Assembly (NCBI RefSeq): GCF_016863295.1
Contig: NZ_BOOP01000018.1
Span: 62,001 to 126,000, forward strand
DNA: 64,000 nucleotides
DNA from: Planotetraspora phitsanulokensis
GTDB lineage: Bacteria; Actinomycetota; Actinomycetes; Streptosporangiales; Streptosporangiaceae
Direction of reading: 5' to 3'
In this document: positions 1-64,000 of the stretch, piece after piece
Layout of the letters: the number at the start of each line of letters is the position of its first letter
Position numbering within the stretch: the first letter of the stretch is position 1
The notes under the pieces: model-generated
Told to the model about the DNA's origin: nothing
The model's input: the letters and a program-made list of their open reading frames with translations, nothing else
Database searches by the model: none
Program-made: the position numbers and the translations under genes

Positions 1-91
1 CGGCCACGGCGGCGGGCAGCCATCGCACGAGCCGCTGGGCGCGCGCCGTCACGGGGACGGGCGAGGCCATGTCGGCGGGGGCGGCCACCAC
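1..91 (-). CDS. ABC transporter permease, N-terminal fragment (ProW-like)
   Basis: Partial gene running off the left edge. A GTG at 91 overlaps the TAG stop of the ATPase gene, and a GGAGG sequence lies just upstream of it inside that gene, so the two are translationally coupled. An in-frame ATG lies at 70. About 30 residues are visible: a short polar, basic stretch turning hydrophobic at the window edge, as expected for a membrane permease. The permease assignment rests on its coupling to a ProV-type ATPase; no permease motif is visible. Confidence 0.5.
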   Translation of the reverse strand, partial: MVAAPADMASPVPVTARAQRLVRWLPAAVA

Positions 92-1167
92 TACGCCTCC
101 TCGGCCGTCGAGCCTGCGAGGGCCGCGTGCTCGGCGTCCCCTCCGGCCTCGCCGAGGCGGACCGCGCCGAGCAGGTCGACCCGGTCGACCACGCCGACGA
201 GTTCGCCGTCGGCGACCACCCGGATCGGCCGGGCCGACGCCATCGCGGCCGGGATCGCGTCGTGGATCACCGTGTCGGCCGGGAGCTCCGGTCCGTCCAG
301 CGGCTCGTCCGCGTCGGGCTGCCGGGAGATCCAGCGCAGCGACAGCACGTGCGACTTGGGAACGTCGCGCACGAAGTCGGCCACGTAGTCGTCGGCGGGC
401 GCACCCACCAGTTCCTCCGGCGTGCCGACCTGCACGATCGAACCGTTCCGCATGATCGCGATCCGCTCGCCGAGCTTGAGCGCCTCGGACAGGTCGTGGG
501 TGATGAAGACCATCGTCTTGCCCACCTCACGGTGCAGGCGGACGACCTCGGCCTGCATGTCCCGCCTGATCAGCGGGTCGAGCGCGCTGAACGGCTCGTC
601 GAACAGCAGCACCTCCGGGTCGACGGCGAGCGCCCGGGCCAGGCCCACGCGCTGCTGCATGCCGCCGGAGAGCTGGTCCGGATAGGAGTCCTCGTGCCCC
701 TCCAGCCCGACGAGGGACAGGATCGCGCGCGCCTTCTCGTGCCGTGCGGCCTTCGCCACGCCCTGGATCTCCAGACCGTAGGCGACGTTGTCGAGGACCC
801 GGCGGTGCGGGAGCAGCCCGAAGTGCTGGAAGACCATGCTGACCCGGTGGCGGCGCAGTTCGCGCAACTGCGCGGCGGACATGCCCCGCACGTCCTCGCC
901 GCCGATGGCGACGTCGCCGCCCGTCGGCTCGATGAGCCGGGTGAGGCACCGGACGAGCGTGGACTTGCCGCTGCCCGACAACCCCATGACGACGAAGACC
1001 TCGCCCGGACGGACCTCGAAGCTGACGTCCCTCACGGCGGCGGTGCATCCGGTCTTGGCCCGGAGCGCGGCGGAGTCGAGCTCCGCGTCGGGGCTACCGA
1101 TGATCCGATCGGCCTTGGGGCCGAAGATCTTCCAGAGCCCGCGAACCTCGATCGCGGCAGTGCCCAC
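91..1167 (-). CDS. proV: Glycine betaine/proline/choline-type ABC transporter ATP-binding protein
   Basis: Cytoplasmic ATPase of a quaternary-amine osmoprotectant importer. The 358-aa protein has Walker A (GLSGSGKS), the signature LSGGMQQR, Walker B ([11 protein letters not shown]) and the switch histidine (ITHD). It has the ProV-type insertion before Walker A (the [11 protein letters not shown] region), which in this family follows a G-W-K-I-F-G-like start, and a degenerate CBS-like C terminus. The GTG start at 1167 is chosen because GAGGGG lies about 7 bases upstream and because homology begins there; the frame stays open to 1254. A permease start overlaps its stop. The exact substrate (betaine, choline or carnitine) is not decidable from sequence. 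Confidence 0.85.
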
Positions 1168-1306
1168 TCTGTTTCCCCTCACTCGGCTATCGCCCGAGAA
1201 GCGGCGTGAACGCCCGGGAACGCCACAGCACGGCGTGGAGATCGTCGCTCGCACGCCGTCGATGAAGAGCTGGGGGTCAACGACTCCTCATTGGGCATAT
1301 GCACAG

Positions 1307-1327
1307 GAGTTGCGTGATGCGCAACTC
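1307..1327. promoter_or_regulatory. Perfect 8-bp inverted repeat, candidate operator
   Basis: GAGTTGCG, five bases, CGCAACTC. It lies about 140 bp upstream of the proV start in an AT-richer stretch. It could be an operator for osmotic or substrate control, or an RNA hairpin in the leader. No regulator gene is adjacent. Confidence 0.35.
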
Positions 1328-1603
1328 ATCGTGTTGAACAGTGATGAGGCTAGGCCCCATCAGCCCCACAGATGGGCAGAAATAACACGATAAGCTCCAT
1401 ATCGTGATCATTCAGTGATCTATCCGTGGGGGCCTCGAGTATGCGCCCGTCCGGGCGCGGGAACCACTGCAGGACAGGGAAAGCTGTCGCCCTGGAGGGG
1501 TGCCCGGCCCACCGGCGGCGAAGATCCCTGGTCACCATATGGGACGCGCAACCAGTAAATGGGACGGCACGGCACCCGCCGAGGACGGCGAGGCCACCGT
1601 CGT

Positions 1604-1675
1604 GAGAACGGCAGGACGCGTGCCGAGACCGGCAAGGCACCCGGCGAGAACGGCAGGGATCGGCAAGGCACCCGG
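1604..1675. repeat. Short imperfect tandem duplication
   Basis: A 12-base word (GAGAACGGCAGG) occurs at 1604 and 1646, and a 15-base word (CGGCAAGGCACCCGG) at 1630 and 1661. Together they form two imperfect copies of a unit of about 35-40 bp immediately downstream of the SDR stop codon. No function is evident. Confidence 0.6.
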
Positions 1676-1722
1676 TGGAAAAAGGCGGGAGGCCGGTCGA
1701 GGACTGCAGGTCACCGACCCGG

Positions 1723-2484
1723 TCAGGTGATCAGGATGCCGCCGTCCACGGGAAGGACGGCGCCGGTGATGTAGGAGCCCGCGTCGGAGGCCAGAAAGAC
1801 AGCGGTGGTCACGAGTTCGACCGGCTCGCCCGCCCGCTTCATCAGCACACGCTGCTCCATCACCCGGTCCAGGTAGCCGGGCGGATACTGCTCGGTCATC
1901 TCGGAGTGGAAGAAGCCGGGCTCCAGGCAGTTGACGCGGATGCCGCGCCGGGAGGTCCACTGCTGCGCCAGGTCCCGCGTCAGCCCCGCGACGGCGGCCT
2001 TGGACGCGCTGTAGGCCGCCTGCGGCAACCCGGCGGTCGTCTCGCCGAGCACGCTGCCGATGTTGACGATCGCCGACCCGGGCCGCATGACCCGGGCGCA
2101 CGCCTGCGCCATCCAGTAGGTGCCGTGCAGATTGACGTCGATCACCTGGCGGAACTGCTCGGGCGTCTCGCGCAGAGCCGGTACGGCCGTGCCGACGCCC
2201 GCATTGTTGATCAGGATGTCGACCTGGCCGAATTCGGCGACGGCGGCGTCGACGAGGGCCTGGCACTGCTCGGGGACGGCGACGTCGGTCGCCACGGCAA
2301 GGCAGCGGCGGCCGGTCTCCTCGACCAGCCGCCGCGTGTCCTCGAGCATGTCGAGACGGCGCGCCCCGATCACGACGTCGGCGCCCGCCTCCGCGAAGCC
2401 GCGGGCGAAGGCCACGCCCAGACCCGACGAGGCCCCGGTGACGATCACGACCCTGCCGTCCAGCCGGAAGCGTTCCAGCACCAC
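1723..2484 (-). CDS. SDR family NAD(P)-dependent oxidoreductase
   Basis: 253-aa classical short-chain dehydrogenase/reductase. The nucleotide-binding TGASSGLG motif is near residues 16-23, followed by the NNAG structural motif, a catalytic Ser in the SVLG segment, and the Y-S-A-S-K catalytic motif near residues 158-162. The C terminus ends in the common DGG segment. The ARR at the end of beta-2 favours NADPH but does not prove it. It is a single gene convergent with nothing and 78 bp from the next co-directional gene, so it may be the last gene of a unit with the 760-aa protein. Substrate unknown. Confidence 0.85.
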   Translation of the reverse strand: MVLERFRLDGRVVIVTGASSGLGVAFARGFAEAGADVVIGARRLDMLEDTRRLVEETGRRCLAVATDVAVPEQCQALVDAAVAEFGQVDILINNAGVGTAVPALRETPEQFRQVIDVNLHGTYWMAQACARVMRPGSAIVNIGSVLGETTAGLPQAAYSASKAAVAGLTRDLAQQWTSRRGIRVNCLEPGFFHSEMTEQYPPGYLDRVMEQRVLMKRAGEPVELVTTAVFLASDAGSYITGAVLPVDGGILIT

Positions 2485-2562
2485 GCCGACCTCCTTGGCC
2501 CCGGGGGATTCCCGTCCCCGGGATCGACCGAACGTGATCCTAGAACAGCGACCGGCGGAGGG

Positions 2563-4845
2563 TCACAGCCCGTATTCCTTGGCGATGCGCTCGTGCCGCT
2601 CGACCTCGACGCCGACTTCGCGGGCCAGGTCGACCCAGGTGATCGGGTGGGCCCACTGCTCGGTGGCGTCGTCGAGAACGGCGTCGAGCTCGGAGGGCTG
2701 GACGGTCGGCGGCACCGCGATCCAGCCGAACACCCCGGGCAGGCGCTCGCCGGTCGCCGGGTGGACGACGCCGTAGGTCTCGTCGCTGTAGACCCACATG
2801 GGCCATCCGCGCTCGGCGAGCACCTCGTTGAACTCGGTCCACTCGTGCTCGGTGGGCGCGACGCCGTCGAAGAACCAGCTCGTGAAGCCGCCGGGCCGCA
2901 ACATCGTCACCGCCGCGAACGGGATGACGAACTCCTCCTGCGCCTTGGGGTCCTCGGGGATCGGCTCCAGCGGACTGGGGTCGAAGACGATCACGTCGCC
3001 CGCGTTGTACTCCATGCCGCGCGGCTGCGGGACGGCGAGGCGTGCCGTCGCGGGCCCGGTGCGCAGCGACAACACCTCGCGGCGGCTTCCGTCGGGCGCC
3101 GGGAGGACCGCGCGCATGAGGTGCCACTGCTCGTCGATGGGCCCCTCCTTCGTCTGCACCGGGAGGTTCAGCCTGGCGGAGGCGGCGTGAACGGTCGGCC
3201 AGTCCTCCGCGGCGGTGGCGACCACGATCAGCCGCCAGATGTCCTCCTCCTCGGCGTCCTCGGAGTCGAGCAACGGCCGCAGGATGTCAGCCGCGGCGGC
3301 GTTGTCGCCGAGGTGCTGCGTGGCCACCGACCACAGGCGGCGGCCCTCCGGCGTCTCGTGAGCGGTGACCGCCGCCTCGGCCTCCGCGGCGGTCTCCGCC
3401 CAGCGCTCGCGGGCGCGGTAGAGGCGTGCCAGGGCGAGGTGGGAGCCGGACTCGGGCAGTCGTGCCGCCAACTGCTCGACGCGATCGTCCTGCCCCGACT
3501 CGATGAGCAGGCCCGTCAGGTAGGCGACGTCCTCCTCGCTCGCCGCGGCGGGGTCCCGGTCCTCGACGATCGCCTTCCAGTAGATGCCGGCTCCGACCGA
3601 GGCGTATCCGAGGAAGCCGAGCGTGGTCGTGTAGCGGCGCGTGATCTCCAGGTCCTCGCCGGAGTGCGGCGCGAGCCAGCCGACCCACCGCTCCGGGTCG
3701 GCGCTCTGGCCGTCGGCGGCGTCGAAGAGGGCCACCAGCTCGTCCGTGCCTCCCGGCGCGGGGAGCTCGGCGGCGGCGTCGGCGGCGGCGCGCAGCCCGG
3801 CGATCCGCTCGGGCAGGCCCTCGGTGCTCCTGAGGTCGGCCAGCACCGCCTCCGCCTTGTCGGCCAGCAGCCGGGCCTGCCAGATCCCCTGACGGGCGAC
3901 GGCGAGGTGACCGGCGGCCAGGGCCAGCTCGAACCGCGCGCGGTGGCCGCCCGTCGTCTCGAAGTAGGTGATCCACTGCTGGAGGATGCGGCCGAGCTGC
4001 CAGGTGTTGGCGATCGAGCCGCTCCCGGCCAGCAGGGTGATGGCACGGGACCATTCCACCCACTCGCGCGGGTGGTCGCCGACCACGTCGAGGTCGGGCA
4101 GGGCCTCGAAGGCCCCGTCCATGCGTCCGAGGGTGCCCAGGATCAGCGAGGTCAGCAACGCCTCACGACGGCCCTTCGCCACGGGGTCGTCCGGCTTGAA
4201 GCCGGTCGCGGACTGCAAAGCGGACAGGGCGGCCTCTCCGCGTCCGGCGGCGAGCAGCGCGCGGGCGGACTCGGCGCCGAGCTCCCAGCTCGCCTCCCGG
4301 CCCGCCTGCCCCAGCCGCTCGACCGCCGCCTCCGCGTAGGTCACGGCCTCCTCGGGACGTCCGGCGTCCAGCAGGGCGGCGACGTACTGAGTGGTCAGGC
4401 CGGAGAAGGCGAGCGAGCCGGGCTCGACCCCGTCCAGTGCCTCGCCGAGGGCCGCGAGCCGCTCCTCGGCGTACCCGGGGCCGTCGGTGTTCGCCTGCGC
4501 GATGGCCAGCGCCTCGACGGCCGCGGGCGCGGACGGGCAGTCGCGTACGTCATCACGCTTGGCGAACTCGGCCAGGTCGGCCGCGTCGCCGAGGGCGACG
4601 GCGCCGTTGGCCCGGTCGCCTACCCTGCCGAGAAGGTGCCAGTAGCGCACGAAGAGCTCCAGCCAGGGCAGGCCGAGCGTCCCCGCGTTCTCAGCGATGG
4701 CGGGCGCAACGACGTCCAGCTGCGCGTAACGCCCCTCCAGGGCCTGCCCGGGCACGTCGCTCAGCGCCATGGCCAGACCGGTGTTGCCGGCTTCGTGCAG
4801 TTCCCGCTGGGTGCCGCCGACCCAGGCCCAGATGTCCACGTCCAT
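2563..4845 (-). CDS. Large alanine/leucine-rich alpha-helical repeat protein (TPR-like), function unknown
   Basis: 760-aa soluble protein with no signal peptide or membrane segment. Its first 550 residues are rich in alternating Ala/Leu/Glu helices with recurring patterns such as AGRPEEAVTYAEAAVE and ARERWAETAAEAEAAV, which resemble tetratricopeptide units. The last 200 residues are less repetitive and richer in W, P and aromatic residues, suggesting a separate folded domain. Repeat proteins of this type usually act as scaffolds. The start ATG at 4845 lacks a clear ribosome site. It lies upstream of the SDR on the same strand. I do not recognise a specific family. Confidence 0.7.
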   Translation of the reverse strand: MDVDIWAWVGGTQRELHEAGNTGLAMALSDVPGQALEGRYAQLDVVAPAIAENAGTLGLPWLELFVRYWHLLGRVGDRANGAVALGDAADLAEFAKRDDVRDCPSAPAAVEALAIAQANTDGPGYAEERLAALGEALDGVEPGSLAFSGLTTQYVAALLDAGRPEEAVTYAEAAVERLGQAGREASWELGAESARALLAAGRGEAALSALQSATGFKPDDPVAKGRREALLTSLILGTLGRMDGAFEALPDLDVVGDHPREWVEWSRAITLLAGSGSIANTWQLGRILQQWITYFETTGGHRARFELALAAGHLAVARQGIWQARLLADKAEAVLADLRSTEGLPERIAGLRAAADAAAELPAPGGTDELVALFDAADGQSADPERWVGWLAPHSGEDLEITRRYTTTLGFLGYASVGAGIYWKAIVEDRDPAAASEEDVAYLTGLLIESGQDDRVEQLAARLPESGSHLALARLYRARERWAETAAEAEAAVTAHETPEGRRLWSVATQHLGDNAAAADILRPLLDSEDAEEEDIWRLIVVATAAEDWPTVHAASARLNLPVQTKEGPIDEQWHLMRAVLPAPDGSRREVLSLRTGPATARLAVPQPRGMEYNAGDVIVFDPSPLEPIPEDPKAQEEFVIPFAAVTMLRPGGFTSWFFDGVAPTEHEWTEFNEVLAERGWPMWVYSDETYGVVHPATGERLPGVFGWIAVPPTVQPSELDAVLDDATEQWAHPITWVDLAREVGVEVERHERIAKEYGL

Positions 4846-4934
4846 GGGCAGTCAGTCTGCCAGGTCGCCCAGCGTGTCCCAAACAGCCGCGAGGGCCGTC
4901 TCACCGGGGATGTCGCCGAGGGAAACCCTGGGTG

Positions 4935-5702
4935 TCACCGGGGGAAAGCGGTGGCGGCGGCCACGATCAGAAGATCGGCCAGTTCGGCGCGCTCGGCCTC
5001 GCCCAGCACGCCGAACGCGGGGGCCACGAGGTCGTCGGTGATCTCCTCCGCCCTGGCCCGCCGTTCTACGGCGTCACGCGACGGCGTGCCGTACGGCTCC
5101 GGCCACTCGAGGAAGCGGGCCACGGAGGCGTTGCCCGTCTGCGGATCCCACGCGCCGGCCCCCTGCGCGCCGATGAGGGTGGCCTCCAGGGGGCCGACCC
5201 CACACGCGACGACGGCCGTCGTGTGCTGGGCCCCGCGATGTTCCCGCATGACGTGGAGCATGTGGGCCGCGCGCTCGACGTCGGCCGCCGGGCGCGGCAT
5301 GGCACGCCAGCCCGCGAACAGGGGCGCGCAGAACACGTTCGAGCCGTCGGCGACCGCGGCCAGCAGCTCGGCGAGGCGTCCCGCGCCCTCGAAGCCGGCC
5401 AGCCGGCGCCGCCCCCACTGGTGGCAGGCGGAGGCGTACAGGCTCGCCGCCTCATCGGCGGGGAGCTTCCTGCCGCCCTCCCACCACTCGCGCACGCGGT
5501 CGGCGGGGAAGAAGATCGACGCCGCGACCACCACGTCGGGATGGACCTCCCCGAGGACGCCGCACCGCCCGCGGAAGTACATCTCCCTGCTGCTCAGGGC
5601 GTAGCGGTCGCAGAGAGCCTTGACCTCCCTGGACATCATGAACCCCCCGCCCAGGGCCCAGATCGCCGCCTTCGTCGCCGCCACCGTGCCACGCGGGTCC
5701 AT
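4935..5702 (-). CDS. SCO6745-family protein (SalK-like, putative winged-helix)
   Basis: 255-aa soluble protein. It resembles the actinobacterial SCO6745/SalK-type family, recognisable from the SREMYFRGRCGVLGEV segment (about residues 37-52), VVVAASIFFPADRV, and the C-terminal helical region. Members are described as carrying a helix-turn-helix-like domain but lack a firm biochemical role. A strong ribosome site (GAAGGAGG) precedes the ATG at 5702, and two palindromes lie directly upstream (5714-5762), consistent with tight or self regulation. Family assignment is by pattern memory. Confidence 0.65.
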   Translation of the reverse strand: MDPRGTVAATKAAIWALGGGFMMSREVKALCDRYALSSREMYFRGRCGVLGEVHPDVVVAASIFFPADRVREWWEGGRKLPADEAASLYASACHQWGRRRLAGFEGAGRLAELLAAVADGSNVFCAPLFAGWRAMPRPAADVERAAHMLHVMREHRGAQHTTAVVACGVGPLEATLIGAQGAGAWDPQTGNASVARFLEWPEPYGTPSRDAVERRARAEEITDDLVAPAFGVLGEAERAELADLLIVAAATAFPR

Positions 5703-5713
5703 GCGTCCTCCTT

Positions 5714-5762
5714 CTCGGTCTACTTAGTGAACCGAGCATGAGGCAGCAGAACAACATTCTGC
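5714..5762. promoter_or_regulatory. Two adjacent palindromes, candidate operators
   Basis: The first (5714-5736) has arms CTCGGT and ACCGAG plus an inner ACT/AGT pair around a central base, 9 of 11 positions paired. The second (5746-5762) is a perfect GCAGAA, five bases, TTCTGC. Both lie within 60 bp upstream of the start at 5702, where promoter and operator are expected; the first abuts the ribosome site. Confidence 0.45.
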
Positions 5763-5861
5763 AACCCACCGCCGCAGTGGGGATCGAGACTCAGAGGGCC
5801 AGGTCCGGAAGACGCAGCCGGAAACACGCCGCCTGGGAGACACGGACGAGGAGACCGCGGT

Positions 5862-6674
5862 CTAGATGACGGCGGGGAACTCTCCCGACGCGACGAGCAC
5901 GGCGGGCCCGGCCAGGTGGCTGGTCCGGTCGTCGAGCGTGACCGTCACCGTTCCGCCGAGGACGCGAACGGCCCAGGTGCCCGTGGTCTCGCCCGCCGCG
6001 TGCGCCGCGGCCACGGCGGTGGCCACCGATCCGGTGCCGCAGGAACGGGTCTCGCCGGAGCCCCGCTCGTGGACGCGCATGGAGACCGCGTGGTCACCGA
6101 CGTGGTTGAGCAGCTCCACGTTCACGCCCGCGGGATAGACCTCGTGGTCGTAGTCCGGCTCCCTGGTCAGGTCGAGGCCGGCGATCGGGTCGTCGATGAC
6201 GCAGGCCAGGTGCGGATTGCCGACGTTCACGTTCAGGCCCTGGTATTCACGGCCATTGACCTTCGCGCTGCTCACCCCGAGCACGCGCGGCATGCCCATG
6301 TCGACGGAGACGTCCCCCGTCGTGCCGAGCCGTGCCCGCTTGATGCCACCGCGGGTGGCGACGGCCAACTCCCCCGCACCGGCCAGCCCCGAGTCGACCA
6401 GGTAGCGTGCGAATACCCGCACGCCGTTGCCGCACATCTCGGCGATGCTGCCGTCGGCGTTGCGGTAGTCCATGAACCACTCGGCCTCGTCCGCCTGATC
6501 GGCCACCTCGGCGCAGAGCTTGGTCCGCACGACGCGCAGCACGCCGTCGGCCCCGATGCCCGCCCGCCGGTCGCACAGCGCGGTGACCAGCGCCGGGCCC
6601 AGATCGAGACGGCCGTCGGCGTCCGGCAGGATGACGAAGTCGTTCTCGGTGCCATGACCCTTCACGAATCGCAT
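5862..6674 (-). CDS. dapF: Diaminopimelate epimerase
   Basis: Converts LL- to meso-2,6-diaminopimelate for lysine and peptidoglycan synthesis, in the cytoplasm. The 270-aa protein has both active-site cysteine motifs: MCGNGVR (Cys near residue 81) and SCGTGS (Cys near 212), plus the GHGTENDFV start typical of actinobacterial DapF. The ATG at 6674 is chosen over an in-frame upstream start because the family begins with the MRFVKGHGTEND segment. It lies downstream of miaA on the same strand (58 bp gap), the usual actinobacterial miaA-dapF order. No missing residues. Confidence 0.95.
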   Translation of the reverse strand: MRFVKGHGTENDFVILPDADGRLDLGPALVTALCDRRAGIGADGVLRVVRTKLCAEVADQADEAEWFMDYRNADGSIAEMCGNGVRVFARYLVDSGLAGAGELAVATRGGIKRARLGTTGDVSVDMGMPRVLGVSSAKVNGREYQGLNVNVGNPHLACVIDDPIAGLDLTREPDYDHEVYPAGVNVELLNHVGDHAVSMRVHERGSGETRSCGTGSVATAVAAAHAAGETTGTWAVRVLGGTVTVTLDDRTSHLAGPAVLVASGEFPAVI

Positions 6675-6732
6675 GTGAACGAATTCTAGGCGGCCCGGCC
6701 GCACCCGCCGGTGGCCGGATCCGCCTCCGGGT

Positions 6733-7638
6733 TCACCCGGTGACCAGGGCGAGAGCCCGGGCGGTCAGGTCGGGCGCGTCGTACGGCAGCCACACGACCC
6801 GAGGGTCCCGGCGGAACCAGGACTCCTGTCTCCTGGCGAACCGCCTGGTGGCCCGCACGGTCTCCGCACGCGCCTCCTCCTCGGTCCACTCGCCGTCGAG
6901 GAAACGCAGCACCTGGGCGTACCCGAGCGCCCTGCTCGCCGTCCTGCCCCCGGCCAGGCCCTGCGCCGCGAGCGCGCGGACCTCCTCGACCAGGCCCGCC
7001 TCCCACATGCGGCCGACTCGCAGCTCGATCCGCTCGTCCAGGACCGGCCGCGGCACCTCCACTCCGATCTGCACGCTGTCGTAGACCGCGTCGAACGACG
7101 GCATGGTGGCGGAGAACGGGCGGCCGGACAGCTCGATGACCTCGAGTGCCCGGACGATCCTGCGGCCGTTGCTCGGCAGGATGTTCTCCGCGGCGGCCGG
7201 GTCGAGACTCCTGAGCCGCTCGTAGAGGGGAGCCGGGCCGGTCGCCGACAGCTCCTCCTCGAGCCGGGCCCGGATCCCCGGGTCGGTTCCGGGGAACTCC
7301 AGGTCGTCAATGGCCGCTCGGACGTACAGACCCGAGCCGCCGGCCAGGATGGGCACATGGCCGCGGCCGCGGATCTCCTCGATCAGCGGGCGCGCGAGTC
7401 CCTGGTACTCGGCGACGCTGGCCGTCCGGGTCACCGGCCAGATGTCCAGCAGATGGTGGGGCACTCCCCGGCGCTCGGAAAGGGAGAGCTTGGCCGTGCC
7501 GATGTCCATGCCGCGGTAGAGCTGCATGGAGTCGGTGTTGACGACCTCGCCGCCGAGTTCGAGCGCCAGCTCGACCGCCAGGTCCGATTTGCCTGCCGCC
7601 GTGGCGCCCACGACGGCGATCACTGGTAGTTGCCCCAC
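6733..7638 (-). CDS. miaA: tRNA dimethylallyltransferase (i6A37 synthase)
   Basis: Transfers a dimethylallyl group to N6 of A37 in tRNAs reading UNN codons; MiaB (encoded at 17317-18828) then methylthiolates the base. The 301-aa protein has the P-loop GATAAGKS (residues 11-18), the [15 protein letters not shown] segment, the PHHLLDI motif and GGSGLY, all characteristic of MiaA. Length is normal. It sits between an alkyltransferase-like gene (28 bp upstream) and dapF (58 bp downstream), so the three probably form one transcript. Confidence 0.95.
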
Positions 7639-7666
7639 GCCACCAGTCTCCCAGCGCCGGGAGTGC

Positions 7667-8197
7667 TCACAGGTCCCAGTCGAGCGTGGGGGGAAGACTG
7701 CCTTCCAGGGTCAGCAGCCAGCGTTTGGACTCCACCCCTTCACCGCCGCTGAATCCGCCGAGCCCGTTGCCCGCCACGACGCGGTGGCACGGCACGATGA
7801 TCGGAATCGGGTTGCTGCCCATGATCGACCCGATTCCCCTGGCCGGAACGCCGGTCCCGCTCCTGGCCGCCAGCTCGCCGTAGGTCACGACCTGTCCGTA
7901 CGGAACCGTCGTGTAGAGGGTGCCGAGGACCCGGCGCTGAAGGTCCGACATGAGCCGCCAGTCGATGGTGACGGCGAACTCCTTGAGGTCTCCCCCGAAG
8001 TACGCCCGCAGTTCGTCGCGGGCGACAGCCGTACGAGCGGGGTCGTCGGCGACGGCGAGGCCGACGCGGCCGGCGATGTGCGCCCGGACGTCCGGATCGT
8101 CGTTGAAGGACGTGGCCACCACGCCCGTCTCGGTTACGGCCGCGAGCACGTCGCCGAGCCGGGTGGGCACGCTCCCGAATGCCACGGTTCCTGCCAT
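7667..8197 (-). CDS. ogt: Methylated-DNA--[protein]-cysteine S-methyltransferase
   Basis: Suicide repair protein removing alkyl groups from O6-alkylguanine. The 176-aa protein has the acceptor-site motif PCHRVV near residue 129, preceded by the [13 protein letters not shown] helix-turn-helix segment and [11 protein letters not shown]. The ATG at 8197 has a GGGAG 8-9 bases upstream; an ATG six codons earlier (8215) is equally plausible. It is the first gene of a likely ogt-miaA-dapF unit. It is of the Ogt type and has no Ada regulatory domain. Confidence 0.9.
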
Positions 8198-8247
8198 CGG
8201 CCCATTCTCCCGCATCGTCCGCTTCTCTCCCACCGGGCCGCAGAGGT

Positions 8248-8487
8248 CTACCGCGCGCGCCCGATCGCCCGCTTGTGCCCGGCGTCCAGCACCACGATGA
8301 CGGCCAGGGCGGCGATCGTCGCACCTGCGGCCGCGACGTAGCACCAGGGGGTGGGCAGGTAGTCGGCCGCGGTCAGCACCGTGGGCGCCTTGTCGGTGAA
8401 CAGCCGGAAGACGATCGCCACGGGCCCTTCCCAGACCCCCGCCGCGAGCGTCAGAAGCATGCCCAGGCGGTACCAGGCCTCACCCAT
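8248..8487 (-). CDS. Small membrane protein, function unknown
   Basis: 79-aa protein with two hydrophobic segments (about residues 8-26 and 50-68) separated by a polar loop and a short basic C-terminal tail, so it is probably inner-membrane with both ends in the cytoplasm. The ATG at 8487 follows GGAGGGAG with good spacing; an open frame further upstream to 8538 has no ribosome site. It is divergent from the zinc-ribbon TetR gene, which makes it a candidate target of that regulator. No family recognised. Confidence 0.6.
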   Translation of the reverse strand: MGEAWYRLGMLLTLAAGVWEGPVAIVFRLFTDKAPTVLTAADYLPTPWCYVAAAGATIAALAVIVVLDAGHKRAIGRAR

Positions 8488-8608
8488 CGCCGTCTCCCTC
8501 CATCGCGTGCCGACGTTACGAATGTATCCATCGGTCAACGGACGGATAAGCGATGTGCACGTGATTCCTCGGATTACCTCACGGTTCTCATGGAATTAGA
8601 CTGCGTAG

Positions 8609-9349
8609 GTGCGTGACGAAAAGATTGGGGCGTGCCGGATCTGCGGCGCAGCCCTGCCCGCGCCGGCGCGGGGGCGACCCCGGGCGTACTGCTCACGCGG
8701 TTGCCAGGCCAAGGCGTACCGGCGGCGGAGGAATCCCCCGACGGCCCCGAGCGAGGCGCCGGCGGCCCCCTCGCCCAGGCGCCGCCAGATAGCGGAGGCG
8801 GTCTGGCGCATCGCCGCCGAACGCGGGCTGGAGGCGGCGAGCATGCGGGAGGTCGCCGCCGAGGCCGGCGTGTCCCTGCGCGCGGTGCAGTATCACTTCA
8901 ACAGCAAGCACCGGCTTCTCGTCGCCGCGCTCCGGCTCCTGAACGAGGACGACGACCGGCACGCGAGGGCGCGCCTCAGTGCCCTGAGCGACCCCGCCGA
9001 CCCTCGCACCCTGCTGCACGCGATCATGCGCGAGTTCCTGCCGCTGGACGGCCGCAGGCGCATGGCCCTGCGGGTGTTCGCCGCCTACTACGCGCGCAGC
9101 TTGACCGACCCCGCGCTCGCCTCGGTCTTCCTCGCCGACTCCCGCCCCCTGGAGCTGCTGGTCGCCGGCATCCTCCGGGAGGCTCAGCGCACCGGAGCGG
9201 CCGCGCCGGGACTCGATCCCGACCACGAGGCCGACCTCCTCGTCTCCGGCGTTTCCGGGCTGGGCATGGACGTCCTCCACGGCAGGCGCACGATGGCCGA
9301 GGTCCAGCGCGTGGTGGACTACCACCTCGGCCGGATCTTCACCGTGTGA
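8609..9349 (+). CDS. TetR-family regulator with N-terminal zinc-ribbon-like extension
   Basis: 246-aa repressor. Residues 9-32 hold four cysteines in a C-x2-C ... C-x3-C arrangement (CRICG and YCSRGC), followed by a basic KAYRRRR stretch; this looks like a small zinc-binding module. A TetR helix-turn-helix follows (about residues 57-103, including SMREVAAEAGVSLRAVQYHF), then an all-helical ligand-binding half. The GTG at 8609 has no ribosome site, but TAGACT at 8597-8602 places a transcription start at or near the GTG, so the mRNA may be leaderless. The divergent neighbour at 8248-8487 is a possible target. Confidence 0.85.
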   Translation: MRDEKIGACRICGAALPAPARGRPRAYCSRGCQAKAYRRRRNPPTAPSEAPAAPSPRRRQIAEAVWRIAAERGLEAASMREVAAEAGVSLRAVQYHFNSKHRLLVAALRLLNEDDDRHARARLSALSDPADPRTLLHAIMREFLPLDGRRRMALRVFAAYYARSLTDPALASVFLADSRPLELLVAGILREAQRTGAAAPGLDPDHEADLLVSGVSGLGMDVLHGRRTMAEVQRVVDYHLGRIFTV

Positions 9350-9384
9350 TCACCTCGCCGTAGGCCGGCGCCGGGCCGAGCCGG

Positions 9385-10050
9385 TTACGCCGGTAGAGCG
9401 CCCCGCGGATTCGCCGGCTTCGGGCCACTGCCGGCGCCGTCGTCGGCCTGGGCCGGAATCTTCCTGCGACTGCGGGACGCGCGAAGGTTCGCCATGTTCC
9501 CGCAGGTGCGGACGTTGTGCCAGACGCCGCTGCCGTTGCGGGACGTGTCATAGAAGGCGGACCGGCATCCGGGCTCGCGGCACAGTTTGAGCTTGGACCA
9601 CTCGCCGGTCCACTGCGCGAGCAGGATCTCCGACCAGACGGCCGATTCCAGCCAGGCGCCGCCCACGCCGAAGGGGACCATCGCGACCCGCCCCTCGTCG
9701 TCGGAGACGAGGACCGCCTGGGCGCGCCGCCTGACGCTCACCCGTGTGCCGGTCGCGGTGGCGGGCCGCTCGCCGACGGGAACGGAGAGCATCTCGTCGA
9801 CGGTGGCCCTGAGGTTCCGCAGCGCCTCCCAGTCCTCCGGGGAGAGCGACAGGTCCGGGGCGTCGAGCCCCCGGCCACGGGCCCACTCCCGGGCGGCGCC
9901 CCGCAGCCACTCCTCCGCCGACGCGCGGTCGGCCAGCAGGTCCGTGCCGCCGCCACGTTCGACGGCATGCGTATTGACCAGCTCCTGCACCAGCGTGAGG
10001 CCGGCGGGGGCGATGCGGGCCCCGAATCTTTCAGTCGCCACCCATGACAT
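9385..10050 (-). CDS. CGNR zinc-finger / ABATE-domain protein (putative transcription factor)
   Basis: 221-aa protein. The N-terminal stress-induced ABATE-type domain (about residues 1-140) precedes a C-terminal CGNR-type zinc finger (residues 156-198): LCREPGCRSAFYD, then TRNGSG-like spacing and TCGN (CGNM here, where CGNR is usual), followed by basic residues. Such proteins are predicted DNA-binding regulators in actinobacteria, frequently beside an SDR gene. The start at 10050 lies 112 bp from the divergent SDR start at 10163, so the two probably share a control region. Confidence 0.85.
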   Translation of the reverse strand: MSWVATERFGARIAPAGLTLVQELVNTHAVERGGGTDLLADRASAEEWLRGAAREWARGRGLDAPDLSLSPEDWEALRNLRATVDEMLSVPVGERPATATGTRVSVRRRAQAVLVSDDEGRVAMVPFGVGGAWLESAVWSEILLAQWTGEWSKLKLCREPGCRSAFYDTSRNGSGVWHNVRTCGNMANLRASRSRRKIPAQADDGAGSGPKPANPRGALPA

Positions 10051-10162
10051 AGGTAAGAGTCTATTTGACTACGTCACCCAAGACGGGCATCGTTTCGACA
10101 GAGGCTAAATGCATTACATCTATGTCGCATGCGATGGAGCCTCACCGTTGAAGGAGTGCGAA

Positions 10163-10867
10163 ATGACCACTGTCAGTGGAGCGACCGCCCTGGTCACGGG
10201 CGGGCAGCGGGGCCTGGGCAAGGAAATCGTCCAGGAGCTCCTACGGGCCGGGGCCTCGAAGGTGTACGTCACCTCGCGCAGGCCCACGGCCGAGGACGAC
10301 CCGAGGATCGTCCCGCTCGAGTTCGAGCTGGAAGACCGGCGTTCCGCCGCCGCGCTCGCGCGAACCGCCGGCGACGTCACCGTCGTCGTCAACAACGCCG
10401 GGATCATGACCTTCGGGCCACTCCTCGAGGACGACGACGAGGAGGTCGGTCGCGTCTTCGAGATCGTGGCCTTCGGCCCGCTGCGTGTCGCCAAGGCGTT
10501 CGCCCCCGTGCTGGCGGCCAACGGGGGCGGCGCGTTGGTCAACCTGCACTCGCTCACGTCGTGGATCGCCGGATTCCCCGGCTCCGGCACCTACGGCGCC
10601 GCGAAGGCCGCTCTTATCTCGATGACCAACACGCTCCGGGTGGAACTCGCCGCGCGGGGCACCCAGGTCCTCGGCGTACAGCTGGGCCTGACCGACACGG
10701 ACCTGGTCAGGCAGCTGGACGGGCCCAAGAACGATCCGCGCGCGGTGGCCGCGGACATCGTCTCAGCCCTCCAGAAGGGAGAGTCGGAACTGCTCGCGGA
10801 CGACTTCAGCCGTCACTTCAAGGCCGCGCTCTCGGGCCCGGTCGAAGGATTGGCCGTATCCGGCTGA
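10163..10867 (+). CDS. SDR family oxidoreductase, divergent from the CGNR regulator
   Basis: 234-aa short-chain dehydrogenase. The TGGQRGLGKE nucleotide motif (residues 11-20), NNAG, the catalytic Ser region (HSLTSW) and the tyrosine-lysine motif (Y-G-A-A-K) are all present. The second strand ends in SRR, suggesting NADPH. The start ATG at 10163 follows AAGGAG at 10150-10155. It is divergently paired with the CGNR-type regulator, which may control it. Substrate unknown. Confidence 0.85.
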   Translation: MTTVSGATALVTGGQRGLGKEIVQELLRAGASKVYVTSRRPTAEDDPRIVPLEFELEDRRSAAALARTAGDVTVVVNNAGIMTFGPLLEDDDEEVGRVFEIVAFGPLRVAKAFAPVLAANGGGALVNLHSLTSWIAGFPGSGTYGAAKAALISMTNTLRVELAARGTQVLGVQLGLTDTDLVRQLDGPKNDPRAVAADIVSALQKGESELLADDFSRHFKAALSGPVEGLAVSG

Positions 10868-10950
10868 TGCTCGGCGGCCGGTGCGGGAGCAGGACCGACG
10901 CCCGCACCGGCCAACGGCCACACCGCACAGGCCGTACGGCAGGCGGTATT

Positions 10951-11027
10951 TTGACGCGCATGACGCGCGAGCTTGTGGTCCTCGGCACGGCGAGCGCCGT
11001 GCCCACGCGACATCGGAACCACAGCGG
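10951..11027 (+). repeat. Direct repeat, left copy (5-prime end of the RNase Z gene)
   Basis: 77 bp matching 13097-13173 with two mismatches; the stretch 10955-11023 (69 bp) is identical. It covers the RNase Z start codon (here ATG at 10960) and the first 21 or so codons. Sequence on either side of the two copies is unrelated, so the repeats bracket a segment of about 2.07 kb. Confidence 0.9.
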
Positions 11028-11097
11028 GTTGAGCTTTCATGGTGCGACGACTCGCCTGGCGATGGGCGGTCCGTGGAGCACACCAGCATGTGTGTGA
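10960..11097 (+). pseudogene. Truncated RNase Z 5-prime fragment
   Basis: The first 21 codons are those of the intact RNase Z gene at 13106 ([20 protein letters not shown]), after which the frame runs into unrelated sequence and stops at 11097, giving a 45-codon chimeric frame. The metal-binding H-x-H-x-D-H motif is missing, so it cannot be functional. It probably marks the original 5-prime end of the gene before a segment was inserted, or one end of a duplication. Confidence 0.8.
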
Positions 11098-11486
11098 TGA
11101 CGGTCTACGAGCTGATGTCATACAGCGGGATCTACAGACTCAGACGGACGACTTAACGACACGACGGCCACTCCGTGTCGTATGCCGGCGGATGGCGGCG
11201 GGCTGACGCGTATGTCTGGTGGTCACGTTTGCCGGCGGGTCTCGCACGTTAGCGATCACAGATTCGGTGCTACGGCCCGCGCTGCACCTTTCCGGGGTAG
11301 CGGCGGAGCGCGTGGCGGCGGCGGGCGCGTACGGCCCCCAAGGCCGCATGCGCAAGCCCGCCAGGCCGCCGAATGCGCGGGCCGCCAGGAGCGCAGCAAT
11401 GCTCGGAGATTACATCGCCCTGGGCCTTCGTCCGTGTAGCGGGAAAGAAAACGAAACGCACTGTCAGTTTGCGAAGTCTTTCAACT
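11098..11486. other. Intergenic stretch inside the repeat-flanked segment
   Basis: 389 bases between the truncated RNase Z copy and the DUF4190 gene stop. It holds an inverted repeat near 11155-11182 (ACGACAC and GTGTCGT) and a GC-rich central part. Short open frames exist but show no codon bias, ribosome sites or recognisable protein. A tiny frame ending near 11155 (MTVYELMSYSGIYRLR) is the only one with a plausible protein-like sequence; I do not call it. Confidence 0.4.
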
Positions 11487-12005
11487 TCATGGTTTCAGAC
11501 CTACAGGAACGCCGACCAGATTCACATGGGGGGGTGACCATGAGCTCGCCGGCTGGTCCCTTCGCTCACATGCACCGTTTATAACGCCGCACAAAGGGAT
11601 GCCTGGAGCCGGAAGATGAGCAAGCGCCCACCTCAATGCGTTGAGCAGTTGCACGAGGACGAGGAAACCGATCTCACTGCCCATCGTCAGCCCGGTTACG
11701 GCAATCCACTTGCCGCGCTTCCTCCCCTTCGTATCTCTCAACCCGAGAATTCCGGTGATTATCGCGATGACGGGCGGCACCACGAGCACCGCAGTGAAGA
11801 TGCCGGCCAACCCGCAGACAAAGCTGGCGATCGCCATGCCAGAGAAGCGCGCTTGCACAGGCTGCATGTGCGGCGGATACCCGTACGCGCCGGGTGGCGG
11901 CGGCGGATACGGCTGGCAGGGCGAACCGCTGGGCTGGTGGCCATGCGGCCGTGCGGGGTCGTCGGGGAAGAAGGGCAAGGCGATATTGCAGGCATTTGGA
12001 TGCAC
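11487..12005 (-). CDS. DUF4190-type small membrane protein
   Basis: About 172 aa if started at the GTG at 12005. After a proline/tyrosine-rich cytoplasmic N terminus (PYPPPPPGAYGYPP) come two membrane segments with the DUF4190 signature (FSGMAIASFVCGLAGIF and LVVPPVIAIITGILGLRD), then the basic TKGRKRGKW turn. The family is common in actinobacteria and of unknown function. The start is uncertain: no ribosome site is visible and the frame stays open to 12182, and a competing frame upstream could mean a frameshift. The region is lower in GC than its surroundings. Confidence 0.6.
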   Translation of the reverse strand: MHPNACNIALPFFPDDPARPHGHQPSGSPCQPYPPPPPGAYGYPPHMQPVQARFSGMAIASFVCGLAGIFTAVLVVPPVIAIITGILGLRDTKGRKRGKWIAVTGLTMGSEIGFLVLVQLLNALRWALAHLPAPGIPLCGVINGACERRDQPASSWSPPHVNLVGVPVGLKP

Positions 12006-12235
12006 AAAAATGCGACATAATGATATTCTCGAATAAAACGGATAACGTTGACCGACTTTATCAATAAAGCGATAAGTAGCAGGGCAAGAGGCGCTGAGCT
12101 CCGTTTGCTGCTCTAACGGCGTGGAAACCATTCCGAAGCAAGATGATCCGCGACCGGCGTCCAAGTCGACATTTCCGATCAATTTGGTTGATGCCAGACG
12201 TTTAGGGCGGAATTCCTTCCAAGGGGGAATGAAGT

Positions 12236-12649
12236 TTGCTCAAGCCCTGCAAACCACTCGGGGTCCTCGCCATAAGTACCCTGTTGATCACAGGTGCCAT
12301 CGCCCTGGCCAGCGCCATCACCACCACTTCCGCCGGCGCCGCAACCGAAGACGTCACTGGCTCAGCCTTTCGCCACGATGCCCTCCTCTCCAATTCCAAT
12401 CCAGGACCCACCAGGAATAAGAACAGGAACAACAACAGACACAAGCAGCGTCAGCACGAACACCAACACGGGCACCAACGCCAGCACCTGCTGCGCGACT
12501 TCACCCACGTCGTGACCCCGTTCCAGAAGACCGACAACCAGTCCAATCCGGTGCAGAAGCAGGACACCGAATCTAAGGCGAAGGCGGCCTACCCGCCCGC
12601 TCCGGCGAGGCCTGCGCCGTTCGTCACCCCGCACAAGATCCCGACTTGA
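12236..12649 (+). CDS. Small secreted protein, function unknown
   Basis: 137 aa from a TTG at 12236 preceded by GGGGG at 8 bases. Residues 1-36 form a signal peptide: basic start, hydrophobic core (LGVLAISTLLITGAIALA), then an A-G-A-A cleavage region. The mature part is very polar, rich in Asn, His, Gln, Lys and Arg (about residues 58-90), then rich in proline, without cysteines. It could bind metal or polyanions by composition alone. A strong terminator follows at 12663. It lies inside the 2.1-kb repeat-flanked segment and has AT-richer codons than its neighbours, suggesting transfer. Confidence 0.55.
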   Translation: MLKPCKPLGVLAISTLLITGAIALASAITTTSAGAATEDVTGSAFRHDALLSNSNPGPTRNKNRNNNRHKQRQHEHQHGHQRQHLLRDFTHVVTPFQKTDNQSNPVQKQDTESKAKAAYPPAPARPAPFVTPHKIPT

Positions 12650-12662
12650 CGTCGTGATCGAT

Positions 12663-12688
12663 GCCTCCCCGGTGGCTGCCGGGGAGGC
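12663..12688 (+). terminator. Strong intrinsic-type hairpin
   Basis: Perfect 10-bp stem (GCCTCCCCGG / CCGGGGAGGC) with a six-base loop, starting 14 bases after the stop of the secreted-protein gene. There is no U-tract, as is common for actinobacterial terminators. Confidence 0.75.
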
Positions 12689-13096
12689 CTCGTCATCCGT
12701 TCGAACGGCAGGAACGGCTAGCTGTACTGCCGCCTGTGATGGTGAACCGCCGGCAGAGGCGACCCGCTGAGTTTCGGCTACGGCTCGGCGGTCCAGGTCG
12801 TGGCCGACCCCGCGGGCCGGCTCGCCGTAGTACTTGGCGGCTGTTCCAGCTCAGCTCGGCGCCCCTGTGCGCGCGGACTTGTATTGTCGCCTGGCGGCCC
12901 ATCGCCTTGTCCGCGCCAGCCGTCCGGCGTTCCTTGCGCGCTGTCCACCGGGAGCGCCAGCGGTAGGCGGCGGCGTGCGCCGTGACGGCGGCGTGTGCGG
13001 CGCGGTCAGGCCGTCTCGGCCTTGTGCCTCATCCGCCTGAGGGCCACGCAGGTGGGCGCTTAATTGATGTGAAAACCAACACCCTGCGACGGTAGC
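12689..13096. other. Degenerate intergenic region upstream of RNase Z
   Basis: About 410 bases without a credible gene. One 11-residue translated stretch at 12791-12823 (plus strand) reads VQVVADPAGRL, which resembles a segment of IS5-family transposases (typically N-V-Q-V-x-A-D-P-x-G-R-L). Flanking translation does not continue the match, so at most this is a worn-down remnant. The last 40 bases before the right repeat are AT-richer and may carry the present RNase Z promoter. Confidence 0.35.
12791..12823 (+). pseudogene. Possible IS5-type transposase remnant
   Basis: The translated stretch VQVVADPAGRL resembles a conserved segment just before the catalytic region of IS5-family transposases. 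No inverted repeats, catalytic residues or further matching sequence were found on either side, so this is a weak call based on one short motif. Confidence 0.2.
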
Positions 13097-13173
13097 TTGG
13101 CGCGCATGACGCGCGAGCTTGTGGTCCTCGGCACGGCGAGCGCCGTGCCCACGCGACATCGGAACCACAACGG
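13097..13173 (+). repeat. Direct repeat, right copy (5-prime end of intact RNase Z gene)
   Basis: Partner of 10951-11027. It carries the start codon and first 21 codons of the intact RNase Z gene. Mismatches to the left copy are at 13100 and 13170 only. Confidence 0.9.
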
Positions 13174-14029
13174 ATACCTGCTGATGTGGGACGGCCAGGG
13201 CTTCCTGTTCGACCCCGGCGAGGGCACCCAGCGGCAGATGACGATGGCGGGGGTCAGCGCGCACGACGTGACCTGGATCTGCGTCACGCATTTCCACGGA
13301 GACCACTGCCTGGGTGTGCCCGGCGTCGTGCAGCGCATCGCGCGCGACAAGGTGGGCCATGCCGTACAGGCGGCCTATCCCGCGAGCGGCGAGGAGTACT
13401 GGCGGAGGCTGCGCCACGCCGCCGTGTTCGCCGACACGTCCGTGATCACGCGGCGCCCGGTCGCCGGTGACGTCACGCGATTTCCGGCGGGGCCCGTGAC
13501 CCTCACCGCGCGGCCCCTCTCCCATCCCGTCGAGTCGTACGGCTACCGCGTCGACGAGCCCGACGGCCGGCGGATGGTGCCCGGCGAACTGACCAGGCAC
13601 GGGATCGCCGGGCCCATGATCGGCGAGTTGCAGCGGGAGGGCTCGGTGACGCTGGACGACGGCTCTGTCGTGTCGCTGGAGGACTGCAGCGTGCCGAGGC
13701 CGGGGCAGAGCGCGGCCTTCGTCATGGACACCCGCCTCTGCGACGGCGTGTACGCGCTGGCCGAGGGGGTCGACCTCCTGGTGATCGAGTCGACGTTCCT
13801 GTCGGAGGAGGCGGCGCTGGCGGCCGAGTACGGCCATCTGACGGCGGCCCAGGCGGGCCAGGTCGCGCAGGCCTGCGGAGTGCGGCGCCTCGTGCTGACC
13901 CACTTCTCCGAGCGGTACTCCTTCGCGGACGAGCCGCGCTTCATCGGGGAGGCCGCCAAGGAGTTCGACGGCGAGATCGTCACCGCTCGCGACCTGACGC
14001 GGGTTCCGGTCCCCCGCCGGCGTCCCTGA
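13106..14029 (+). CDS. rnz: Ribonuclease Z / MBL-fold tRNA 3-prime endonuclease
   Basis: 307-aa metallo-beta-lactamase-fold nuclease that trims tRNA 3-prime trailers. The zinc-site motif T-H-F-H-G-D-H is near residues 61-67, followed by the [13 protein letters not shown] segment (third histidine), the D of FVMDTR, and the C-terminal LTHFSERY motif, all as in RNase Z. The ATG at 13106 is preferred over a TTG at 13097. The first 21 codons are duplicated at 10960 (see repeats), so the gene now sits downstream of inserted sequence and probably uses a new promoter. It is convergent with the GlxA-type regulator, 14 bp apart. Confidence 0.9.
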
Positions 14030-14043
14030 GCAGGCCGTCCCGC

Positions 14044-15048
14044 TCAGGCGCGAGCCGTGGGCGCGTCCGCTGACGTGGACACAGCCGACGTCGACGCGTT
14101 GGCGGACCGGTAGCGCGAGGGCGGGATGCCGTACCGGTCGACGAACGCCTGGCGCAGAGTCTCCGCGGTGCCGAAACCGCAGCGCGCAGCCACGACGGCC
14201 ACGGGGAGCGACGTGGAGGCCAGCAGGTTCGCCGCGGCCTCGATGCGCGCCTGCCGTACGAACCGGCCCGGGGTACGTCCCACGTGCCGCAGGAACAGCC
14301 GGGTCAGATGCCGCTCGCTCACCCCGGCGGCGGCCGCCAGCGTGGCCGTGGTCAGGTCCGCCGACGGATCGCCCTTGATGCGGTCGACGATCCTCTTGAC
14401 CAGGCCGTCCGCGACCGGCGGCGCGGCCGTGAACACGCTCATCTGGGCCTGGTTGCCCGGCCGCTGCATGTAGGTCACCAGGGTCCGGGCCACGCGGCGG
14501 GCGAGTTCGGGGCCGTGGTCCTCCTCGATGAGGGCGAGCGTGAGGTCCAGCGCGCAGGTGACCCCCGCCGAGGTGATCGTGTTCCCGTCCCTGATGAAGA
14601 TCGGGCCCGGATCGAACAGGACGGCCGGATTGCGGGCGGCGAGCTCGTCCGCCCACTCCCAGTGAGTCGTGGCCCTCCGGCCGTCGAGGAGTCCCGCCGC
14701 CGCCAGGATGCCGGCTCCGGTGCACACCGACGCCACGCGCCGGCTCTCGCGTGCGAGGCGGCGGACATGACCGAGGATCGACCGGTCGCCGGCCGCGGCC
14801 TCGTGCCCGATTCCGCCGACCACGATGAGCGTGTCGAGGGGACCGGTGACCCGTTCGAGCGACTCCTGGACCTGGAGCGTCAGGCCCGTGCCGCAGGTGA
14901 CGGGCCGGCCTCCCGGCGCGGCCAGGCGGACGCCGTAACGGGTCGTGGCGCCCTGCCAGTTCGCCGCCTCGAGCGCGGTGGTCACACACGCGATGTCGAG
15001 CAACTCCGCCGCGTCATACCCGATGACGATCACGCGCCGTTCCGTCAT
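14044..15048 (-). CDS. GlxA-family AraC-type transcriptional regulator
   Basis: 334 aa in two domains. Residues 1-200 form a DJ-1/PfpI (class I amidotransferase-like) domain with the nucleophile-elbow cysteine in SVCTGAGILAAAGLL (about residue 109). Residues 215-315 are an AraC DNA-binding domain with two helix-turn-helix units (LAAAAGVSERHLTRLF and VAARCGFGTAETLRQAF), ending in the PPSRYR motif. Such proteins often sense small molecules and regulate a divergent gene; here the divergent neighbour is the membrane protein at 15147. Ligand unknown. Confidence 0.9.
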   Translation of the reverse strand: MTERRVIVIGYDAAELLDIACVTTALEAANWQGATTRYGVRLAAPGGRPVTCGTGLTLQVQESLERVTGPLDTLIVVGGIGHEAAAGDRSILGHVRRLARESRRVASVCTGAGILAAAGLLDGRRATTHWEWADELAARNPAVLFDPGPIFIRDGNTITSAGVTCALDLTLALIEEDHGPELARRVARTLVTYMQRPGNQAQMSVFTAAPPVADGLVKRIVDRIKGDPSADLTTATLAAAAGVSERHLTRLFLRHVGRTPGRFVRQARIEAAANLLASTSLPVAVVAARCGFGTAETLRQAFVDRYGIPPSRYRSANASTSAVSTSADAPTARA

Positions 15049-15146
15049 CCGGCGAGACTATGCCGGAAAGACAGGGTGCCCAAGTATTCGGACGGGCACA
15101 TCTCGCTTCCTTGGCCGCCGCCCCGCGGGGAAAACACAGTGGGGGC

Positions 15147-15554
15147 ATGACTTCGACGACGTCGAAACCCCGCTCCCACTGGCTGCGATTCACCTGGCAC
15201 TACATCGAGATGCTCATCACCATGTTCGCCGGGATGATCCTGCTCGGACTGCTCCTGGGCGCCGCCGGGCTGGGATTCTCACACGAACGGGATCCCGAGC
15301 TCGCCTACCTGCTCATGGCGTTCGAGATGTCCGCGGGCATGGCCGCATGGATGCGGTATCGCGGGCACCGCTGGGCGCCGACCCTGGAGATGTGCGGCGC
15401 CATGTTCGCTCCCGCGCTGCCGGTCTTCCCGCTGTTGTGGCTCGACGTGATCGACGGCGAGTCGCTGATGGTCGTCGCGCACATGGCGATGTTCCCGCTC
15501 ATGCTCGCCGCGATGTTGTGGCGCCGCGACGAGTACATCGGGCACGCGCACTGA
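15147..15554 (+). CDS. Four-helix membrane protein, function unknown
   Basis: 135 aa with four predicted membrane segments (about residues 18-42, 52-66, 77-98 and 104-122), met-rich within the membrane, a basic N terminus and a short cytoplasmic tail. The ATG at 15147 has GGGGG just upstream. It is divergent from the GlxA-type regulator and a plausible target of it. No family recognised; the pattern resembles flagellar or permease-like small membrane proteins only superficially. Confidence 0.7.
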   Translation: MTSTTSKPRSHWLRFTWHYIEMLITMFAGMILLGLLLGAAGLGFSHERDPELAYLLMAFEMSAGMAAWMRYRGHRWAPTLEMCGAMFAPALPVFPLLWLDVIDGESLMVVAHMAMFPLMLAAMLWRRDEYIGHAH

Positions 15555-15566
15555 CCTGTGACGTCC

Positions 15567-16283
15567 TCACGACGGCGTCCCTTCGAAGGACCACCGGGCG
15601 ACGAAGTAGCCGACGCCGTACGGGGCGTCGTCGTAGAGCGGCGCGCAGACGCACCTGCCCGCCGCTTCGGCGGCGGCCGCGAGGACCTGGAACGACGCCC
15701 TTCCGCCGACCCACAGCTCCTCGGCCTCCGCCGGGTCCAGGCCGGCGAGCGGGCCCGCCTCCCCCGACGCGATCGCCCTGCCGATCATGTCGTTGTACGC
15801 CACGGCGCCGGGATGCAGGTAACCGGGGGACTTCTCGGTGAGCCTGGCCGAGCCGTCCCCCATGGCCAGGATCGCGACCCGATCGGCGGACCGGGCGATC
15901 TCCCCGCCCAAAGCGGCGCAGTCTGCGGGAGACGCGTCCGCCGCGACGGCCTCCACGCGCAGCACGGGCAGAGCATCGGGGTCGGGGGCGTACCTGTCGA
16001 GCAGCCATCGGCCGACGGTCAGCGAGAGCGGGAGGACGGGCTCGCCTCGACCAGTGCGTACGTCCGCTCCCCAGGGCCTCATGGTCCCGGCCGCGTCGCC
16101 GGGATATGCGGCGGACCTCTCGGCGGGCCCGACGACCACGAGCAGATCGGGATCACACCCGACCAGGGAACGGATCACTTCCGCACAGGCGGCGCGGAGA
16201 TCGTCGAGCTCTGACGCCGCGGCCCCGGCAAGCTCCGGCACGATCAGCGGAGGATGCGGGCAGACACCCGCTGCGACCAGCAC
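15567..16283 (-). CDS. Class III extradiol dioxygenase-like (LigB/MEMO-like) protein
   Basis: 238 aa. It starts with the AGVCPHPPLIVPEL segment characteristic of the LigB-like fold, with His residues in the metal position (CPHPP), followed by DLLVVVGPAE and later MGDGSARL and HPGAVAYND. This actinobacterial version is commonly found between miaB and miaA/dapF, and that neighbourhood is seen here in dispersed form. The true substrate is unknown; most are not demonstrated dioxygenases. The GTG at 16283 is used as start. Confidence 0.75.
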   Translation of the reverse strand: MLVAAGVCPHPPLIVPELAGAAASELDDLRAACAEVIRSLVGCDPDLLVVVGPAERSAAYPGDAAGTMRPWGADVRTGRGEPVLPLSLTVGRWLLDRYAPDPDALPVLRVEAVAADASPADCAALGGEIARSADRVAILAMGDGSARLTEKSPGYLHPGAVAYNDMIGRAIASGEAGPLAGLDPAEAEELWVGGRASFQVLAAAAEAAGRCVCAPLYDDAPYGVGYFVARWSFEGTPS

Positions 16284-16309
16284 CCGCCCAGCCTACCCAC
16301 CCCCTCCCG

Positions 16310-16381
16310 CGTGATCATGCACAAGTTCGCGCGAATGCCCGCCGACCACCACACCCCTGTTCGTGATCATGCACAGGTTCG
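16310..16381. repeat. Pair of 20-bp direct repeats
   Basis: The words CGTGATCATGCACAAGTTCG (from 16310) and CGTGATCATGCACAGGTTCG (from 16362) differ at one base and are 52 bp apart. They lie between two divergent genes (starts 16283 and 16505), suggesting paired binding sites for a regulator; each contains the palindrome TGATCA. Confidence 0.75.
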
Positions 16382-16504
16382 TTTATGGCGGCACTCACCT
16401 GGAGGGGCTTGAGTCTTGGGAATTCTGGGGCGCGGGCGGAGATGGGCCACCACACTGGGGAGATAACAAAACAGTCACTGGATAATTACGGAAGAATCAC
16501 GACA

Positions 16505-17290
16505 TTGTCGAACTTTTCTCCCCCGCCACGTCCCGGGCCTCCCCAACGAGCTCGTACGGCTCTCGCCCTGGCGGGTGTCACCACCATCATCGGCCTCGCC
16601 GGCCTGGGCATCGTCCTTGCCCTGTCGTCGAGCGCCGGTGTCGTCCGCGGACAGACGACGCCGGCGGCCGCCCCGGCGTCCTTCGTCGTCCCAGGGCCGG
16701 CCACACCTCCGGAGACCCCGGAAGCCCCGGACGTCCCGGAGGCGACATGGGCGCCCGGCGTGATCGCCGGGGAGGCGCCCGGCGCGCAGGACGCCGCCGA
16801 ACTGCCTCCCGGCGCGGTCAACCTGGCACCGGACGACCCCGCGAGACAGCAGGGCGACCCGGCGAAGCGACGGCGGGGCTCCGGCCATCCCGGTCACGGC
16901 GAGTTCACCCCGAGCCGGACACCCGTCCCGGTGGTGCCCCCGCGCATGCCCGGCAAGAAGCCCGCCCGGCCGACTCCAGCGGCCCCGGCCGCGCCAGGCG
17001 CGGGAGCGCCCCCAGGAGCGTCCCGGGGCGTGGCTCAGGGAGTGACCCAGGCTCCGCCCGGCGCCGCGAGATCGTCGGCACCACGGCCGGTTCCCGGCGA
17101 GCCGGGGCCGCAACCCGGAGCGCCTCAACTCCGGCCAAGCTCGACCGCATCCGGACCGGCCACCGCCGCGCGTCAGCCTGAAGCACCTCAGCCCGGTCCG
17201 AGCCGTCTTCCCGACCCGTGCGCGACCTACCACGACGCCCGCCGCGACTACTGCTATCGCGTCGTCGCCCAACTGACGACCGGCGGCTAG
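16505..17290 (+). CDS. Membrane-anchored proline/alanine-rich protein, function unknown
   Basis: 261 aa from TTG at 16505. A short polar start is followed by one membrane segment (about residues 17-44, with ALALAGVTTIIGLAGLGIVLAL) and a long extracytoplasmic region very rich in Pro, Ala and Gly, ending in a small domain with two cysteines (DPCATYHDARRDYCYRVV). The start is chosen because upstream sequence to 16442 is AT-rich and non-coding in character, with GGAAG at 16490-16494 before the TTG; longer starts exist at 16442 and 16385. The terminal Cys pair may form a disulfide. Confidence 0.65.
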   Translation: MSNFSPPPRPGPPQRARTALALAGVTTIIGLAGLGIVLALSSSAGVVRGQTTPAAAPASFVVPGPATPPETPEAPDVPEATWAPGVIAGEAPGAQDAAELPPGAVNLAPDDPARQQGDPAKRRRGSGHPGHGEFTPSRTPVPVVPPRMPGKKPARPTPAAPAAPGAGAPPGASRGVAQGVTQAPPGAARSSAPRPVPGEPGPQPGAPQLRPSSTASGPATAARQPEAPQPGPSRLPDPCATYHDARRDYCYRVVAQLTTGG

Positions 17291-17316
17291 TTCCCGATAG
17301 TTCCCGAGCGAGCGGG

Positions 17317-18828
17317 TCAGTGCCCGAGCGGTGACAACACGGAGCAGCCGTCCGACGCCTCGGGAGAGACTGCGGGACGCCCGATGGTGGGCATGCCCAG
17401 GCTCACCGCGTTGCCCGTCGCGGGCCGTCCCTGCCGCGCCTCCCAGGCGTCGCCCGCACGGGTACGGCGCACGCCCAGGACCTTGTCGGCCACGAGGTGG
17501 TGGGGCGCGGCGTAGGTGACCTCGACCGTCACCATGTCGCCGGGACGCGCGTCGACGGCGGCCAGGTGCACGAGGCGGCTGTCGGCGGCGCGGCCGGACA
17601 GTCGCCGGGTCGCGTCGTCCTTGCGGCCCTCGCCCTCGGCGACGAGCACCTCGAGCGTGCGGCCCATCTGCTTCTTGTTCTCCTCCCAGGAGATCTCCTC
17701 CTGGAGGGCGACGAGACGCTCGTAGCGCTCCTGGACGACCGCCTTCGGCACCTGGCCGTCCATGGTGGCCGCCGGAGTGCCGGGGCGGATGGAGTACTGG
17801 AACGTGAACGCGTTGGCGAACCGCGACTGCCGCACGATGTCGAGCGTCTGCTGGAAGTCCTCCTCGGTCTCGCCGGGGAAGCCGACGATGATGTCGGTGG
17901 AGATGGCCGCGTCCGGCATGGCGGCGCGGACCCGCTCGATGATCCCGAGGTAGCGGTCCGAGCGGTACGACCGGCGCATGGCCTTCAGCACCCGGTCGGA
18001 GCCCGACTGGAGCGGCATGTGGAGCTGGTGCATGACGTTCGGCGTCTCGGCCATGGCCGCGATCACGTCGTCGGTGAAGGCCGCCGGGTGCGGCGAGGTG
18101 AAGCGGACCCGCTCCAGGCCGTCGACGTCTCCGCACGCCCGCAGCAGCTTCCCGAACGCCAGCCGGTCGCCGAACTCGACGCCGTAGGTGTTGACGTTCT
18201 GCCCGAGCAGGGTGACCTCCAGGACGCCCTGGTCGACCAGCGTGCGGATCTCGCCGAGCACGTCGCCGGGGCGGCGGTCCTTCTCCTTGCCCCGCAGCGA
18301 CGGCACGATGCAGAAGGTGCAGGTGTTGTTGCAGCCGACCGAGATCGCCACCCAGGCGGCGTAGGGCGACTCCCGCTTGGTCGGCAGCGTGGAGGGGAAG
18401 GTCTCCAGGGACTCCTTGATCTCGACCTGGGCCTCTTCGGCGATGCGGGCCCGCTCCAGCAGCACCGGAAGCGAGCCGATGTTGTGCGTGCCGAAGACCA
18501 CGTCGACCCAGGGCGCCCTGCGGACGATCTCGCCCTGGTCCTTCTGCGCGAGGCATCCGCCGACGGCGATCTGCATGCCCTCGCGGGCCATCTTGATCGG
18601 CCTCAGGTGACCGAGGTTTCCGTAGAGCCTGTTGTCGGCGTTCTCACGCACGGCGCAGGTGTTGAACACGACCACGTCCGCCGTCTCGCCGTCGGGGGCG
18701 CGGACGTACCCGGCGTCCTCCAGCATCCCGGCCAGTCGCTCGGAGTCGTGCACGTTCATCTGGCAGCCGTAGGTCCGCACCTCGTACGTCCGGGTCGCGC
18801 CCTCGGGGCCCTGAGTGGTCACAGTCAT
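17317..18828 (-). CDS. miaB: tRNA-2-methylthio-N6-dimethylallyladenosine synthase
   Basis: Radical-SAM methylthiotransferase converting i6A37 to ms2i6A37 in tRNA, acting after MiaA. The 503-aa protein has the N-terminal auxiliary-cluster cysteines ([18 protein letters not shown], about residues 22, 58, 92), the radical-SAM CNNTCTFC motif (cysteines near 166, 170, 173), and a C-terminal TRAM domain. A C-terminal extension of about 40 residues follows TRAM. It is followed (in transcription) by nothing close; upstream on the opposite strand lies the gluABCD operon, the classic actinobacterial miaB-glu neighbourhood. Confidence 0.95.
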
Positions 18829-19130
18829 CGCAGTACAAGGTTAGGCTCTCCCCCGCCCATCCCGTACGGGAGGCGAAGCCCGCCCCGCTGAACGGTTCCT
18901 GAGCGGTGGCCGCAAGTCCGATGTGGGCGGCCCGAAATCCCCGGTTCCCCGCATGGGAACGGTCCTGACAAGCGCCGCGGCACCTCGGGGGCCGCCCGTC
19001 GCCCCGCCCGGCCCCACCCCGTCAGCCGCGAGGACAACCGCCCGGATCCCCCGCAAGTGCGCTGGCTGTGATCGGATCGGTACCGAGGGATTAGTGACTT
19101 GGCGATATTTACGCCCCTACGTTGTTGACC
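18829..19130. promoter_or_regulatory. Divergent promoter region between miaB and gluA
   Basis: 302 bases holding no gene. Near the gluA end, TACGTT at 19118-19123 is a candidate -10 element, with GTGACT at 19094-19099 as a weak -35 at an 18-bp spacing. Transcription would begin at about 19130-19131, exactly at the gluA ATG, so the mRNA would be leaderless; no ribosome site is visible. A short inverted repeat (GTTCCC, five bases, GGGAAC) lies near 18940-18965, and a CGGTACCG palindrome near 19078. Confidence 0.4.
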
Positions 19131-19886
19131 ATGACCGAGGCCGGTGGCTCTTCCCCTCTAGTCAAGCTTGAGGCAGTGAACAAACACTTCGGCACCTTGC
19201 ATGTGCTGAGGGACATCGAGCTGAGCGTGGCGCGCGGCGAGGTCGTCGTCGTGATCGGCCCCTCGGGCGGCGGCAAGTCGACCTTATGCAGGGTGATCAA
19301 CCGGCTTGAGACGATCGACTCGGGCGGCATCACGTTCGACGGGCAGGCGCTCCCCGCGGAGGGCAAGGCCCTCGCGAAGCTGAGGTCCGAGGTCGGCATG
19401 GTGTTCCAGTCGTTCAACCTCTTCTCCCACAAGACGATCCTCGAGAACGTCACCCTCGGCCCGATCAAGGTCCGGGGCATCGCCCGGCAGCAGGCCGAGC
19501 AGCGCGGCCTCGAACTGCTCGAGCGGGTCGGCATCGCCTCGCAGGCCGCCAAGTACCCGGCGCAGCTGTCCGGCGGTCAGCAGCAGCGCGTCGCCATCGC
19601 CCGGGCGCTCGCGATGGACCCCAAGATGATCCTCTTCGACGAGCCCACGTCGGCGCTCGACCCCGAGATGGTCCAGGAGGTCCTGGACGTCATGGTCGGC
19701 CTCGCGAGCGACGGCATGACGATGCTCGTCGTCACCCACGAGATGGGCTTCGCCCGGCGGGCCGCCGACCGGGTCGTCTTCATGGCCGACGGCCAGATCG
19801 TCGAGGAGAGCGCGCCCGAAGAGTTCTTCACCCAGCCCAAGTCAGACCGGGCCAGGGACTTCCTGTCCAAGATCCTTACGCACTGA
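19131..19886 (+). CDS. gluA: Amino-acid (glutamate-type) ABC transporter ATP-binding protein
   Basis: 252-aa polar-amino-acid ABC ATPase. It has Walker [10 protein letters not shown], the Q-loop ([10 protein letters not shown]), the signature LSGGQQQR, Walker [13 protein letters not shown] and the switch His (VTHEMGF). The E-M-G-F-A-R-R segment after the switch is typical of GlnQ/GluA. First gene of gluA-gluB-gluC-gluD, an actinobacterial cassette for glutamate uptake that normally neighbours miaB, as here. The start ATG at 19131 lies at the predicted transcription start; no ribosome site is seen. Confidence 0.93.
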
Positions 19887-19941
19887 CCACATATGTGTCG
19901 GCCCTGAACGGCCAGGCGCAGGGAAGAGATGAGGGGAAGGT

Positions 19942-20814
19942 ATGCGACTACGCCGAATCGGGGCGGTGCTCGCCGTCACGGCCATGTCCGCGAGCCTTGC
20001 GGCGTGCGGAGGTGACAAGACGTACGCCACCGTCGCCGAGAAGGTCAAGGACGGCAAGACGGTGGTCGTCGGCACCAAGTGGGACCAGCCGAACCTGGGT
20101 CTGAAGAAGGGTGCCGAGCCGGAGGGCTACGACGTCGACGTCGCCAAGTACGTCATCAAGGAGCTCGCCGGAGGCGCCGACGACGTCGACATCACCTGGA
20201 AGGAGTCGGCCTCCTCCAACCGTGAGGCGTTCCTCGCCAACGGCACGGTCGACATCATCTTCGCGAGCTACTCCATCACCGACAGCCGCAAGGAGAAGGT
20301 CACCTTCGGCGGGCCCTACGTCGTGGCGCACCAGGACGTGATGGTCCGCGGTGACGACACCGCCATCACCAAGCCCACCGACCTGGCCGGCAAGCGGATC
20401 TGCCAGGCCGCGGGCTCCAACTCCTACAAGCGGATCACCGACCCGCCGCCGGACGGCGAGCTCGACCTCGACGCCCAGCTCGTGGGCGCCGCGAACTACT
20501 CCGAGTGCGTGGCCAAGCTCACCGGCAACAACCTGGACGCGGTCACGACCGACGACCTGATCCTGGCCGGGTTCGCCACCCAGGCCGCGGAGCAGGGCGG
20601 CGGCAACTTCAAGATCCTCGGCCAGCCGTTCACCGACGAGAAGTACGGCGTGGGCCTCAAGAAGGGCGACACCGCGACCTGTGAGGCCGTCAACAAGGCC
20701 ATCACCAAGATGTACTCGGACGGCACCGCGCAGCAGCTGTTCACCAAGTGGTTCGGCAAGGCTCAGGGTCTGACGGCCCCGACCAGTGCCCCCACATTCG
20801 AGCCCTGCGCCTGA
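19942..20814 (+). CDS. gluB: Glutamate-type substrate-binding lipoprotein
   Basis: 290 aa. The signal peptide ends with the lipobox L-A-A-C (Cys near residue 22), so the mature protein is a lipid-anchored extracellular binding protein. The periplasmic-binding fold is recognisable from the EGYDVDVAKYVIKEL start, the YSITDSRKEKVTFGGPYV segment and the CVAKLTGNNLDAVTTDD segment, as in GluB. The ATG at 19942 follows GGGGAAGG. A 13-bp hairpin follows the gene, probably permitting excess binding protein relative to the permeases. Confidence 0.93.
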   Translation: MRLRRIGAVLAVTAMSASLAACGGDKTYATVAEKVKDGKTVVVGTKWDQPNLGLKKGAEPEGYDVDVAKYVIKELAGGADDVDITWKESASSNREAFLANGTVDIIFASYSITDSRKEKVTFGGPYVVAHQDVMVRGDDTAITKPTDLAGKRICQAAGSNSYKRITDPPPDGELDLDAQLVGAANYSECVAKLTGNNLDAVTTDDLILAGFATQAAEQGGGNFKILGQPFTDEKYGVGLKKGDTATCEAVNKAITKMYSDGTAQQLFTKWFGKAQGLTAPTSAPTFEPCA

Positions 20815-20828
20815 GCACGTCGCCTCAT

Positions 20829-20857
20829 GGCGGCCGGTGACCCGGTCACCGGCCGCC
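20829..20857 (+). terminator. 13-bp perfect hairpin between gluB and gluC
   Basis: Stem GGCGGCCGGTGAC / GTCACCGGCCGCC with a CCG loop, 15 bases after the gluB stop and 22 bases before gluC. It is either a partial terminator or an mRNA-stabilising structure. Confidence 0.75.
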
Positions 20858-20879
20858 GCCGTACCCGTGGTGGAGCACG

Positions 20880-21548
20880 ATGGATGATCTGATCGAATAC
20901 GCGCCCGACCTGGCCGCGGGCTTCCTGGTGAACGTGAAGATCGCCCTCGTGTGCGCGGTGATCTCCCTGGTCCTCGGCACGGTCCTCGTGTCGTTCCGGG
21001 TCTCGCCGACGCCGGTCCTGCGCGCCGCCGGAACCGTCTACGTCAACGTCGTGCGGAACACGCCGCTGACGCTGGTGCTGGCCTTCTCGGCACTCGGCCT
21101 GAGCGACACCATCGGGCTCACCTTCTCCGACGAGCCCTCGACCAACGGGTTCTGGCTGGTGGTCCTGGGCCTGTCCGCCTATACCGCGACCTTCGTCGGG
21201 GAGGCGCTGCGCTCCGGCATCAACACCGTGCCGCTGGGGCAGGCCGAGGCGGCACGCGCGATCGGGCTGACCTTCCTGCAGTCGCTGCGGCTGATCATCC
21301 TGCCGCAGGCCTTCCGGGCGGTCGTCGCCCCCCTCGGCAGCGTGATGATCGCGATGATCAAGAACACCACGGTGGCCCTCGCGGCCGGTTATCTCGCGGA
21401 CTCCGCGTTCGTGATGAAGGACACCTTCGACGACACCGGGGTGTCGATCCCCATCTTCATCGGGCTCGTCCTGGCCTTCATGGCCGTCACCCTCCCGGTC
21501 GGCTTCTTCACCGGCTGGCTGTCGCGTCGCCTGGCGGTGGTCCGATGA
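20880..21548 (+). CDS. gluC: Glutamate-type ABC transporter permease
   Basis: 222-aa inner-membrane permease with about five membrane segments. The EAA-loop sequence is present (GQAEAARAIGLTFLQSLRLIILPQAFR), which docks the ATPase. An N-terminal VNVKIALVCAVISL segment fits the His/Glu/Gln permease family. Its stop overlaps the start of gluD (ATGA), so the two permeases are co-translated and likely form a heterodimer. Confidence 0.92.
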   Translation: MDDLIEYAPDLAAGFLVNVKIALVCAVISLVLGTVLVSFRVSPTPVLRAAGTVYVNVVRNTPLTLVLAFSALGLSDTIGLTFSDEPSTNGFWLVVLGLSAYTATFVGEALRSGINTVPLGQAEAARAIGLTFLQSLRLIILPQAFRAVVAPLGSVMIAMIKNTTVALAAGYLADSAFVMKDTFDDTGVSIPIFIGLVLAFMAVTLPVGFFTGWLSRRLAVVR

Positions 21549-22426
21549 GCTCGACTGTCCTTTTCGACGCGCCCGGCCCGCGCGCGCGGCTGCGCAACAA
21601 CGCGCTGACCCTGGTCGCCGTCATCGCGCTCGCCGCGGTGGCCTACTTCGTCTACGTCAAGTTCGACCAGAAGGGCCAGTGGCAGGGCAAGATCTGGAAG
21701 CCGTTCACCGAGGCCACGACCTGGACCGAGTTCATCATCCCGGGTCTGCTCGGCACGTTGGAGGCCGCCGGTCTCGGCGCCGTGTGCGCACTGGCCTTCG
21801 GTGCGGTCTTCGGCCTCGCGAGGCTCTCCGACCATCGCTGGATCAGGATTCCGGCCGGCACGGTCGTCGAGACCTTCCGCGCGATCCCGCTGCTGCTGCT
21901 GATCTTCTTCCTCGCCTATCTGGCGCCCAGTGTCCTCGGCAGCGGCGACTACACCCTCCCGGCCCTGGTGCTGGGCCTGACCCTCTACAACGGGTCGGTT
22001 CTCGCCGAGGTCGTCCGGGCCGGCGTCCTGGCCGTGCCGAGGGGGCAGTCGGAGGCGGCGTACGCCATCGGGCTCCGCAAGGGCGGGGTGATGCGGCTGG
22101 TCCTGCTCCCCCAGGCCGTGACGGCGATGATGCCGGCCATCGTGAGCCAGTTGGTCGTCCTGCTCAAGGACACCGCGCTCGGCTACATCATCGCGTACGT
22201 GGACCTGCTGAACTACGGCTTCAAGATCATCCCAGCGGTCTTCTTCGGCTCTCTCGTGCCCGCGGCCATTGTCATCGGCGTCATCTACATCGGCCTCAAC
22301 ATGGCGCTCAGCGCCCTGGCCACCTGGCTGGAGAAGCGCAGCAGGCGCAGCCGGAAGACCGGCGCCAAGCCGATCGCCGCACCTGGAGTCATCGGGATGG
22401 GCGCCGGAGCCGGCCTGCCCCAATGA
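21545..22426 (+). CDS. gluD: Glutamate-type ABC transporter permease
   Basis: 293-aa permease with a longer N terminus than GluC. Membrane segments surround the EAA loop (GQSEAAYAIGLRKGGVMRLVLLPQA). The TVVETFRAIPLLLLIFFLAY segment matches GluD-type proteins. It starts inside the gluC stop codon region (4-bp overlap). The C-terminal tail (last 30 residues) is basic then glycine-rich and probably cytoplasmic. It partners GluC in glutamate import. Confidence 0.92.
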   Translation: MSSTVLFDAPGPRARLRNNALTLVAVIALAAVAYFVYVKFDQKGQWQGKIWKPFTEATTWTEFIIPGLLGTLEAAGLGAVCALAFGAVFGLARLSDHRWIRIPAGTVVETFRAIPLLLLIFFLAYLAPSVLGSGDYTLPALVLGLTLYNGSVLAEVVRAGVLAVPRGQSEAAYAIGLRKGGVMRLVLLPQAVTAMMPAIVSQLVVLLKDTALGYIIAYVDLLNYGFKIIPAVFFGSLVPAAIVIGVIYIGLNMALSALATWLEKRSRRSRKTGAKPIAAPGVIGMGAGAGLPQ

Positions 22427-22527
22427 AGCGACGCAGTGATCGGGTGGGACGGACCGCACCTCTCCATTAGAGGAACTTGCCGTGTCGCTGGTTGGCGCCT
22501 GCCGTACGGGACCTCGATATTGAGCAG

Positions 22528-23304
22528 GTGTGGCGTGGCGTCAGCCTGGTGAACTGCCTGGTGGCCGTGTTTCTCGCAGGGTTTCTCACCGGGAGTCTCA
22601 CCGGATGCGGGATCGGCGGCGGCCCCCTGGTCATCGGCGTGCGCCAGGGAGAGCCGGGACTGGTGACCCGGCTCCCGGACGGAAGGTACTCCGGCTTCGA
22701 CATCGCCGTCGCGACCTACGTCGCCCGTGAGCTCGGATATCGCGACGACCAGATCAGCTACACCTACGATCCCGCCCAGGCCGACATCGTGATCGGCCCA
22801 CAGGGTCCCGGCCCCACGGCGGGTCCGTATCTCGTGACGAGCACCGACATCCTCGTCCGCGCCGGCGACCTGTCGATCAACGGTGCCGGGGACCTCTCCC
22901 GCAAGCGGGTGTGCGCCACCCGGGCGTCGGCCAAGCCGCTCGTCGCCCGTTTCGGCACGAAATGGCGGGACGTCTTCCTCGCCCAGGCCAACGTCCCGGC
23001 GGCCTGCGCGCCTCTGCTCGCCGACGGCAGGACCGACGCCATCGTGGCCGACGCCCCCGTGCTGGCCGGTCTGGTGGCCCAGTACCCGGGCCGGTTCCGG
23101 TTCAGCGGAAGGCCGCTGACCGCCCAGCGGTACGGCATCGCCACCGGGTCAGTCGCCCTCCGCGACCAGGTCGACGACGCGTTGCGCCACATGTTCGACG
23201 ACGGCACCTGGAAACAGGCGGTCATCGACTATCTCGGCGTCCTGGCCACCCGATACACCGCTCCCCCTGCCCTTGAATCTCCCTCCGCTCCCGAAAAGGG
23301 ATAA
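22528..23304 (+). CDS. Orphan amino-acid-type substrate-binding lipoprotein
   Basis: 258 aa if started at the GTG at 22528. The signal peptide (CLVAVFLAGFLTGSLTGC) ends in a lipobox L-T-G-C. The mature fold resembles a polar amino-acid binding protein: the YSGFDIAVATYVARELGY segment aligns with GluB, but it lacks GluB-like downstream residues and has its own cysteine pair (VCATRAS and PAACAP). It follows gluD by about 100 bp on the same strand, so it may be a second substrate receptor for the same permease or a sensor. Starts at 22477 (TTG) and 22552 (GTG) are alternatives. Confidence 0.75.
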   Translation: MWRGVSLVNCLVAVFLAGFLTGSLTGCGIGGGPLVIGVRQGEPGLVTRLPDGRYSGFDIAVATYVARELGYRDDQISYTYDPAQADIVIGPQGPGPTAGPYLVTSTDILVRAGDLSINGAGDLSRKRVCATRASAKPLVARFGTKWRDVFLAQANVPAACAPLLADGRTDAIVADAPVLAGLVAQYPGRFRFSGRPLTAQRYGIATGSVALRDQVDDALRHMFDDGTWKQAVIDYLGVLATRYTAPPALESPSAPEKG

Positions 23305-23343
23305 CCGGCCTCGCGTGGACCCGGTTTCCGGCAGGATGCGGTC

Positions 23344-25257
23344 ATGCCCCCCGAGTCCCAGGCGCCCTTCGCTCCCTGGCAGTCACCGATCTCCACGACC
23401 GACGTCGCCCGTTCCGGTCTGGGTCTCGGCTTCCCCACGGTCCTGGGCGAGGAGGTCTGGTGGGAGGAGAGCAGGCCCGCCGAGGGCGGACGGCGCACGG
23501 TCGTGCACCGCGCCGCCGACGGAACACGCAGGGAGTTGCTCGCCGCGCCGTGGGACGCGCGCACCCGCGTGCACGAGTACGGCGGGCGTTCCTACGCCGT
23601 CGTCCCGGGCCGCGGCATCGTCTTCACCCACCATGCCGACCAGCGGCTCTATTTCCTGGAGGAGGGCGCCGAGCCCCGCGCCCTGACCCCCGAGCCCGAA
23701 CTGCCGACCGGCCTGCGCTACGCCGACCTGCTGGTCCACGAGTTCCCCCACGGAACCGAGGTGTGGTGCGTCCAGGAGCGGCATCATCCGGACGCCAAGG
23801 TCAGCCGCTCGATCGTGTCCGTCGCGCTGCCACCGGCCGCTCAGCCGGACGCGGTGCCGGACGGCAGGCCCTCCGCGATCGTCGAACGGGCGAGCGGCAG
23901 CGACTTCTACGCCTCCCCCACGATCTCCCCCGACGGGGAACACGTCGCCTACATCTGCTGGAACCACCCGCGCATGCCGTGGGTCGGCACCGAGCTGCGT
24001 ATCACCAGCGTCGCCGACGGCCGGTCGTGGACCATCAAGGGCGGCGTCACCGAGTCGGTACTGGCCCCGCGGTGGCGCGACGACCGCAATCTGTACCTGA
24101 TCTCCGACTGGTCGGGTTGGTGGAACCTCTACCAGATCGGCATCTTCGGCACCTCGCCGCTGGCCCTGTTCCCCGCCGAGGAGGAGTTCGCGGGGCCGCT
24201 GTGGCAACTCGGCGGTCTGCCGTACCTCGTGCTGGAGGACGGACGGCTCGCCGTCGTCCACGGGCGGGGAGACCTGCGCCTGGGCGTCCTCGACCCCCAC
24301 ACCGGTGTCCTCACCGACGTCGACGTGCCCTACCAGGGGTGGATGCCCGCGTTCAGCGCCGACGGCACGGTCCTCGCGGGGATCGCGTACGGCCCGGACA
24401 CGCCTCGTTCGGTCGTCCGGATCGACATGGTGACCGGCAGGGTCGAGGGACTGCGCCGCGACATCCCCGAACTGCCCGATGTCGCCTACCTGCCCCGCCC
24501 ACGGGCCGTCGAGATCGAGGGCGGTCTCGGCCGCCGCGTCCACGGCCACCTCTACCCGCCGGCCAATCCGGGCCACACCGCGGACGGGCCCTCGCCGTAC
24601 GTCGTCTTCGTGCACGGCGGGCCGACGGCGCACGCGACCACCGCGCTGAGCCTGGACAAGGCGTTCTTCACCAGCCGCGGCATCGGGGTGCTGGACGTCA
24701 ACTACGGCGGCTCCACCGGGTACGGCAGGGCCTACCGTGAGCGGCTGCGCGGCCAGTGGGGCATCGCCGACGTCGAGGACACCGTCGCGGCGGCCAGGTG
24801 GCTCGCGTCCGAGGGTCTCGCCGACCCCGCGCGCATCGCCATCCGCGGTGAGAGCGCCGGAGGCTGGACGGTCATGGCGGCCTGCTGCGCCTCCGGCGTC
24901 TTCGCGGGAGGGGTCTCGGTCGCGGGCGTCAGCGCCCTCGGGCCGTTCGTGGACGCCACGCACGACTTCGAGTCCCGTTACGTGGAATGGCTGGTCGGAC
25001 CGGAGTCCCTGTACGGCTCCCGCGAGCCGTTGTCCCGCGCCGACGAGGTCGCCTGCCCGATGCTGCTCATGCAGGGGCTCGCCGACCCGGTCGTGCCGCC
25101 GTCCCAGTCGCAGGCCTTCGCCGACCGCCTCACCGCCCGCGACATCCCCTGCACCTATCTCACCTTCGAAGGCGAGGCTCACGGGTTCCGCCGGCTGGAG
25201 ACCAGGACCGCCGCTCTGGCCGCCGAGTTGTCGTTCTACCTGCAGATCTTCCAGTAG
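23344..25257 (+). CDS. S9-family (prolyl-oligopeptidase-type) serine peptidase
   Basis: 637-aa cytoplasmic enzyme with no signal peptide. An N-terminal beta-propeller (about residues 40-400) precedes an alpha/beta-hydrolase domain. Ser504 sits in GESAGG, Asp581 in ADPVVPPSQ and His613 in EAHGFRR, forming the catalytic triad. The HGGPT oxyanion-hole motif is near residue 428. It probably cleaves short peptides (dipeptidyl or acylaminoacyl type). It starts 39 bp after the orphan binding protein on the same strand. Confidence 0.9.
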   Translation: MPPESQAPFAPWQSPISTTDVARSGLGLGFPTVLGEEVWWEESRPAEGGRRTVVHRAADGTRRELLAAPWDARTRVHEYGGRSYAVVPGRGIVFTHHADQRLYFLEEGAEPRALTPEPELPTGLRYADLLVHEFPHGTEVWCVQERHHPDAKVSRSIVSVALPPAAQPDAVPDGRPSAIVERASGSDFYASPTISPDGEHVAYICWNHPRMPWVGTELRITSVADGRSWTIKGGVTESVLAPRWRDDRNLYLISDWSGWWNLYQIGIFGTSPLALFPAEEEFAGPLWQLGGLPYLVLEDGRLAVVHGRGDLRLGVLDPHTGVLTDVDVPYQGWMPAFSADGTVLAGIAYGPDTPRSVVRIDMVTGRVEGLRRDIPELPDVAYLPRPRAVEIEGGLGRRVHGHLYPPANPGHTADGPSPYVVFVHGGPTAHATTALSLDKAFFTSRGIGVLDVNYGGSTGYGRAYRERLRGQWGIADVEDTVAAARWLASEGLADPARIAIRGESAGGWTVMAACCASGVFAGGVSVAGVSALGPFVDATHDFESRYVEWLVGPESLYGSREPLSRADEVACPMLLMQGLADPVVPPSQSQAFADRLTARDIPCTYLTFEGEAHGFRRLETRTAALAAELSFYLQIFQ

Positions 25258-25324
25258 ACCGGCTGTCGGGGGGCTTCGGGGGCTTCGGGCCGGGATTTCA
25301 CGAGCTCCCGGGGGCTTCGAGGGG

Positions 25325-26950
25325 TCAGCGGGCGAACTCGGTCGCCCGGGACTCGCGCACCACGGTGATCCGGATCTGACCGGGATACGTCAGCTCCTCT
25401 TCGACCTGCTTGGCCACGTCCCTGGCGATGACCTGGGCCTGGATGTCGTCCACGGAGTCGGGACGGACCATCACCCTGATCTCCCTGCCGGCCTGCATGG
25501 CGAAGACCTTGTCCACGCCCTCGTAGGACTGGGCGATCTCCTCCAGGCGCTCCAGCCGCTTCACGTACGCCTCCAGCGACTCCCTCCGGGCCCCGGGGCG
25601 GCTGCCGCTGATCGCGTCGGCGGCCTGGGTGAGGACCGCCTCGACCGTGCGGACCTCCACCTCGTTGTGATGCGCCTCGATCGCGTGCACGACGTCCTCG
25701 TGCTCGCCGTACCGCCGGGCGATCTCGGCGCCGATCAGGGCGTGGCTGCCCTCGACCTCGTGGGTGAGCGCCTTGCCGATGTCGTGGAGCAGCGCGCCCC
25801 GCTTCACCAGCTCGCGGTCGAGTCCCAGCTCCGACGCCATGATCCCGGCGAGGTGCGCCGACTCGATCAGGTGCTTCAGCACGTTCTGACCGTAGGAGGT
25901 GCGGTAACGGAGCTGGCCGAGCAGGGTGACGAGCTCGGGGTGCATCTCGGTGATGCCGAGCTCCACCAGGGCGTCCTCACCGGCCCGCACGCACAGCTCC
26001 CGCACCTCCTCGCGGCTGCGCTCGTAGGCCTCCTCGATCCGCTGCGGATGGATGCGGCCGTCGAGCACGAGGCGTTCCAGCGTCAGCCGGGCGGTCTCCC
26101 GCCGCACCGGGTCGAAGCAGGACAGGAGCACGGCCTCGGGGGTGTCGTCGATGATGAGGTTGACGCCCGTCGTGGACTCGAAGGCCCTGATGTTGCGGCC
26201 CTCGCGGCCGATGATGCGGCCCTTCATCTCGTCGCCCGGCAGATGGAGCACGCTGACCACCGACTCGGCGGTCTGCTCCGTGGCGACCCGCTGGACGGCC
26301 AGGGTCACAATCTTGCAGGCGCGCTTCTCGCCCTCCTTGCGGGCCTCGCCCTCGATCTCCCTGACGATGAGCGCGGCCTCCCGCTTGGCCTGGTTCTCGA
26401 TCTCCTTGACCAGCTCCGTCTTGGCCTGTTCCGCGGTGAGCCCGGCGACCCGCTCCAGGATCTGCCGGCGCTTGTCCGCGACCCGGTCGAGTTCTTCGCG
26501 ACGGTCGGCGAGCTCGGTCTCCGTCTCGGCCAGTTTGCGCGCCCGATCGGCCTGCCGCCTGGCCTCCTCGTCGAGCCGCTGCTCGCGCTCGCCGAGCCGG
26601 TTCTCGCGGCGTTCGAGATCGGAGCGCAGCTCCTTGAGCTCGTTCTTGAGGAGGCGGGACTCCTCCTCGACCTCCTTGCGCGACAGCGCGGCGCCCTCGG
26701 CCAGGGACTCCGATCGTTTGAGGATCTCCCCCGCGTCCCGCTCGGCCTTCGTGCGGATCTCCTCCGCCTCCTGCCTCGCCCGCTCGAGCTCCTCGTTCAT
26801 CTCGGCCTTGGCCTCGGCGAGTTGCTCGGGTGAGGGGCCTGACAGTTTGCCGGAGGCGGCGGTTCGGCGGACGACGACGAGGAGCGCGGCTATCGCCACG
26901 AGAGCCAGCAAGACCACCGCAACCGCCAGAACGATCACGATCGTGTTCAT
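25325..26950 (-). CDS. rny: Ribonuclease Y
   Basis: 541-aa membrane-anchored endoribonuclease that starts mRNA decay. An N-terminal membrane segment (residues 3-28) is followed by a long charged coiled coil (about 40-215), a KH RNA-binding domain ([15 protein letters not shown], about 245-259) and an HD phosphohydrolase domain (LLHDIGKA, about 375, with downstream EAHHNEV). All parts are normal. The ATG at 26950 is preceded by GAGAGGGG at a longer spacing. It is followed downstream by a convergent peptidase gene. Confidence 0.95.
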
Positions 26951-27238
26951 GCTCGCTCACCCCTCTCGCCTCAGGACTTCCCGGCAAGCGAAGGGTCACA
27001 CGCGCAGCACAGCTCCACCCGGTGGCGTCACCAGGACAAATATCGTCACGATATCCGGACGGCCGGCAGGCCACCCGATATGACCCGAAGGCCCGTCTAA
27101 CTCTCTTGTCCGTCGTTCACCGTTATGGCAAATCCGCGCTGTGCGGAGTAACTCCTCACTGCGGTCGAGATTAAGCGTCAGAGAGGTAACGGGCAAGCAA
27201 AGACGGTCTGTCAAGTCACTTTGGCCGGGCGTTCTTGG
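26951..27238 (-). promoter_or_regulatory. Leader and promoter region of rny
   Basis: 288 bases between the recX stop and the rny start. On the minus strand a consensus TTGACA lies at 27214-27209, with a weak -10-like GTTACC/TTACCT 17-19 bases further on, giving a leader of about 240 bases. No convincing gene is seen; a 72-codon open frame on the minus strand here lacks coding character. Confidence 0.4.
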
Positions 27239-28090
27239 TCAACCGAATTCCCCGGGAAGGTCGTCCGTGTCCATGCCTTCCGCCTCCAAAGCCTCCCGGA
27301 CCACGCGAAACGCCAGGCCCGGGGAGTAGCCCTTGCGGGCGAGCATCCCGGCCAGCCGGCGCGTGCGGGTTTTCGGATCCGCTCCGCGTGTGGCGGCCAG
27401 CTTCCGGGCCACCAGGGCGCGGGCCGTCTCGACCTCCTGATCCGGATCGAGCCGGGCGACCGCCTCCTTGACGGTCTCCTCCTCCACTCCCCGGTGACGC
27501 AGCTCCTGGGCGAGCGCCCGGCGGGCCAGTCCCCGCCCGATGTGCCGGGAGATGACCCACGCCGCGGCGAACGCCTCGTCGTCGATGAGCCCCACCTCGG
27601 AGAACCGCTCGAGCACGGCCTGCGCCGCCTCCTCGGGCACCTCCCGCTTGCGCAGCGCCTCGGCCAGCTGAGCTCTCGTCTTCGGCGCCATGGTCAGCAG
27701 GCGCAGGCAGATCGCCCTGGCCACCGCCTCGGGGTCCGCATCGGGCCCCTGGCTCGCCGCAGAGCCCTCCTGAGGGCCGTCGGGCGACCATCCCCGCCGA
27801 CGTCCCTGCCTGCGGTCACGGCGGGCGCCACCGCCACGCCGTTCATCCGAGGCGCGAGCGGATCGGCGGCCGCCGGCTTCGAAGAAATCGTCACCGGCGT
27901 ATCCGTCAGGCCCGCCGGCGCCACCGGACCTGACGCCCTCACCCTGCCGGATCCGCTCACGGAGGCCGTCGAGCGTCGCAGCGGTGTCACGCGGGCGGTC
28001 GTCGCCGGAGGAGCCGTCCCACGGACCTGAGTTCCAGTCCCCCGGCCTGATCTCGTCGGCCGGGCCGGGGGTTGTTTCGTCAGGCCTCAT
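27239..28090 (-). CDS. recX: Regulatory protein RecX
   Basis: 283 aa. It inhibits and modulates RecA filaments. The conserved RecX part is in the C-terminal 165 residues (repeated three-helix units, with DDEAFAAAWVISR and ARRALAQELRHRGV). The first 115 residues are a low-complexity Gly/Arg/Asp-rich extension, longer than in typical RecX of about 150-200 aa but common in actinobacteria. It begins 8 bp after the recA stop, so it is translated from the recA transcript and shares its SOS control. Confidence 0.93.
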   Translation of the reverse strand: MRPDETTPGPADEIRPGDWNSGPWDGSSGDDRPRDTAATLDGLRERIRQGEGVRSGGAGGPDGYAGDDFFEAGGRRSARASDERRGGGARRDRRQGRRRGWSPDGPQEGSAASQGPDADPEAVARAICLRLLTMAPKTRAQLAEALRKREVPEEAAQAVLERFSEVGLIDDEAFAAAWVISRHIGRGLARRALAQELRHRGVEEETVKEAVARLDPDQEVETARALVARKLAATRGADPKTRTRRLAGMLARKGYSPGLAFRVVREALEAEGMDTDDLPGEFG

Positions 28091-28098
28091 CGCGGAGC

Positions 28099-29199
28099 TC
28101 AGACATCACCCGGCTTGGGCGCGGCGGCGGCCTTGGCGCCCCGCCCGGTCGACGGAGCCGCCGCGGGGGCGGCGGCCGCCGCCGGCTCGCTGGGCGTGTC
28201 CAGACGCGGCCCGACCCCGAGCTTCTCCTTGATCTTCTTCTCGATCTCGTTGGCGATGTCGGGGTTGTTCTTCAGGAAGTTGCGGGCGTTCTCCTTGCCC
28301 TGCCCGAGCTGGTCGCCCTCGTAGGTGTACCAGGCGCCCGCCTTGCGGACGAACCCGTGCTCGACGCCCATGTCGATGAGACCGCCCTCGCGCGAGATGC
28401 CGAGGCCGTACAGGATGTCGAAGTCGGCCTGGCGGAAGGGCGGGGCCATCTTGTTCTTGACGACCTTGACCCGGGTCCGGTTGCCGACGGGCTCGGTGCC
28501 GTCCTTGAGCGTCTCGATCCGCCGCACGTCCAGCCGGACCGAGGCGTAGAACTTGAGCGCCTTGCCACCCGTGGTGGTCTCCGGCGATCCGAACATGACG
28601 CCGATCTTCTCGCGCAGCTGGTTGATGAAGATGGCGGTCGTCTTGGTCTGGTTGAGCGCGCCCGCGATCTTGCGGAGGGCCTGCGACATCAGGCGGGCCT
28701 GGAGGCCCACGTGGCTGTCGCCCATCTCGCCCTCGATCTCGGCCTTGGGCACCAGCGCCGCCACCGAGTCGATCACGATGATGTCGACCGCGCCCGAACG
28801 GATCAGCATGTCGGCGATCTCAAGGGCCTGCTCGCCGGTGTCGGGCTGCGAGACGAGCAGCGCGTCCACGTCCACGCCGAGCTTCTTCGCGTATTCGGGG
28901 TCGAGGGCGTGCTCTGCGTCGATGAACGCCGCGATCCCGCCGCCCTTCTGGGCGTTGGCCACCGCGTGCAGCGAGACCGTGGTCTTGCCGCTGCTCTCCG
29001 GACCGTAGACCTCCACGATCCGGCCGCGGGGGTAGCCGCCGATGCCGAGGGCGACGTCGAGGGCGATCGCCCCGGTCGGGACCACCTCGACCGGGGCGCG
29101 CGCGTCGTCACCGAGGCGCATGACGGAGCCCTTGCCGAACTGCCGCTCGATTTGCGCGAGGGCGGTCTCAAGGGCCTTCTCGCGGTCGTTGATTGCCAT
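28099..29199 (-). CDS. recA: Recombinase RecA
   Basis: 366-aa strand-exchange protein and LexA co-protease activator. Walker A GPESSGKT (residues 66-73), Walker B ([12 protein letters not shown]), the L2 loop region and the [11 protein letters not shown] segment are present. The C terminus ends in an alanine/proline-rich tail of about 40 residues. AGGGGG lies 6 bases before the ATG at 29199. A LexA operator lies 141 bp upstream (29340-29351). recX follows immediately. Confidence 0.98.
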
Positions 29200-29330
29200 T
29201 GGTGCCCCCTGGAAGGGTCGTCGTCTGCTCGGTCACCGGAAAGCTACGGGGTGCCGCCGACATTTTCCCGGGCTTTCGTGTCACGCCTCGGGATGAGGTC
29301 TCCGGTCGCCGCACCCCGGCGGCGGTTCCA

Positions 29331-29351
29331 AATATAGCCGAACGACTGTTC
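29331..29351 (-). promoter_or_regulatory. LexA (SOS) operator and -10 element of recA
   Basis: GAACGACTGTTC at 29340-29351 is a perfect match to the actinobacterial SOS box GAAC-N4-GTTC. TATATT at 29336-29331 on the minus strand is a good -10, and the box falls in the spacer just before it, so bound LexA would block RNA polymerase. The leader to recA is about 125-130 bases. Confidence 0.85.
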
Positions 29352-29384
29352 GATCACATCCGGAACGCGCCGCCGGCCACTGGT

Positions 29385-30467
29385 CTACCGCAGGACCTCC
29401 GCCAGTTTGACCCGCGCCCCGGTGCGGACGACGGCCCTGTTGTAGACGCGGGCGCCCGCGAACAGCACCGCGACGACCGCCACCACCATGAGCCCCGCCG
29501 ACAACACGATCTCCACGATCGGCACGTCGGCCGCGGCCGTGCGGACCGGCATCACCATCGAGGAGAAGGGCGGCACCACCGACAGGATCCTGGCGAGCGT
29601 GCCCTCGGGCTCGACGGCCGCGAAGTAGGCCACCAGGTAGGTGAGGGTCATCAGCATCGTCATCGGCGTCAGCACGCTGTTGACCTCCTCCTGGCGGGAC
29701 ACCAGCGATCCGAAGGCCGCGGCGAGCGCCGAGAAGAAGGCGTAGCCGAGCACGAACCACACCACGGTGCTGATCACGATGCCGCCCATGCCGGGCGGGA
29801 AGTCCGCGGCGAGCCCCGTCGCCGAGGCGGCGATCAGACCGCCGCCGATGACGACCGCCAGGTTGAGCAGCCCCAGCAGCCCCAGGCCGACGATCTTCCC
29901 GCCGAGCAGCTGCCAGGGCCGTACGGCGGCGAGCAGGATCTCCACGATCCGGCTGCCCTTCTCCTCGACGACCCCCATCGCGACGTACATGGACGAGTAG
30001 ATGAGCAGGAAGAACAGCACCATAACCAGCAGCGTCGCGATGCCGGTGCGCACGCTCTGGTACTGCGCCGTCGCCCCGGTCTCGACCTGCAACGGAGTGA
30101 TCACCAGGCCGGAGGCCTTGATCTTCCCCTCGCGGTGCGCGCTCTCGAGGAGCAGCCCGAGGCGCTGGTCGAGCTCCCCCTCGCTGACGACCTTCTGGTC
30201 GTCGATGAGGGCCGCGTCGGCCTTCCCGCCGGAGACGGCCTTGCGGGCCGCGGCCTCGTCGGGATACTTCGTGTACGTGACGTCCTGGGCGGCCACGGGG
30301 ACCGCGCCGACGACCGCCACCTCGTAGGCGTCCTTCCCGCCCAGGAGCTTCGGCACGAAGGCCAGGGCGACCACGAGCAGCGCGCTGAGCCCGAGGCTGA
30401 TGAGGAAGCCCCTCGTCCGGATGCGCGTGCGGATCTCGCGATCCGCGACCAGCCACAGCCCGTTCAT
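29385..30467 (-). CDS. ABC transporter permease (NatB/ABC-2 type exporter)
   Basis: 360 aa. The N terminus has the DREIRTRIRTRGFLIS motif typical of NatB-like ABC-2 permeases. A membrane segment at about 22-40 is followed by an extracytoplasmic domain and then about five membrane segments (residues 160-345), with the EEKGSRIVEILLAAVRPWQLLGGK segment that couples to the ATPase. Its start overlaps the ATPase stop by four bases. Export of sodium or of a peptide/drug is possible; the substrate is unknown. Confidence 0.85.
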   Translation of the reverse strand: MNGLWLVADREIRTRIRTRGFLISLGLSALLVVALAFVPKLLGGKDAYEVAVVGAVPVAAQDVTYTKYPDEAAARKAVSGGKADAALIDDQKVVSEGELDQRLGLLLESAHREGKIKASGLVITPLQVETGATAQYQSVRTGIATLLVMVLFFLLIYSSMYVAMGVVEEKGSRIVEILLAAVRPWQLLGGKIVGLGLLGLLNLAVVIGGGLIAASATGLAADFPPGMGGIVISTVVWFVLGYAFFSALAAAFGSLVSRQEEVNSVLTPMTMLMTLTYLVAYFAAVEPEGTLARILSVVPPFSSMVMPVRTAAADVPIVEIVLSAGLMVVAVVAVLFAGARVYNRAVVRTGARVKLAEVLR

Positions 30468-31339
30468 GCGACGGCCTCCCTGAAGATCTCGGCGAGTGTG
30501 GGCCGCTGCCGGCCGAAGTGCTCGACCTCCCCGGCCCGCATGGCCGAGCGGAGGATCTCCTGATCGTCGCCGCTCTCCACGAGCAGCACCTGCCGGTCGC
30601 CGTCGGTGGTGACCTCGCCGAGGCCGTCCGCCCACCCCGGGGACGCGCCGCGTACGACGAGCTTGAGAAGCGTGCGCCCCTCGGTGTCCCGCAGCTCGTC
30701 GACCGCGCCGGAGGCGACCATGCGGCCGCCCGCGATGATGCCGACGGAGTCGCAGAGCCGCTCGACGAGCTCGAGCTGGTGACTGGAGAAGACCACCGGC
30801 ACCCCCGAGGAGCAGCGGTCCTTGAGCACCTCGGCCAGCGCGTCGACCGCGATCGGGTCCAGGCCGGAGAACGGCTCGTCGAGCACCAGGACCGCGGGAC
30901 TGTGGACCAGCGCCACCGCGAGCTGGACCCGCTGCTGGTTGCCCAGCGACAACACCTCCACCGCGTCGTCGCGCCGCGCGGCAAGGCCCAGCCGTTCGAG
31001 CAGTTCGCCCGCGGCGTCGCGGGCGGCGGCCCGGCCCAGGCCGTGGAGCCTGCCGAAGTACTCGACCTGCTCGGCGACCTTCATCTTCTGATACAGGCCG
31101 CGCTCCTCCGGCATGTAGCCGAACCGGCGGCGGGCGTCGTACGTCAGGGGCGTCCCGTCGAGGCGCACCTCGCCCGAGTCGGCGTCGAGCACGCCCATGA
31201 CGATCCGCATCGTGGTCGTCTTCCCAGCGCCGTTCGCCCCGACGAAGCCGAACATCTCGCCCGGCCGCACGGCGAAGCCGACACCGTCGAGGGCGACCTT
31301 GTCGCCGAAGCGTTTGCGCAGATCCTGGACCTCAAGCAT
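30464..31339 (-). CDS. ABC transporter ATP-binding protein (NatA/ABC-2 type)
   Basis: 291-aa ATPase. Walker A GANGAGKTT (residues 36-44), the Q-loop, a non-canonical signature LSLGNQQRVQLA where LSGGQ is usual, Walker B VLVLDEPFSGLDP, and the switch His (SSHQLELVERL). Replacement of the second signature residue G by L is seen in some NatA-type proteins. The DUF4162-like C terminus is present. Start ATG at 31339 follows AAGGA. It is co-transcribed with the permease and downstream of a winged-helix regulator. Confidence 0.9.
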   Translation of the reverse strand: MLEVQDLRKRFGDKVALDGVGFAVRPGEMFGFVGANGAGKTTTMRIVMGVLDADSGEVRLDGTPLTYDARRRFGYMPEERGLYQKMKVAEQVEYFGRLHGLGRAAARDAAGELLERLGLAARRDDAVEVLSLGNQQRVQLAVALVHSPAVLVLDEPFSGLDPIAVDALAEVLKDRCSSGVPVVFSSHQLELVERLCDSVGIIAGGRMVASGAVDELRDTEGRTLLKLVVRGASPGWADGLGEVTTDGDRQVLLVESGDDQEILRSAMRAGEVEHFGRQRPTLAEIFREAVA

Positions 31340-31640
31340 GGGGGATTCCTTCGGTGATCCGTCGGAGCACATCGGTGTAGGCGTTGAACGCCGCTCGCCC
31401 GCGCTCGGTCAGCGACAGCCACGTGCGGGCCCGCTTCCCGACGAACGTCTTCTCGACGCGGACGTATCCGGCCTCTTCGAGGGTGAGGATGTGTTTGGAC
31501 AGCAGGGAGTCGCTGACCTCGATCGTGTCGCGCAGGAACCGGAAGTCGGCCTTCTCCGACACGGCCAGAGCCGCCATGATCGACAGCCTGACCGGGGCGT
31601 GGATGACCTCGTCCAACTCGTGGCGAGGATGAGTGGTCAT
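31332..31640 (-). CDS. Winged-helix transcriptional regulator (HTH_34-like)
   Basis: 102-aa ArsR/MarR-like DNA-binding protein: HAPVRLSIMAAL then the SDSLLSKHILTLEEAGYV recognition-helix region and the wing (KTFVGKRARTWLSLTERG). No metal-binding cysteines. It overlaps the ATPase gene start by eight bases and starts in the stop of the membrane-protein gene, so all four genes are one translationally coupled operon. It probably represses its own operon. Confidence 0.88.
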   Translation of the reverse strand: MTTHPRHELDEVIHAPVRLSIMAALAVSEKADFRFLRDTIEVSDSLLSKHILTLEEAGYVRVEKTFVGKRARTWLSLTERGRAAFNAYTDVLRRITEGIPHA

Positions 31641-32071
31641 CGCACTTCCCGGATCCGCCAGGCGGCGTACACCAGGGAGGACCCGGCGAGCACGGAGAGC
31701 GCGACGAGCGCGGCGATCCAGCCGAGACCGCGGTCGTCGGGGAGGACGAGCGCGACGAAGGCGAACACCACGACGGTGGCCAGGACGTACATCGCGCTCA
31801 CCCGGCTGTTGATCCGCATCGTGTAGCTGTCGCGCACGCGCATCCGCGACCAGTAGACGCAGGACGCGATCGTCAGCACGATCCAGCCCGCACCCGCCAG
31901 ACCCGCGACCAGACCGCGGCCGAGGGACACCGCGGGCCAGTAGACCATGGTGCACAGCCCCAGGATCAGGAACAGGCGGGCCACTCCGCGCGCGGATCGC
32001 CGCACCTCCTGGTCCACCCGGTCGATCTCTTCAAGCGCCTGGCCGGGCGACAGCCCTTCCTCTGCGTTCAT
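31637..32071 (-). CDS. Four-helix membrane protein of the ABC operon
   Basis: 144 aa with four membrane segments (about residues 29-47, 52-69, 89-108 and 114-132). The N-terminal 25 residues are acidic and cytoplasmic. The ATG at 32071 follows GGAGGAAG. Its stop overlaps the start of the winged-helix regulator by four bases. It is the first gene of the operon with the regulator, ATPase and permease; it may be a sensor or accessory subunit. No family recognised. Confidence 0.75.
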   Translation of the reverse strand: MNAEEGLSPGQALEEIDRVDQEVRRSARGVARLFLILGLCTMVYWPAVSLGRGLVAGLAGAGWIVLTIASCVYWSRMRVRDSYTMRINSRVSAMYVLATVVVFAFVALVLPDDRGLGWIAALVALSVLAGSSLVYAAWRIREVR

Positions 32072-32173
32072 GGGCTTCCTCCCCACTCAACCCATCAACA
32101 AGGTAACAAGTACTCAACCGCCATTCAAGTGATAGCGCGCGAGGAAAGAAGGGTTCCAGGAAGAAAGAAGTGG

Positions 32174-32368
32174 TCAGCGCAGCCGGGAGTCGACGTCCAC
32201 GACCTGGCAGACGGCGTGCCAGACCTGCTTGGCGGACACGCCCTCGGCGAGTGCCTGCTCGACGGTCCGCCCGCCCAGGCCGGAGATGACGTAGTCCTTC
32301 GCCCACGACTCCGCGTACACCTCGCCGAAGTGGCGGTGCATGCGGTTCCAGAAGTCCGTGAGGCGCAT
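32174..32368 (-). CDS. DUF3046 family protein
   Basis: 64 aa with the DUF3046 signature: M-R-L-T-D-F-W start, RMHRHFG near residue 9, ESWAKDYV, GGRTVEQALAEG, and a tryptophan-containing KQVWHAVC segment. The family is restricted to actinobacteria, lies near recA in most genomes and is of unknown function. Here it is about 3 kb upstream of recA, with an ABC operon between them. Confidence 0.9.
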   Translation of the reverse strand: MRLTDFWNRMHRHFGEVYAESWAKDYVISGLGGRTVEQALAEGVSAKQVWHAVCQVVDVDSRLR

Positions 32369-32441
32369 GGGTCCCAGTATGGCCCCGTCCGGGGGCGGCC
32401 CAGGCCCCGCGCGGGACCCGGGGCACGCCTCCGGGCGAGCG

Positions 32442-32930
32442 TCACATCACGCGGGTGCCGTACATCTCACCGAGCGGGTCCGCGAGCAGCTCCAGCCGCG
32501 CGCCGTCGGGGTCGAGGAAGTAGATCGAGGCGTCGCTCTCGACGTGGTACTGCACGCCGGCCGCGTCGAGCTTGCCGCGCAGCCGCTCCCACGTGGGCCG
32601 CTCGACCGAGATGGCGATGTGGTGGAGCCCGCCGAGGACCTCCTGGTACGGCCCCAGGTCGAGCCCTGGCAGGTCGAAGAAGGCCAGCAGGTTGCCGTTG
32701 CCGATGTCGAAGAAGAAGTGGTTGGAGCCCTTGTAGTCGCGGTTCTCGAAGATCTCCGTGAGGGGGAACTCCAGCAGCTCGTGGTAGAAGCGGATCGTGC
32801 GCTCGACGTCGGATGAGATCAGCGCGAAGTGGTGCAGGCCCCTCGCGCTGCTCGGGGGACGGTTCTCGCTGATGTAGCGCTCGCGGATGCTCACGCGCTC
32901 CGCCTCGATGGCCGCGTAGTCGATTTCCAT
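32442..32930 (-). CDS. VOC-family (glyoxalase/bleomycin resistance/extradiol dioxygenase-like) protein
   Basis: 162 aa with two beta-alpha-beta-beta-beta modules. A first metal-ligand His lies in GLHHFALIS and a second in GLHHIAISV, with an E in the LELLADP segment; all fit a functional metal site. The N terminus (about 30 residues) is a helical extension. Start ATG at 32930 (a TTG at 32948 is an alternative); no ribosome site is visible. Divergent from lhr. Substrate unknown. Confidence 0.85.
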   Translation of the reverse strand: MEIDYAAIEAERVSIRERYISENRPPSSARGLHHFALISSDVERTIRFYHELLEFPLTEIFENRDYKGSNHFFFDIGNGNLLAFFDLPGLDLGPYQEVLGGLHHIAISVERPTWERLRGKLDAAGVQYHVESDASIYFLDPDGARLELLADPLGEMYGTRVM

Positions 32931-33064
32931 AGATAGATGATGATTCAACCAAGCGCGGGCATACAGACCGGGTTGGAAGTAAATCAGAGCGAATCCGCCG
33001 GTAGATCGCTTCGGTGGGTGGGTGCACGGAGGAATCGGGCGCGGCGCATTCTGTCGGAGGCCGG

Positions 33065-37957
<4,893 letters not shown>

Positions 37958-38004
37958 CACGTGTCGTGCGAGACAGACAGGCCGGCCGCCGCCCGGGAGG
38001 CCGT

Positions 38005-38025
38005 TGCGCCGCCGCTGACGGCGCA
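38005..38025. terminator. Candidate bidirectional hairpin between lhr and the E2 gene
   Basis: TGCGCCG / CGGCGCA, seven-base loop, between two convergent genes (stops at 37957 and 38086). Weak call. Confidence 0.35.
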
Positions 38026-38085
38026 CGCGTGAATTCGCCACCAACGGGCGACGGCATCCGGGACAGGCTGCCGCAGGTGACCTGC

Positions 38086-39336
38086 CTACGCGAAGGTCTC
38101 CCCTGGCGACTCCAGCAGTGCCTTGAGCGCCCGCAGGAACAGCGCCGCGTCGCGGCCGTTGATGAGCCGGTGGTCGTAGGCCATGCCGATGTTGACGACG
38201 GTCCGGGTGACGACCTCACCCCCGTCGAGCCGGAGCTCGGCCTGGGGGGACGTCACCGCGAGCGCACACGCGTGGCCTGGGAAGATCAGCGGGACGGCCA
38301 GCGTCACGTCGCCGTCGTGATGCAGGGTGACCGCGATGTTGGCCCCGGTCAGGTCGTCCTCCCGGAAGTCCCCGGTCAGGGCGGCCAGCCGATACTCCAT
38401 CAGACGGGTCGCGATCTGCTTCACCGAGCGGCGGGCGGCGTCGTGGACGACGGGCACGTACAGCCCCTCGCCCGCGTCGATCGTCACGCCCACGTGCGGG
38501 GCGTCGGAGAGTACCGCCGACGTGTCGTCCACCAGGGTGGCGAAGCACAGCGGGAAGTCGGCGTGCAGCCGGGCGACGGCGGACGTCACCAGTTCGGGCA
38601 GGCCCACCGGCCGCCTGACCTCCCGGGTCATCCGCGCCGCGAGCTCCAGCAGCGGCCCCGCGTCGGCCTTGACCACCGTGTACGCGGCCGGAATGGTCGC
38701 GTGCGAGACGCGCACGACCTTCGCCACGGCCCGCTGCACCCTCGTGAGCTCGTACGGCCGGCCGGTCACGGCCTGCCCGGACTCTCCGGGCTCCGCGACC
38801 TCCTCCCGGGGCGCCGGTACGGAACGGGAGGCGAGCCTTTCGATGTCGGCGCGCCGCACCACGGCCACACCCAGGGCGCGCACCTGGGCCGGGTCGACGC
38901 CGAGCTCGTCGATCAGCGCCTGCGCGGGAGCCGTGATCAGCGGACCGGTGCCGGCTCCGTCCGCGGAGCCGTCTGTCGCACCACCGGCCGAGGAGCCCCC
39001 GGCCGTCGCACCACCCGCCGAGGAGTCACCGGCCGAAGCTCCGCCGCCCGCCGAGTCACCGGCGGCAGGAGACGCTCCGGGAGACGGCGCGACGGGCCGG
39101 CTCTCGTCGGCGGTGAGGCGGGCCAGCACGGCCCCGGGGGCGCAGTCGGCGTTCAGCGCGAGGACATGCCAGACGAAACCGTCCTCCTCGCTCTCCAGCT
39201 CTTCGGTGGCCTTCGAGGTCTCCAGGACCACGATCGGGTCTCCGGCCTTCACCTGCTGCCCGTCGTCGACCAGCCAGTCGACCAGGACATACGTGGAGTC
39301 GTTGTTGTTGAGCTTGGGCACGCGGATGTCAGTCAC
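38086..39336 (-). CDS. 2-oxoacid dehydrogenase E2-type acyltransferase (lipoyl protein)
   Basis: 416 aa. One N-terminal lipoyl domain (residues 1-78, lipoyl Lys near 42 in ETSKATEE), an Ala/Gly/Ser-rich linker with short tandem repeats (about 80-130), a peripheral-subunit-binding domain (about 132-165), then a catalytic acyltransferase domain ending with DHRLINGRD (His near 389). The usual DHRxxDG motif has Asn where Asp is normal. GTG start at 39336 overlaps the E1-beta stop by eight bases. Likely role: carry an acyl group formed by E1 and pass it on to CoA or a carrier protein. Last gene of the five-gene minus operon. Confidence 0.88.
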   Translation of the reverse strand: MTDIRVPKLNNNDSTYVLVDWLVDDGQQVKAGDPIVVLETSKATEELESEEDGFVWHVLALNADCAPGAVLARLTADESRPVAPSPGASPAAGDSAGGGASAGDSSAGGATAGGSSAGGATDGSADGAGTGPLITAPAQALIDELGVDPAQVRALGVAVVRRADIERLASRSVPAPREEVAEPGESGQAVTGRPYELTRVQRAVAKVVRVSHATIPAAYTVVKADAGPLLELAARMTREVRRPVGLPELVTSAVARLHADFPLCFATLVDDTSAVLSDAPHVGVTIDAGEGLYVPVVHDAARRSVKQIATRLMEYRLAALTGDFREDDLTGANIAVTLHHDGDVTLAVPLIFPGHACALAVTSPQAELRLDGGEVVTRTVVNIGMAYDHRLINGRDAALFLRALKALLESPGETFA

Positions 39337-40324
39337 GCAGGGCCTCCAGCACCGCGTCGTGAATCGTGGAGTCCTGGACGAGCACGGCGCGCTCGAGGTG
39401 CGCGGCCGTAGGGATCACGCTGTCGGCCGAGCTGACCAGCGCCACCGGGCGCCGCAGGTCGTTCCATATCAGCCGGTGGATCCGGTGGGCCACCTCGCTT
39501 CCCCACGTGCCGCCCGCGGTGCCCTCCTCGGCCACCAGTACGGCTCTCGCACCGCGGAGCACCGGCAGCAACGGCTCCGCGTCGAACGGATACAGCCGTG
39601 AGGGGACGAGCAGGCAGCAGGTGACCTCCTGCTCCAGCAGCAGGCCGCGCATGGCCCGGACCGCCCGGTCGACCATCCCGCCGGGAGCGATGATCACGCA
39701 GTCGGCCTTCTCGGGGTCGTCCAGGAAGACCCTGGCCACGTCTTCGGCTCCCGGCATGACGTCGTGCCGGAACAGATCGCCGACGTCGTTCATGTGCCGC
39801 GTGTAGAGGATCTTGTCCTCGAAGAACACGCAGGGCCCGCCGGACGCCAGCATCGCGTCGAACACCTGCCGGTTGTCGTGCAGGGGGGACATCTCGTAGA
39901 CCGACAGGCCCGGCACGCCCACGAAGTGTTTCTGCAGGCTCTGGCTGTGCGTGGGCCCGTATCCGCGTCCGCCGCCGGTCGGGCACCGGACGACCATCCG
40001 GATCGGCACGCGGGAGCCGTACATCGTGACGGACTTGGCGGCGAAGTTGACGATCTGGTCGAACGCGAGCGCCACGAAGTCGCCGAACATGATCTCGACG
40101 ACGGCCGCGTCGCCGCACAGCGCGAGCCCGGCGGCCAGGCCGGTGATGCCGGACTCGCTGATCGGGGTGCCGAGCACCCGTTCGGGGAAGCGGCTGGACA
40201 GCCCTTTTGTGATCTTGAAGGCTCCGCCGTACGGGTCGAGGATGTCCTCGCCGATCACGTAGGCCGACGGGTCCGACTCCAGCAGCCCGTGGAGGGCGGC
40301 GTTGAGGTTCTCCCCCACCCTCAT
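39329..40324 (-). CDS. 2-oxoacid dehydrogenase E1 component, beta subunit
   Basis: 331 aa, of the AcoB/PdhB/BkdB type: GEDILDPYGGAFKITKGL, then the SESGITGLAAGLAL segment, the GGGRGYGPTHSQSLQKHF segment and a C-terminal transketolase-like domain with EEGTAGGTWGSEV. With E1-alpha it forms the thiamine-diphosphate site. Starting at the ATG at 40324 gives a four-base overlap with E1-alpha (a GTG at 40333 is an alternative). Length is normal. Substrate cannot be predicted. Confidence 0.92.
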   Translation of the reverse strand: MRVGENLNAALHGLLESDPSAYVIGEDILDPYGGAFKITKGLSSRFPERVLGTPISESGITGLAAGLALCGDAAVVEIMFGDFVALAFDQIVNFAAKSVTMYGSRVPIRMVVRCPTGGGRGYGPTHSQSLQKHFVGVPGLSVYEMSPLHDNRQVFDAMLASGGPCVFFEDKILYTRHMNDVGDLFRHDVMPGAEDVARVFLDDPEKADCVIIAPGGMVDRAVRAMRGLLLEQEVTCCLLVPSRLYPFDAEPLLPVLRGARAVLVAEEGTAGGTWGSEVAHRIHRLIWNDLRRPVALVSSADSVIPTAAHLERAVLVQDSTIHDAVLEALRD

Positions 40325-41241
40325 GGTCGCCACCTCGACGGCGGGCGGGCGGAGACCTCACGCACGATCGCGTCGACGCGGGCGCGCTGGGCCTCGTCGG
40401 CGCGGGCGAACCGCTCGGGGTCGGCCTCGGCGTACAGGCGGTACCAGTCGTTGTCGCGGGCCTGCCGTACGGTCTCCGGATCGCGGGTGTCGTCGCCCTT
40501 GCTGTGCGGGCCGAGGCGGTGGGTGGCGAACTCCACGACCAGCGGCCCGCCTCCGGACCGCACCCCGGCGACAAGCGGCGCGAGCTCGTCCCTGATGGCG
40601 CTCAGATCGGAGGACTCGATGCCGTGGTGGCGCACGCCGAACGCCTCTGCGCGGGCGCGGACGGTACCGGCCATCTGACGGGTGGTGGGTGTCGACTGGG
40701 CGATCCCGTTGTTCTCGACGATCACGAGCAGCGGGAGACGCCAGAGCGAGGACAGGTTGAGCGCCTCGTAGACCGCGCCCTCGCCCCACGTGCCGTCGCC
40801 GATGAAGACGCAGGCGAGCGCGCCGGGCTCGGTGCGCTTGAGGTGCAGCGCGACGCCCGCGGCCACCGGGAGGCTCTCCCCCTGCACGCCGGTGGAGACG
40901 TATCGGTCGCGCAGGATGTGCTGGCTGCCGCCCACCCCGCCGCAGACCGCGCCCTCCCGCCCCATGATCTCGGCGAGGAGCCCCGCCGGGTCGTCGAACC
41001 TGGCCAGGTAGTGGCCGTGCCCCCGGTGGTTGCCGAAGACGTGGTCGGCGTCGGCGAGCAGCCGCCGGAGCGCGACGGGGACGTACTCCTGCCCGAGGCA
41101 GGTGTGCGTCGTGCCGTTGAGCTCGCCGCGCCCGAACAGGTCGAGCAGCGCCAGTTCGAAGTGCCGGATCAGGAGCAGCAGGGCGAGGTCGTCGTCATCG
41201 GCCCGCCGCGCGTGGAGGACGGCCGCGCCCGTCTCGGTCAC
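40321..41241 (-). CDS. 2-oxoacid dehydrogenase E1 component, alpha subunit
   Basis: 306 aa. The thiamine-diphosphate motif GDG (residues 148-150) ... NN (177-178) is present, with the preceding GGVGGSQHI and GVQGESLPVAAG segments typical of AcoA/PdhA-like proteins. The phosphorylation-loop histidine region (HRLGPHSKGDD) is intact. Shorter than PdhA because the N-terminal extension is minimal. GTG start at 41241 overlaps the stop of the condensation-carrier gene by four bases. With E1-beta it decarboxylates a 2-oxoacid or cleaves an alpha-hydroxyketone and acylates the E2 lipoyl arm. Confidence 0.92.
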   Translation of the reverse strand: MTETGAAVLHARRADDDDLALLLLIRHFELALLDLFGRGELNGTTHTCLGQEYVPVALRRLLADADHVFGNHRGHGHYLARFDDPAGLLAEIMGREGAVCGGVGGSQHILRDRYVSTGVQGESLPVAAGVALHLKRTEPGALACVFIGDGTWGEGAVYEALNLSSLWRLPLLVIVENNGIAQSTPTTRQMAGTVRARAEAFGVRHHGIESSDLSAIRDELAPLVAGVRSGGGPLVVEFATHRLGPHSKGDDTRDPETVRQARDNDWYRLYAEADPERFARADEAQRARVDAIVREVSARPPSRWRP

Positions 41242-42827
41242 CGGCGGCTGCCCGACGCGTCGGGCAGTCCCGGCTCGGTTCCGGCCGCCGCGATGGACTC
41301 AAGGACACCCGCGATGGTCGGCGCGTCGAAGAAGACGTCGAGCGGGACCTCGATGTCCAGGCGCTTGCGCATCCGCGCGATGATCTGGGTGATGGTCAGC
41401 GAATGGCCGCCGAGATCGAAGAGGTCCTCCTCGTCGCCGATCTCGTCGATGCCGAGCACCTCTTGCCAGATGGCCCTGATCTCCTCGGCGAGGTCCGTCT
41501 GGCCGGTACGGCCCGCCGCGATGTCCTCGATGACAGTGTCCGGATTTTTCATGATTGAAGTGAGGTCCTTCGCTATGAGAGTGACATCCGGAAGCGTGCG
41601 CGAGCTGTACTGCATGATCACGTCGAGCCCGTCGGGTCCGTCGACGGCCTGGAGGTGCAGGGTGCTGCGGACCGCGTGGTTGAACGCCGTCCAGTCCACG
41701 GTCGTGTCCACTCCGGCGAACTCGGGCGCCTCCCGCCTCCGGCGATAGCTGACCGAGACGGGCGCCAGAGCCGTACGGGGCCGCAGCCCACGGACGGCGC
41801 GGGCGAGCGGCACCTGGCGGAACCGGTACATGAGCCGCAGGTCGTCGTGGAACCGCCCGGCGAGCCCGGCGACGGTCATGCCGGGGGCGGGCGCCGACCA
41901 CACGGGAAGCTCGTTGACGAACAGGCCGATGTGGTCGCGTACCTCCGGCGTGCGTGTGGACATGTCGACGGCGCACACCGGCTCGGCGTTGCCGTACGAG
42001 AAGAGCAGGGCGTGCACCGACGCGAGGAAGACCTCGAACCGGGAGACGCCCGGAACGTCGCGCAACTCGGCGCGGAAGGCGTGGACGCCGCCTTCCGCGG
42101 CCCCACGTGACCGTGCCGCTCCGGCGGACCCGCCAGACGCCCCAGGCCGTCCGGACAAGCTGGATGCATCAGGCCGTCCGGGCAGACCGGACCCCGGGCC
42201 TGACGCCCCGGACCCGCCGGATCCCCCTGGCGCCCCGGGAAGGACCGGAAGCACGACCTCGCCTGGCTCCCGCCAACGCCCGCGCCAGTAGTCGCCGGCC
42301 TCGCCGAGAACGGCCTGGACCCGTTCCCGCTCCGCCGCCGCGTGGTCCGCGTACGACATCGTGAGGCGGGTGAGCGGTCGCCCGTCGTAGAAGGCGGCCA
42401 GATCGCGGACGAGCACGTCCTTGGACTCGCCGTCGAAGACCAGATGGTGCGCCACGATCAGCAGCACGTGGCGGGAGGACGACACCCGGACGAGCGTGAA
42501 CCGGGCGAGCGGCCCCTTCTCCACGTCGAAGGGCAGCAGGGTCTGCGCGCGCACCAGCGGGCCGAGGTCCTCCGCGGCCGTGACGACGACCTGGGGACGC
42601 TCCGCGGGCACCTCGACCGGTATGCCGTCCCGCTCCTCGATGGCGGTGGCCAGGACCGGGTGGCGCCGCACCAGCGCCTCGCACGCCTGGATCAGCGCGC
42701 AGGCGTCCAGCGGTCCGTCGAAGGTGATCAGCAGCGGCATGTGATAGGCGGATCCCGCCCGGCCCATCCGCTCGGTGAGCCACATCCCCACCTGGGCGAA
42801 CGAGGCCTGCCTCAGGTCGGCGCTCAT
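41238..42827 (-). CDS. NRPS condensation domain fused to a carrier (T) domain
   Basis: 529 aa. Residues 1-440 are a condensation domain with the catalytic HHLVFDG motif (His 127-128, Asp 132). A Gly/Ser/Pro-rich insertion at about 198-247 separates the two halves of the condensation domain. A carrier domain follows (about 445-515) with the phosphopantetheine motif GGHS (Ser 476), and a short tail. No adenylation domain, so the carrier must be loaded by the separate ligase at 42824. ATG at 42827 overlaps the ligase stop by four bases. Likely joins two acyl/aminoacyl chains via an amide bond. Confidence 0.9.
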   Translation of the reverse strand: MSADLRQASFAQVGMWLTERMGRAGSAYHMPLLITFDGPLDACALIQACEALVRRHPVLATAIEERDGIPVEVPAERPQVVVTAAEDLGPLVRAQTLLPFDVEKGPLARFTLVRVSSSRHVLLIVAHHLVFDGESKDVLVRDLAAFYDGRPLTRLTMSYADHAAAERERVQAVLGEAGDYWRGRWREPGEVVLPVLPGAPGGSGGSGASGPGSGLPGRPDASSLSGRPGASGGSAGAARSRGAAEGGVHAFRAELRDVPGVSRFEVFLASVHALLFSYGNAEPVCAVDMSTRTPEVRDHIGLFVNELPVWSAPAPGMTVAGLAGRFHDDLRLMYRFRQVPLARAVRGLRPRTALAPVSVSYRRRREAPEFAGVDTTVDWTAFNHAVRSTLHLQAVDGPDGLDVIMQYSSRTLPDVTLIAKDLTSIMKNPDTVIEDIAAGRTGQTDLAEEIRAIWQEVLGIDEIGDEEDLFDLGGHSLTITQIIARMRKRLDIEVPLDVFFDAPTIAGVLESIAAAGTEPGLPDASGSRR

Positions 42828-44335
42828 GCCCGGGCCCGCAGCGCGCGCTTGTCGACCTTGCCCCCGCGATTGCGTGGAAGGGACTCCATCCTGACGATCT
42901 CCGAGGGGATCTCGTGCTGGGCCAGCCGGTCGCGCAGGAAGGCCCGGATGTCGGCGTCGGGCACCTCGGTCCGCAGGACGACGGCCGCGGCTACGGTCGT
43001 GCCGAGGACGTGATGGGGAAGGCCGTAGGCCGCGGCCTCGACCACCGCGGGATGCTCGTACAGCGCGTTCTCGACCTTCAGGGTTGAAACCTTGAAAGCG
43101 CCCGACTTGACGACGTCGCCGTCGCGGTCGACCAGGTAGAGGTAGCCGTCGTCGTCGAGATACCCGAGGTCGCCCATGCGGATCCAGCCGCCTCGGAAGA
43201 CCTCGGTGCTGGCCGCGGGATCGTCGTAGTACGAGCGGGGCGCGGCCGGTGAGCGCATCCACACCTCGCCGGTCTGGCCGGGCGGGAGGTCCGCGCCCTC
43301 CGGCGAGGCGATGCGGACGTCGCCGCCCGCCGCCGACCTGCCGACGGAATCGGGCCGGTCCGGGTCGAAGAGCATGATCGTCTGCGCCGGGGCCGCCTCG
43401 GTCGAGGTGTAGTAGTTGGTGATCGTCGCCTTCGGGAACATCCGGGTCAGGCCGGACGCGACCGCCGGCGGAAGCGGCGCGGCGGCCGAGCCGAGCAGCA
43501 GCACGCTCGACAGGTCCGGGCCCTCCTGGAGGTTGAGCAACTCGACGGCCATGGCCGGCACGAGGAAGACCGTTCCGGCCCGGTGCCTTTCGATGAGCGC
43601 GGCGAACCGTCCCGGTGTGAAGCGGGGCAGGGTGACGACGGCGGGGTGCGCGGTCAGCGCGTTGACGAGCATCATCTGCCCGGCGTTGGTGCCGATGGGG
43701 AACGCGTGGACCAGATGCCGGGAGTGGGCGAACGCCCGGCGTCGCGGCTGGGTCCGCGCGCCGAAGGCCAGGTTGGCGTGCGTGGCCGCGACGCCCTTCG
43801 CCTTGCCGGTCGTGCCGGACGTGTAGAGGATCTGCGCCATGTCGGCGGGCCTGAGCGTCACCTCAGGCGGCGACATGGAGCCCTCGAGCGGCGGCCTGGA
43901 GCCCTCGGGCGGCGACGTGGAGCTGCCCGCCCTACCCTCGGGCGGCGACGTGGAGCTGCCCGCCCCGCCCTCGGGCGGCGGGCCGTCCCGGCCGGTGAGG
44001 ATCACGGACGCCGAGCAGTGTGCGGCGATCTGCTCGATCTCCGCGGCGGGCATGCGGTCCGACATCGGGACGGCCACCGCGCCCGCCTTCAGCACCCCGA
44101 GGAACGCCACCGCGTAGTCGATCCAGCCGGAACCGGGGTACACCAGTCCGACCCGGTCGCCGCGGCGCACGCCGCGATTCAGCAGGTCGTGGGCCACGGC
44201 GTTCGACCGCGCCTGCCATCGCCCGAAGGTGAGTTCTCCGGACCCGTGCACGATCATCGCAACGGTTTCCGGCTCGGAAGCCGCCCGCGCGGCCAAAATG
44301 TCGGGAAGGGTTGGCGTTTCGAGCACGCTTCTCAA
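42824..44335 (-). CDS. Adenylate-forming ligase (AMP-dependent acyl/amino acid-activating enzyme)
   Basis: 503 aa. Core motifs: A3 YTSGTTGKAKG (about 171-181), the NYYTSTEA segment, GDLGY, the DRD hinge region, and the A10 lysine in GGKVDK (Lys near 493). The sequence around the substrate pocket (PIGTNAGQ) looks like a carboxylic-acid (acyl-CoA synthetase-like) enzyme rather than a typical amino-acid A domain. A 40-residue Gly/Ser/Pro/Glu insertion with tandem repeats (119-158) precedes A3. TTG start at 44335 follows GGGGGG by seven bases. Probably loads a carrier protein in this cluster. Confidence 0.85.
   Translation of the reverse strand: MRSVLETPTLPDILAARAASEPETVAMIVHGSGELTFGRWQARSNAVAHDLLNRGVRRGDRVGLVYPGSGWIDYAVAFLGVLKAGAVAVPMSDRMPAAEIEQIAAHCSASVILTGRDGPPPEGGAGSSTSPPEGRAGSSTSPPEGSRPPLEGSMSPPEVTLRPADMAQILYTSGTTGKAKGVAATHANLAFGARTQPRRRAFAHSRHLVHAFPIGTNAGQMMLVNALTAHPAVVTLPRFTPGRFAALIERHRAGTVFLVPAMAVELLNLQEGPDLSSVLLLGSAAAPLPPAVASGLTRMFPKATITNYYTSTEAAPAQTIMLFDPDRPDSVGRSAAGGDVRIASPEGADLPPGQTGEVWMRSPAAPRSYYDDPAASTEVFRGGWIRMGDLGYLDDDGYLYLVDRDGDVVKSGAFKVSTLKVENALYEHPAVVEAAAYGLPHHVLGTTVAAAVVLRTEVPDADIRAFLRDRLAQHEIPSEIVRMESLPRNRGGKVDKRALRARA
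43876..43980. repeat. In-frame tandem repeats in the ligase gene
   Basis: About three imperfect copies of a GGCGGCGACGTGGAGC-type unit of roughly 33 bp, encoding repeated PPEG and GSSTS segments just before the A3 loop of the ligase. The reading frame is kept. Copy boundaries are approximate. Confidence 0.65.
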
Positions 44336-44856
44336 TTGGCTGCCCCCCGAATGGTTCGGATGATTATCGGACGACCGACGCGCTAGACCATGCCTTACTG
44401 AAAAGGTTGTTTCCAGTTTCCCCAGAGAGCCAGTCTTACATGGGGCACCAACTGGAGACAAGCGATTCCGCACTTCGCGAGGACGCCGCCGCAGGCTTCA
44501 CGGATTGACCAGCGGGTCTTGAGACTGCGACGGAGCCGTGCAAGACTTACGGCCATCCACTAATTGCAAACCTTCTTTTCAGTTAGTAACCGACAAGGCC
44601 TTCGGCCTGGCCATTTCGTCTGCATTCATCCGACCACATGGGGGATCATCCCGGAAATGCATGCCATCTCAGAGATTCGCGCCCTTATGCGCAGGAACGG
44701 TCTTCTTCCCGCGTGAACACCGCCCAGATGAGACCGATCCCCCATGGTCTGGCGAAATCGACCAGCGGTCCCGCGGCCCGGCGATCTCTCCGATCCCCCG
44801 ACGCCGGGACCCGAGGACGGACCCGCTGAGAACGGATCCCTGAGAGCGGAGGCGGA
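44336..44856. promoter_or_regulatory. Divergent control region of the biosynthetic cluster
   Basis: 521 bases, AT-richer than the genes around it. ACTGAAAAGGTTG at 44397-44409 recurs inverted as ACTGAAAAGAAGGTTTG on the minus strand at 44583-44567, so the two operons may each have a site for one regulator. ACTAA (44559) and TTAGT (44583) flank the second copy. A perfect 11-bp inverted repeat, CATGGGGGATC at 44637-44647 and GATCCCCCATG at 44736-44746, brackets 88 bases closer to the plus operon. No regulator gene is in the cluster. The open frames here lack coding character. Confidence 0.5.
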
Positions 44857-45093
44857 ATGCTCAAGGAACGACTGGCGCAACTGGTGTCGGAGGCCTGCGA
44901 CGGGGAGATCACGGCGGCCGAGGCCCTGGGCGCCACCGTCCCCCTGTCCTACCTCGGCGTCACCTCACTGGCCCAGATGCGCCTGATCGACGCGCTCGAG
45001 CGCGAGTACGACATCGAGATCGACCTCGCCGACGACGTCTCGTTCCTCGACAGCGTCGACGGCCTCGCCGCGTGGGTGTCGGCGGCCCGATGA
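44857..45093 (+). CDS. Acyl carrier protein
   Basis: 78 aa. Phosphopantetheine Ser 37 is in the L-G-V-T-S-L-A-Q motif, and downstream R-L-I-D-A-L-E-R-E-Y-D-I-E-I matches helix II-III of carrier proteins. It is free-standing (no fused enzyme). The ATG at 44857 follows GGAGG. Its stop overlaps the start of the condensation gene by four bases. It probably carries the second acyl group of the cluster, from the E2 or from the ligase. Confidence 0.85.
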   Translation: MLKERLAQLVSEACDGEITAAEALGATVPLSYLGVTSLAQMRLIDALEREYDIEIDLADDVSFLDSVDGLAAWVSAAR

Positions 45094-46364
45094 TCACTTT
45101 CACGGGGGCACGCAAGGGCACGGCGCCCCTGACCTGGGGCCAGCGGGCCATCTGGGACGCCATCCAGCGGACCGCGCCCGACGACCACTACTTCAACTTC
45201 GGGCGGATCCTCGAGACGCCGCGGGGGGCGCGGCCCGCCTCGATCGCCCACGTGGCGCGGAGCGTCGGCCTGCTCGTCGAGCGGCACGAGGCGCTGCGCA
45301 CGCTGATCGGGCCCGGCCCGGTCCAGGACCTGCGCGAGCGCGGCGAACTGCCCCTCCGGATCGCGGTGGACGCGGAGCCCCGCGCCGTCCTCGCAGAGTT
45401 GTCCGCGACCGCCTTCGACTACGCCGCCGAGTGGCCGGTCCGGGTCGCCTTCGTGACCAGTGGCGACGAGGTCACGCACGTCGTGCTCGTGTTCTGCCAC
45501 CTGGCCGCCGACGGGATCGGCGCGGAGGAGGTCGTCCGCGATCTGCGACTGCTCCTTCTGCGCGGAGGCCTGGGCGGCGGCCCTCCCCCGCAGCCGTTCG
45601 ACCTCGCCGAGTGGCAGGCGTCGCCCGCGGGCCGGCGGCAGGCGGCGGGCGCGGCCGCGTTCTGGGAGCGCGAACACCGCAGGATGCCGCCCACGATGTT
45701 CCACGTCCCCTCGGGAGCGGCGGAGCACCCGCCCGTCTGGCGGGCCACGCTCAGCTCGCCGGCGGCCGACCTGGCCGCCCAGCGCCTTGCCGTACGGCAT
45801 GGCACGAGCACCTCGACCGTGGTGCTCACCGCCGTCGGGACGCTGGTCGCGGAGGTCACGGGACACGAGACCGTCACCGTGCTGCCCATCGTCAGCAACC
45901 GCTTCCGTGCCACGACGCGCACGGCGGTGACCACGCTGTCGCAGGAAGGGCTGTTCGTCCTCGAAGCGGGCAAGTCCCGGTTCACCGACCTGCTTGCCGC
46001 GTCGGGCCCCGCGGTGTTGCGGGCCTACCGCAGCGCCTACCACGACCCGGCCGACCGTGAGCGGGTCGTCGCGGGGGCGGCCCGCGAGCGCGGCACCCCG
46101 ATCCACCCGTACTGCTGTTTCAACGACATGCGCTTCGTCGAGCAGGCGGTCTACCGCGACGAGGAGCTGATCCGCCGGGCGCTGCCCGAGACCTCCCTGT
46201 CCTGGCCGCTCAGCCAGGACAAGCTGAACTGCCGTTTCTGCGTGCACCTCGCGGGCGCCGGGCAGATCTCGCTCACCGCCGACACCCGGTGGTTGTCCCG
46301 GCCGGACATCGAGCGGTTCCTGCTCGGCCTGGAGAGGATGCTCGTCGAGGCGGCTCTCCGGTGA
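45090..46364 (+). CDS. Stand-alone condensation-domain protein
   Basis: 424 aa with the chloramphenicol-acetyltransferase-like fold of NRPS condensation enzymes. The active-site motif reads C-H-L-A-A-D-G (His 137, Asp 141) where H-H-x3-D-G is usual; the catalytic second His and Asp are kept. It lacks a carrier domain. It is coupled to the ACP gene (ATGA) and to the following gene. Likely transfers an acyl group held on a carrier protein to an amine (or hydroxyl). Confidence 0.85.
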   Translation: MITFTGARKGTAPLTWGQRAIWDAIQRTAPDDHYFNFGRILETPRGARPASIAHVARSVGLLVERHEALRTLIGPGPVQDLRERGELPLRIAVDAEPRAVLAELSATAFDYAAEWPVRVAFVTSGDEVTHVVLVFCHLAADGIGAEEVVRDLRLLLLRGGLGGGPPPQPFDLAEWQASPAGRRQAAGAAAFWEREHRRMPPTMFHVPSGAAEHPPVWRATLSSPAADLAAQRLAVRHGTSTSTVVLTAVGTLVAEVTGHETVTVLPIVSNRFRATTRTAVTTLSQEGLFVLEAGKSRFTDLLAASGPAVLRAYRSAYHDPADRERVVAGAARERGTPIHPYCCFNDMRFVEQAVYRDEELIRRALPETSLSWPLSQDKLNCRFCVHLAGAGQISLTADTRWLSRPDIERFLLGLERMLVEAALR

Positions 46365-48352
46365 CGGTCCGCGCCCACGCCACCGCCACCTCCTGCGCGC
46401 AGGGCGGGGAACTGGGCTTCCGCCTGGACACCGCCGAGCCGGTGGGCGTGACCGTCCACGACGCGACCAGCGACCGGCTCGTCCTGGCGGCCACGGTCCG
46501 CGGCCCGTCCTGGACGTTGCGCGTGCCCGGGGACTGGCCGAGCTCGCTCTACCGGGCGCGGTTCGTCGCCGGCCCTCCGGAGCCGGACGTGCTCGTCCCC
46601 CGGCCCACGGGCGACCTGCCCGGTGTCGGCACGTCGCCCGACGACGAGGTCTACTTCGTCGTACGGCAGGCCACTCCGGGGTCGACCTCGCCCATCCTGG
46701 TGTCCGTCCCGTTCACCACGTGGCAGGCGTACAACCGGGCGGGCGTCCCCGGGGAGAGCCTCTACTGGACCGAGCAGCCCGACCGCGCGTCCCGTGTGAC
46801 GTTCGACCGGCCCGGCGGCGGGCCGCCTCCCGAGCGGTGGGAGGACGGGCTGCTGCGCTGGCTCGCGCCGGCCGGGTACACCGTCGAGTACTGCTCCGGC
46901 CTCGACCTGGAGCCCGGCCTGCTCGCCGCGTACCGCCTGCTGATCGTCAACGGGCACGACGAGTACTGGTCGGCGGGCATGCGCGACGCCTGTGAGGGGT
47001 TCGCCAGACGCGGCGGGAACATCGCCTTCTTCTCCGGGAACACGTGCTGGTGGCAGATCCGCGTCGAGGGCCGCACCATGGTGTGCCATCGCGATCCGCT
47101 GACCGATCCCGTGGACGACCCCGCCCTGACCACGGTCGAGTGGTCGAGCGCGCCCGTCTCCCGGCCGGAGAACTCGCTGACCGGGGTCAGCTTCCGTAAC
47201 GGCGCGGGCACCTGGGGGCCGTCCATGACGCTGATGCGGGAGGAGTCGTACACCGCGCGGTTCGCCGCGCACTGGGTGTTCGAGGGGACGGGCCTGACAG
47301 ACGGCGACAAGTTCGGGCAGGGCTCGCTCGGCTACGAGACCGACGCCGCCGAGTTCGCCGAGGTGATGGGGATCCCCCGGGTGACCTGCCGGGACGGCAC
47401 GCCCTCGACGTTCGTCGTGCTCGCGACGGCCGACCTGCGGCACTGGAGCTCCGGCGGGCAAGGCGGCTGGGCCACGATGGGCGTCTTCTCCCTCGGCCGC
47501 GGCACGGTCTTCAACGCGGCCACCGTCAACTGGGGGAACACCATCCACGATCCAGTTGTGGAGCGGATCACGCGGAACGTCATAGACCGGCTGTCCCGGC
47601 CGCCCGCACCCGGCTGGGAGGTCATCGGCCCGGTCGCCGACGTCCGCGCGCTGGCCGGCTGCGGCTCGGCGCTGTACGCCGTGAGCGCCGACGGCGTGCT
47701 GCTCGCCCGCGAGTTGTGCGGCCAGAACATGCAGTGGATGCCGACCGGCCGTGCGGGGGGCGTTCTGTGCCTGGACGCCCCGCGCGAGGCAGGCTCCGGC
47801 TTCGGCACCGGCCTGTACGGTGTGACCGCCGAGGGCGTGCTCCGCTACCGCGAGGCCGCGCCGAGCCCGGCGGGCACAGCGATGGACACGGCGACGGGCA
47901 TGTTGACGGGCATGTTGACGGGCACGTTGACGGGCACGGCCGGATCACCGGGGTGGGCCGGGGGCACGGGCGAGTGGACCGACCTGGGCACGGCGCCCGA
48001 CGGCACGATCGCCCTCGCGGTGCAGGACGGGACGTTCTTCGCGGCCACCTCGGCGGGACGCCTGTGGGCGGTGACCTTCGCCGAGCTCGCCGCGTCCCCG
48101 CGAGCCGATTGGCACGACGCCGGGGACTCGGCCGGCGCCGTCTGCCTGAGCGGGAGCAACGGCCGGGTCTACTCCCTGGGAGCCGACCACCTGATCCGCG
48201 CCCGGCTGCCCGTCCCCGTCCCCGCCGCGTGGTCGCTCGTCGGCGAAGCCCCCGGAGCGGCGGTCCTGACCGCCCACGCGGGGCTGCTCGTCACGGCCGC
48301 GAGCGGCCAGCCGTTGCGGTGGCGGCCCGCCGCGACCTTCATCGCCCGCTAG
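46361..48352 (+). CDS. N,N-dimethylformamidase beta-subunit-like protein
   Basis: 663 aa. The central and C-terminal region has the DmfA2-type signature: ILVSVPFTTWQAYNRAG, VNGHDEYWSAGMRDACE and RGGNIAFFSGNTCWWQ, plus VFNAATVNWGNT, as in the large subunit of dimethylformamidase. The last 200 residues form a tryptophan-rich beta-repeat region (beta-propeller-like), interrupted by a Thr/Gly/Met-Leu repeat. No signal peptide. It is the third gene of the plus operon, overlapping the condensation gene by four bases. It may hydrolyse or make an amide in the product. Confidence 0.8.
   Translation: MTVRAHATATSCAQGGELGFRLDTAEPVGVTVHDATSDRLVLAATVRGPSWTLRVPGDWPSSLYRARFVAGPPEPDVLVPRPTGDLPGVGTSPDDEVYFVVRQATPGSTSPILVSVPFTTWQAYNRAGVPGESLYWTEQPDRASRVTFDRPGGGPPPERWEDGLLRWLAPAGYTVEYCSGLDLEPGLLAAYRLLIVNGHDEYWSAGMRDACEGFARRGGNIAFFSGNTCWWQIRVEGRTMVCHRDPLTDPVDDPALTTVEWSSAPVSRPENSLTGVSFRNGAGTWGPSMTLMREESYTARFAAHWVFEGTGLTDGDKFGQGSLGYETDAAEFAEVMGIPRVTCRDGTPSTFVVLATADLRHWSSGGQGGWATMGVFSLGRGTVFNAATVNWGNTIHDPVVERITRNVIDRLSRPPAPGWEVIGPVADVRALAGCGSALYAVSADGVLLARELCGQNMQWMPTGRAGGVLCLDAPREAGSGFGTGLYGVTAEGVLRYREAAPSPAGTAMDTATGMLTGMLTGTLTGTAGSPGWAGGTGEWTDLGTAPDGTIALAVQDGTFFAATSAGRLWAVTFAELAASPRADWHDAGDSAGAVCLSGSNGRVYSLGADHLIRARLPVPVPAAWSLVGEAPGAAVLTAHAGLLVTAASGQPLRWRPAATFIAR
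47893..47940 (+). repeat. 12-bp microsatellite, about four units, in frame
   Basis: Four copies of GACGGGCATGTT (third and fourth with one or two changes) within the DMFase-like gene, encoding T-G-M-L repeats. Reading frame is preserved. Confidence 0.85.
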
Positions 48353-48378
48353 CCCTTCACCGGGCTAAGCCGTGTCCG

Positions 48379-48393
48379 CCCGTGAATCACGGG
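48379..48393. terminator. Small palindrome between convergent genes
   Basis: CCCGTGA A TCACGGG, between the DMFase-like and dipeptidase genes. A 14-base word (GAATCACGGGACCG) spanning part of it recurs at 48412-48425 in the end of the dipeptidase gene. Possible bidirectional terminator. Confidence 0.35.
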
Positions 48394-48406
48394 ACCGGGA
48401 AGACGT

Positions 48407-49090
48407 TCAGAGAATCACGGGACCGTAGAGGGCGGAGCCCGCGCGCCGGGTCATGGCCCAGTAGCGGTCGCCGTACGACCAGTGCCACCACTCCGTGGGA
48501 TAGTTCACGAGCCCGGCCGCCTCCAGCGCCACCCCGAGGACCTTGCGGTTCTGCCGGGCGTCCGGGCTGATGCCCGGCGCGGCGGTGTAGCAGGCGCCGT
48601 CGCTCTGCTCCGGGTTGGCGTTGACGGCCGTGCCCATGTCGAGCTCGACCCCGTCGTCGTCGCACATGGTGAGGTCGACGGCCGCGCCCGCCGTGTGGGG
48701 GGCCACCTCTATCGGAGAGACGTACCGGCTCGCCGCGACATGCAACTCCTCTTCCGACATATCCGGAAAAGTCATGCGCAGTTCGGCCTTGTAGTCCTCG
48801 AAGTACCGCCGTTGCAGGAAGACCGGCCGATACCCCTCGACCACCACGATGTGGAATCCGCCGGGAAGCCTGCTCTGCGCGTCCTCGAGCCTGGTCAGCA
48901 CGCCCTGCCTCAGGTGGGCGTAGGCGCCCTCGGGGTCGGCGAGGCGCGCGTCCACCCGGAGCCGTCCGCGGACGTCGGCCAGCGGCTCCCCGCATTCACG
49001 GACCGGTATCGACGTCACCCGGGTGTCCGAGATCAGGGTGATTCCAGCGGCGTCCGCCGCCCGCGCGGGACCGTGCGATGAGTCAGGCAT
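48407..49090 (-). CDS. D-alanyl-D-alanine dipeptidase (VanX/DdpX family)
   Basis: 227 aa, cytoplasmic. The metal-site motif appears as H-T-A-G-A-A-V-D (His 132, Asp 139) and E-W-W-H (Glu 200, His 203); the essential Arg of the EGYRP segment is near residue 88. VanX in glycopeptide resistance destroys D-Ala-D-Ala; DdpX-type enzymes recycle it. Here there are no vanH/vanA genes, and the gene lies 16 bp downstream of a ROK regulator beside a wall-sugar operon, so recycling is favoured. ATG at 49090. Confidence 0.88.
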   Translation of the reverse strand: MPDSSHGPARAADAAGITLISDTRVTSIPVRECGEPLADVRGRLRVDARLADPEGAYAHLRQGVLTRLEDAQSRLPGGFHIVVVEGYRPVFLQRRYFEDYKAELRMTFPDMSEEELHVAASRYVSPIEVAPHTAGAAVDLTMCDDDGVELDMGTAVNANPEQSDGACYTAAPGISPDARQNRKVLGVALEAAGLVNYPTEWWHWSYGDRYWAMTRRAGSALYGPVIL

Positions 49091-49106
49091 GAGGAGCAAC
49101 CTACCG

Positions 49107-50270
49107 TCAGACGGTGTCGGAGAAGACCTCCTCCCTGGCTCGCGCCAGGGCCGCGACCATCGCGCCGCGGAGGACGGGATTGCCCTCGACCTGCGTCACC
49201 GCGACCGTCGGCCGGCTGGGGCACACCCGCGCGACGGCCTCCTCGACCCGGGCCGCGAGCTCCCGCCCTCCGGCCCGGCCGACGTCCCCGCTCAGCACGA
49301 CGAGACCGGGATCGAGCACGACGGACACAGCGGCGACCCCGACGGCCAGGCGATCGGCCAGGTCGTCGACGAAGGCGTCATTGCCGGTGGCGAGAGCCGT
49401 ACGGACCAGGTCCGCGACGTCGGCTCCGGACGACAGGCCGTGGGTCTCCGCGAGGCCGGTGAGGGCGTCGCCGCCGACCAGGCGCTGGAAGGAGCCCGAC
49501 TGCGGCTCGGTGACGTCGGTCGGGAGCGGCTCCCCGGGAACGGGCAGCCAGCCGATCTCGCCGGCGCCCCCGGTGATGCCCCGGTGCAGCCGGCCGCCGA
49601 GCATGACGCCGAGCCCCTGGCCGATCCCGGCCCACAGGATGGCGAAGTCGTCGACGCCCCGGGCCGCGCCGTGCTCCTGCTCGGCCAGGGCCGCGAGGTT
49701 GACGTCGTTCTCGATGATCACGTACTCGCCGAGCAGGGTCCGCAGCCCGGCGAGCACGCCGACGTGCCACGCGGGCAGGTCGAAGGAGTAGCGGATCTCG
49801 CCGCTCACGGGGTCCACCACGCCACGGGTGCCGATGACGAAGCAGCGCAGCCGGGTCAGCGCGACGTCCGCGGTCTCACAGGCCCGCAGGACCGCGCCGT
49901 ACACCGTCCGGACCGGGTCCCCCGCGTCGGTCGGATCGACGGTGATCTCGGCGACGACCTTCCCCGTGATGTCGGCCACGGCCGCGGTGACGCTGTCCGG
50001 CAGCACCTCGAGACCCGCCACGTAGGCGCTCGCGGGGTTCACGCCGTACAGGGCGGCGTTGGGGCCGCGCCCTCCCGGCCGCTCCCCCGCCGTGGTCACC
50101 AGGCCGCGCGTCTCGAGGCGGGACAACAACTGACCGGAGGTCACCTTCGACAGGCCGGTGAGCTCTCCCAGCTCCGCCCTGGTCAGCGGGCCGCGGGAGA
50201 GCAGCAGTTCCAGCGCCGCCCGGTCGTTGATCTGACGGAGCAGCCGAGGTGTTCCCGGTCGTAGAGGCAC
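49107..50270 (-). CDS. ROK-family transcriptional regulator, first of two paralogues
   Basis: 387 aa. N-terminal winged helix (LRQINDRAALELLLSRGPLTRAELGELTGLSK) followed by a ROK sugar-kinase-like fold with the END-V-N motif near residue 190. The zinc motif C-x-C-G-x2-G-C of ROK kinases is absent, so it is a repressor rather than a kinase. GTG at 50270 follows GAGAGGGAG by 7 bases; a longer start exists at 50291. It is divergent from the sugar ABC operon and shares its layout with the paralogue at 55333. Effector probably an amino sugar or derivative. Confidence 0.88.
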   Translation of the reverse strand: MPLRPGTPRLLRQINDRAALELLLSRGPLTRAELGELTGLSKVTSGQLLSRLETRGLVTTAGERPGGRGPNAALYGVNPASAYVAGLEVLPDSVTAAVADITGKVVAEITVDPTDAGDPVRTVYGAVLRACETADVALTRLRCFVIGTRGVVDPVSGEIRYSFDLPAWHVGVLAGLRTLLGEYVIIENDVNLAALAEQEHGAARGVDDFAILWAGIGQGLGVMLGGRLHRGITGGAGEIGWLPVPGEPLPTDVTEPQSGSFQRLVGGDALTGLAETHGLSSGADVADLVRTALATGNDAFVDDLADRLAVGVAAVSVVLDPGLVVLSGDVGRAGGRELAARVEEAVARVCPSRPTVAVTQVEGNPVLRGAMVAALARAREEVFSDTV

Positions 50271-50315
50271 TGGCTGGCTCCCTCTCGTCACGATCCGCTA
50301 ACACGGGTTTTTTTA

Positions 50316-50339
50316 AAGAAACTTTCTTGTTAGTTTAAC
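50316..50339. promoter_or_regulatory. Candidate ROK operator(s)
   Basis: AAGAAA C TTTCTT (50316-50328) is a perfect palindrome, followed directly by GTTA GTT TAAC (50329-50339). They lie between the divergent ROK gene and the ABC binding-protein gene, in an AT-rich island of otherwise GC-rich DNA. The core GAAACTTT recurs upstream of the second ROK gene. Confidence 0.6.
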
Positions 50340-50483
50340 GGCAGCCACCCCGGAGGCAAGCGATCAGCCCTCGGGATGCCACGAGCGCCGACCGGACGGA
50401 ATGCGTCATCCAGCAGGTGGAGGTCCGCCGACACCCCGCATGAGCGCACCCCCGACGTGAAGCCGGGAAGGGAGAAACCCATC

Positions 50484-51809
50484 GTGAAGATCGTGAAGAT
50501 CGCGGTCGCGACAAGCGTCACCGCCGCACTGGCCCTGGGTCTCGCCGCATGCGGCAGCGACTCAGGAACGACCGAGCCGACCGGCGCGCCGGCGGCCTCG
50601 GGTCCCAAGTTCGCTGGTCAGACCCTCACGGTCTGGCGGCTCGGCGCGCCCACGGACGTAGCCGACAAGTACATGAACGACCTCAACGCGAAGTTCAAAG
50701 AGGTGACCGGCGCCGACGCCAAGGTGCAGTGGATCCCCTGGCCTGACGCGCAGAAGAAGTGGACCGCGGCGCTCGCCGGCGGCGAGGGCCCGGACGTCAC
50801 CGAGTTCGGCAACGACCAGGTCGCGGCCTGGGTCGCGCAGGACGCGCTGACGGACATCACCGACGTCGTCAAGGGCGACAGCGAGCTCCAGCAGATCCCG
50901 CAGAACCTGTGGAGCTACGAGACGATCGACGGCAAGGTCTACGCGGCCCCGTGGGGCGGCGGCACCCGGGCCGTCCTCTACCGCAAGGACTGGTTCGACA
51001 AGCTCGGCATCCAGGCGCCCAAGACCTGGGACGAGCTGGTCGCCGCGGGCAAGACGATCGTCGACAAGGAGGGCAAGGACGTCGACGGCTTCGCCTTCAA
51101 CGGCGGGTCCGACGCGAACATGTCCCTGTCCCCCTTCGTCTGGTCGGCGGGCGGCGACTTCGCCGCCTTCGAGGGCGGCAAGTGGGTGGGCAAGCTCACC
51201 CAGCCCGGCTTCAAGGAGGGCTTCCAGTTCTACACGGACCTGGTCGCCAAGGACGGCGTCTCCGGTAAGGGCCGCCTGACGCAGAACTCCGTCGACATCG
51301 CCCAGCGCTTCGCCGCCGGCAAGGTCGGCATGTACGTCACCGGTGGCTGGGACATCGCGGCCATCAAGGAGCAGAGCAAGGGCAAGATCGACGAGTCCAA
51401 GATGGGCTTCTTCTCGCTCCCCAACAAGGACGGCAGCGGCCCGGCTCCGGCCTTCCAGGGTGGCAACGACATCGCCATCTGGAAGGACACCAAGAACGTC
51501 GAGCTCGCGGCCGAGTACCTGAAGCTGGCCTCCGGCAAGGAGTTCGGCGTCCGGTACGCCAAGGAGGGCGGCCTGCTCCCGCTCTACCCGGACGCGCTCA
51601 CCGAGATGGGCACCGACCCGGCGCAGAAGCCCTTCACCGACACCTTCGCGGTGGCCAAGGGCTTCCCGGCCAGCCCCAACTGGGCGGAGGCCAACGACAC
51701 CAAGGCGGTGCTGCAGAACGCCGCCCGCTCGGTGATCGACGGCAAGAAGACGGTCGACCAGGCTCTGGCGGACGCCAACGGCGAGCTTGAGACCATCCTC
51801 AACCAGTAG
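50484..51809 (+). CDS. Sugar ABC transporter substrate-binding lipoprotein
   Basis: 441 aa of the family-1 extracellular solute-binding proteins. The signal peptide ends in a lipobox L-A-A-C (Cys near 21). Tryptophan-rich pocket segments (QWIPWPDAQKKWTAAL, WGGGTRAVLYR, GGWDIAAIKEQ) are consistent with an oligo- or amino-sugar ligand. GTG at 50484 with GGGAG at 10 bases. First gene of a three-gene importer; no ATPase gene is in this operon, so a shared MsiK-type ATPase may serve it. Confidence 0.9.
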   Translation: MKIVKIAVATSVTAALALGLAACGSDSGTTEPTGAPAASGPKFAGQTLTVWRLGAPTDVADKYMNDLNAKFKEVTGADAKVQWIPWPDAQKKWTAALAGGEGPDVTEFGNDQVAAWVAQDALTDITDVVKGDSELQQIPQNLWSYETIDGKVYAAPWGGGTRAVLYRKDWFDKLGIQAPKTWDELVAAGKTIVDKEGKDVDGFAFNGGSDANMSLSPFVWSAGGDFAAFEGGKWVGKLTQPGFKEGFQFYTDLVAKDGVSGKGRLTQNSVDIAQRFAAGKVGMYVTGGWDIAAIKEQSKGKIDESKMGFFSLPNKDGSGPAPAFQGGNDIAIWKDTKNVELAAEYLKLASGKEFGVRYAKEGGLLPLYPDALTEMGTDPAQKPFTDTFAVAKGFPASPNWAEANDTKAVLQNAARSVIDGKKTVDQALADANGELETILNQ

Positions 51810-51815
51810 GCATTG

Positions 51816-52832
51816 ATGGCTCAGACGTCAACCGTCGCCCGGGGCGGAGGAGACCCCTCCGCCCCGGCGCGCCGGCACAGCCCCCGGCCAAGACGCAGGA
51901 CCGGCCTGCCCAACTGGCTGGTCCCCTACGCCCTGCTCCTGCCCGGACTCCTGGTCATCGCGGCGCTGTTGCTCTACCCGCTGTACCAGATGGTCGACAT
52001 GTCCTTCCATCAGGTCGGGCTCCGGCAGATCAGGGCGATCAACCCCACCCCTGCCGAGTTCGTCGGGCTCGACAACTACAACAGCATCTTCGAATCCGAC
52101 CTCTTCTGGACCTCGCTGCGCAACACCGTGGTCTTCGCGGTCGTCACCGTGGCGCTCACCCTGCTCCTCGGGACGCTCGTCGGCCTGCTGCTCAACAAGC
52201 TCGGCCCGAAGATGTCGACGTTCGTCGTCGTCGGCATCATGGCAGCCTGGGCCACCCCGCCCACGGCGCAGGCGGTCGTCTGGAAATGGTTGTTCGACTC
52301 CGACGCGGGCGTGGTCAACTGGACGCTGAACCTGCTGCCCGACTGGCTGTCGAACCTGGTTTTCGGCCGGTCGGACTGGAGCGGGCAGCCCTGGTTCAAC
52401 GACACGATCACGCTCTATCTCGTGCTCATCGTCGCCGTCGTGTGGGCGTCGTTCCCGTTCATCGCGGTGTCGGTGCTCGCGGGACTCAAGAGCATCCCCT
52501 CGGAGCTGTACGAGGCGGCGCGGATGGACGGCGCGACCGCGTTGTCCACGTTCAGGAAGATCACCTTCCCGCTGCTCAAGCCGGTCTTCTCGGTGCTGGT
52601 CGTCCTGTCGACCATCTGGGACTTCAAGGTCTTCACCCAGCTCTACCTGCTGGCGGGCGGCACGGTGAATCGTGACGCGTTCAACCTCTCGTTGTGGAGC
52701 TACGCCGAGGCCTTCAGCAGCCCGCCGAAGATGGGACTCGGCGCCGCGATCGCCGTCGTGCTGACAGGCATCCTGCTGGTCATCACCTTCGTTTACGTCC
52801 GCAACATCATCAAGACGGAGGACGTGCGATGA
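51816..52832 (+). CDS. Sugar ABC transporter permease
   Basis: 338 aa, MalF-like. After a basic N-terminal extension of about 30 residues there are six membrane segments. The EAA loop (SELYEAARMDGATALSTFRKITFPLLKP) is present. Start ATG at 51816, six bases after the binding-protein stop. Its stop overlaps the start of the second permease by four bases. Confidence 0.92.
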   Translation: MAQTSTVARGGGDPSAPARRHSPRPRRRTGLPNWLVPYALLLPGLLVIAALLLYPLYQMVDMSFHQVGLRQIRAINPTPAEFVGLDNYNSIFESDLFWTSLRNTVVFAVVTVALTLLLGTLVGLLLNKLGPKMSTFVVVGIMAAWATPPTAQAVVWKWLFDSDAGVVNWTLNLLPDWLSNLVFGRSDWSGQPWFNDTITLYLVLIVAVVWASFPFIAVSVLAGLKSIPSELYEAARMDGATALSTFRKITFPLLKPVFSVLVVLSTIWDFKVFTQLYLLAGGTVNRDAFNLSLWSYAEAFSSPPKMGLGAAIAVVLTGILLVITFVYVRNIIKTEDVR

Positions 52833-53680
52833 GCCCGCTCGCCAGGAAGAGGCTCGGCCGGGTCGCGCTCAACGCGGCCGGCGTCGCGGTGTTCCTGTTC
52901 GCCGTCTTCCCCGTCTACTGGATGGTCGCCACGGCCTTCAAGCCGAACGACCAGATCTTCACCACCAGCTTCATCCCGTTCCCCGACCCTCCGTCGATGG
53001 ACCACGTGTCCCGCGTCTTCACTCAGGGCGTGGCCGGGAACTCCATCTGGCGCTATCTGCTCAACAGCACGATCGTGGCCCTCAGCGCGGTCGTCATCGG
53101 CGCGGTCTTCGCACTGCTCGCGGCGACCGCGGTGGCGCGGTTCCGGTTCCGGTTCCGCACCTCGTTCCTCATCCTGCTGCTGATCGTGCAGATGGTGCCC
53201 GCGGAGGCGCTGCTGATCCCGCTGTTCACCATGGTCAAGCGGCTCGGCCTGTACGACCAGTTGCTCGGGCTGATCGTCATCAACGTGGGCCTGACGCTGC
53301 CGTTCTCCGTGTGGATGTTGCGCACGTTCGTCGCGGCGGTCCCGAAGGAGCTGGAGGAGGCGTCCTGGATCGACGGCGCCGGCCGGTTCACCACCTTCTG
53401 GCGGGTCCTGTTCCCGCTGGTCGCACCTGGCCTGGTGGCGACGAGCATCTTCTCGTTCATCACCACGTGGAACGAGTTCGTCTTCGCCCTCACCCTCATC
53501 GGCGACCAGGGCAAGTACACGATGCCCGTCGCCCTGCAGTTCTTCGTCGGCCAGCGGTCGACGGACTGGGGCGGCATCATGGCCGCCTCGACCCTGATGA
53601 CCATTCCGGTCCTCATCTTCTTCCTGCTCGTCCAGCGGCGCATGGTCTCCGGACTCGTCGCGGGCGCAGTCAAGGGATAA
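52829..53680 (+). CDS. Sugar ABC transporter permease
   Basis: 283 aa, MalG-like. Six membrane segments, first at about residues 13-36. The EAA loop reads KELEEASWIDGAGRFTTFWRVLFPLVAP. It is coupled to the first permease (ATGA). Together they form the membrane channel of the importer whose binding protein is encoded at 50484. Confidence 0.92.
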   Translation: MSPLARKRLGRVALNAAGVAVFLFAVFPVYWMVATAFKPNDQIFTTSFIPFPDPPSMDHVSRVFTQGVAGNSIWRYLLNSTIVALSAVVIGAVFALLAATAVARFRFRFRTSFLILLLIVQMVPAEALLIPLFTMVKRLGLYDQLLGLIVINVGLTLPFSVWMLRTFVAAVPKELEEASWIDGAGRFTTFWRVLFPLVAPGLVATSIFSFITTWNEFVFALTLIGDQGKYTMPVALQFFVGQRSTDWGGIMAASTLMTIPVLIFFLLVQRRMVSGLVAGAVKG

Positions 53681-53781
53681 CCCCGCTACGGGCACCCGTA
53701 CGGCCCCGCCCCACGAAGGCGTGGCCCGTACGGGCATGCCCGCGACATCCGCACCTCCTACAGGTAAGGAGCCGAGACAGC

Positions 53782-55275
53782 ATGTCTGCCTCATCCCGCG
53801 ATCTCCCTCCGTCGGAGGGGATCGCCGGCTTCTCCGCGAACATCAGCGATCGGGGGCTGCATCGTCTCGCGGCCGGCACGCTGCTCGTCGCCTTCCACGG
53901 CACCACCGCCCCCGACTGGGTCCTCCGGGAACTGGAGAACGGCCTCGGGGGCGTCACCCTGTTCGGCTTCAACGTCGCGGACTCCGCCCAGCTCACCGCC
54001 CTGACGGGACAGCTCACGGATGCCGGGCGCCCGATCATCTCCCTCGACGAGGAGGGCGGCGACGTCACCCGGCTGGCCTACCACACCGGGAGCCCCTATC
54101 CGGGCAACGCGGCGCTCGGGGCCGTCGACGACGTCGAACTGACCGAGCGGGTCTACCACTCCATCGCGTCCGAACTGGTCCGGTGCGGAGTGAACCTCGA
54201 CATGGGACCGGTCGCCGACGTCAACACGGCCGACGACAACCCGGTGATCGGAACCAGGTCCTTCGGCCCGTCTCCGGACCTCGTGGCACGGCACACCGTG
54301 GCCGCGGTCCGCGGCCTCCAGTCGCTCGGGGTGGCCGCCTGCGTCAAGCACTTCCCCGGCCACGGAGCGACCCGGCAAGACTCCCATCTGGAGATCCCGG
54401 TCGTCGACGCGTCCCCCGAGCTGCTGCGGGCGCGCGAGCTCGTCCCGTTCCGCGCGGCGATCGAGGCCGGCACCAAGTCGATCATGACGGCGCACGTCTC
54501 CGTCCCTGGACTGACCGGCGCCGTCCCCGCCACGCTGAGCTCGCAGGCGCTGACCGGCCTGCTCCGCGAGGAGATGGCGTACGACGGCGTGGTGATCACC
54601 GACGCGCTCGACATGCATGCGATCACCAAGAGCGTGGGGCTCGGCGGCGGCGCCGTCATGTCGCTGCGGGCGGGCTCGGACCTGCTCTGCCTGGGGCCGT
54701 TGCCGACGCCCGAGGAGATCCAGGCGATGCTCGCCGAGATCGTGGCCGCCGTCTCCGACGGCCGCCTGCCCGCCGCCCGGCTGGAAGAGGCGAACGAGCG
54801 CGTCGAGCGGCTGCGGCGCTGGTTCTCCGCACCGCGGCAGGGTATCGGCGAGGGCAACGTCATCGGCCTCGACGCCGCACGCCGCGCGGTCTCGCTGACG
54901 GGATCGGCGGCGCCGCTGGTCGACCCCCTCGTGATCGAGGTGGACACTCCGCCGACCATCGCGGTGGGCGACGTGCCGTGGGGGTTCGCGCCCTGGCTGC
55001 CGGAGGCGGAGGTCGTCCGGGTGAAGCCCGAGGAGGCCGACGGCGTGGCGCTGCTGGGCCGTGCGGCGGCCCGGTCGCTGGTCATCGTGGTCAAGGACGC
55101 CCACCGCCATGCGCGTACCCGGTCGTTCGTGTCCGACCTGGTCGCCGCACGCCCCGACGCGGTCGTCGTCGAGATGGGCCTGCCGGTCTGGCGCCCCGAG
55201 GCCGCCGCCTACATCGCGACGTACGGCGCCGCCCGGCCCAACGCCCAGGCGGCGGCGGAGTTGCTGACCGCCTGA
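53782..55275 (+). CDS. Glycoside hydrolase family 3 protein, NagZ-like beta-N-acetylhexosaminidase
   Basis: 497 aa, cytoplasmic. The NagZ-type motif KHFPGHGATRQDSH (about 189-202) supplies the Asp-Ser-His dyad used as acid/base, and VVITDALDMHAI holds the nucleophile Asp (about 274). An extra C-terminal alpha/beta domain of about 150 residues follows. It is 101 bp after the importer genes on the same strand with AAGGAG upstream. It probably releases N-acetylglucosamine from imported wall fragments. Confidence 0.9.
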   Translation: MSASSRDLPPSEGIAGFSANISDRGLHRLAAGTLLVAFHGTTAPDWVLRELENGLGGVTLFGFNVADSAQLTALTGQLTDAGRPIISLDEEGGDVTRLAYHTGSPYPGNAALGAVDDVELTERVYHSIASELVRCGVNLDMGPVADVNTADDNPVIGTRSFGPSPDLVARHTVAAVRGLQSLGVAACVKHFPGHGATRQDSHLEIPVVDASPELLRARELVPFRAAIEAGTKSIMTAHVSVPGLTGAVPATLSSQALTGLLREEMAYDGVVITDALDMHAITKSVGLGGGAVMSLRAGSDLLCLGPLPTPEEIQAMLAEIVAAVSDGRLPAARLEEANERVERLRRWFSAPRQGIGEGNVIGLDAARRAVSLTGSAAPLVDPLVIEVDTPPTIAVGDVPWGFAPWLPEAEVVRVKPEEADGVALLGRAAARSLVIVVKDAHRHARTRSFVSDLVAARPDAVVVEMGLPVWRPEAAAYIATYGAARPNAQAAAELLTA

Positions 55276-55279
55276 GCCG

Positions 55280-55316
55280 CCACCCGCGGCGCCAGCGGGG
55301 GCTGCGCCGCGGGTGG
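55280..55316. terminator. Bidirectional terminator hairpin
   Basis: Perfect 13-bp stem (CCACCCGCGGCGC / GCGCCGCGGGTGG) with an 11-base loop, between the convergent stops of the GH3 and second ROK genes. Confidence 0.8.
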
Positions 55317-55332
55317 TCCACCCGCCGCCTCG

Positions 55333-56511
55333 TCAGGAGGCGAAGATGTCCTCGCGCGCCTGATCCAGGGCGGCGAGGACGGCGCCCCGCAACACCGGCT
55401 TTCCGCCGACCTCGCTGGTGACGACCTCGGGACGGATCGGGCAGATCCTGGCCACGGCCTCCTCCACCCGGGAGGTCAGGCCGGTTCCCCCCGCCTGCCC
55501 CACTTCCCCGGCGAGCACCACGAGCCCGGGGTCGAGCACCACGCACACCGACGCGACGCCGAGCGCGAGCCGGGAGGCGATCTCGTCGAGCAGCCGGTCT
55601 CCTCGGGCGCCGGCCGCCACGGCCTGGGTCACGCAGTCGGCGGCGCTCGTTCCCGAGAAGCCGAACTCCCTGGCGAGCTCGGTCACGGCCTCCGCGCTGA
55701 TCAGCGACTGGAGGCCGCCCGAGAGGGACGGCAGCCGGCCCGGAGTGGCCTTGACGTCCTCGGCCAGCGGCACGCCGGGCACGGGAAGGTACCCGATCTC
55801 CCCCGCGCTGCCCGAACGGCCGCGGTGCAGCCGCCCGCCGAGCACGACCGCGAGGCCGATGCCCCGGCCCACCCACAGGAGGACGAAGTCGTCGACCGTC
55901 TGGGCGGCCCCCCTGGCCCGCTCGGCGATCGCGGCGAGGTTCACGTCGTTCTCGATCGTGAGGTCCCGGCGCAGGTCCCTGGCCAGCGCCTCGTGGATGC
56001 CCTCGTGCCAGTGCGGCAGGTCGAAGGAGAAGCGCACGTCGCCGGTGCGCGGATCCACGACTCCCGGAGCGCCGATCACCACGCCCCGCAGCCGCGACAA
56101 CGCCACCTTGGCCGAACGGCACGCCTTGACCACGGCGTTGTGCACGACGGACACCGGGTCGTCCTGCCCGTCGGGCACAGCGGTGACCTCGGCGATGACG
56201 TCGCCGTTGATGTCCGCGATCGCGGCGGTGACCGAGTCGGGGCCGACCTCGAGACCCGCGACGTAGGCGCACGACGGGATGACGCCGTAGAGGGCCGCGT
56301 TCGGCCCGCGGTTGCCCGCCTGCTCCCCGACGACCTCCACCAGACCGCGCTCCTCGAGGCGGGCAAGCGTCTGGGAGGCGGTGACCTTCGAGAGCCCGGT
56401 CAGCTCGCCGATCTGGCCGCGCGTCAGCGGCCCCGAGGCGAGCAACAACTCCAGTGCGGCCCGGTCGTTTATCTCCCGGAGCAGCCTGGGCACGCCAGGA
56501 CGTCGCTCCAT
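55333..56511 (-). CDS. ROK-family transcriptional regulator, second paralogue
   Basis: 392 aa. Same layout as the ROK gene at 49107: winged helix (LREINDRAALELLLASGPLTRGQIGELTGLSK), sugar-kinase-like fold with END-V-N near residue 198, and no C-x-C-G-x2-G-C zinc motif. The two share long identical stretches (for example NDRAALELLL, VVLDPGLVVL) and appear to have arisen by duplication. ATG at 56511. Convergent with the GH3 gene. It may control the same transporter or a related sugar pathway. Confidence 0.9.
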   Translation of the reverse strand: MERRPGVPRLLREINDRAALELLLASGPLTRGQIGELTGLSKVTASQTLARLEERGLVEVVGEQAGNRGPNAALYGVIPSCAYVAGLEVGPDSVTAAIADINGDVIAEVTAVPDGQDDPVSVVHNAVVKACRSAKVALSRLRGVVIGAPGVVDPRTGDVRFSFDLPHWHEGIHEALARDLRRDLTIENDVNLAAIAERARGAAQTVDDFVLLWVGRGIGLAVVLGGRLHRGRSGSAGEIGYLPVPGVPLAEDVKATPGRLPSLSGGLQSLISAEAVTELAREFGFSGTSAADCVTQAVAAGARGDRLLDEIASRLALGVASVCVVLDPGLVVLAGEVGQAGGTGLTSRVEEAVARICPIRPEVVTSEVGGKPVLRGAVLAALDQAREDIFAS

Positions 56512-56570
56512 GCTCCTGCTTTCTATCGTCGCCCCCGTGGAACCGGCGCCATCGGCGCCCGCAAATCGTC

Positions 56571-56582
56571 AACAAAGTTTCC
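56571..56582 (-). promoter_or_regulatory. Candidate ROK operator upstream of the second ROK gene
   Basis: On the minus strand GGAAACTTTGTT, sharing GAAACTTT-TTG with the site at 50316. About 60 bp upstream of the start at 56511. Confidence 0.5.
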
Positions 56583-56671
56583 TGCAAGCTTAGCGAGCGG
56601 ACAAGGCCGCGCAGCTTTCGGTGGACGCCGTTCACGTCGCCCCCGCTGTACGGCGCCGCGCGAAGGCCGGC

Positions 56672-58153
56672 TCACGGTGGCGCGTCCCCGCGGTCCGCCT
56701 CGATCGCGCGGACCTCGTCGAGGTCGGCCAGCCGGCGCATCCCGTGCACGCTGCGCGACGTGCGGGGGTTGGCGGCCAGGAGCTCCTCGTTGCGCGCGAC
56801 GAAGGACCAGTAGCCGGTGGTGAAGGGGCAGGCGTCGGCCCCCGTCCGCCGGTCGGGCCGGTACCGGCAGTCATGGCAGAAGTCGCTCATCCGGTTGATG
56901 TACGCCCCGGCGGAGGCGTAGGGCTTGGTCGCGAGCAGGCCGCCGTCGGCGTGCTGGGACATGCCGACGACGTTGGGCGTCATCACCCAGTCGTAGCCGT
57001 CGACGAAACACCGGTGGAACCAGTCCGTGAGCCGCTCCGGCTCGAACGCGCGCTGCAGGGCGTAGTTGCCGAGCACCATCAGCCGGACGATGTGGTGGGC
57101 GAACCCGTGGTCGCGGACCTGGCGGAGCGCCCACGACAGGCAGCGCGCCTCCACCGCGTCCGCGTCGAGTTCCGCGAACCACGCGGGCAGCGCGGTGTGG
57201 GCGGACAGGCGGTTCTCCCGGCGGTAGCCGGGCCCCAGATGCCAGTAGAGATGCCAGACGTAGTCCCGCCACCCGATGAGCTGCCGGATGTAGCCCTCCG
57301 CGCTCCGCAGCGGCACATGGCCCTCCTGATAGGCCGTCTCGGCCTCCCGGACGCAGTCCATGGGGTCGAGCAGCCCCAGGTTGAGCGCGGGCGACAGCAG
57401 GCTGTGCGCCATGACCGGATCGCCTGACGACATGGCGTCCTGGTACGGCCCGAAGCACGGCAGCCGGTCGGCGACGAAGCGGGCCAGCGCCTCGGCGGCC
57501 TCGGCCCGGGTCGCGGGGAAGGCGCGCGGGCCGTCCCTGCCGACGAACGAGACCACGCCGTCGCGTTCCCAGCGGTCGAGATCCCGCCGGACCTCCTCGT
57601 CGATCTCGTCCTCCACCGGACGCCACGGCCCCGGCACGCCGAGGCCTCCGCGCGGCGGCGGTTCCCGGTTGTCCGCGTCGAAGTTCCATCGGCCGCCGGC
57701 GGGTTCGGCTCCGTCCATCAGCACGCCCAGGCGCCGCCGGGCGTCGCGGTAGAAGTCCTCCATGAGCAGCCGGCGGTCACCGCGTCCCTCGGCCCAGGCC
57801 GCGAAATCCTCCCGCGAAGTGGTGAAGCCACGGGCCGGCAACACGGTCACCCGCGCCCTGCCGGAGACGAAGGCAGCCGCCGCGTGGCTGGTCGGGTGGC
57901 ACACGGTGAGCGGCTCCCCGGCCGCGTCGAGTGCCTCGCCGTACGTGCGGGTCCTGGCGAAGATGACCCGGTCTCCGAGCTCCGCCGCCCGGTGGCGCAG
58001 AGCGGACAGGACCAGGTGGGCCTTCTGCCGGTGGAAGCGCCTGCGCTCCAGCACCGAGCGGGCCTCCACCAGCAGCACCGGCTGGTCGTCGTCGTCGAGG
58101 AAGTGGTCCCCGAGTTGGTCGGCGAACAGCCAGCGCCTGTGTCCGTTCCCCAT
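56672..58153 (-). CDS. Cryptochrome/photolyase-related protein of the iron-sulfur (FeS-BCP/PhrB) class
   Basis: 493 aa. The C-terminal region has four cysteines in the FeS-BCP pattern: one in RLPCFG (about 239) and three in the DFCHDCR ... ADACPF stretch (about 425-441), expected to hold a [4Fe-4S] cluster as in PhrB-type (6-4) photolyases. The FAD-binding core is recognisable from RQLIGWRDYVWHLYW and GYDWVMTPNVVGMSQHADGG. It should repair (6-4) UV photoproducts. ATG at 58153. Divergent from the Rrf2 gene (95 bp apart). Confidence 0.9.
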   Translation of the reverse strand: MGNGHRRWLFADQLGDHFLDDDDQPVLLVEARSVLERRRFHRQKAHLVLSALRHRAAELGDRVIFARTRTYGEALDAAGEPLTVCHPTSHAAAAFVSGRARVTVLPARGFTTSREDFAAWAEGRGDRRLLMEDFYRDARRRLGVLMDGAEPAGGRWNFDADNREPPPRGGLGVPGPWRPVEDEIDEEVRRDLDRWERDGVVSFVGRDGPRAFPATRAEAAEALARFVADRLPCFGPYQDAMSSGDPVMAHSLLSPALNLGLLDPMDCVREAETAYQEGHVPLRSAEGYIRQLIGWRDYVWHLYWHLGPGYRRENRLSAHTALPAWFAELDADAVEARCLSWALRQVRDHGFAHHIVRLMVLGNYALQRAFEPERLTDWFHRCFVDGYDWVMTPNVVGMSQHADGGLLATKPYASAGAYINRMSDFCHDCRYRPDRRTGADACPFTTGYWSFVARNEELLAANPRTSRSVHGMRRLADLDEVRAIEADRGDAPP

Positions 58154-58234
58154 ATCTCATGCTAGGCGGGGGCCGTCGGCGATCTCCGGGGCGTCAGTTG
58201 CGAGGTTGCCGTCTAACCAATGCCAACCAGGCGG

Positions 58235-58248
58235 GATAATCGAATACA
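58235..58248 (+). promoter_or_regulatory. Candidate -10 element for a leaderless Rrf2 mRNA
   Basis: GATAAT at 58235-58240, seven bases before the A of the Rrf2 ATG (58248). No ribosome site exists in that gap, and a -35 match is weak. Confidence 0.45.
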
Positions 58249-58712
58249 TGCGACTTTCTGCCCGTGTCGACTACGCCCTCCGTGCCGCCGCCGAGCTCGC
58301 CGCCGCAGGCGAGGGCCCCACAACGGTGGGCGAGCTGGCAAAGGGGCAGGAAATGCCCCCCAAATACTTGGAGAACATCCTCCTGCAGATGCGCCGGGCC
58401 GGGCTCGTCCGCGGTCAGCGCGGCCCCGAGGGCGGTTATGTGCTGGCCCGCCCCGCGAGCCAGATTTCGCTCGCCGACGTGATCCGGGCCGTCGACGGGC
58501 CGCTCGCCAACGTCCGGGGCGAACGGCCGGAGCATGTGGGCTACCTGGGCGCCGCCCAGGCGTTGCAGCAGGTGTGGATCGCGCTTCGGGCCAGTGAGCG
58601 GGCCATCCTCGAGGAGGTCACGCTCGAGCAGATCGCCAAGGGTGAGCTGCCCGCGCGCGTGACCGAGCTCTCCTCCGACCCGTCGGCCTGGAATTCGCAC
58701 ACTCCGGTCTGA
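58248..58712 (+). CDS. Rrf2-family transcriptional regulator without cluster cysteines
   Basis: 154 aa with the Rrf2 winged helix (MRLSARVDYALRAAAELA and PPKYLENILLQMRRAGLV) and the GPEGGYVLARP segment. The three cysteines that hold an iron-sulfur cluster in IscR/NsrR are absent; the whole protein has none. It could act like CymR (protein partner) or bind a small ligand. ATG at 58248 at the predicted transcript start. It is near nei2 (56 bp downstream, same strand). Confidence 0.88.
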   Translation: MRLSARVDYALRAAAELAAAGEGPTTVGELAKGQEMPPKYLENILLQMRRAGLVRGQRGPEGGYVLARPASQISLADVIRAVDGPLANVRGERPEHVGYLGAAQALQQVWIALRASERAILEEVTLEQIAKGELPARVTELSSDPSAWNSHTPV

Positions 58713-58768
58713 TCCGCCGGTCCCCCTTCTCGCAGGTGGCGCGGTGACGCGCCGGAGAGACGGTCCGC

Positions 58769-59554
58769 ATGCCCGAAGGTGACGCGGTCTACCGGACCGC
58801 GAAGCGGCTCAGGGAGGCACTCGACGGGCGGGTGCTGACCCGGTCGGACTTCCGGGTCCCCCGGCACGCCACCGCCGACCTGCGCGGCCGCGCCGTGATC
58901 ACGACCGTCTCGTACGGCAAGCACCTGCTCACCCGGGTCCAGGGCGGCGTCACGGTCCACACCCATCTGCGGATGGACGGCAGCTGGCGGGTGGTGGCGA
59001 CGGGGCGGCCCGCCCCTCGGGGCGACGTCGTCCGGCTGATCCTGGCCAACGAGGAGTGGACCGCCCTGGGCCTCAAGCTGGGAATGGTCGATCTCGTTCC
59101 CACGGATCGGGAGGATCGGGTCGTCGGCCATCTGGGGCCCGACCTGCTCGGCCCGGACTGGGACGCGGCGCGGGCGGCGTCGAATCTGCGGGGGGATCCG
59201 CGGCGCACGATCGGGGAGGCGCTCCTGGATCAGCGCAATCTGGCGGGGATCGGCACGATCTGGCGGGCCGAGACGCTCTTCGCCGCGCGTCTGTCGCCAT
59301 GGCGGTCGGTGGAGTCGATTCCACCCGGTGATCTGGACTCGCTGATGACGCTCGCGCACCGGCTCATGGACGCGAGCAAGGACGCACCGCTACCGGTCAC
59401 GACGGGCGATCTCCGGCCTGGGCGCTCACTCTTCGTGTACGGCAGGGCCCGCCGCCCCTGCCGCGTCTGCGGGTACCCGATCAGCAGCGGAGAGATGGGG
59501 GAACAGCCATACGAACGGTTGATCTTCTGGTGCCGCGTCTGCCAGCCCGGCTAG
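58769..59554 (+). CDS. nei: Endonuclease VIII-like DNA glycosylase (Nei2/Fpg family)
   Basis: 261 aa base-excision repair enzyme. The catalytic Pro2-Glu3 (after Met removal) in MPEGDAVYR, the H2TH region ([14 protein letters not shown]), and the C-terminal zinc finger (CRVCG ... WCRVC) are intact. ATG at 58769. Its stop codon shares bases with the clgR stop on the other strand (59551-59554). Actinobacterial Nei2 acts on oxidised pyrimidines; substrate range is not determined here. Confidence 0.93.
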
Positions 59555-59916
59555 GCGGCGACCATGTCCTTTACCTCGGGGAAACCGTCGAAACCGGAGT
59601 CGGAGATGGCACCCGGCACGGTCTCGGGGACGGGCAGCCTCTCGTGCTCCGGCACATCGGCCATCACAGGAGCGGCCTGGAGTTCGGCGAGCGCGAACTG
59701 GTCGGACACCTCACGCAACACCTGAGAAAGCGGCACACCGAGGGCGCCGCAGATCGAGGCGAGCAGCTCCGACGAGGCTTCCTTCTGGCCGCGCTCGACC
59801 TCGGACAGGTACCCGAGCGAGACGCGCGCGAGCGTGGAGACCTCGCGAAGGGTGCGATTCTGCCGCACCCTCAGCCGCCGCAGCACGTCACCGAGCAGCT
59901 GACGCAGCAGGACCAT
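59551..59916 (-). CDS. clgR: ClgR-type regulator of clp genes and proteolysis
   Basis: 121 aa. An XRE-type helix-turn-helix ([30 protein letters not shown]) is followed by a short acidic tail ending in V-A-A. ClgR of other actinobacteria has such a C terminus and is itself degraded by ClpP. ATG at 59916 follows GGAGGGAG; homology starts here although the frame is open further upstream. It is downstream of cinA (253 bp away), and a CGTTC-TTC-GAACG palindrome (59979-59991) is a candidate autoregulatory site. Confidence 0.92.
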
Positions 59917-59978
59917 CTGTCGCTCCCTCCCCAGCGGGGGCGCCTTGACGACGCCTCGCGCGGTGGGCTCATGTCGCC

Positions 59979-59991
59979 CGTTCTTCGAACG
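59979..59991. promoter_or_regulatory. Palindrome upstream of clgR
   Basis: CGTTC TTC GAACG, 63 bp before the clgR start. Candidate binding site for ClgR itself or another regulator. Confidence 0.4.
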
Positions 59992-60169
59992 CCCTTCGTA
60001 CATGCTCCTCGCCGTCATCATCGATTCGTTCGGCCCCTTCGCCGGACGCGTGCCTGACTTGCTCCTCGCCGATGGCTCACGGACCTCACTCACACATCCA
60101 CCGTACCTGTAGAGGGCAACACCGCGGCAGACCGTGGTGAGCATGTTCGCTGGTGACGTAACGCGGTAA

Positions 60170-60664
60170 TCACCCAGAATGTTCCCCCGTATTTGCCTCC
60201 AGCACACCTGCGAGCAGGCCCAAAGCCTCCGCACATGTCCCTGTTCGTATGGCTTCGCGATCTCCGTCAAGGCGCAGATCCCGGTGCCAGACGCGGTCTC
60301 CGGGACCCCGCAGGGCGATGTGGACCGTGCCCACCGGCCTGCCGTCCTGAGGGTCGGGTCCGGCCACCCCGGTCACCGCGAGCCCGAAGTCGGATCCTGT
60401 GAGTTCGCGCACTCCGGCCGCCATCGCCGCCGCGACGTCGGGGTGGACCGCGCCCTCTCTCTCCAGCAGTTCCGGGGGAACCCCGAGCAACTCGGCCTTG
60501 AGCTCGGTCGCGTAGGCGATGACGCCGCCCCGGAACGCCGCCGACGCCCCCGCCGGGCCGGTCAGGGTCGCTCCGATGAGACCACCCGTCAGCGACTCGG
60601 CCACGGAGATCGTGGCGTTGCGCCGGATCAGCGACGCGAGGATCCGCGTGGCGTCGGCCGTCAT
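60170..60664 (-). CDS. cinA: CinA-type nicotinamide-nucleotide amidohydrolase domain protein
   Basis: 164 aa: the C-terminal (PncC) domain only, without the N-terminal molybdopterin-binding-like domain of full CinA. Motifs: [39 protein letters not shown] and GTVHIAL. It hydrolyses nicotinamide mononucleotide in pyridine-nucleotide recycling. The ATG at 60664 overlaps the pgsA stop by four bases. Confidence 0.92.
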
Positions 60665-61323
60665 TCGGACCGCGCCGCCTTGGCCACCCGCCTGAGCCGG
60701 ATCGCCCGGAACACGTAGTCGGCTCCGGTTCCGACGGTCACGAGCAGAGCGAGCCCCAGAGTGATCCACCGGAGCGGGCCGGGGACACCGGGGAGGATGT
60801 ACAGGCCGATGGCGACGATCTGCAGCACGGTCTTGACCTTGCCGCCGTAGCTCGCCGGGATGACGCCGTGCCGGATCACCATGAAGCGCAGGAGGGTGAC
60901 GCCGGCCTCCCTGGCGATCACGACGATGGTCACCCACCAGGGGATCTCCCCCAGGATCGACAGGCTGACGAGCGCGGAGCCGATCAGCGCCTTGTCCGCG
61001 ATCGGGTCGGCGATCTTGCCGAAATCGGTGATCAGGGCGTACTTCCTGGCGAGCCAGCCGTCGAGCTGGTCGGTGACCGAGGCGACGACGAAGACGCCGA
61101 GGGCGGCGTACCGCCACCCCTGCCCCTCGACGAACAGGAAGACCGTGAAGACCGGGACGATCGCCAGCCGCGCGATGGTCAGCACGTTGGCGATGTTCCA
61201 CGTGCTGACGCGCCGGATCAGCGGCTCGGCCGGCGCGGGCGCCACGGAGGGGGGCTGAGCCGCCGTCGCGGCTTCCGGCGGGCTCGGGGCCGCGCCGGAG
61301 GGGGGTTCGATTCGATCCGTCAT
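60661..61323 (-). CDS. pgsA: CDP-diacylglycerol--glycerol-3-phosphate phosphatidyltransferase
   Basis: 220-aa inner-membrane enzyme making phosphatidylglycerol phosphate. The CDP-alcohol phosphotransferase motif is present (D-Q-L-D-G-W-L-A-R, then a [10 protein letters not shown] segment). A proline-rich 35-residue N terminus is followed by about five membrane segments. It overlaps rimO and cinA by four bases each, in the usual actinobacterial rimO-pgsA-cinA order. Confidence 0.93.
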
Positions 61324-62735
61324 GCGCCTGCCTTGATCCGGGCGATCAGGTCAACCCCCTCCGAATCGACGACGACCGCCTGGACGATCTGACCGGGGAT
61401 CAGGCCGATGCCCTGAACCGTGACCGAGCCGTCCACCTCGGGCCCCTGATGGGCCGCACGGCCTTCGTAGCCGCCGTCTCCCAGGTCCTCCTCGATCAGG
61501 ACCTCGAGCTCGGTTCCTATGCGCTCCTCGGCCCGCTGAGCGGTCAGCTCCTCGGCGAGCTCGCTCAGCGCCGCGACCCGCTCGTCGACGACGTCCTGGT
61601 CGAGTTTGTCCTCGAAGGAGAACGCCTCGGTGCCCTCCTCGTCGGAGTAGCCGAAGACGCCGATCACGTCGAGCCGCGCCTCCTCGAGGAACGCCGTCAG
61701 CTCGTCGAACTGGTCCTGGGTCTCCCCCGGGAAGCCGACGATGAAGTTGGACCGCACGCCCGCCTCGGGCGCGAGTTCGCGGACGCGCTCCAGCAGGTCG
61801 AGGAAGCGCCGCGGGTCGCCGAAGCGCCGCATGCGCCGCAACACGGGACCGCTCGCGTGCTGGAAGGACAGGTCGAAGTAGGGCGCGACGCCCTCGGTCG
61901 AGGCGATGACCTCCAAGAGGCCGGGGCGCAGCTCGGCGGGCTGGAGGTAGCTGACCCTGACCCGCTCGATCCCCTTGGTCCCGGCGAGCTGGGGCAGCAG
62001 CTTCTCCAGTGCCCGCAGGTCGCCCAGGTCCTTGCCGTACGACGTCGAGTTCTCGCTGACGAGCACGAGCTCGCGGACGCCCTCGCCGGCCAGCCACTCG
62101 GCCTCGGCGAGCAGTTCCTCCGGCCGCCGCGAGACGTACGAGCCGCGGAAGGCCGGGATCGCGCAGAACGTGCACCTGCGGTCGCACCCCGACGCGAGCT
62201 TCAGCGCGGCCACAGGTCCCCCGGTCAGCCGCTTCCTGAGCGTCCTGGGCCCGCTGGCGGGCGCGAGGCCCTCGGGGAGGGTGTCCGAGGGCGCGCCGTG
62301 CCCGGGGATGTGCGCGTGCACGGCGGAGCGGTCCACGGGACTGATCGGCAGCAGCGTTCGCCGGTCCCGTGGGGAGTGCGGCGTCAGCGCCCTGCCCTCG
62401 AGCACGTCGTCGAGGCGCGCCCCGATGTCGGTGTAGTCGTCGAAGGAGATCACGGCGGCCTCGGGCAGGGCGCCGGCCAGCTGCTCGCCGTACCTTTCCG
62501 CCATGCAGCCGGCCGCCACCACCTTCGCGCCCGAGTCGGCCGCGGCGAGCAGGGTGTCGATGGAGTCCTTCTTCGCCGAGTCGATGAAGCCGCACGTGTT
62601 GACGACGATGACGTCAGGGTCGTCGTCGTGCATCTGCCAGCCGGCAGCCTCGAGCCGGGCCGCCAGCTCCTCAGAGTCGACCTCGTTGCGTGCGCAACCC
62701 AATGTGACCAGCGATACGGTTCGGCGAGAAGACAT
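61320..62735 (-). CDS. rimO: Ribosomal protein uS12 methylthiotransferase
   Basis: 471-aa radical-SAM enzyme that methylthiolates an Asp of ribosomal protein uS12. N-terminal cluster cysteines (GCARNE, VNTCGF, AAGCMA; about 14, 48, 77), radical-SAM C-D-R-R-C-T-F-C (about 184, 188, 191) and a C-terminal TRAM domain. ATG at 62735. It begins 29 bp after the RodZ-like gene stop. Paralogue of miaB in this window. Confidence 0.95.
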
Positions 62736-62764
62736 GATGAACCTACGGTATCGGGAGTAGGCCC

Positions 62765-63490
62765 CTAACGGGCACTCGGGATGCCGAGCCCGAATGACCG
62801 CCGCACGGTCTGGCCGTCCCTCCCGAGGGTACCCAGGTCCTTGCCGTTGACCTCCAGCCGGACCGCCCCTGCGTCACCGATGACGACCTTCACCTTGTCC
62901 TTGGCCGTCCACGTGACCGTCTTCCCCTGCTCGAGAGTGCCCTGGAAGATCCGGTGGTTCTTGGCGTCCCTGACGTTTATCCAGGCCGGCTTCACGGCGG
63001 ACGCCTTGACCACGACGACGTCCCGGGCGACCTGCGGCGCCTTGGCGTGGTGGACCTTGGCGTCGGACGCCCCCACGGGAGCCTCGGCCGCCGTCGTCTT
63101 CGCGTCCGAACCCCCGAGCAGCCGCACGATCGCGAAGATGACGACGATCGCCAGGGCGACCGCCGCGGCCATCGTCCAGTTCGGCATCCGGCGCCCGTGC
63201 TTGCCGGGGAAGAGGTTGTTGACGTTGAACACGGTCGCCGCGCGGACAGGCGGGCGGGTGTCCGCGTGGACGTCGTCGTATTCCCGGATGATCGGATCCG
63301 GCTCCACCCCCAGATAGCCGGCGATCGCCCTGATGTGCCCGCGCGCGTAGAAGTCGCCTCCACACGCGGAGAAGTCGTCCCGCTCGATGCCGTGGATGAT
63401 CGTTTCTCGGATATTTGTGCGATCACTGAGCTGGCTAACGGTCAGTTCGGCGTTCTGTCTCGCCTCCGACAGAGCAGCGCCAACACTCAT
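62765..63490 (-). CDS. RodZ-like membrane protein (HTH_25 and DUF4115)
   Basis: 241 aa. An N-terminal helix-turn-helix ([20 protein letters not shown] and [14 protein letters not shown]), one membrane segment (about residues 105-124), and a C-terminal extracytoplasmic beta domain ([21 protein letters not shown]) as in RodZ. In other bacteria RodZ links cell-shape machinery to the membrane. It lies between ftsK and rimO, its conserved actinobacterial position. Confidence 0.9.
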
Positions 63491-63621
63491 TAGGTCACGC
63501 CCCCTCGCCCGAGCTTCTAGTTGTCCTACATTGCGTAGTTAATCACATTCAACCAGTAATCGCTACGCAGAGTACAGGCGAGAACACCCAAAGCATTCAT
63601 CGGCACGCCGGGCGGTTGTTC
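63491..63621. promoter_or_regulatory. Intergenic region upstream of the RodZ-like gene
   Basis: 131 bases. On the minus strand TTGAAT (about 63551-63546) and, 18 bases on, TAGGAC are candidate -35 and -10 elements. TGCGTAG (63532) and CTACGCA (63563) form an inverted repeat around them. Confidence 0.35.
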
Positions 63622-64000
63622 TCACTGTCCTCGCAGGTCGGCCAGGAGACCGGGCAGATCGTCGGGTTTGACCATGACCTCGCGAGCCTTGGAGCCCTCG
63701 CTCGGCCCCACGACGTTGCGGCTCTCCAGCAGGTCCATCAGGCGGCCCGCCTTGGCGAAGCCGACGCGGAGCTTGCGCTGGAGCATCGAGGTCGAGCCGA
63801 ACTGGGTGGAGACGATCAGTTCGGCGGCCTGGATCAGCAGCTCGAGATCGTCGCCGATCTCCTCGTCGACCTCGCGCTTCGCCGCGGCCGGCGCGGCCAC
63901 GTCGTCGCGGTACTCGACCTGCATCTGCGTCTTGCAGTGCGCGACGACCTCCGCGATCTCCTTCTCGGAGACGAAGGCGTTCTGCAGCCGGATCGGCTTG
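63622..64000 (-). CDS. ftsK: DNA translocase FtsK, C-terminal fragment
   Basis: The end of FtsK/SpoIIIE: 125 residues (the gene continues past the window). The gamma winged-helix domain is seen ([33 protein letters not shown]), which recognises KOPS-type sequences in other FtsK proteins. Ends at 63622. Confidence 0.95.

Follow-up and report, generated by a model that had tools for sequence, protein, structure and literature searches.

A compact two-operon cluster of Planotetraspora phitsanulokensis joins a dedicated E1/E2 dehydrogenase to NRPS-type enzymes and may be one half of a split pathway

Gene content of the locus

The window, i.e., the whole stretch of 64,000 nucleotides analysed here (contig NZ_BOOP01000018.1 of P. 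phitsanulokensis, positions 62,001 to 126,000), holds eight genes at positions 38086-48352, all of which are present and intact and show high third-position GC. The features are as follows:

38086..39336, minus strand: E2, 416 aa, with lipoyl and 2-oxoacid dehydrogenase acyltransferase domains (PF00364, PF00198)
39329..40333, minus strand: E1-beta, 334 aa, with Transket_pyr and Transketolase_C domains (PF02779, PF02780)
40321..41241, minus strand: E1-alpha, TPP-binding, 306 aa (PF00676)
41238..42827, minus strand: C-PCP didomain protein, 529 aa, condensation and carrier domains without an A domain between them (PF00668, PF00550)
42824..44326, minus strand: AMP-forming ligase, 500 aa, a stand-alone adenylation enzyme (PF00501, PF13193)
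44327..44856, intergenic: divergent control region of about 530 bp
44857..45093, plus strand: ACP, 78 aa, with a GVTSL motif, candidate glycolyl carrier (PF00550)
45090..46364, plus strand: C2, free-standing condensation enzyme, 424 aa, with an HxxxDG motif (PF00668)
46361..48352, plus strand: DMFase-like amidohydrolase, 663 aa, with a C-terminal beta-propeller (DMFA2_C)

The original prediction of two operons with five minus-strand and three plus-strand genes, translationally coupled and served by one control region, was borne out by the Pfam domains, the intact frames and the divergent intergenic region. Every junction within the operons is an overlap, amounting to 8 nt (E2/E1-beta), 13 nt (E1-beta/E1-alpha) and 4 nt (E1-alpha/C-PCP and C-PCP/ligase) in the minus operon and to 4 nt each (ACP/C2 and C2/DMFase-like) in the plus operon, with the starts of the C-PCP and DMFase-like genes corrected to 42827 and 46361, neither of which is the first start codon of its frame. 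No frameshift was found across the eight genes, and dN/dS values of 0.11-0.36 between close Planotetraspora species document purifying selection on each of them. The Pfam scan revealed no amino-acid-activating domain in the cluster, and the ORF and Pfam scans identified no other NRPS genes in the window.

The dehydrogenase cassette and its precedents

The E1/E2 genes carry intact motifs throughout, namely GDG for TPP binding in E1-alpha, DHRxxxG (kept in 79 of 79 E2 orthologues) and the lipoyl motif ETSKA in E2, and GVTSL with the carrier serine in the ACP. When scored against curated models of primary metabolism, E1-alpha reached 179.8 bits as compared to an equivalog cut-off of 393.85 (primary 2-oxoacid dehydrogenase), E1-beta 169.3 bits as compared to 321 (PDH E1-beta) and E2 110.6 bits as compared to 449, whereby the best though weak matches of E1 and E2 were to pyruvate and 2-oxoglutarate dehydrogenase models and the solved structures nearest to E1-alpha were pyruvate dehydrogenases. 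The search of genome contigs yielded 151 E1-alpha relatives, and within its own genome E1-alpha was found as the single copy of its type, the next best match being 32% identical. The Pfam scan of the cluster identified no E3 in the operon; lipoamide dehydrogenase (E3) genes reside on other contigs of the same genome.

E1-alpha, E1-beta, a lipoyl E2 and a small dedicated ACP are thus encoded together, which by Pfam domains and sizes is the make-up of a glycolyl-ACP cassette. For scleric acid biosynthesis in Streptomyces sclerotialus (scl), E1-alpha, E1-beta, lipoyl E2 and ACP were proposed to make glycolyl-ACP, which a C domain condenses (PMC6335953), while the TPP-dependent E1, lipoyl E2 and 76-aa ACP of the naphthyridinomycin, dnacin and quinocarcin systems (NapB/C/D, DinU/T/S, QncN/M/L; PMC7570522) carry a ketose-derived two-carbon unit to an NRPS C domain. 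The window proteins (E1-alpha 306, E1-beta 334, E2 416 and ACP 78 aa) are close in length to SclQ2, SclQ3, SclQ4 and SclQ1 (305, 338, 386 and 76 aa), and E1-alpha and ACP likewise to the DinU/NapB-type protein (306 aa) and the DinT/NapC-type ACP (76 aa), the likeness to QncN, NapB and SclQ being one of sizes, parts and layout. Because parts and sizes match these cassettes, the idea of a dehydrogenase joined to NRPS-type enzymes has precedents, and the proposal of a dedicated biosynthetic E1/E2 tied to an ACP is supported. By analogy with the Qnc, Nap and Scl cassettes, the unit on the ACP is most likely glycolyl rather than another acyl group.

Both scl and the window possess separate genes for E1-alpha, E1-beta, E2 and ACP, whereas E1-beta and E2 are fused in Nap/Din/Qnc; loci with such a fused gene (NapD/QncL layout) encode an E1-alpha 67-68% identical to that of the window. 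The KASIII protein and Pictet-Spengler NRPS modules of Nap/Din/Qnc are absent from the window. Compared to the window, scl additionally comprises an in-cluster proline C-A-PCP NRPS, a thioesterase, genes for benzoate, an ATP-grasp ligase and regulators of the mmf type (PMC6335953); a Pfam scan of the genes in the window cluster and on either side of it turned up none of the first four. In turn, the stand-alone ligase, the C-PCP protein, the free C enzyme and the DMFase-like protein belong to the window and not to scl. Fatty acid amide biosynthesis offers another NRPS-like pathway with a stand-alone condensation enzyme, OaaC (PMC13142362); the abstract on it mentions no dehydrogenase cassette, and the window has two condensation enzymes.

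Ligase, condensation enzymes and DMFase-like protein

The ligase possesses intact A3 and A10 motifs, lacks the Asp at the alpha-amino-binding position and has a substrate pocket which is nearly invariant among 53 sequences. In the C-PCP protein the motifs HHxxxDG and GGHS are intact, and in the carrier tree its PCP branches separately from the canonical NRPS carriers, in a clade with 100/99 support. C2 retains HxxxDG, as do 35 of 35 orthologues, and the solved structures nearest to it are NRPS condensation domains. For the DMFase-like protein, a model built from an alignment (pLDDT 62.6; a single-sequence AlphaFold model with pLDDT 33 was discarded) matched N-acetyl-(R)-beta-Phe acylase, DMFase and fishelectin in Foldseek. 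It shares DMFA2_C with the DMFase large subunit (6lvb) and the N-acetyl-(R)-beta-phenylalanine acylase (8huy), and DMFase Glu521 aligns with a conserved Glu that is invariant in 13 orthologues; the two Tyr iron ligands of DMFase fall outside the sequence alignment, and invariant Tyr residues occur in that region. The window protein differs from both enzymes by an identity of 14-19% (structure comparison), by the extra C-terminal beta-propeller and by its NRPS-type cluster setting.

A cluster family in Streptosporangiaceae

Defining the family as an operon of ligase, C-PCP, E1-alpha, E1-beta and E2 next to a divergent ACP-C2(-DMF) operon, 80 loci were identified throughout Streptosporangiaceae and in some Streptomycetaceae, with the gene set conserved across genera; the window cluster fits this definition. 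Ligase and E1-alpha occur together in 64 of 201 Streptosporangiaceae genomes (ligase in 70, E1-alpha in 67), and 71 of the 95 E1-alpha genes in these 201 genomes lie within 15 kb of a ligase-family gene. Most relatives have C-A-PCP-thioesterase-MFS NRPSs enclosed by these genes, inserted where the window has its divergent control region; in Acrocarpospora, such an NRPS lies between ligase and ACP. The A-domain codes of the relatives' NRPSs are DFTKIGHVG, DILQLGVIW, DTEDIGTII and DVWHISLID, which we take to specify Asp, Gly, a basic residue and Ser, respectively.

No C-A-PCP-TE-MFS NRPS is present in the window cluster, which is a compact, reduced form of this NRPS cluster family. The E1 tree shows compact loci intermingled with expanded ones, and compact forms arose several times. 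Planotetraspora strain A-T 1434 has the expanded form with an NRPS module. In Thermoactinospora rubra the compact set is complete and no TE-MFS NRPS is present, and Sinosporangium album lacks an NRPS of this type as well as C2/DMF. The view of the combination as unique and complete in itself was not supported, as it recurs throughout Streptosporangiaceae and some Streptomycetaceae, mostly with NRPS, thioesterase and MFS exporter. The original prediction named the occurrence of the ligase and condensation genes in other, unrelated settings as speaking against it, and this was found in part: paralogues without E1/E2 reside in sister clusters, and the E1/E2 cassette is also present without the ligase.

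The family apparently has no known product. Literature searches on acyloxyacetyl peptides, on Streptosporangiaceae glycolyl peptides and on clusters of this kind with DMFase-like proteins found nothing that matches, and a multi-omics paper on Planobispora rosea does not mention the cluster's enzymes. A link to azaserine was rejected, as the azs cluster (PMC10445470) is without E1/E2 or a DMFase-like gene and the Streptomyces fragilis relative is a different cluster.

A remote NRPS with matching carriers

Another contig of the same genome (C15) encodes, at about 179-191 kb, an NRPS with Gly, DTED and Ser modules followed by TE and MFS. Its free-standing PCP groups in the C-PCP carrier clade (support 100/99), and the ACP part of its MbtH-ACP protein scores 137 against the window ACP as compared to 28-47 against 12 other carriers. 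Neither ligase nor E1/E2 is present at C15, the only copies found in the genome being those in the window; as the assemblies are drafts, further copies of the ligase or E1 may have escaped them. Both carrier classes are thus found at C15 and neither loading enzyme, and its NRPS is the probable partner; given its own C2-like protein, the locus may also run separately.

Among six Planotetraspora genomes, which have a common ancestry, all four species with a compact cluster possess either the C15 NRPS (identity of at least 89%) or its TE-MFS end (96%), and no close orthologue was found in the expanded strain A-T 1434 or in a Planotetraspora without the cluster. A TE-MFS NRPS is found elsewhere in 10 of 12 compact-cluster genomes; in two compact-cluster Nonomuraea the Asp module lacking from the cluster is located elsewhere in the genome, in a C-A(Asp)-PCP-TE-MFS NRPS that is 60% identical to the in-cluster one over C-A-PCP and 72-74% in the TE.

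Proposed pathway and alternatives

Based on gene content, motifs, selection, single copies, carrier classes and co-distribution, it is suggested, at a probability of about 0.5, that the eight genes cover the charging and coupling steps of a nonribosomal pathway, with the enzymes for peptide extension encoded at a separate locus of the same genome. Following the precedents, E1-alpha/E1-beta with TPP would take a two-carbon unit, most likely derived from a ketose phosphate, which would be oxidised by the E2 lipoyl group to yield glycolyl on the 78-aa ACP, with E3 presumably borrowed from primary metabolism. The ligase would adenylate a conserved carboxylic acid other than an alpha-amino acid and load the PCP of the C-PCP protein as well as the free PCP at C15. 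C-PCP and C2 would join the two units and plausibly acylate the glycolyl hydroxyl, so that the starter would be acyloxyacetyl, comparable to the benzoyloxyacetyl moiety of scleric acid. Amino acids would subsequently be added by the C-A-PCP...TE-MFS NRPS, in Planotetraspora probably the Gly-basic-Ser synthetase at C15, and a late step, in which an amide is hydrolysed or remodelled, probably falls to the DMFase-like protein. More generally, it is tentatively put forward that one ligase and one E1/E2 cassette load carriers both in the window and in a remote NRPS stripped of its own loading enzymes, an uncoupling that would have been repeated in the family. As T. rubra and S. album are without one, a partner TE-MFS NRPS is not always needed.

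The main rival to this split pathway, considered rather unlikely, is an autonomous small amide or ester pathway, in which C-PCP would join glycolyl-ACP to the ligase acid, C2 would use a small amine or alcohol as acceptor for the product, and trimming would be left to the DMFase-like protein, all without an NRPS. The full compact set of T. rubra, purifying selection, intact catalytic motifs in both condensation enzymes and the absence of other NRPS genes from the window argue in its favour; against it stand the TE-MFS NRPS that 67 of the 70 ligase-bearing Streptosporangiaceae genomes also possess, the relocated Asp module of Nonomuraea and the C15 carriers without local loading enzymes. Improbable is the same architecture with E1/E2 acting on a 2-oxoacid such as pyruvate, so that the carrier would hold acetyl or another short acyl group; the weak best model matches and the nearest E1-alpha structures point that way, but every score lies far under its curated cut-off, the gene sizes and dedicated ACP match ketose-using cassettes, and acetyl-ACP would hardly need a dedicated dehydrogenase.

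Very improbable are the readings that the locus is what remains of an NRPS cluster in decay, or that an E1/E2 of ordinary primary metabolism happens to lie beside unrelated genes. A remnant would be in line with the lack of an NRPS module which a strain of the same genus retains and with the further gene losses in S. album, but the selection on all eight genes, intact frames, invariant active sites and a gene set kept across genera oppose decay, just as the missing operon E3 and the sub-cut-off scores oppose primary metabolism; the pseudogene and primary-metabolism readings were accordingly rejected.

Implications

The cluster belongs to a large NRPS cluster family, within a family of antibiotic producers, that has at its core a stand-alone ligase and a two-carbon starter most likely derived from sugar. 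If the split-locus arrangement is true, automatic cluster prediction would list the window as a complete cluster and the remote NRPS as an orphan, and would give the wrong product for both. By detaching charging genes from NRPS modules several times over, evolution would then have provided a natural experiment on the carrier-protein contacts that permit the supply of building blocks in trans.

The gene cluster and its surroundings

Eight genes, all of them intact, were identified at 38086-48352, where they form two divergent operons which are separated by a single region of approximately 530 bp and in both of which gene ends overlap by 4-13 nt. Pfam agrees with the identity that the original prediction had assigned to each of the eight parts.

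Genes of the cluster (window positions; assigned by Pfam)
38086-39336, minus strand, E2
39329-40333, minus strand, E1-beta
40321-41241, minus strand, E1-alpha
41238-42827, minus strand, condensation-carrier protein (C-PCP)
42824-44326, minus strand, AMP-forming ligase
44857-45093, plus strand, ACP
45090-46364, plus strand, free-standing condensation enzyme (C2)
46361-48352, plus strand, DMFase-like protein

Among the Planotetraspora species compared, dN/dS amounts to 0.11-0.36 in all eight genes. The cluster is flanked by an Lhr helicase on the left and by an M15 peptidase, a ROK regulator and a sugar transporter on the right, and as these flanks are common to relatives in several genera, the position of the cluster is old. 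The adjoining M15 (VanX-like) peptidase and ROK regulator (48407-50291), whose synteny is kept across genera, probably stand outside the cluster's pathway; the sugar ABC transporter and GH3 hydrolase located between two ROK-family regulators (49107-56511) are probably an amino-sugar uptake locus.

The dehydrogenase and its acyl unit

Each primary-metabolism model scored far under its own curated cut-off with the window proteins (E1-alpha, 179.8 versus 393.85 bits; E1-beta, 169.3 versus 321; E2, 110.6 versus 449). No E3 was found in the operon, and strong lipoamide dehydrogenase matches locate to other contigs of the genome, a draft of 9.17 Mb. In this draft the E1-alpha is the sole one of its type found (second-best match, 32% identity); it is 94% identical to that of Planotetraspora kaengkrachanensis and 92% to those of P. 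silvatica and P. mira. A biosynthetic, carrier-feeding function of this dehydrogenase is well supported by comparison.

For scleric acid, SclQ1-SclQ4 (76, 305, 338 and 386 aa) were proposed to make an ACP-bound glycolyl unit from a ketose phosphate (PMC6335953), and the dnacin/naphthyridinomycin cassette (306-aa E1, fused E1-beta/E2, 76-aa ACP) was suggested to yield glycolyl-ACP, based on homology and earlier work (PMC7570522). The sizes of the window E1/E2 proteins and the accompanying ACP fit these cassettes, which are precedents for the dehydrogenase part of the cluster; by analogy, glycolyl may be the acyl unit. Two related loci (L089, L113) possess the fused E1-beta/E2 layout, with an E1-alpha 67-68% identical to the window's. 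Translations inspected by eye placed the cassette beside an ACP-like gene in L101 (Streptomyces noursei) and L120 and beside a KASIII-like gene in L101 and L068, which suggests two-carbon starters in other cluster types.

A widespread cluster family

An E1-alpha profile search of GTDB genomes revealed 151 relatives, from which 80 loci were taken. When the window proteins were mapped onto these, the order ligase, C-PCP, E1-alpha, E1-beta, E2 was found to be kept in Planotetraspora, Microbispora, Microtetraspora, Acrocarpospora, Planobispora, Planomonospora, Streptosporangium, Sinosporangium, Nonomuraea, Thermoactinospora, Spongiactinospora and several Streptomycetaceae. Among 201 family genomes the ligase occurs in 70, E1-alpha in 67 and both in 64. 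Of 95 E1-alpha genes, 71 have a ligase gene at a distance of up to 15 kb and 46 at a distance of up to 4 kb; as these genomes are related by descent, Fisher significance is overstated for such counts. The cluster, once taken to be singular, represents one variant of a widespread family.

Most relatives have, as part of the cluster, NRPSs ending in a fused thioesterase-MFS (TE-MFS). Acrocarpospora possesses one C-A-PCP-TE-MFS protein (1685-1745 aa), encoded precisely where the window has its short divergent region. The A-domain codes of the family, read off an alignment, are DFTKIGHVG, DILQLGVIW, DTEDIGTII and DVWHISLID, which according to the specificity code we take to denote Asp, Gly, a basic residue (the least certain) and Ser, respectively. 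NRPSs of this ending are very common in Streptosporangiaceae, with up to 8 matches per genome (G009, G019, G030, G036, G113 and others). Seven Nonomuraea loci (L088, L094, L095, L100, L102, L106, L125) carry E1/E2 beside a TE-MFS NRPS without the ligase, a second cluster type with Cys-like codes in 7/7 loci and basic-like codes in 5/7.

With residues mapped by motif, the ligase was found to lack the Asp by which an alpha-amino group is bound, and 53 sequences, taken from clusters with and without the NRPS, show almost no variation in the ligase pocket; the enzyme therefore probably activates one and the same non-alpha-amino acid throughout the family. The DMFase-like protein, whose gene is absent from some relatives, contains a DMFA2_C domain (Pfam), and the Glu of its HDEYW motif, a motif invariant in 13 orthologues, is aligned with Glu521 of DMFase, which is mutated in entry 6lve. 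Its medium-confidence model (pLDDT 62.6) matches N-acetyl-(R)-beta-phenylalanine acylase and DMFase; the C-terminal part of the model matches beta-propellers, fishelectin among them. An amide hydrolase acting in a late step is the natural guess.

Compact clusters and a candidate partner locus

Like the window, 12 further labelled loci are compact, with no NRPS inside the retrieved flanks. This label requires 6 changes on the E1-alpha/E1-beta tree, at least 5 changes being forced by well-supported branches; the state of L047, hidden by a contig break, may account for one of the 6, and L090 and L099 also lie near contig ends. This still leaves several independent losses or gains. Whole-genome searches identified a full-length TE-MFS NRPS elsewhere in 10 of 12 compact genomes and a single ligase in 8. 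The remote C-A(Asp)-PCP-TE-MFS proteins of Nonomuraea sp. SBT364 and N. endophytica share 60% identity over C-A-PCP and 72-74% in the TE with the Acrocarpospora in-cluster protein, and no other cluster genes were detected in their fetched flanks; this is what relocation, or loss beside a paralogue, would leave. In the compact cluster of Sinosporangium album (L065), C2 and DMFase-like genes are also not detectable, possibly marking a decaying form.

In P. phitsanulokensis a candidate partner resides on another contig (C15, approximately 177-191 kb; L131, L132), encoding a C2-like protein, a free-standing PCP, NRPS modules for Gly, a basic residue (DTED) and Ser, a TE-MFS and an MbtH-ACP fusion. 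Its PCP falls into one clade with the C-PCP carriers (branch support 100/99), from which 41 canonical module carriers are separate. The ACP of this locus reaches a score of 137 with the window ACP, versus 28-47 with the 12 other carriers compared. Neither a ligase of the window family nor such an E1/E2 was found outside the window in this draft, C15 included. The C15 NRPS occurs in compact-cluster Planotetraspora species at 89-92% identity; for P. silvatica and P. mira the figure is 96%, over the TE-MFS part. No close orthologue was found in strain A-T 1434, whose NRPS lies inside the cluster, or in the Planotetraspora genome G001, which lacks the cluster.

Thermoactinospora rubra, which holds the complete compact set and, on searching the whole genome, no TE-MFS NRPS, is the strongest counter-example to a pathway divided between two loci and speaks for the compact cluster as an autonomous pathway; we consider such autonomy rather unlikely for the window. 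A two-locus pathway, to which we assign a probability of about 0.5, is favored because the C15 carriers resemble those of the window, no loading enzymes were found on C15 and both loci are co-distributed in Planotetraspora, a circumstantial case drawn from draft assemblies of six related genomes. The sequence observation of the original prediction was borne out and its carrier-feeding biosynthetic dehydrogenase retained, the idea of a singular cluster being given up. In this organism, it is probably just the charging half of the pathway that the window contains.

Follow-up and report, generated by a model that had tools for sequence, protein, structure and literature searches.

The E1-alpha, E1-beta and E2 genes at positions 38086–41241 of the window (the whole 64,000-nucleotide stretch of Planotetraspora phitsanulokensis DNA that was analysed) probably encode an E1/E2 complex for priming a carrier protein, like those of QncN/QncL, NapB/NapD and SclQ2-4; it would deliver a C2 unit, most likely taken from a ketose phosphate, to a carrier protein and draw on the E3 of the host. 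In this class assignment, two loci of look-alike layout (L086 and L249) serve as proxies for the original Qnc, Nap and Scl proteins. This reading follows from the presence of the trio and a carrier in a cassette that lacks E3, and from the clade that the trio shares with loci of naphthyridinomycin-type and scleric-type layout. The trio is a stripped-down relative of pyruvate dehydrogenase, most likely loading a small C2 unit onto a carrier for peptide assembly, and is an unstudied representative of a known class of building-block enzyme.

Gene layout and proposed reaction

The open reading frames of the trio are complete, and with their Pfam domains they bear out the original prediction of E1-alpha, E1-beta and E2 genes at this place. 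They close a minus-strand operon with overlapping gene ends, whose order is acyl-activating enzyme, condensation–carrier (C–T) protein, E1-alpha, E1-beta and E2, and genes for a carrier, a condensation-type protein and a DMFA2_C protein diverge from the operon on the opposite strand:

38086–39336, minus strand: E2, 416 aa, with lipoyl, altered docking-like and acyltransferase domains (Pfam 2-oxoacid_dh 1.3e-36, Biotin_lipoyl 7.1e-10)
38155–38175, minus strand: E2 motif DHRLING, residues 388–394 (Asn393 codon at 38158–38160)
38827–38952, minus strand: E2 docking-domain relic without the GxGxxG loop, residues 129–170 (PF02817 absent; profile match probability 96.9)
39208–39222, minus strand: E2 lipoyl site ETSKA (Lys42)
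39329–40333, minus strand: E1-beta, 334 aa (Pfam Transket_pyr 1.4e-23, Transketolase_C)
39923–39967, minus strand: E1-beta signature RGYGPTHSQSLQKHF, residues 123–137, conserved in family rows
40321–41241, minus strand: E1-alpha, the ThDP-binding subunit, 306 aa (Pfam E1_dh 1.5e-40; family motif GPHSKGDD)
41238–42827, minus strand: C–T protein, condensation domain (HHLVFDG) and carrier domain (about 41298–41486) (Pfam Condensation, PP-binding; start from the gene caller)
42824–44473, minus strand: AMP-forming acyl-activating enzyme (Pfam AMP-binding 3.3e-66; orthologues; start uncertain, homology begins near 44347)
44857–45093, plus strand: stand-alone carrier protein, 78 aa (PP-binding 9.6e-08)
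45072–46364, plus strand: stand-alone condensation-type protein (Pfam Condensation 3.5e-13)
46289–48352, plus strand: DMFA2_C protein, dimethylformamidase beta-subunit-like (Pfam 2.8e-69)

The DMFA2_C gene accompanies the cassette in two of three same-genus loci, the region of the third ending early, and its membership of the cluster is likely but unproven. A predicted model of E2 (mean pLDDT 81.6) matched E2 catalytic cores at Z-scores up to 27.6, with an rmsd of 2.1 over 205 residues for the best match; as a model it confirms the E2 fold and speaks to fold alone, remaining silent on the acceptor.

In the proposed reaction, E1-alpha and E1-beta would build a C2 carbanion–enamine on ThDP, with a ketose phosphate as its most likely source, and E1 would reductively acylate the lipoyl arm of E2 in a transfer with oxidation. 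The E2 acyltransferase domain would then pass the unit, most likely glycolyl, to the phosphopantetheine thiol of a carrier, for which the T domain of the C–T protein encoded directly upstream is the likeliest candidate, and condensation domains would use the carrier-bound unit. The dihydrolipoyl arm would be re-oxidised by the cell's own E3, encoded elsewhere in the genome.

We examined the position of carrier domains across related loci, whose genes were called by a codon-usage script that gives approximate starts. In 87 of 95 loci the trio has a carrier domain no more than 3 kb away, and the eight loci where none was found within that distance include some cut by contig ends. Among the 95 loci with a called E1-alpha, 51 have a same-strand carrier immediately next to E1-alpha (28 fused behind another domain, 14 alone upstream and 9 alone downstream), 43 have no adjoining carrier and one more ends at a contig end. 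The carrier in the window is of the fused form, behind a C domain, and by its position this T domain is ranked the likeliest acceptor, with the stand-alone carrier as the alternative. Counted against carrier priming are the 43 loci without an adjoining carrier, the eight with none within 3 kb, the occurrence of the same E2 motif in a catabolic E2, and the residual scleric acid that remained after deletion of sclQ1-4 (PMC6335953; this paper, PMC7570522 and PMC5384830 are cited throughout from excerpts).

Family relatives, named systems and the donor

We assembled the family from a scan of named genomes with an E1-alpha alignment, which returned at least 533 relatives, from which we retained the best 80, and added ten Streptomyces regions and five plasmid records. 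In an E2 tree of 80 rows built with the motif residue masked, all 31 rows carrying asparagine fell on one side of a single branch (SH-aLRT 100), and this side includes both L086, of scleric type, and L249, of naphthyridinomycin type.

Among the named systems, SclQ1-4 of the scleric acid cluster resembles the window in having separate E1-alpha (305), E1-beta (338) and E2 (386) genes with a carrier and no E3 in the covered part of the gene table of PMC6335953; excerpts of the same paper assign SclQ1-4 and QncN/L/M to a C2-glycolicacyl unit on ACP. L086 corresponds by domain and size to SclN, T, A, D, I, P and Q1–Q4, and its E2, with the motif DHRVING, belongs to the same clade as the E2 of the window. 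Unlike the scleric acid cluster, the window has its carrier fused behind a C domain and has no C-A-PCP NRPS, PPTase or benzoate genes beside the trio. Loci L247–L250 hold adjoining genes for E1-alpha, ACP, a fused E1-beta–E2 and KASIII, joined in L249 by an FAD hydroxylase and a UvrA-like gene, and such a layout is described for the dnacin and naphthyridinomycin clusters in PMC7570522. These four loci share the asparagine in the E2 motif, and NapB/NapC/NapD, DinU/T/S and QncN/M/L (naphthyridinomycin, dnacin and quinocarcin) share with the window the set of E1-alpha, carrier, E1-beta and E2, although in the nap, din and qnc systems E1-beta and E2 are fused and followed by KASIII whereas the E2 of the window is separate. 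RenH and RenI of the renieramycin plasmid (MK748464) likewise have the E1-beta motif (RGYGPTHSQTLEKHF) and a separate E2 with the lipoyl site ETSKT, but E1-beta identity to the window is 36.6% and RenI carries threonine in the E2 motif (DHRVLTG).

Alignment of family E1-beta proteins revealed the motif RGYGPTHSQxxxKxF, in which R123, K135 and H136 are invariant across 95 family rows (rounded frequency 1.00). By comparison, K135 and H136 each occur in 0 of 44 control E1-beta rows and R123 in 7%, the controls (13 E1-alpha and 44 E1-beta rows) coming from fetched loci, many of them partial. The motif is retained in RenH, tyrosine replaces the histidine in a Paenibacillus plasmid protein, and ETSK is the E2 lipoyl site of nearly every family member. 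The E1-beta motif and the loss of the docking glycine loop are better family markers than the E2 asparagine, and these sequence markers help to find carrier-priming E1/E2 cassettes. We conjecture that R123, K135 and H136, which surround the catalytic histidine, have a role in binding sugar phosphate.

Carrier priming could also start from pyruvate or a branched-chain keto acid, 2-oxo acids that would give the carrier an acetyl or other acyl group. A proposal of this sort exists for pepteridine, for which PMC5384830 suggests priming of a carrier instead of CoA, 2-oxo acid donors and the host E3. The pepteridine system resembles the window in combining a carrier and a condensation domain with E1 and E2 and in having no E3 at the locus, a likeness drawn from its published description; it differs in that its T-C-E2 is fused and its donors are 2-oxo acids, whereas E2 and C–T are separate frames in the window. 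The E1 profiles of the trio are closest to pyruvate dehydrogenase E1. Transketolase models score family E1-alpha at 42.7–59.5 bits, compared with 33.8–44.8 in three catabolic controls, and family E1-beta at about 36 bits compared with 60.1–83.4 in controls. The E1-beta scores, lying below those of controls, speak against a ketose donor, and the profiles as a whole lend it no support. Against a 2-oxo acid stand the assignment of a C2 hydroxyl unit to the clusters nearest by layout (scleric acid, PMC6335953; naphthyridinomycin and dnacin, PMC7570522) and the invariant R123, K135 and H136, which are absent or rare in catabolic E1-beta, and we consider this donor unlikely and a ketose phosphate the better candidate.

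E3 and the docking domain

With either donor, ketose phosphate or 2-oxo acid, complexes of this kind require an E3. A lipoamide dehydrogenase model matched 37 places in the genome, two of them above the curated cut-off (on contigs C54 and C1) and none of them on the window's contig, C18. A pattern for the E3 disulfide site, which in three positive checks recovered E. coli lpd and both genomic lpd genes, matched in none of 103 family loci. The original prediction that the trio comes without E3 is upheld by these searches, and its suggestion that the cell's own E3 is borrowed is feasible given the two genomic E3 genes and parallels the proposal made for pepteridine (PMC5384830).

A profile match (96.9% probability) relates the interval between the lipoyl domain and the catalytic domain to the docking domain of catabolic E2s, and this interval is altered throughout the family: Pfam E3_binding (PF02817) was found in 0 of 17 family E2s versus 18 of 18 control E2s, and the GxGxxG loop in 0 of 90 family E2s. 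In catabolic docking domains this glycine loop contacts E3 or E1. Its conserved loss and the lack of a linked E3 raise the possibility, which we hold tentatively and think on balance unlikely, that the whole clade gave up a docked E3 and represents a separate carrier-priming class whose lipoyl arm is re-oxidised by free E3 or another oxidant, with the cluster in the window directing synthesis of an unknown glycolyl-containing metabolite. If functional, the loss of the docking loop raises the question of how these complexes recycle the lipoyl arm.

The same evidence bears on whether the trio is an ordinary complex making acyl-CoA, with a precursor supplied as its CoA thioester. Its domains and fold are those of catabolic E2 cores, and catabolic pyruvate and branched-chain complexes share with it the lipoyl lysine and catalytic Asp–His. 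It differs from them in its E1-beta signature, its separate clade and the absence of a linked E3 and of a recognisable E3-binding domain. In comparison with NCBIfam models of pyruvate and 2-oxoglutarate E1 and E2, the proteins scored far below curated cut-offs (E1-alpha 179.8 versus 393.85 bits, E1-beta 169.3 versus 321 bits, E2 110.6 versus 449 bits); together with the lack of a linked E3, the lost docking loop and the linkage to C, T and A genes, these scores make a CoA-forming role quite improbable.

The E2 asparagine and the distribution of the cassette

Translation of the window E2 gives DHRLING at residues 388–394, as the original prediction had read it. That prediction also placed the asparagine in the stead of a conserved aspartate beside the catalytic histidine; the asparagine is present, but the adjoining aspartate D388 is intact and N393 lies four residues after the histidine. 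At position 393, asparagine occurs in 96 and threonine in 2 (RenI and Nonomuraea gerenzanensis) of 98 family loci with a readable E2 C-terminus, a profile-based count from 103 loci that include three pairs representing the same genome in two collections. The same position in 119 other E2s reads Asp in 89, Gln in 26, Asn, Gly and Tyr in one each and is unreadable in one, in a control sample that is actinobacterial except for one cyanobacterium and misses asparagine elsewhere, as Azotobacter vinelandii shows. In the first control set, 93 of 105 PF00198 places were read (the other 12 being six family loci read elsewhere, three of OdhA/KGD type and three fragments), and removal of L196 as a family member (302 bits) left 92 (Asp 69, Gln 21, Asn 1, Gly 1); the second comprised 27 of 30 loci after three family loci were dropped (Asp 20, Gln 5, Tyr 1, none 1). 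The Gln rows are long frames that we take to be actinobacterial E2–E1 fusions of the OdhA/KGD type, the Tyr row is the cyanobacterial E2, and the single Asn outside the family, in L197, belongs to a sequence split across two frames that does not match the family E2 profile. Among sampled E2s, asparagine thus marks a biosynthetic subgroup (96/98 versus 1/119), as had been asked at the outset.

That the asparagine itself redirects E2 from CoA to a carrier protein, the idea first put forward for this locus, draws on the same contrast in counts. PDB entry 1eaa, the catabolic E2p of A. vinelandii, has the motif DHRVING, so asparagine in this position does not conflict with catabolic use of CoA; the motif is DHRVIDG in the related entry 1dpc, which is presumably the Asn614Asp mutant, since the titles of 1dpb–1dpd mention Asn614. 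In E. coli E2o the neighbouring Asp–His pair matters most and the Asp379Ala variant retains 9.5% activity, according to excerpts of the published work in which Asp379Asn is not among the variants listed; the window E2 keeps this pair (D388 and H389) and differs at a third position. With threonine in two family members, Gln in the OdhA/KGD-type fusions and Tyr in the cyanobacterial E2 as well, redirection by the asparagine is less probable still than CoA formation. The A. vinelandii enzyme is, at least in kind, the catabolic counterexample that removes the motif's diagnostic value; a carrier as the altered acceptor is probably right, and asparagine as its sign or cause is unsupported. The motif question is settled in that asparagine tracks the clade and does not reveal the acceptor. 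In the sampled E2s, residue 201 varies together with 393 (Gln–Asn 95, Arg–Asp 84, Ala–Gln 18, and others), but a swapped salt bridge based on Arg–Asp pairing was set aside as not general, E. coli AceF aligning as Gln–Asp and RenI as Lys–Thr.

Decay of the cassette into an inactive form is hardly credible, as it has no direct support, although in one genome of the genus (G001) the genome search found no close relative, and it is opposed by open frames, by E1-alpha and E1-beta counterparts about 92–96% identical in three other Planotetraspora genomes, and by occupation of the same site in another genus. Of four other Planotetraspora genomes searched, three have a close E1-beta relative, and E1-alpha is 92% identical to those of P. 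silvatica and P. mira. Searches of the open-access literature, including excerpts of the Herbidospora paper PMC4599437, returned nothing further on the cassette. Of 295 Streptomyces genomes sampled, 11 hold a family member, and the window proteins are 62–69% (E1-alpha) and 56–60% (E1-beta) identical to those of seven Streptomyces family loci. Cassettes also recur in Streptosporangiaceae among the matches listed, and the homologous site between ROK/dipeptidase-like genes and an Lhr helicase gene holds the cassette in L030, from another genus; L030 and the Sinosporangium album locus L044 have identical E2s.

Neighbours of the E1/E2 cassettes

The window cassette, which encodes E1-alpha, E1-beta and E2 without E3, adjoins a dimethylformamidase beta-subunit-like gene, a relative of which lies at most 10 kb from the cassette in 15 of the 95 scanned loci of its clade (the family). 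Nonribosomal peptide synthetases (NRPSs) continuing in frame into a transporter adjoin two other cassettes, and a further family cassette resides on a plasmid:

Window 46289-48352, DMFA2_C protein
L041:13081-18627, NRPS with C-A-T-TE, then major facilitator transporter, ~1850 aa
L060:3826-9411, the same arrangement, ~1850 aa
L259:3585-12459, Paenibacillus polymyxa plasmid, cassette plus genes for a thioester reductase and for carrier proteins

Other Streptosporangiaceae cassettes also have neighbouring NRPS genes of similar size.

Carrier proteins beside the cassettes

No carrier was detectable within 3 kb of the cassette at L049, L052, L053 and L054, which are of the Lentzea/Saccharopolyspora type. 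At four Streptomyces loci (L242, L243, L244 and L251), two small carrier proteins flank the E1/E2 trio and are accompanied by KASIII and another synthase-like gene, which suggests polyketide use of the unit that the trio would make.

A split E2-like gene

Outside the family, an E2-like gene with the motif DHRVLNG lies in two pieces (L257, ~12494-13173), possibly split by a frameshift.
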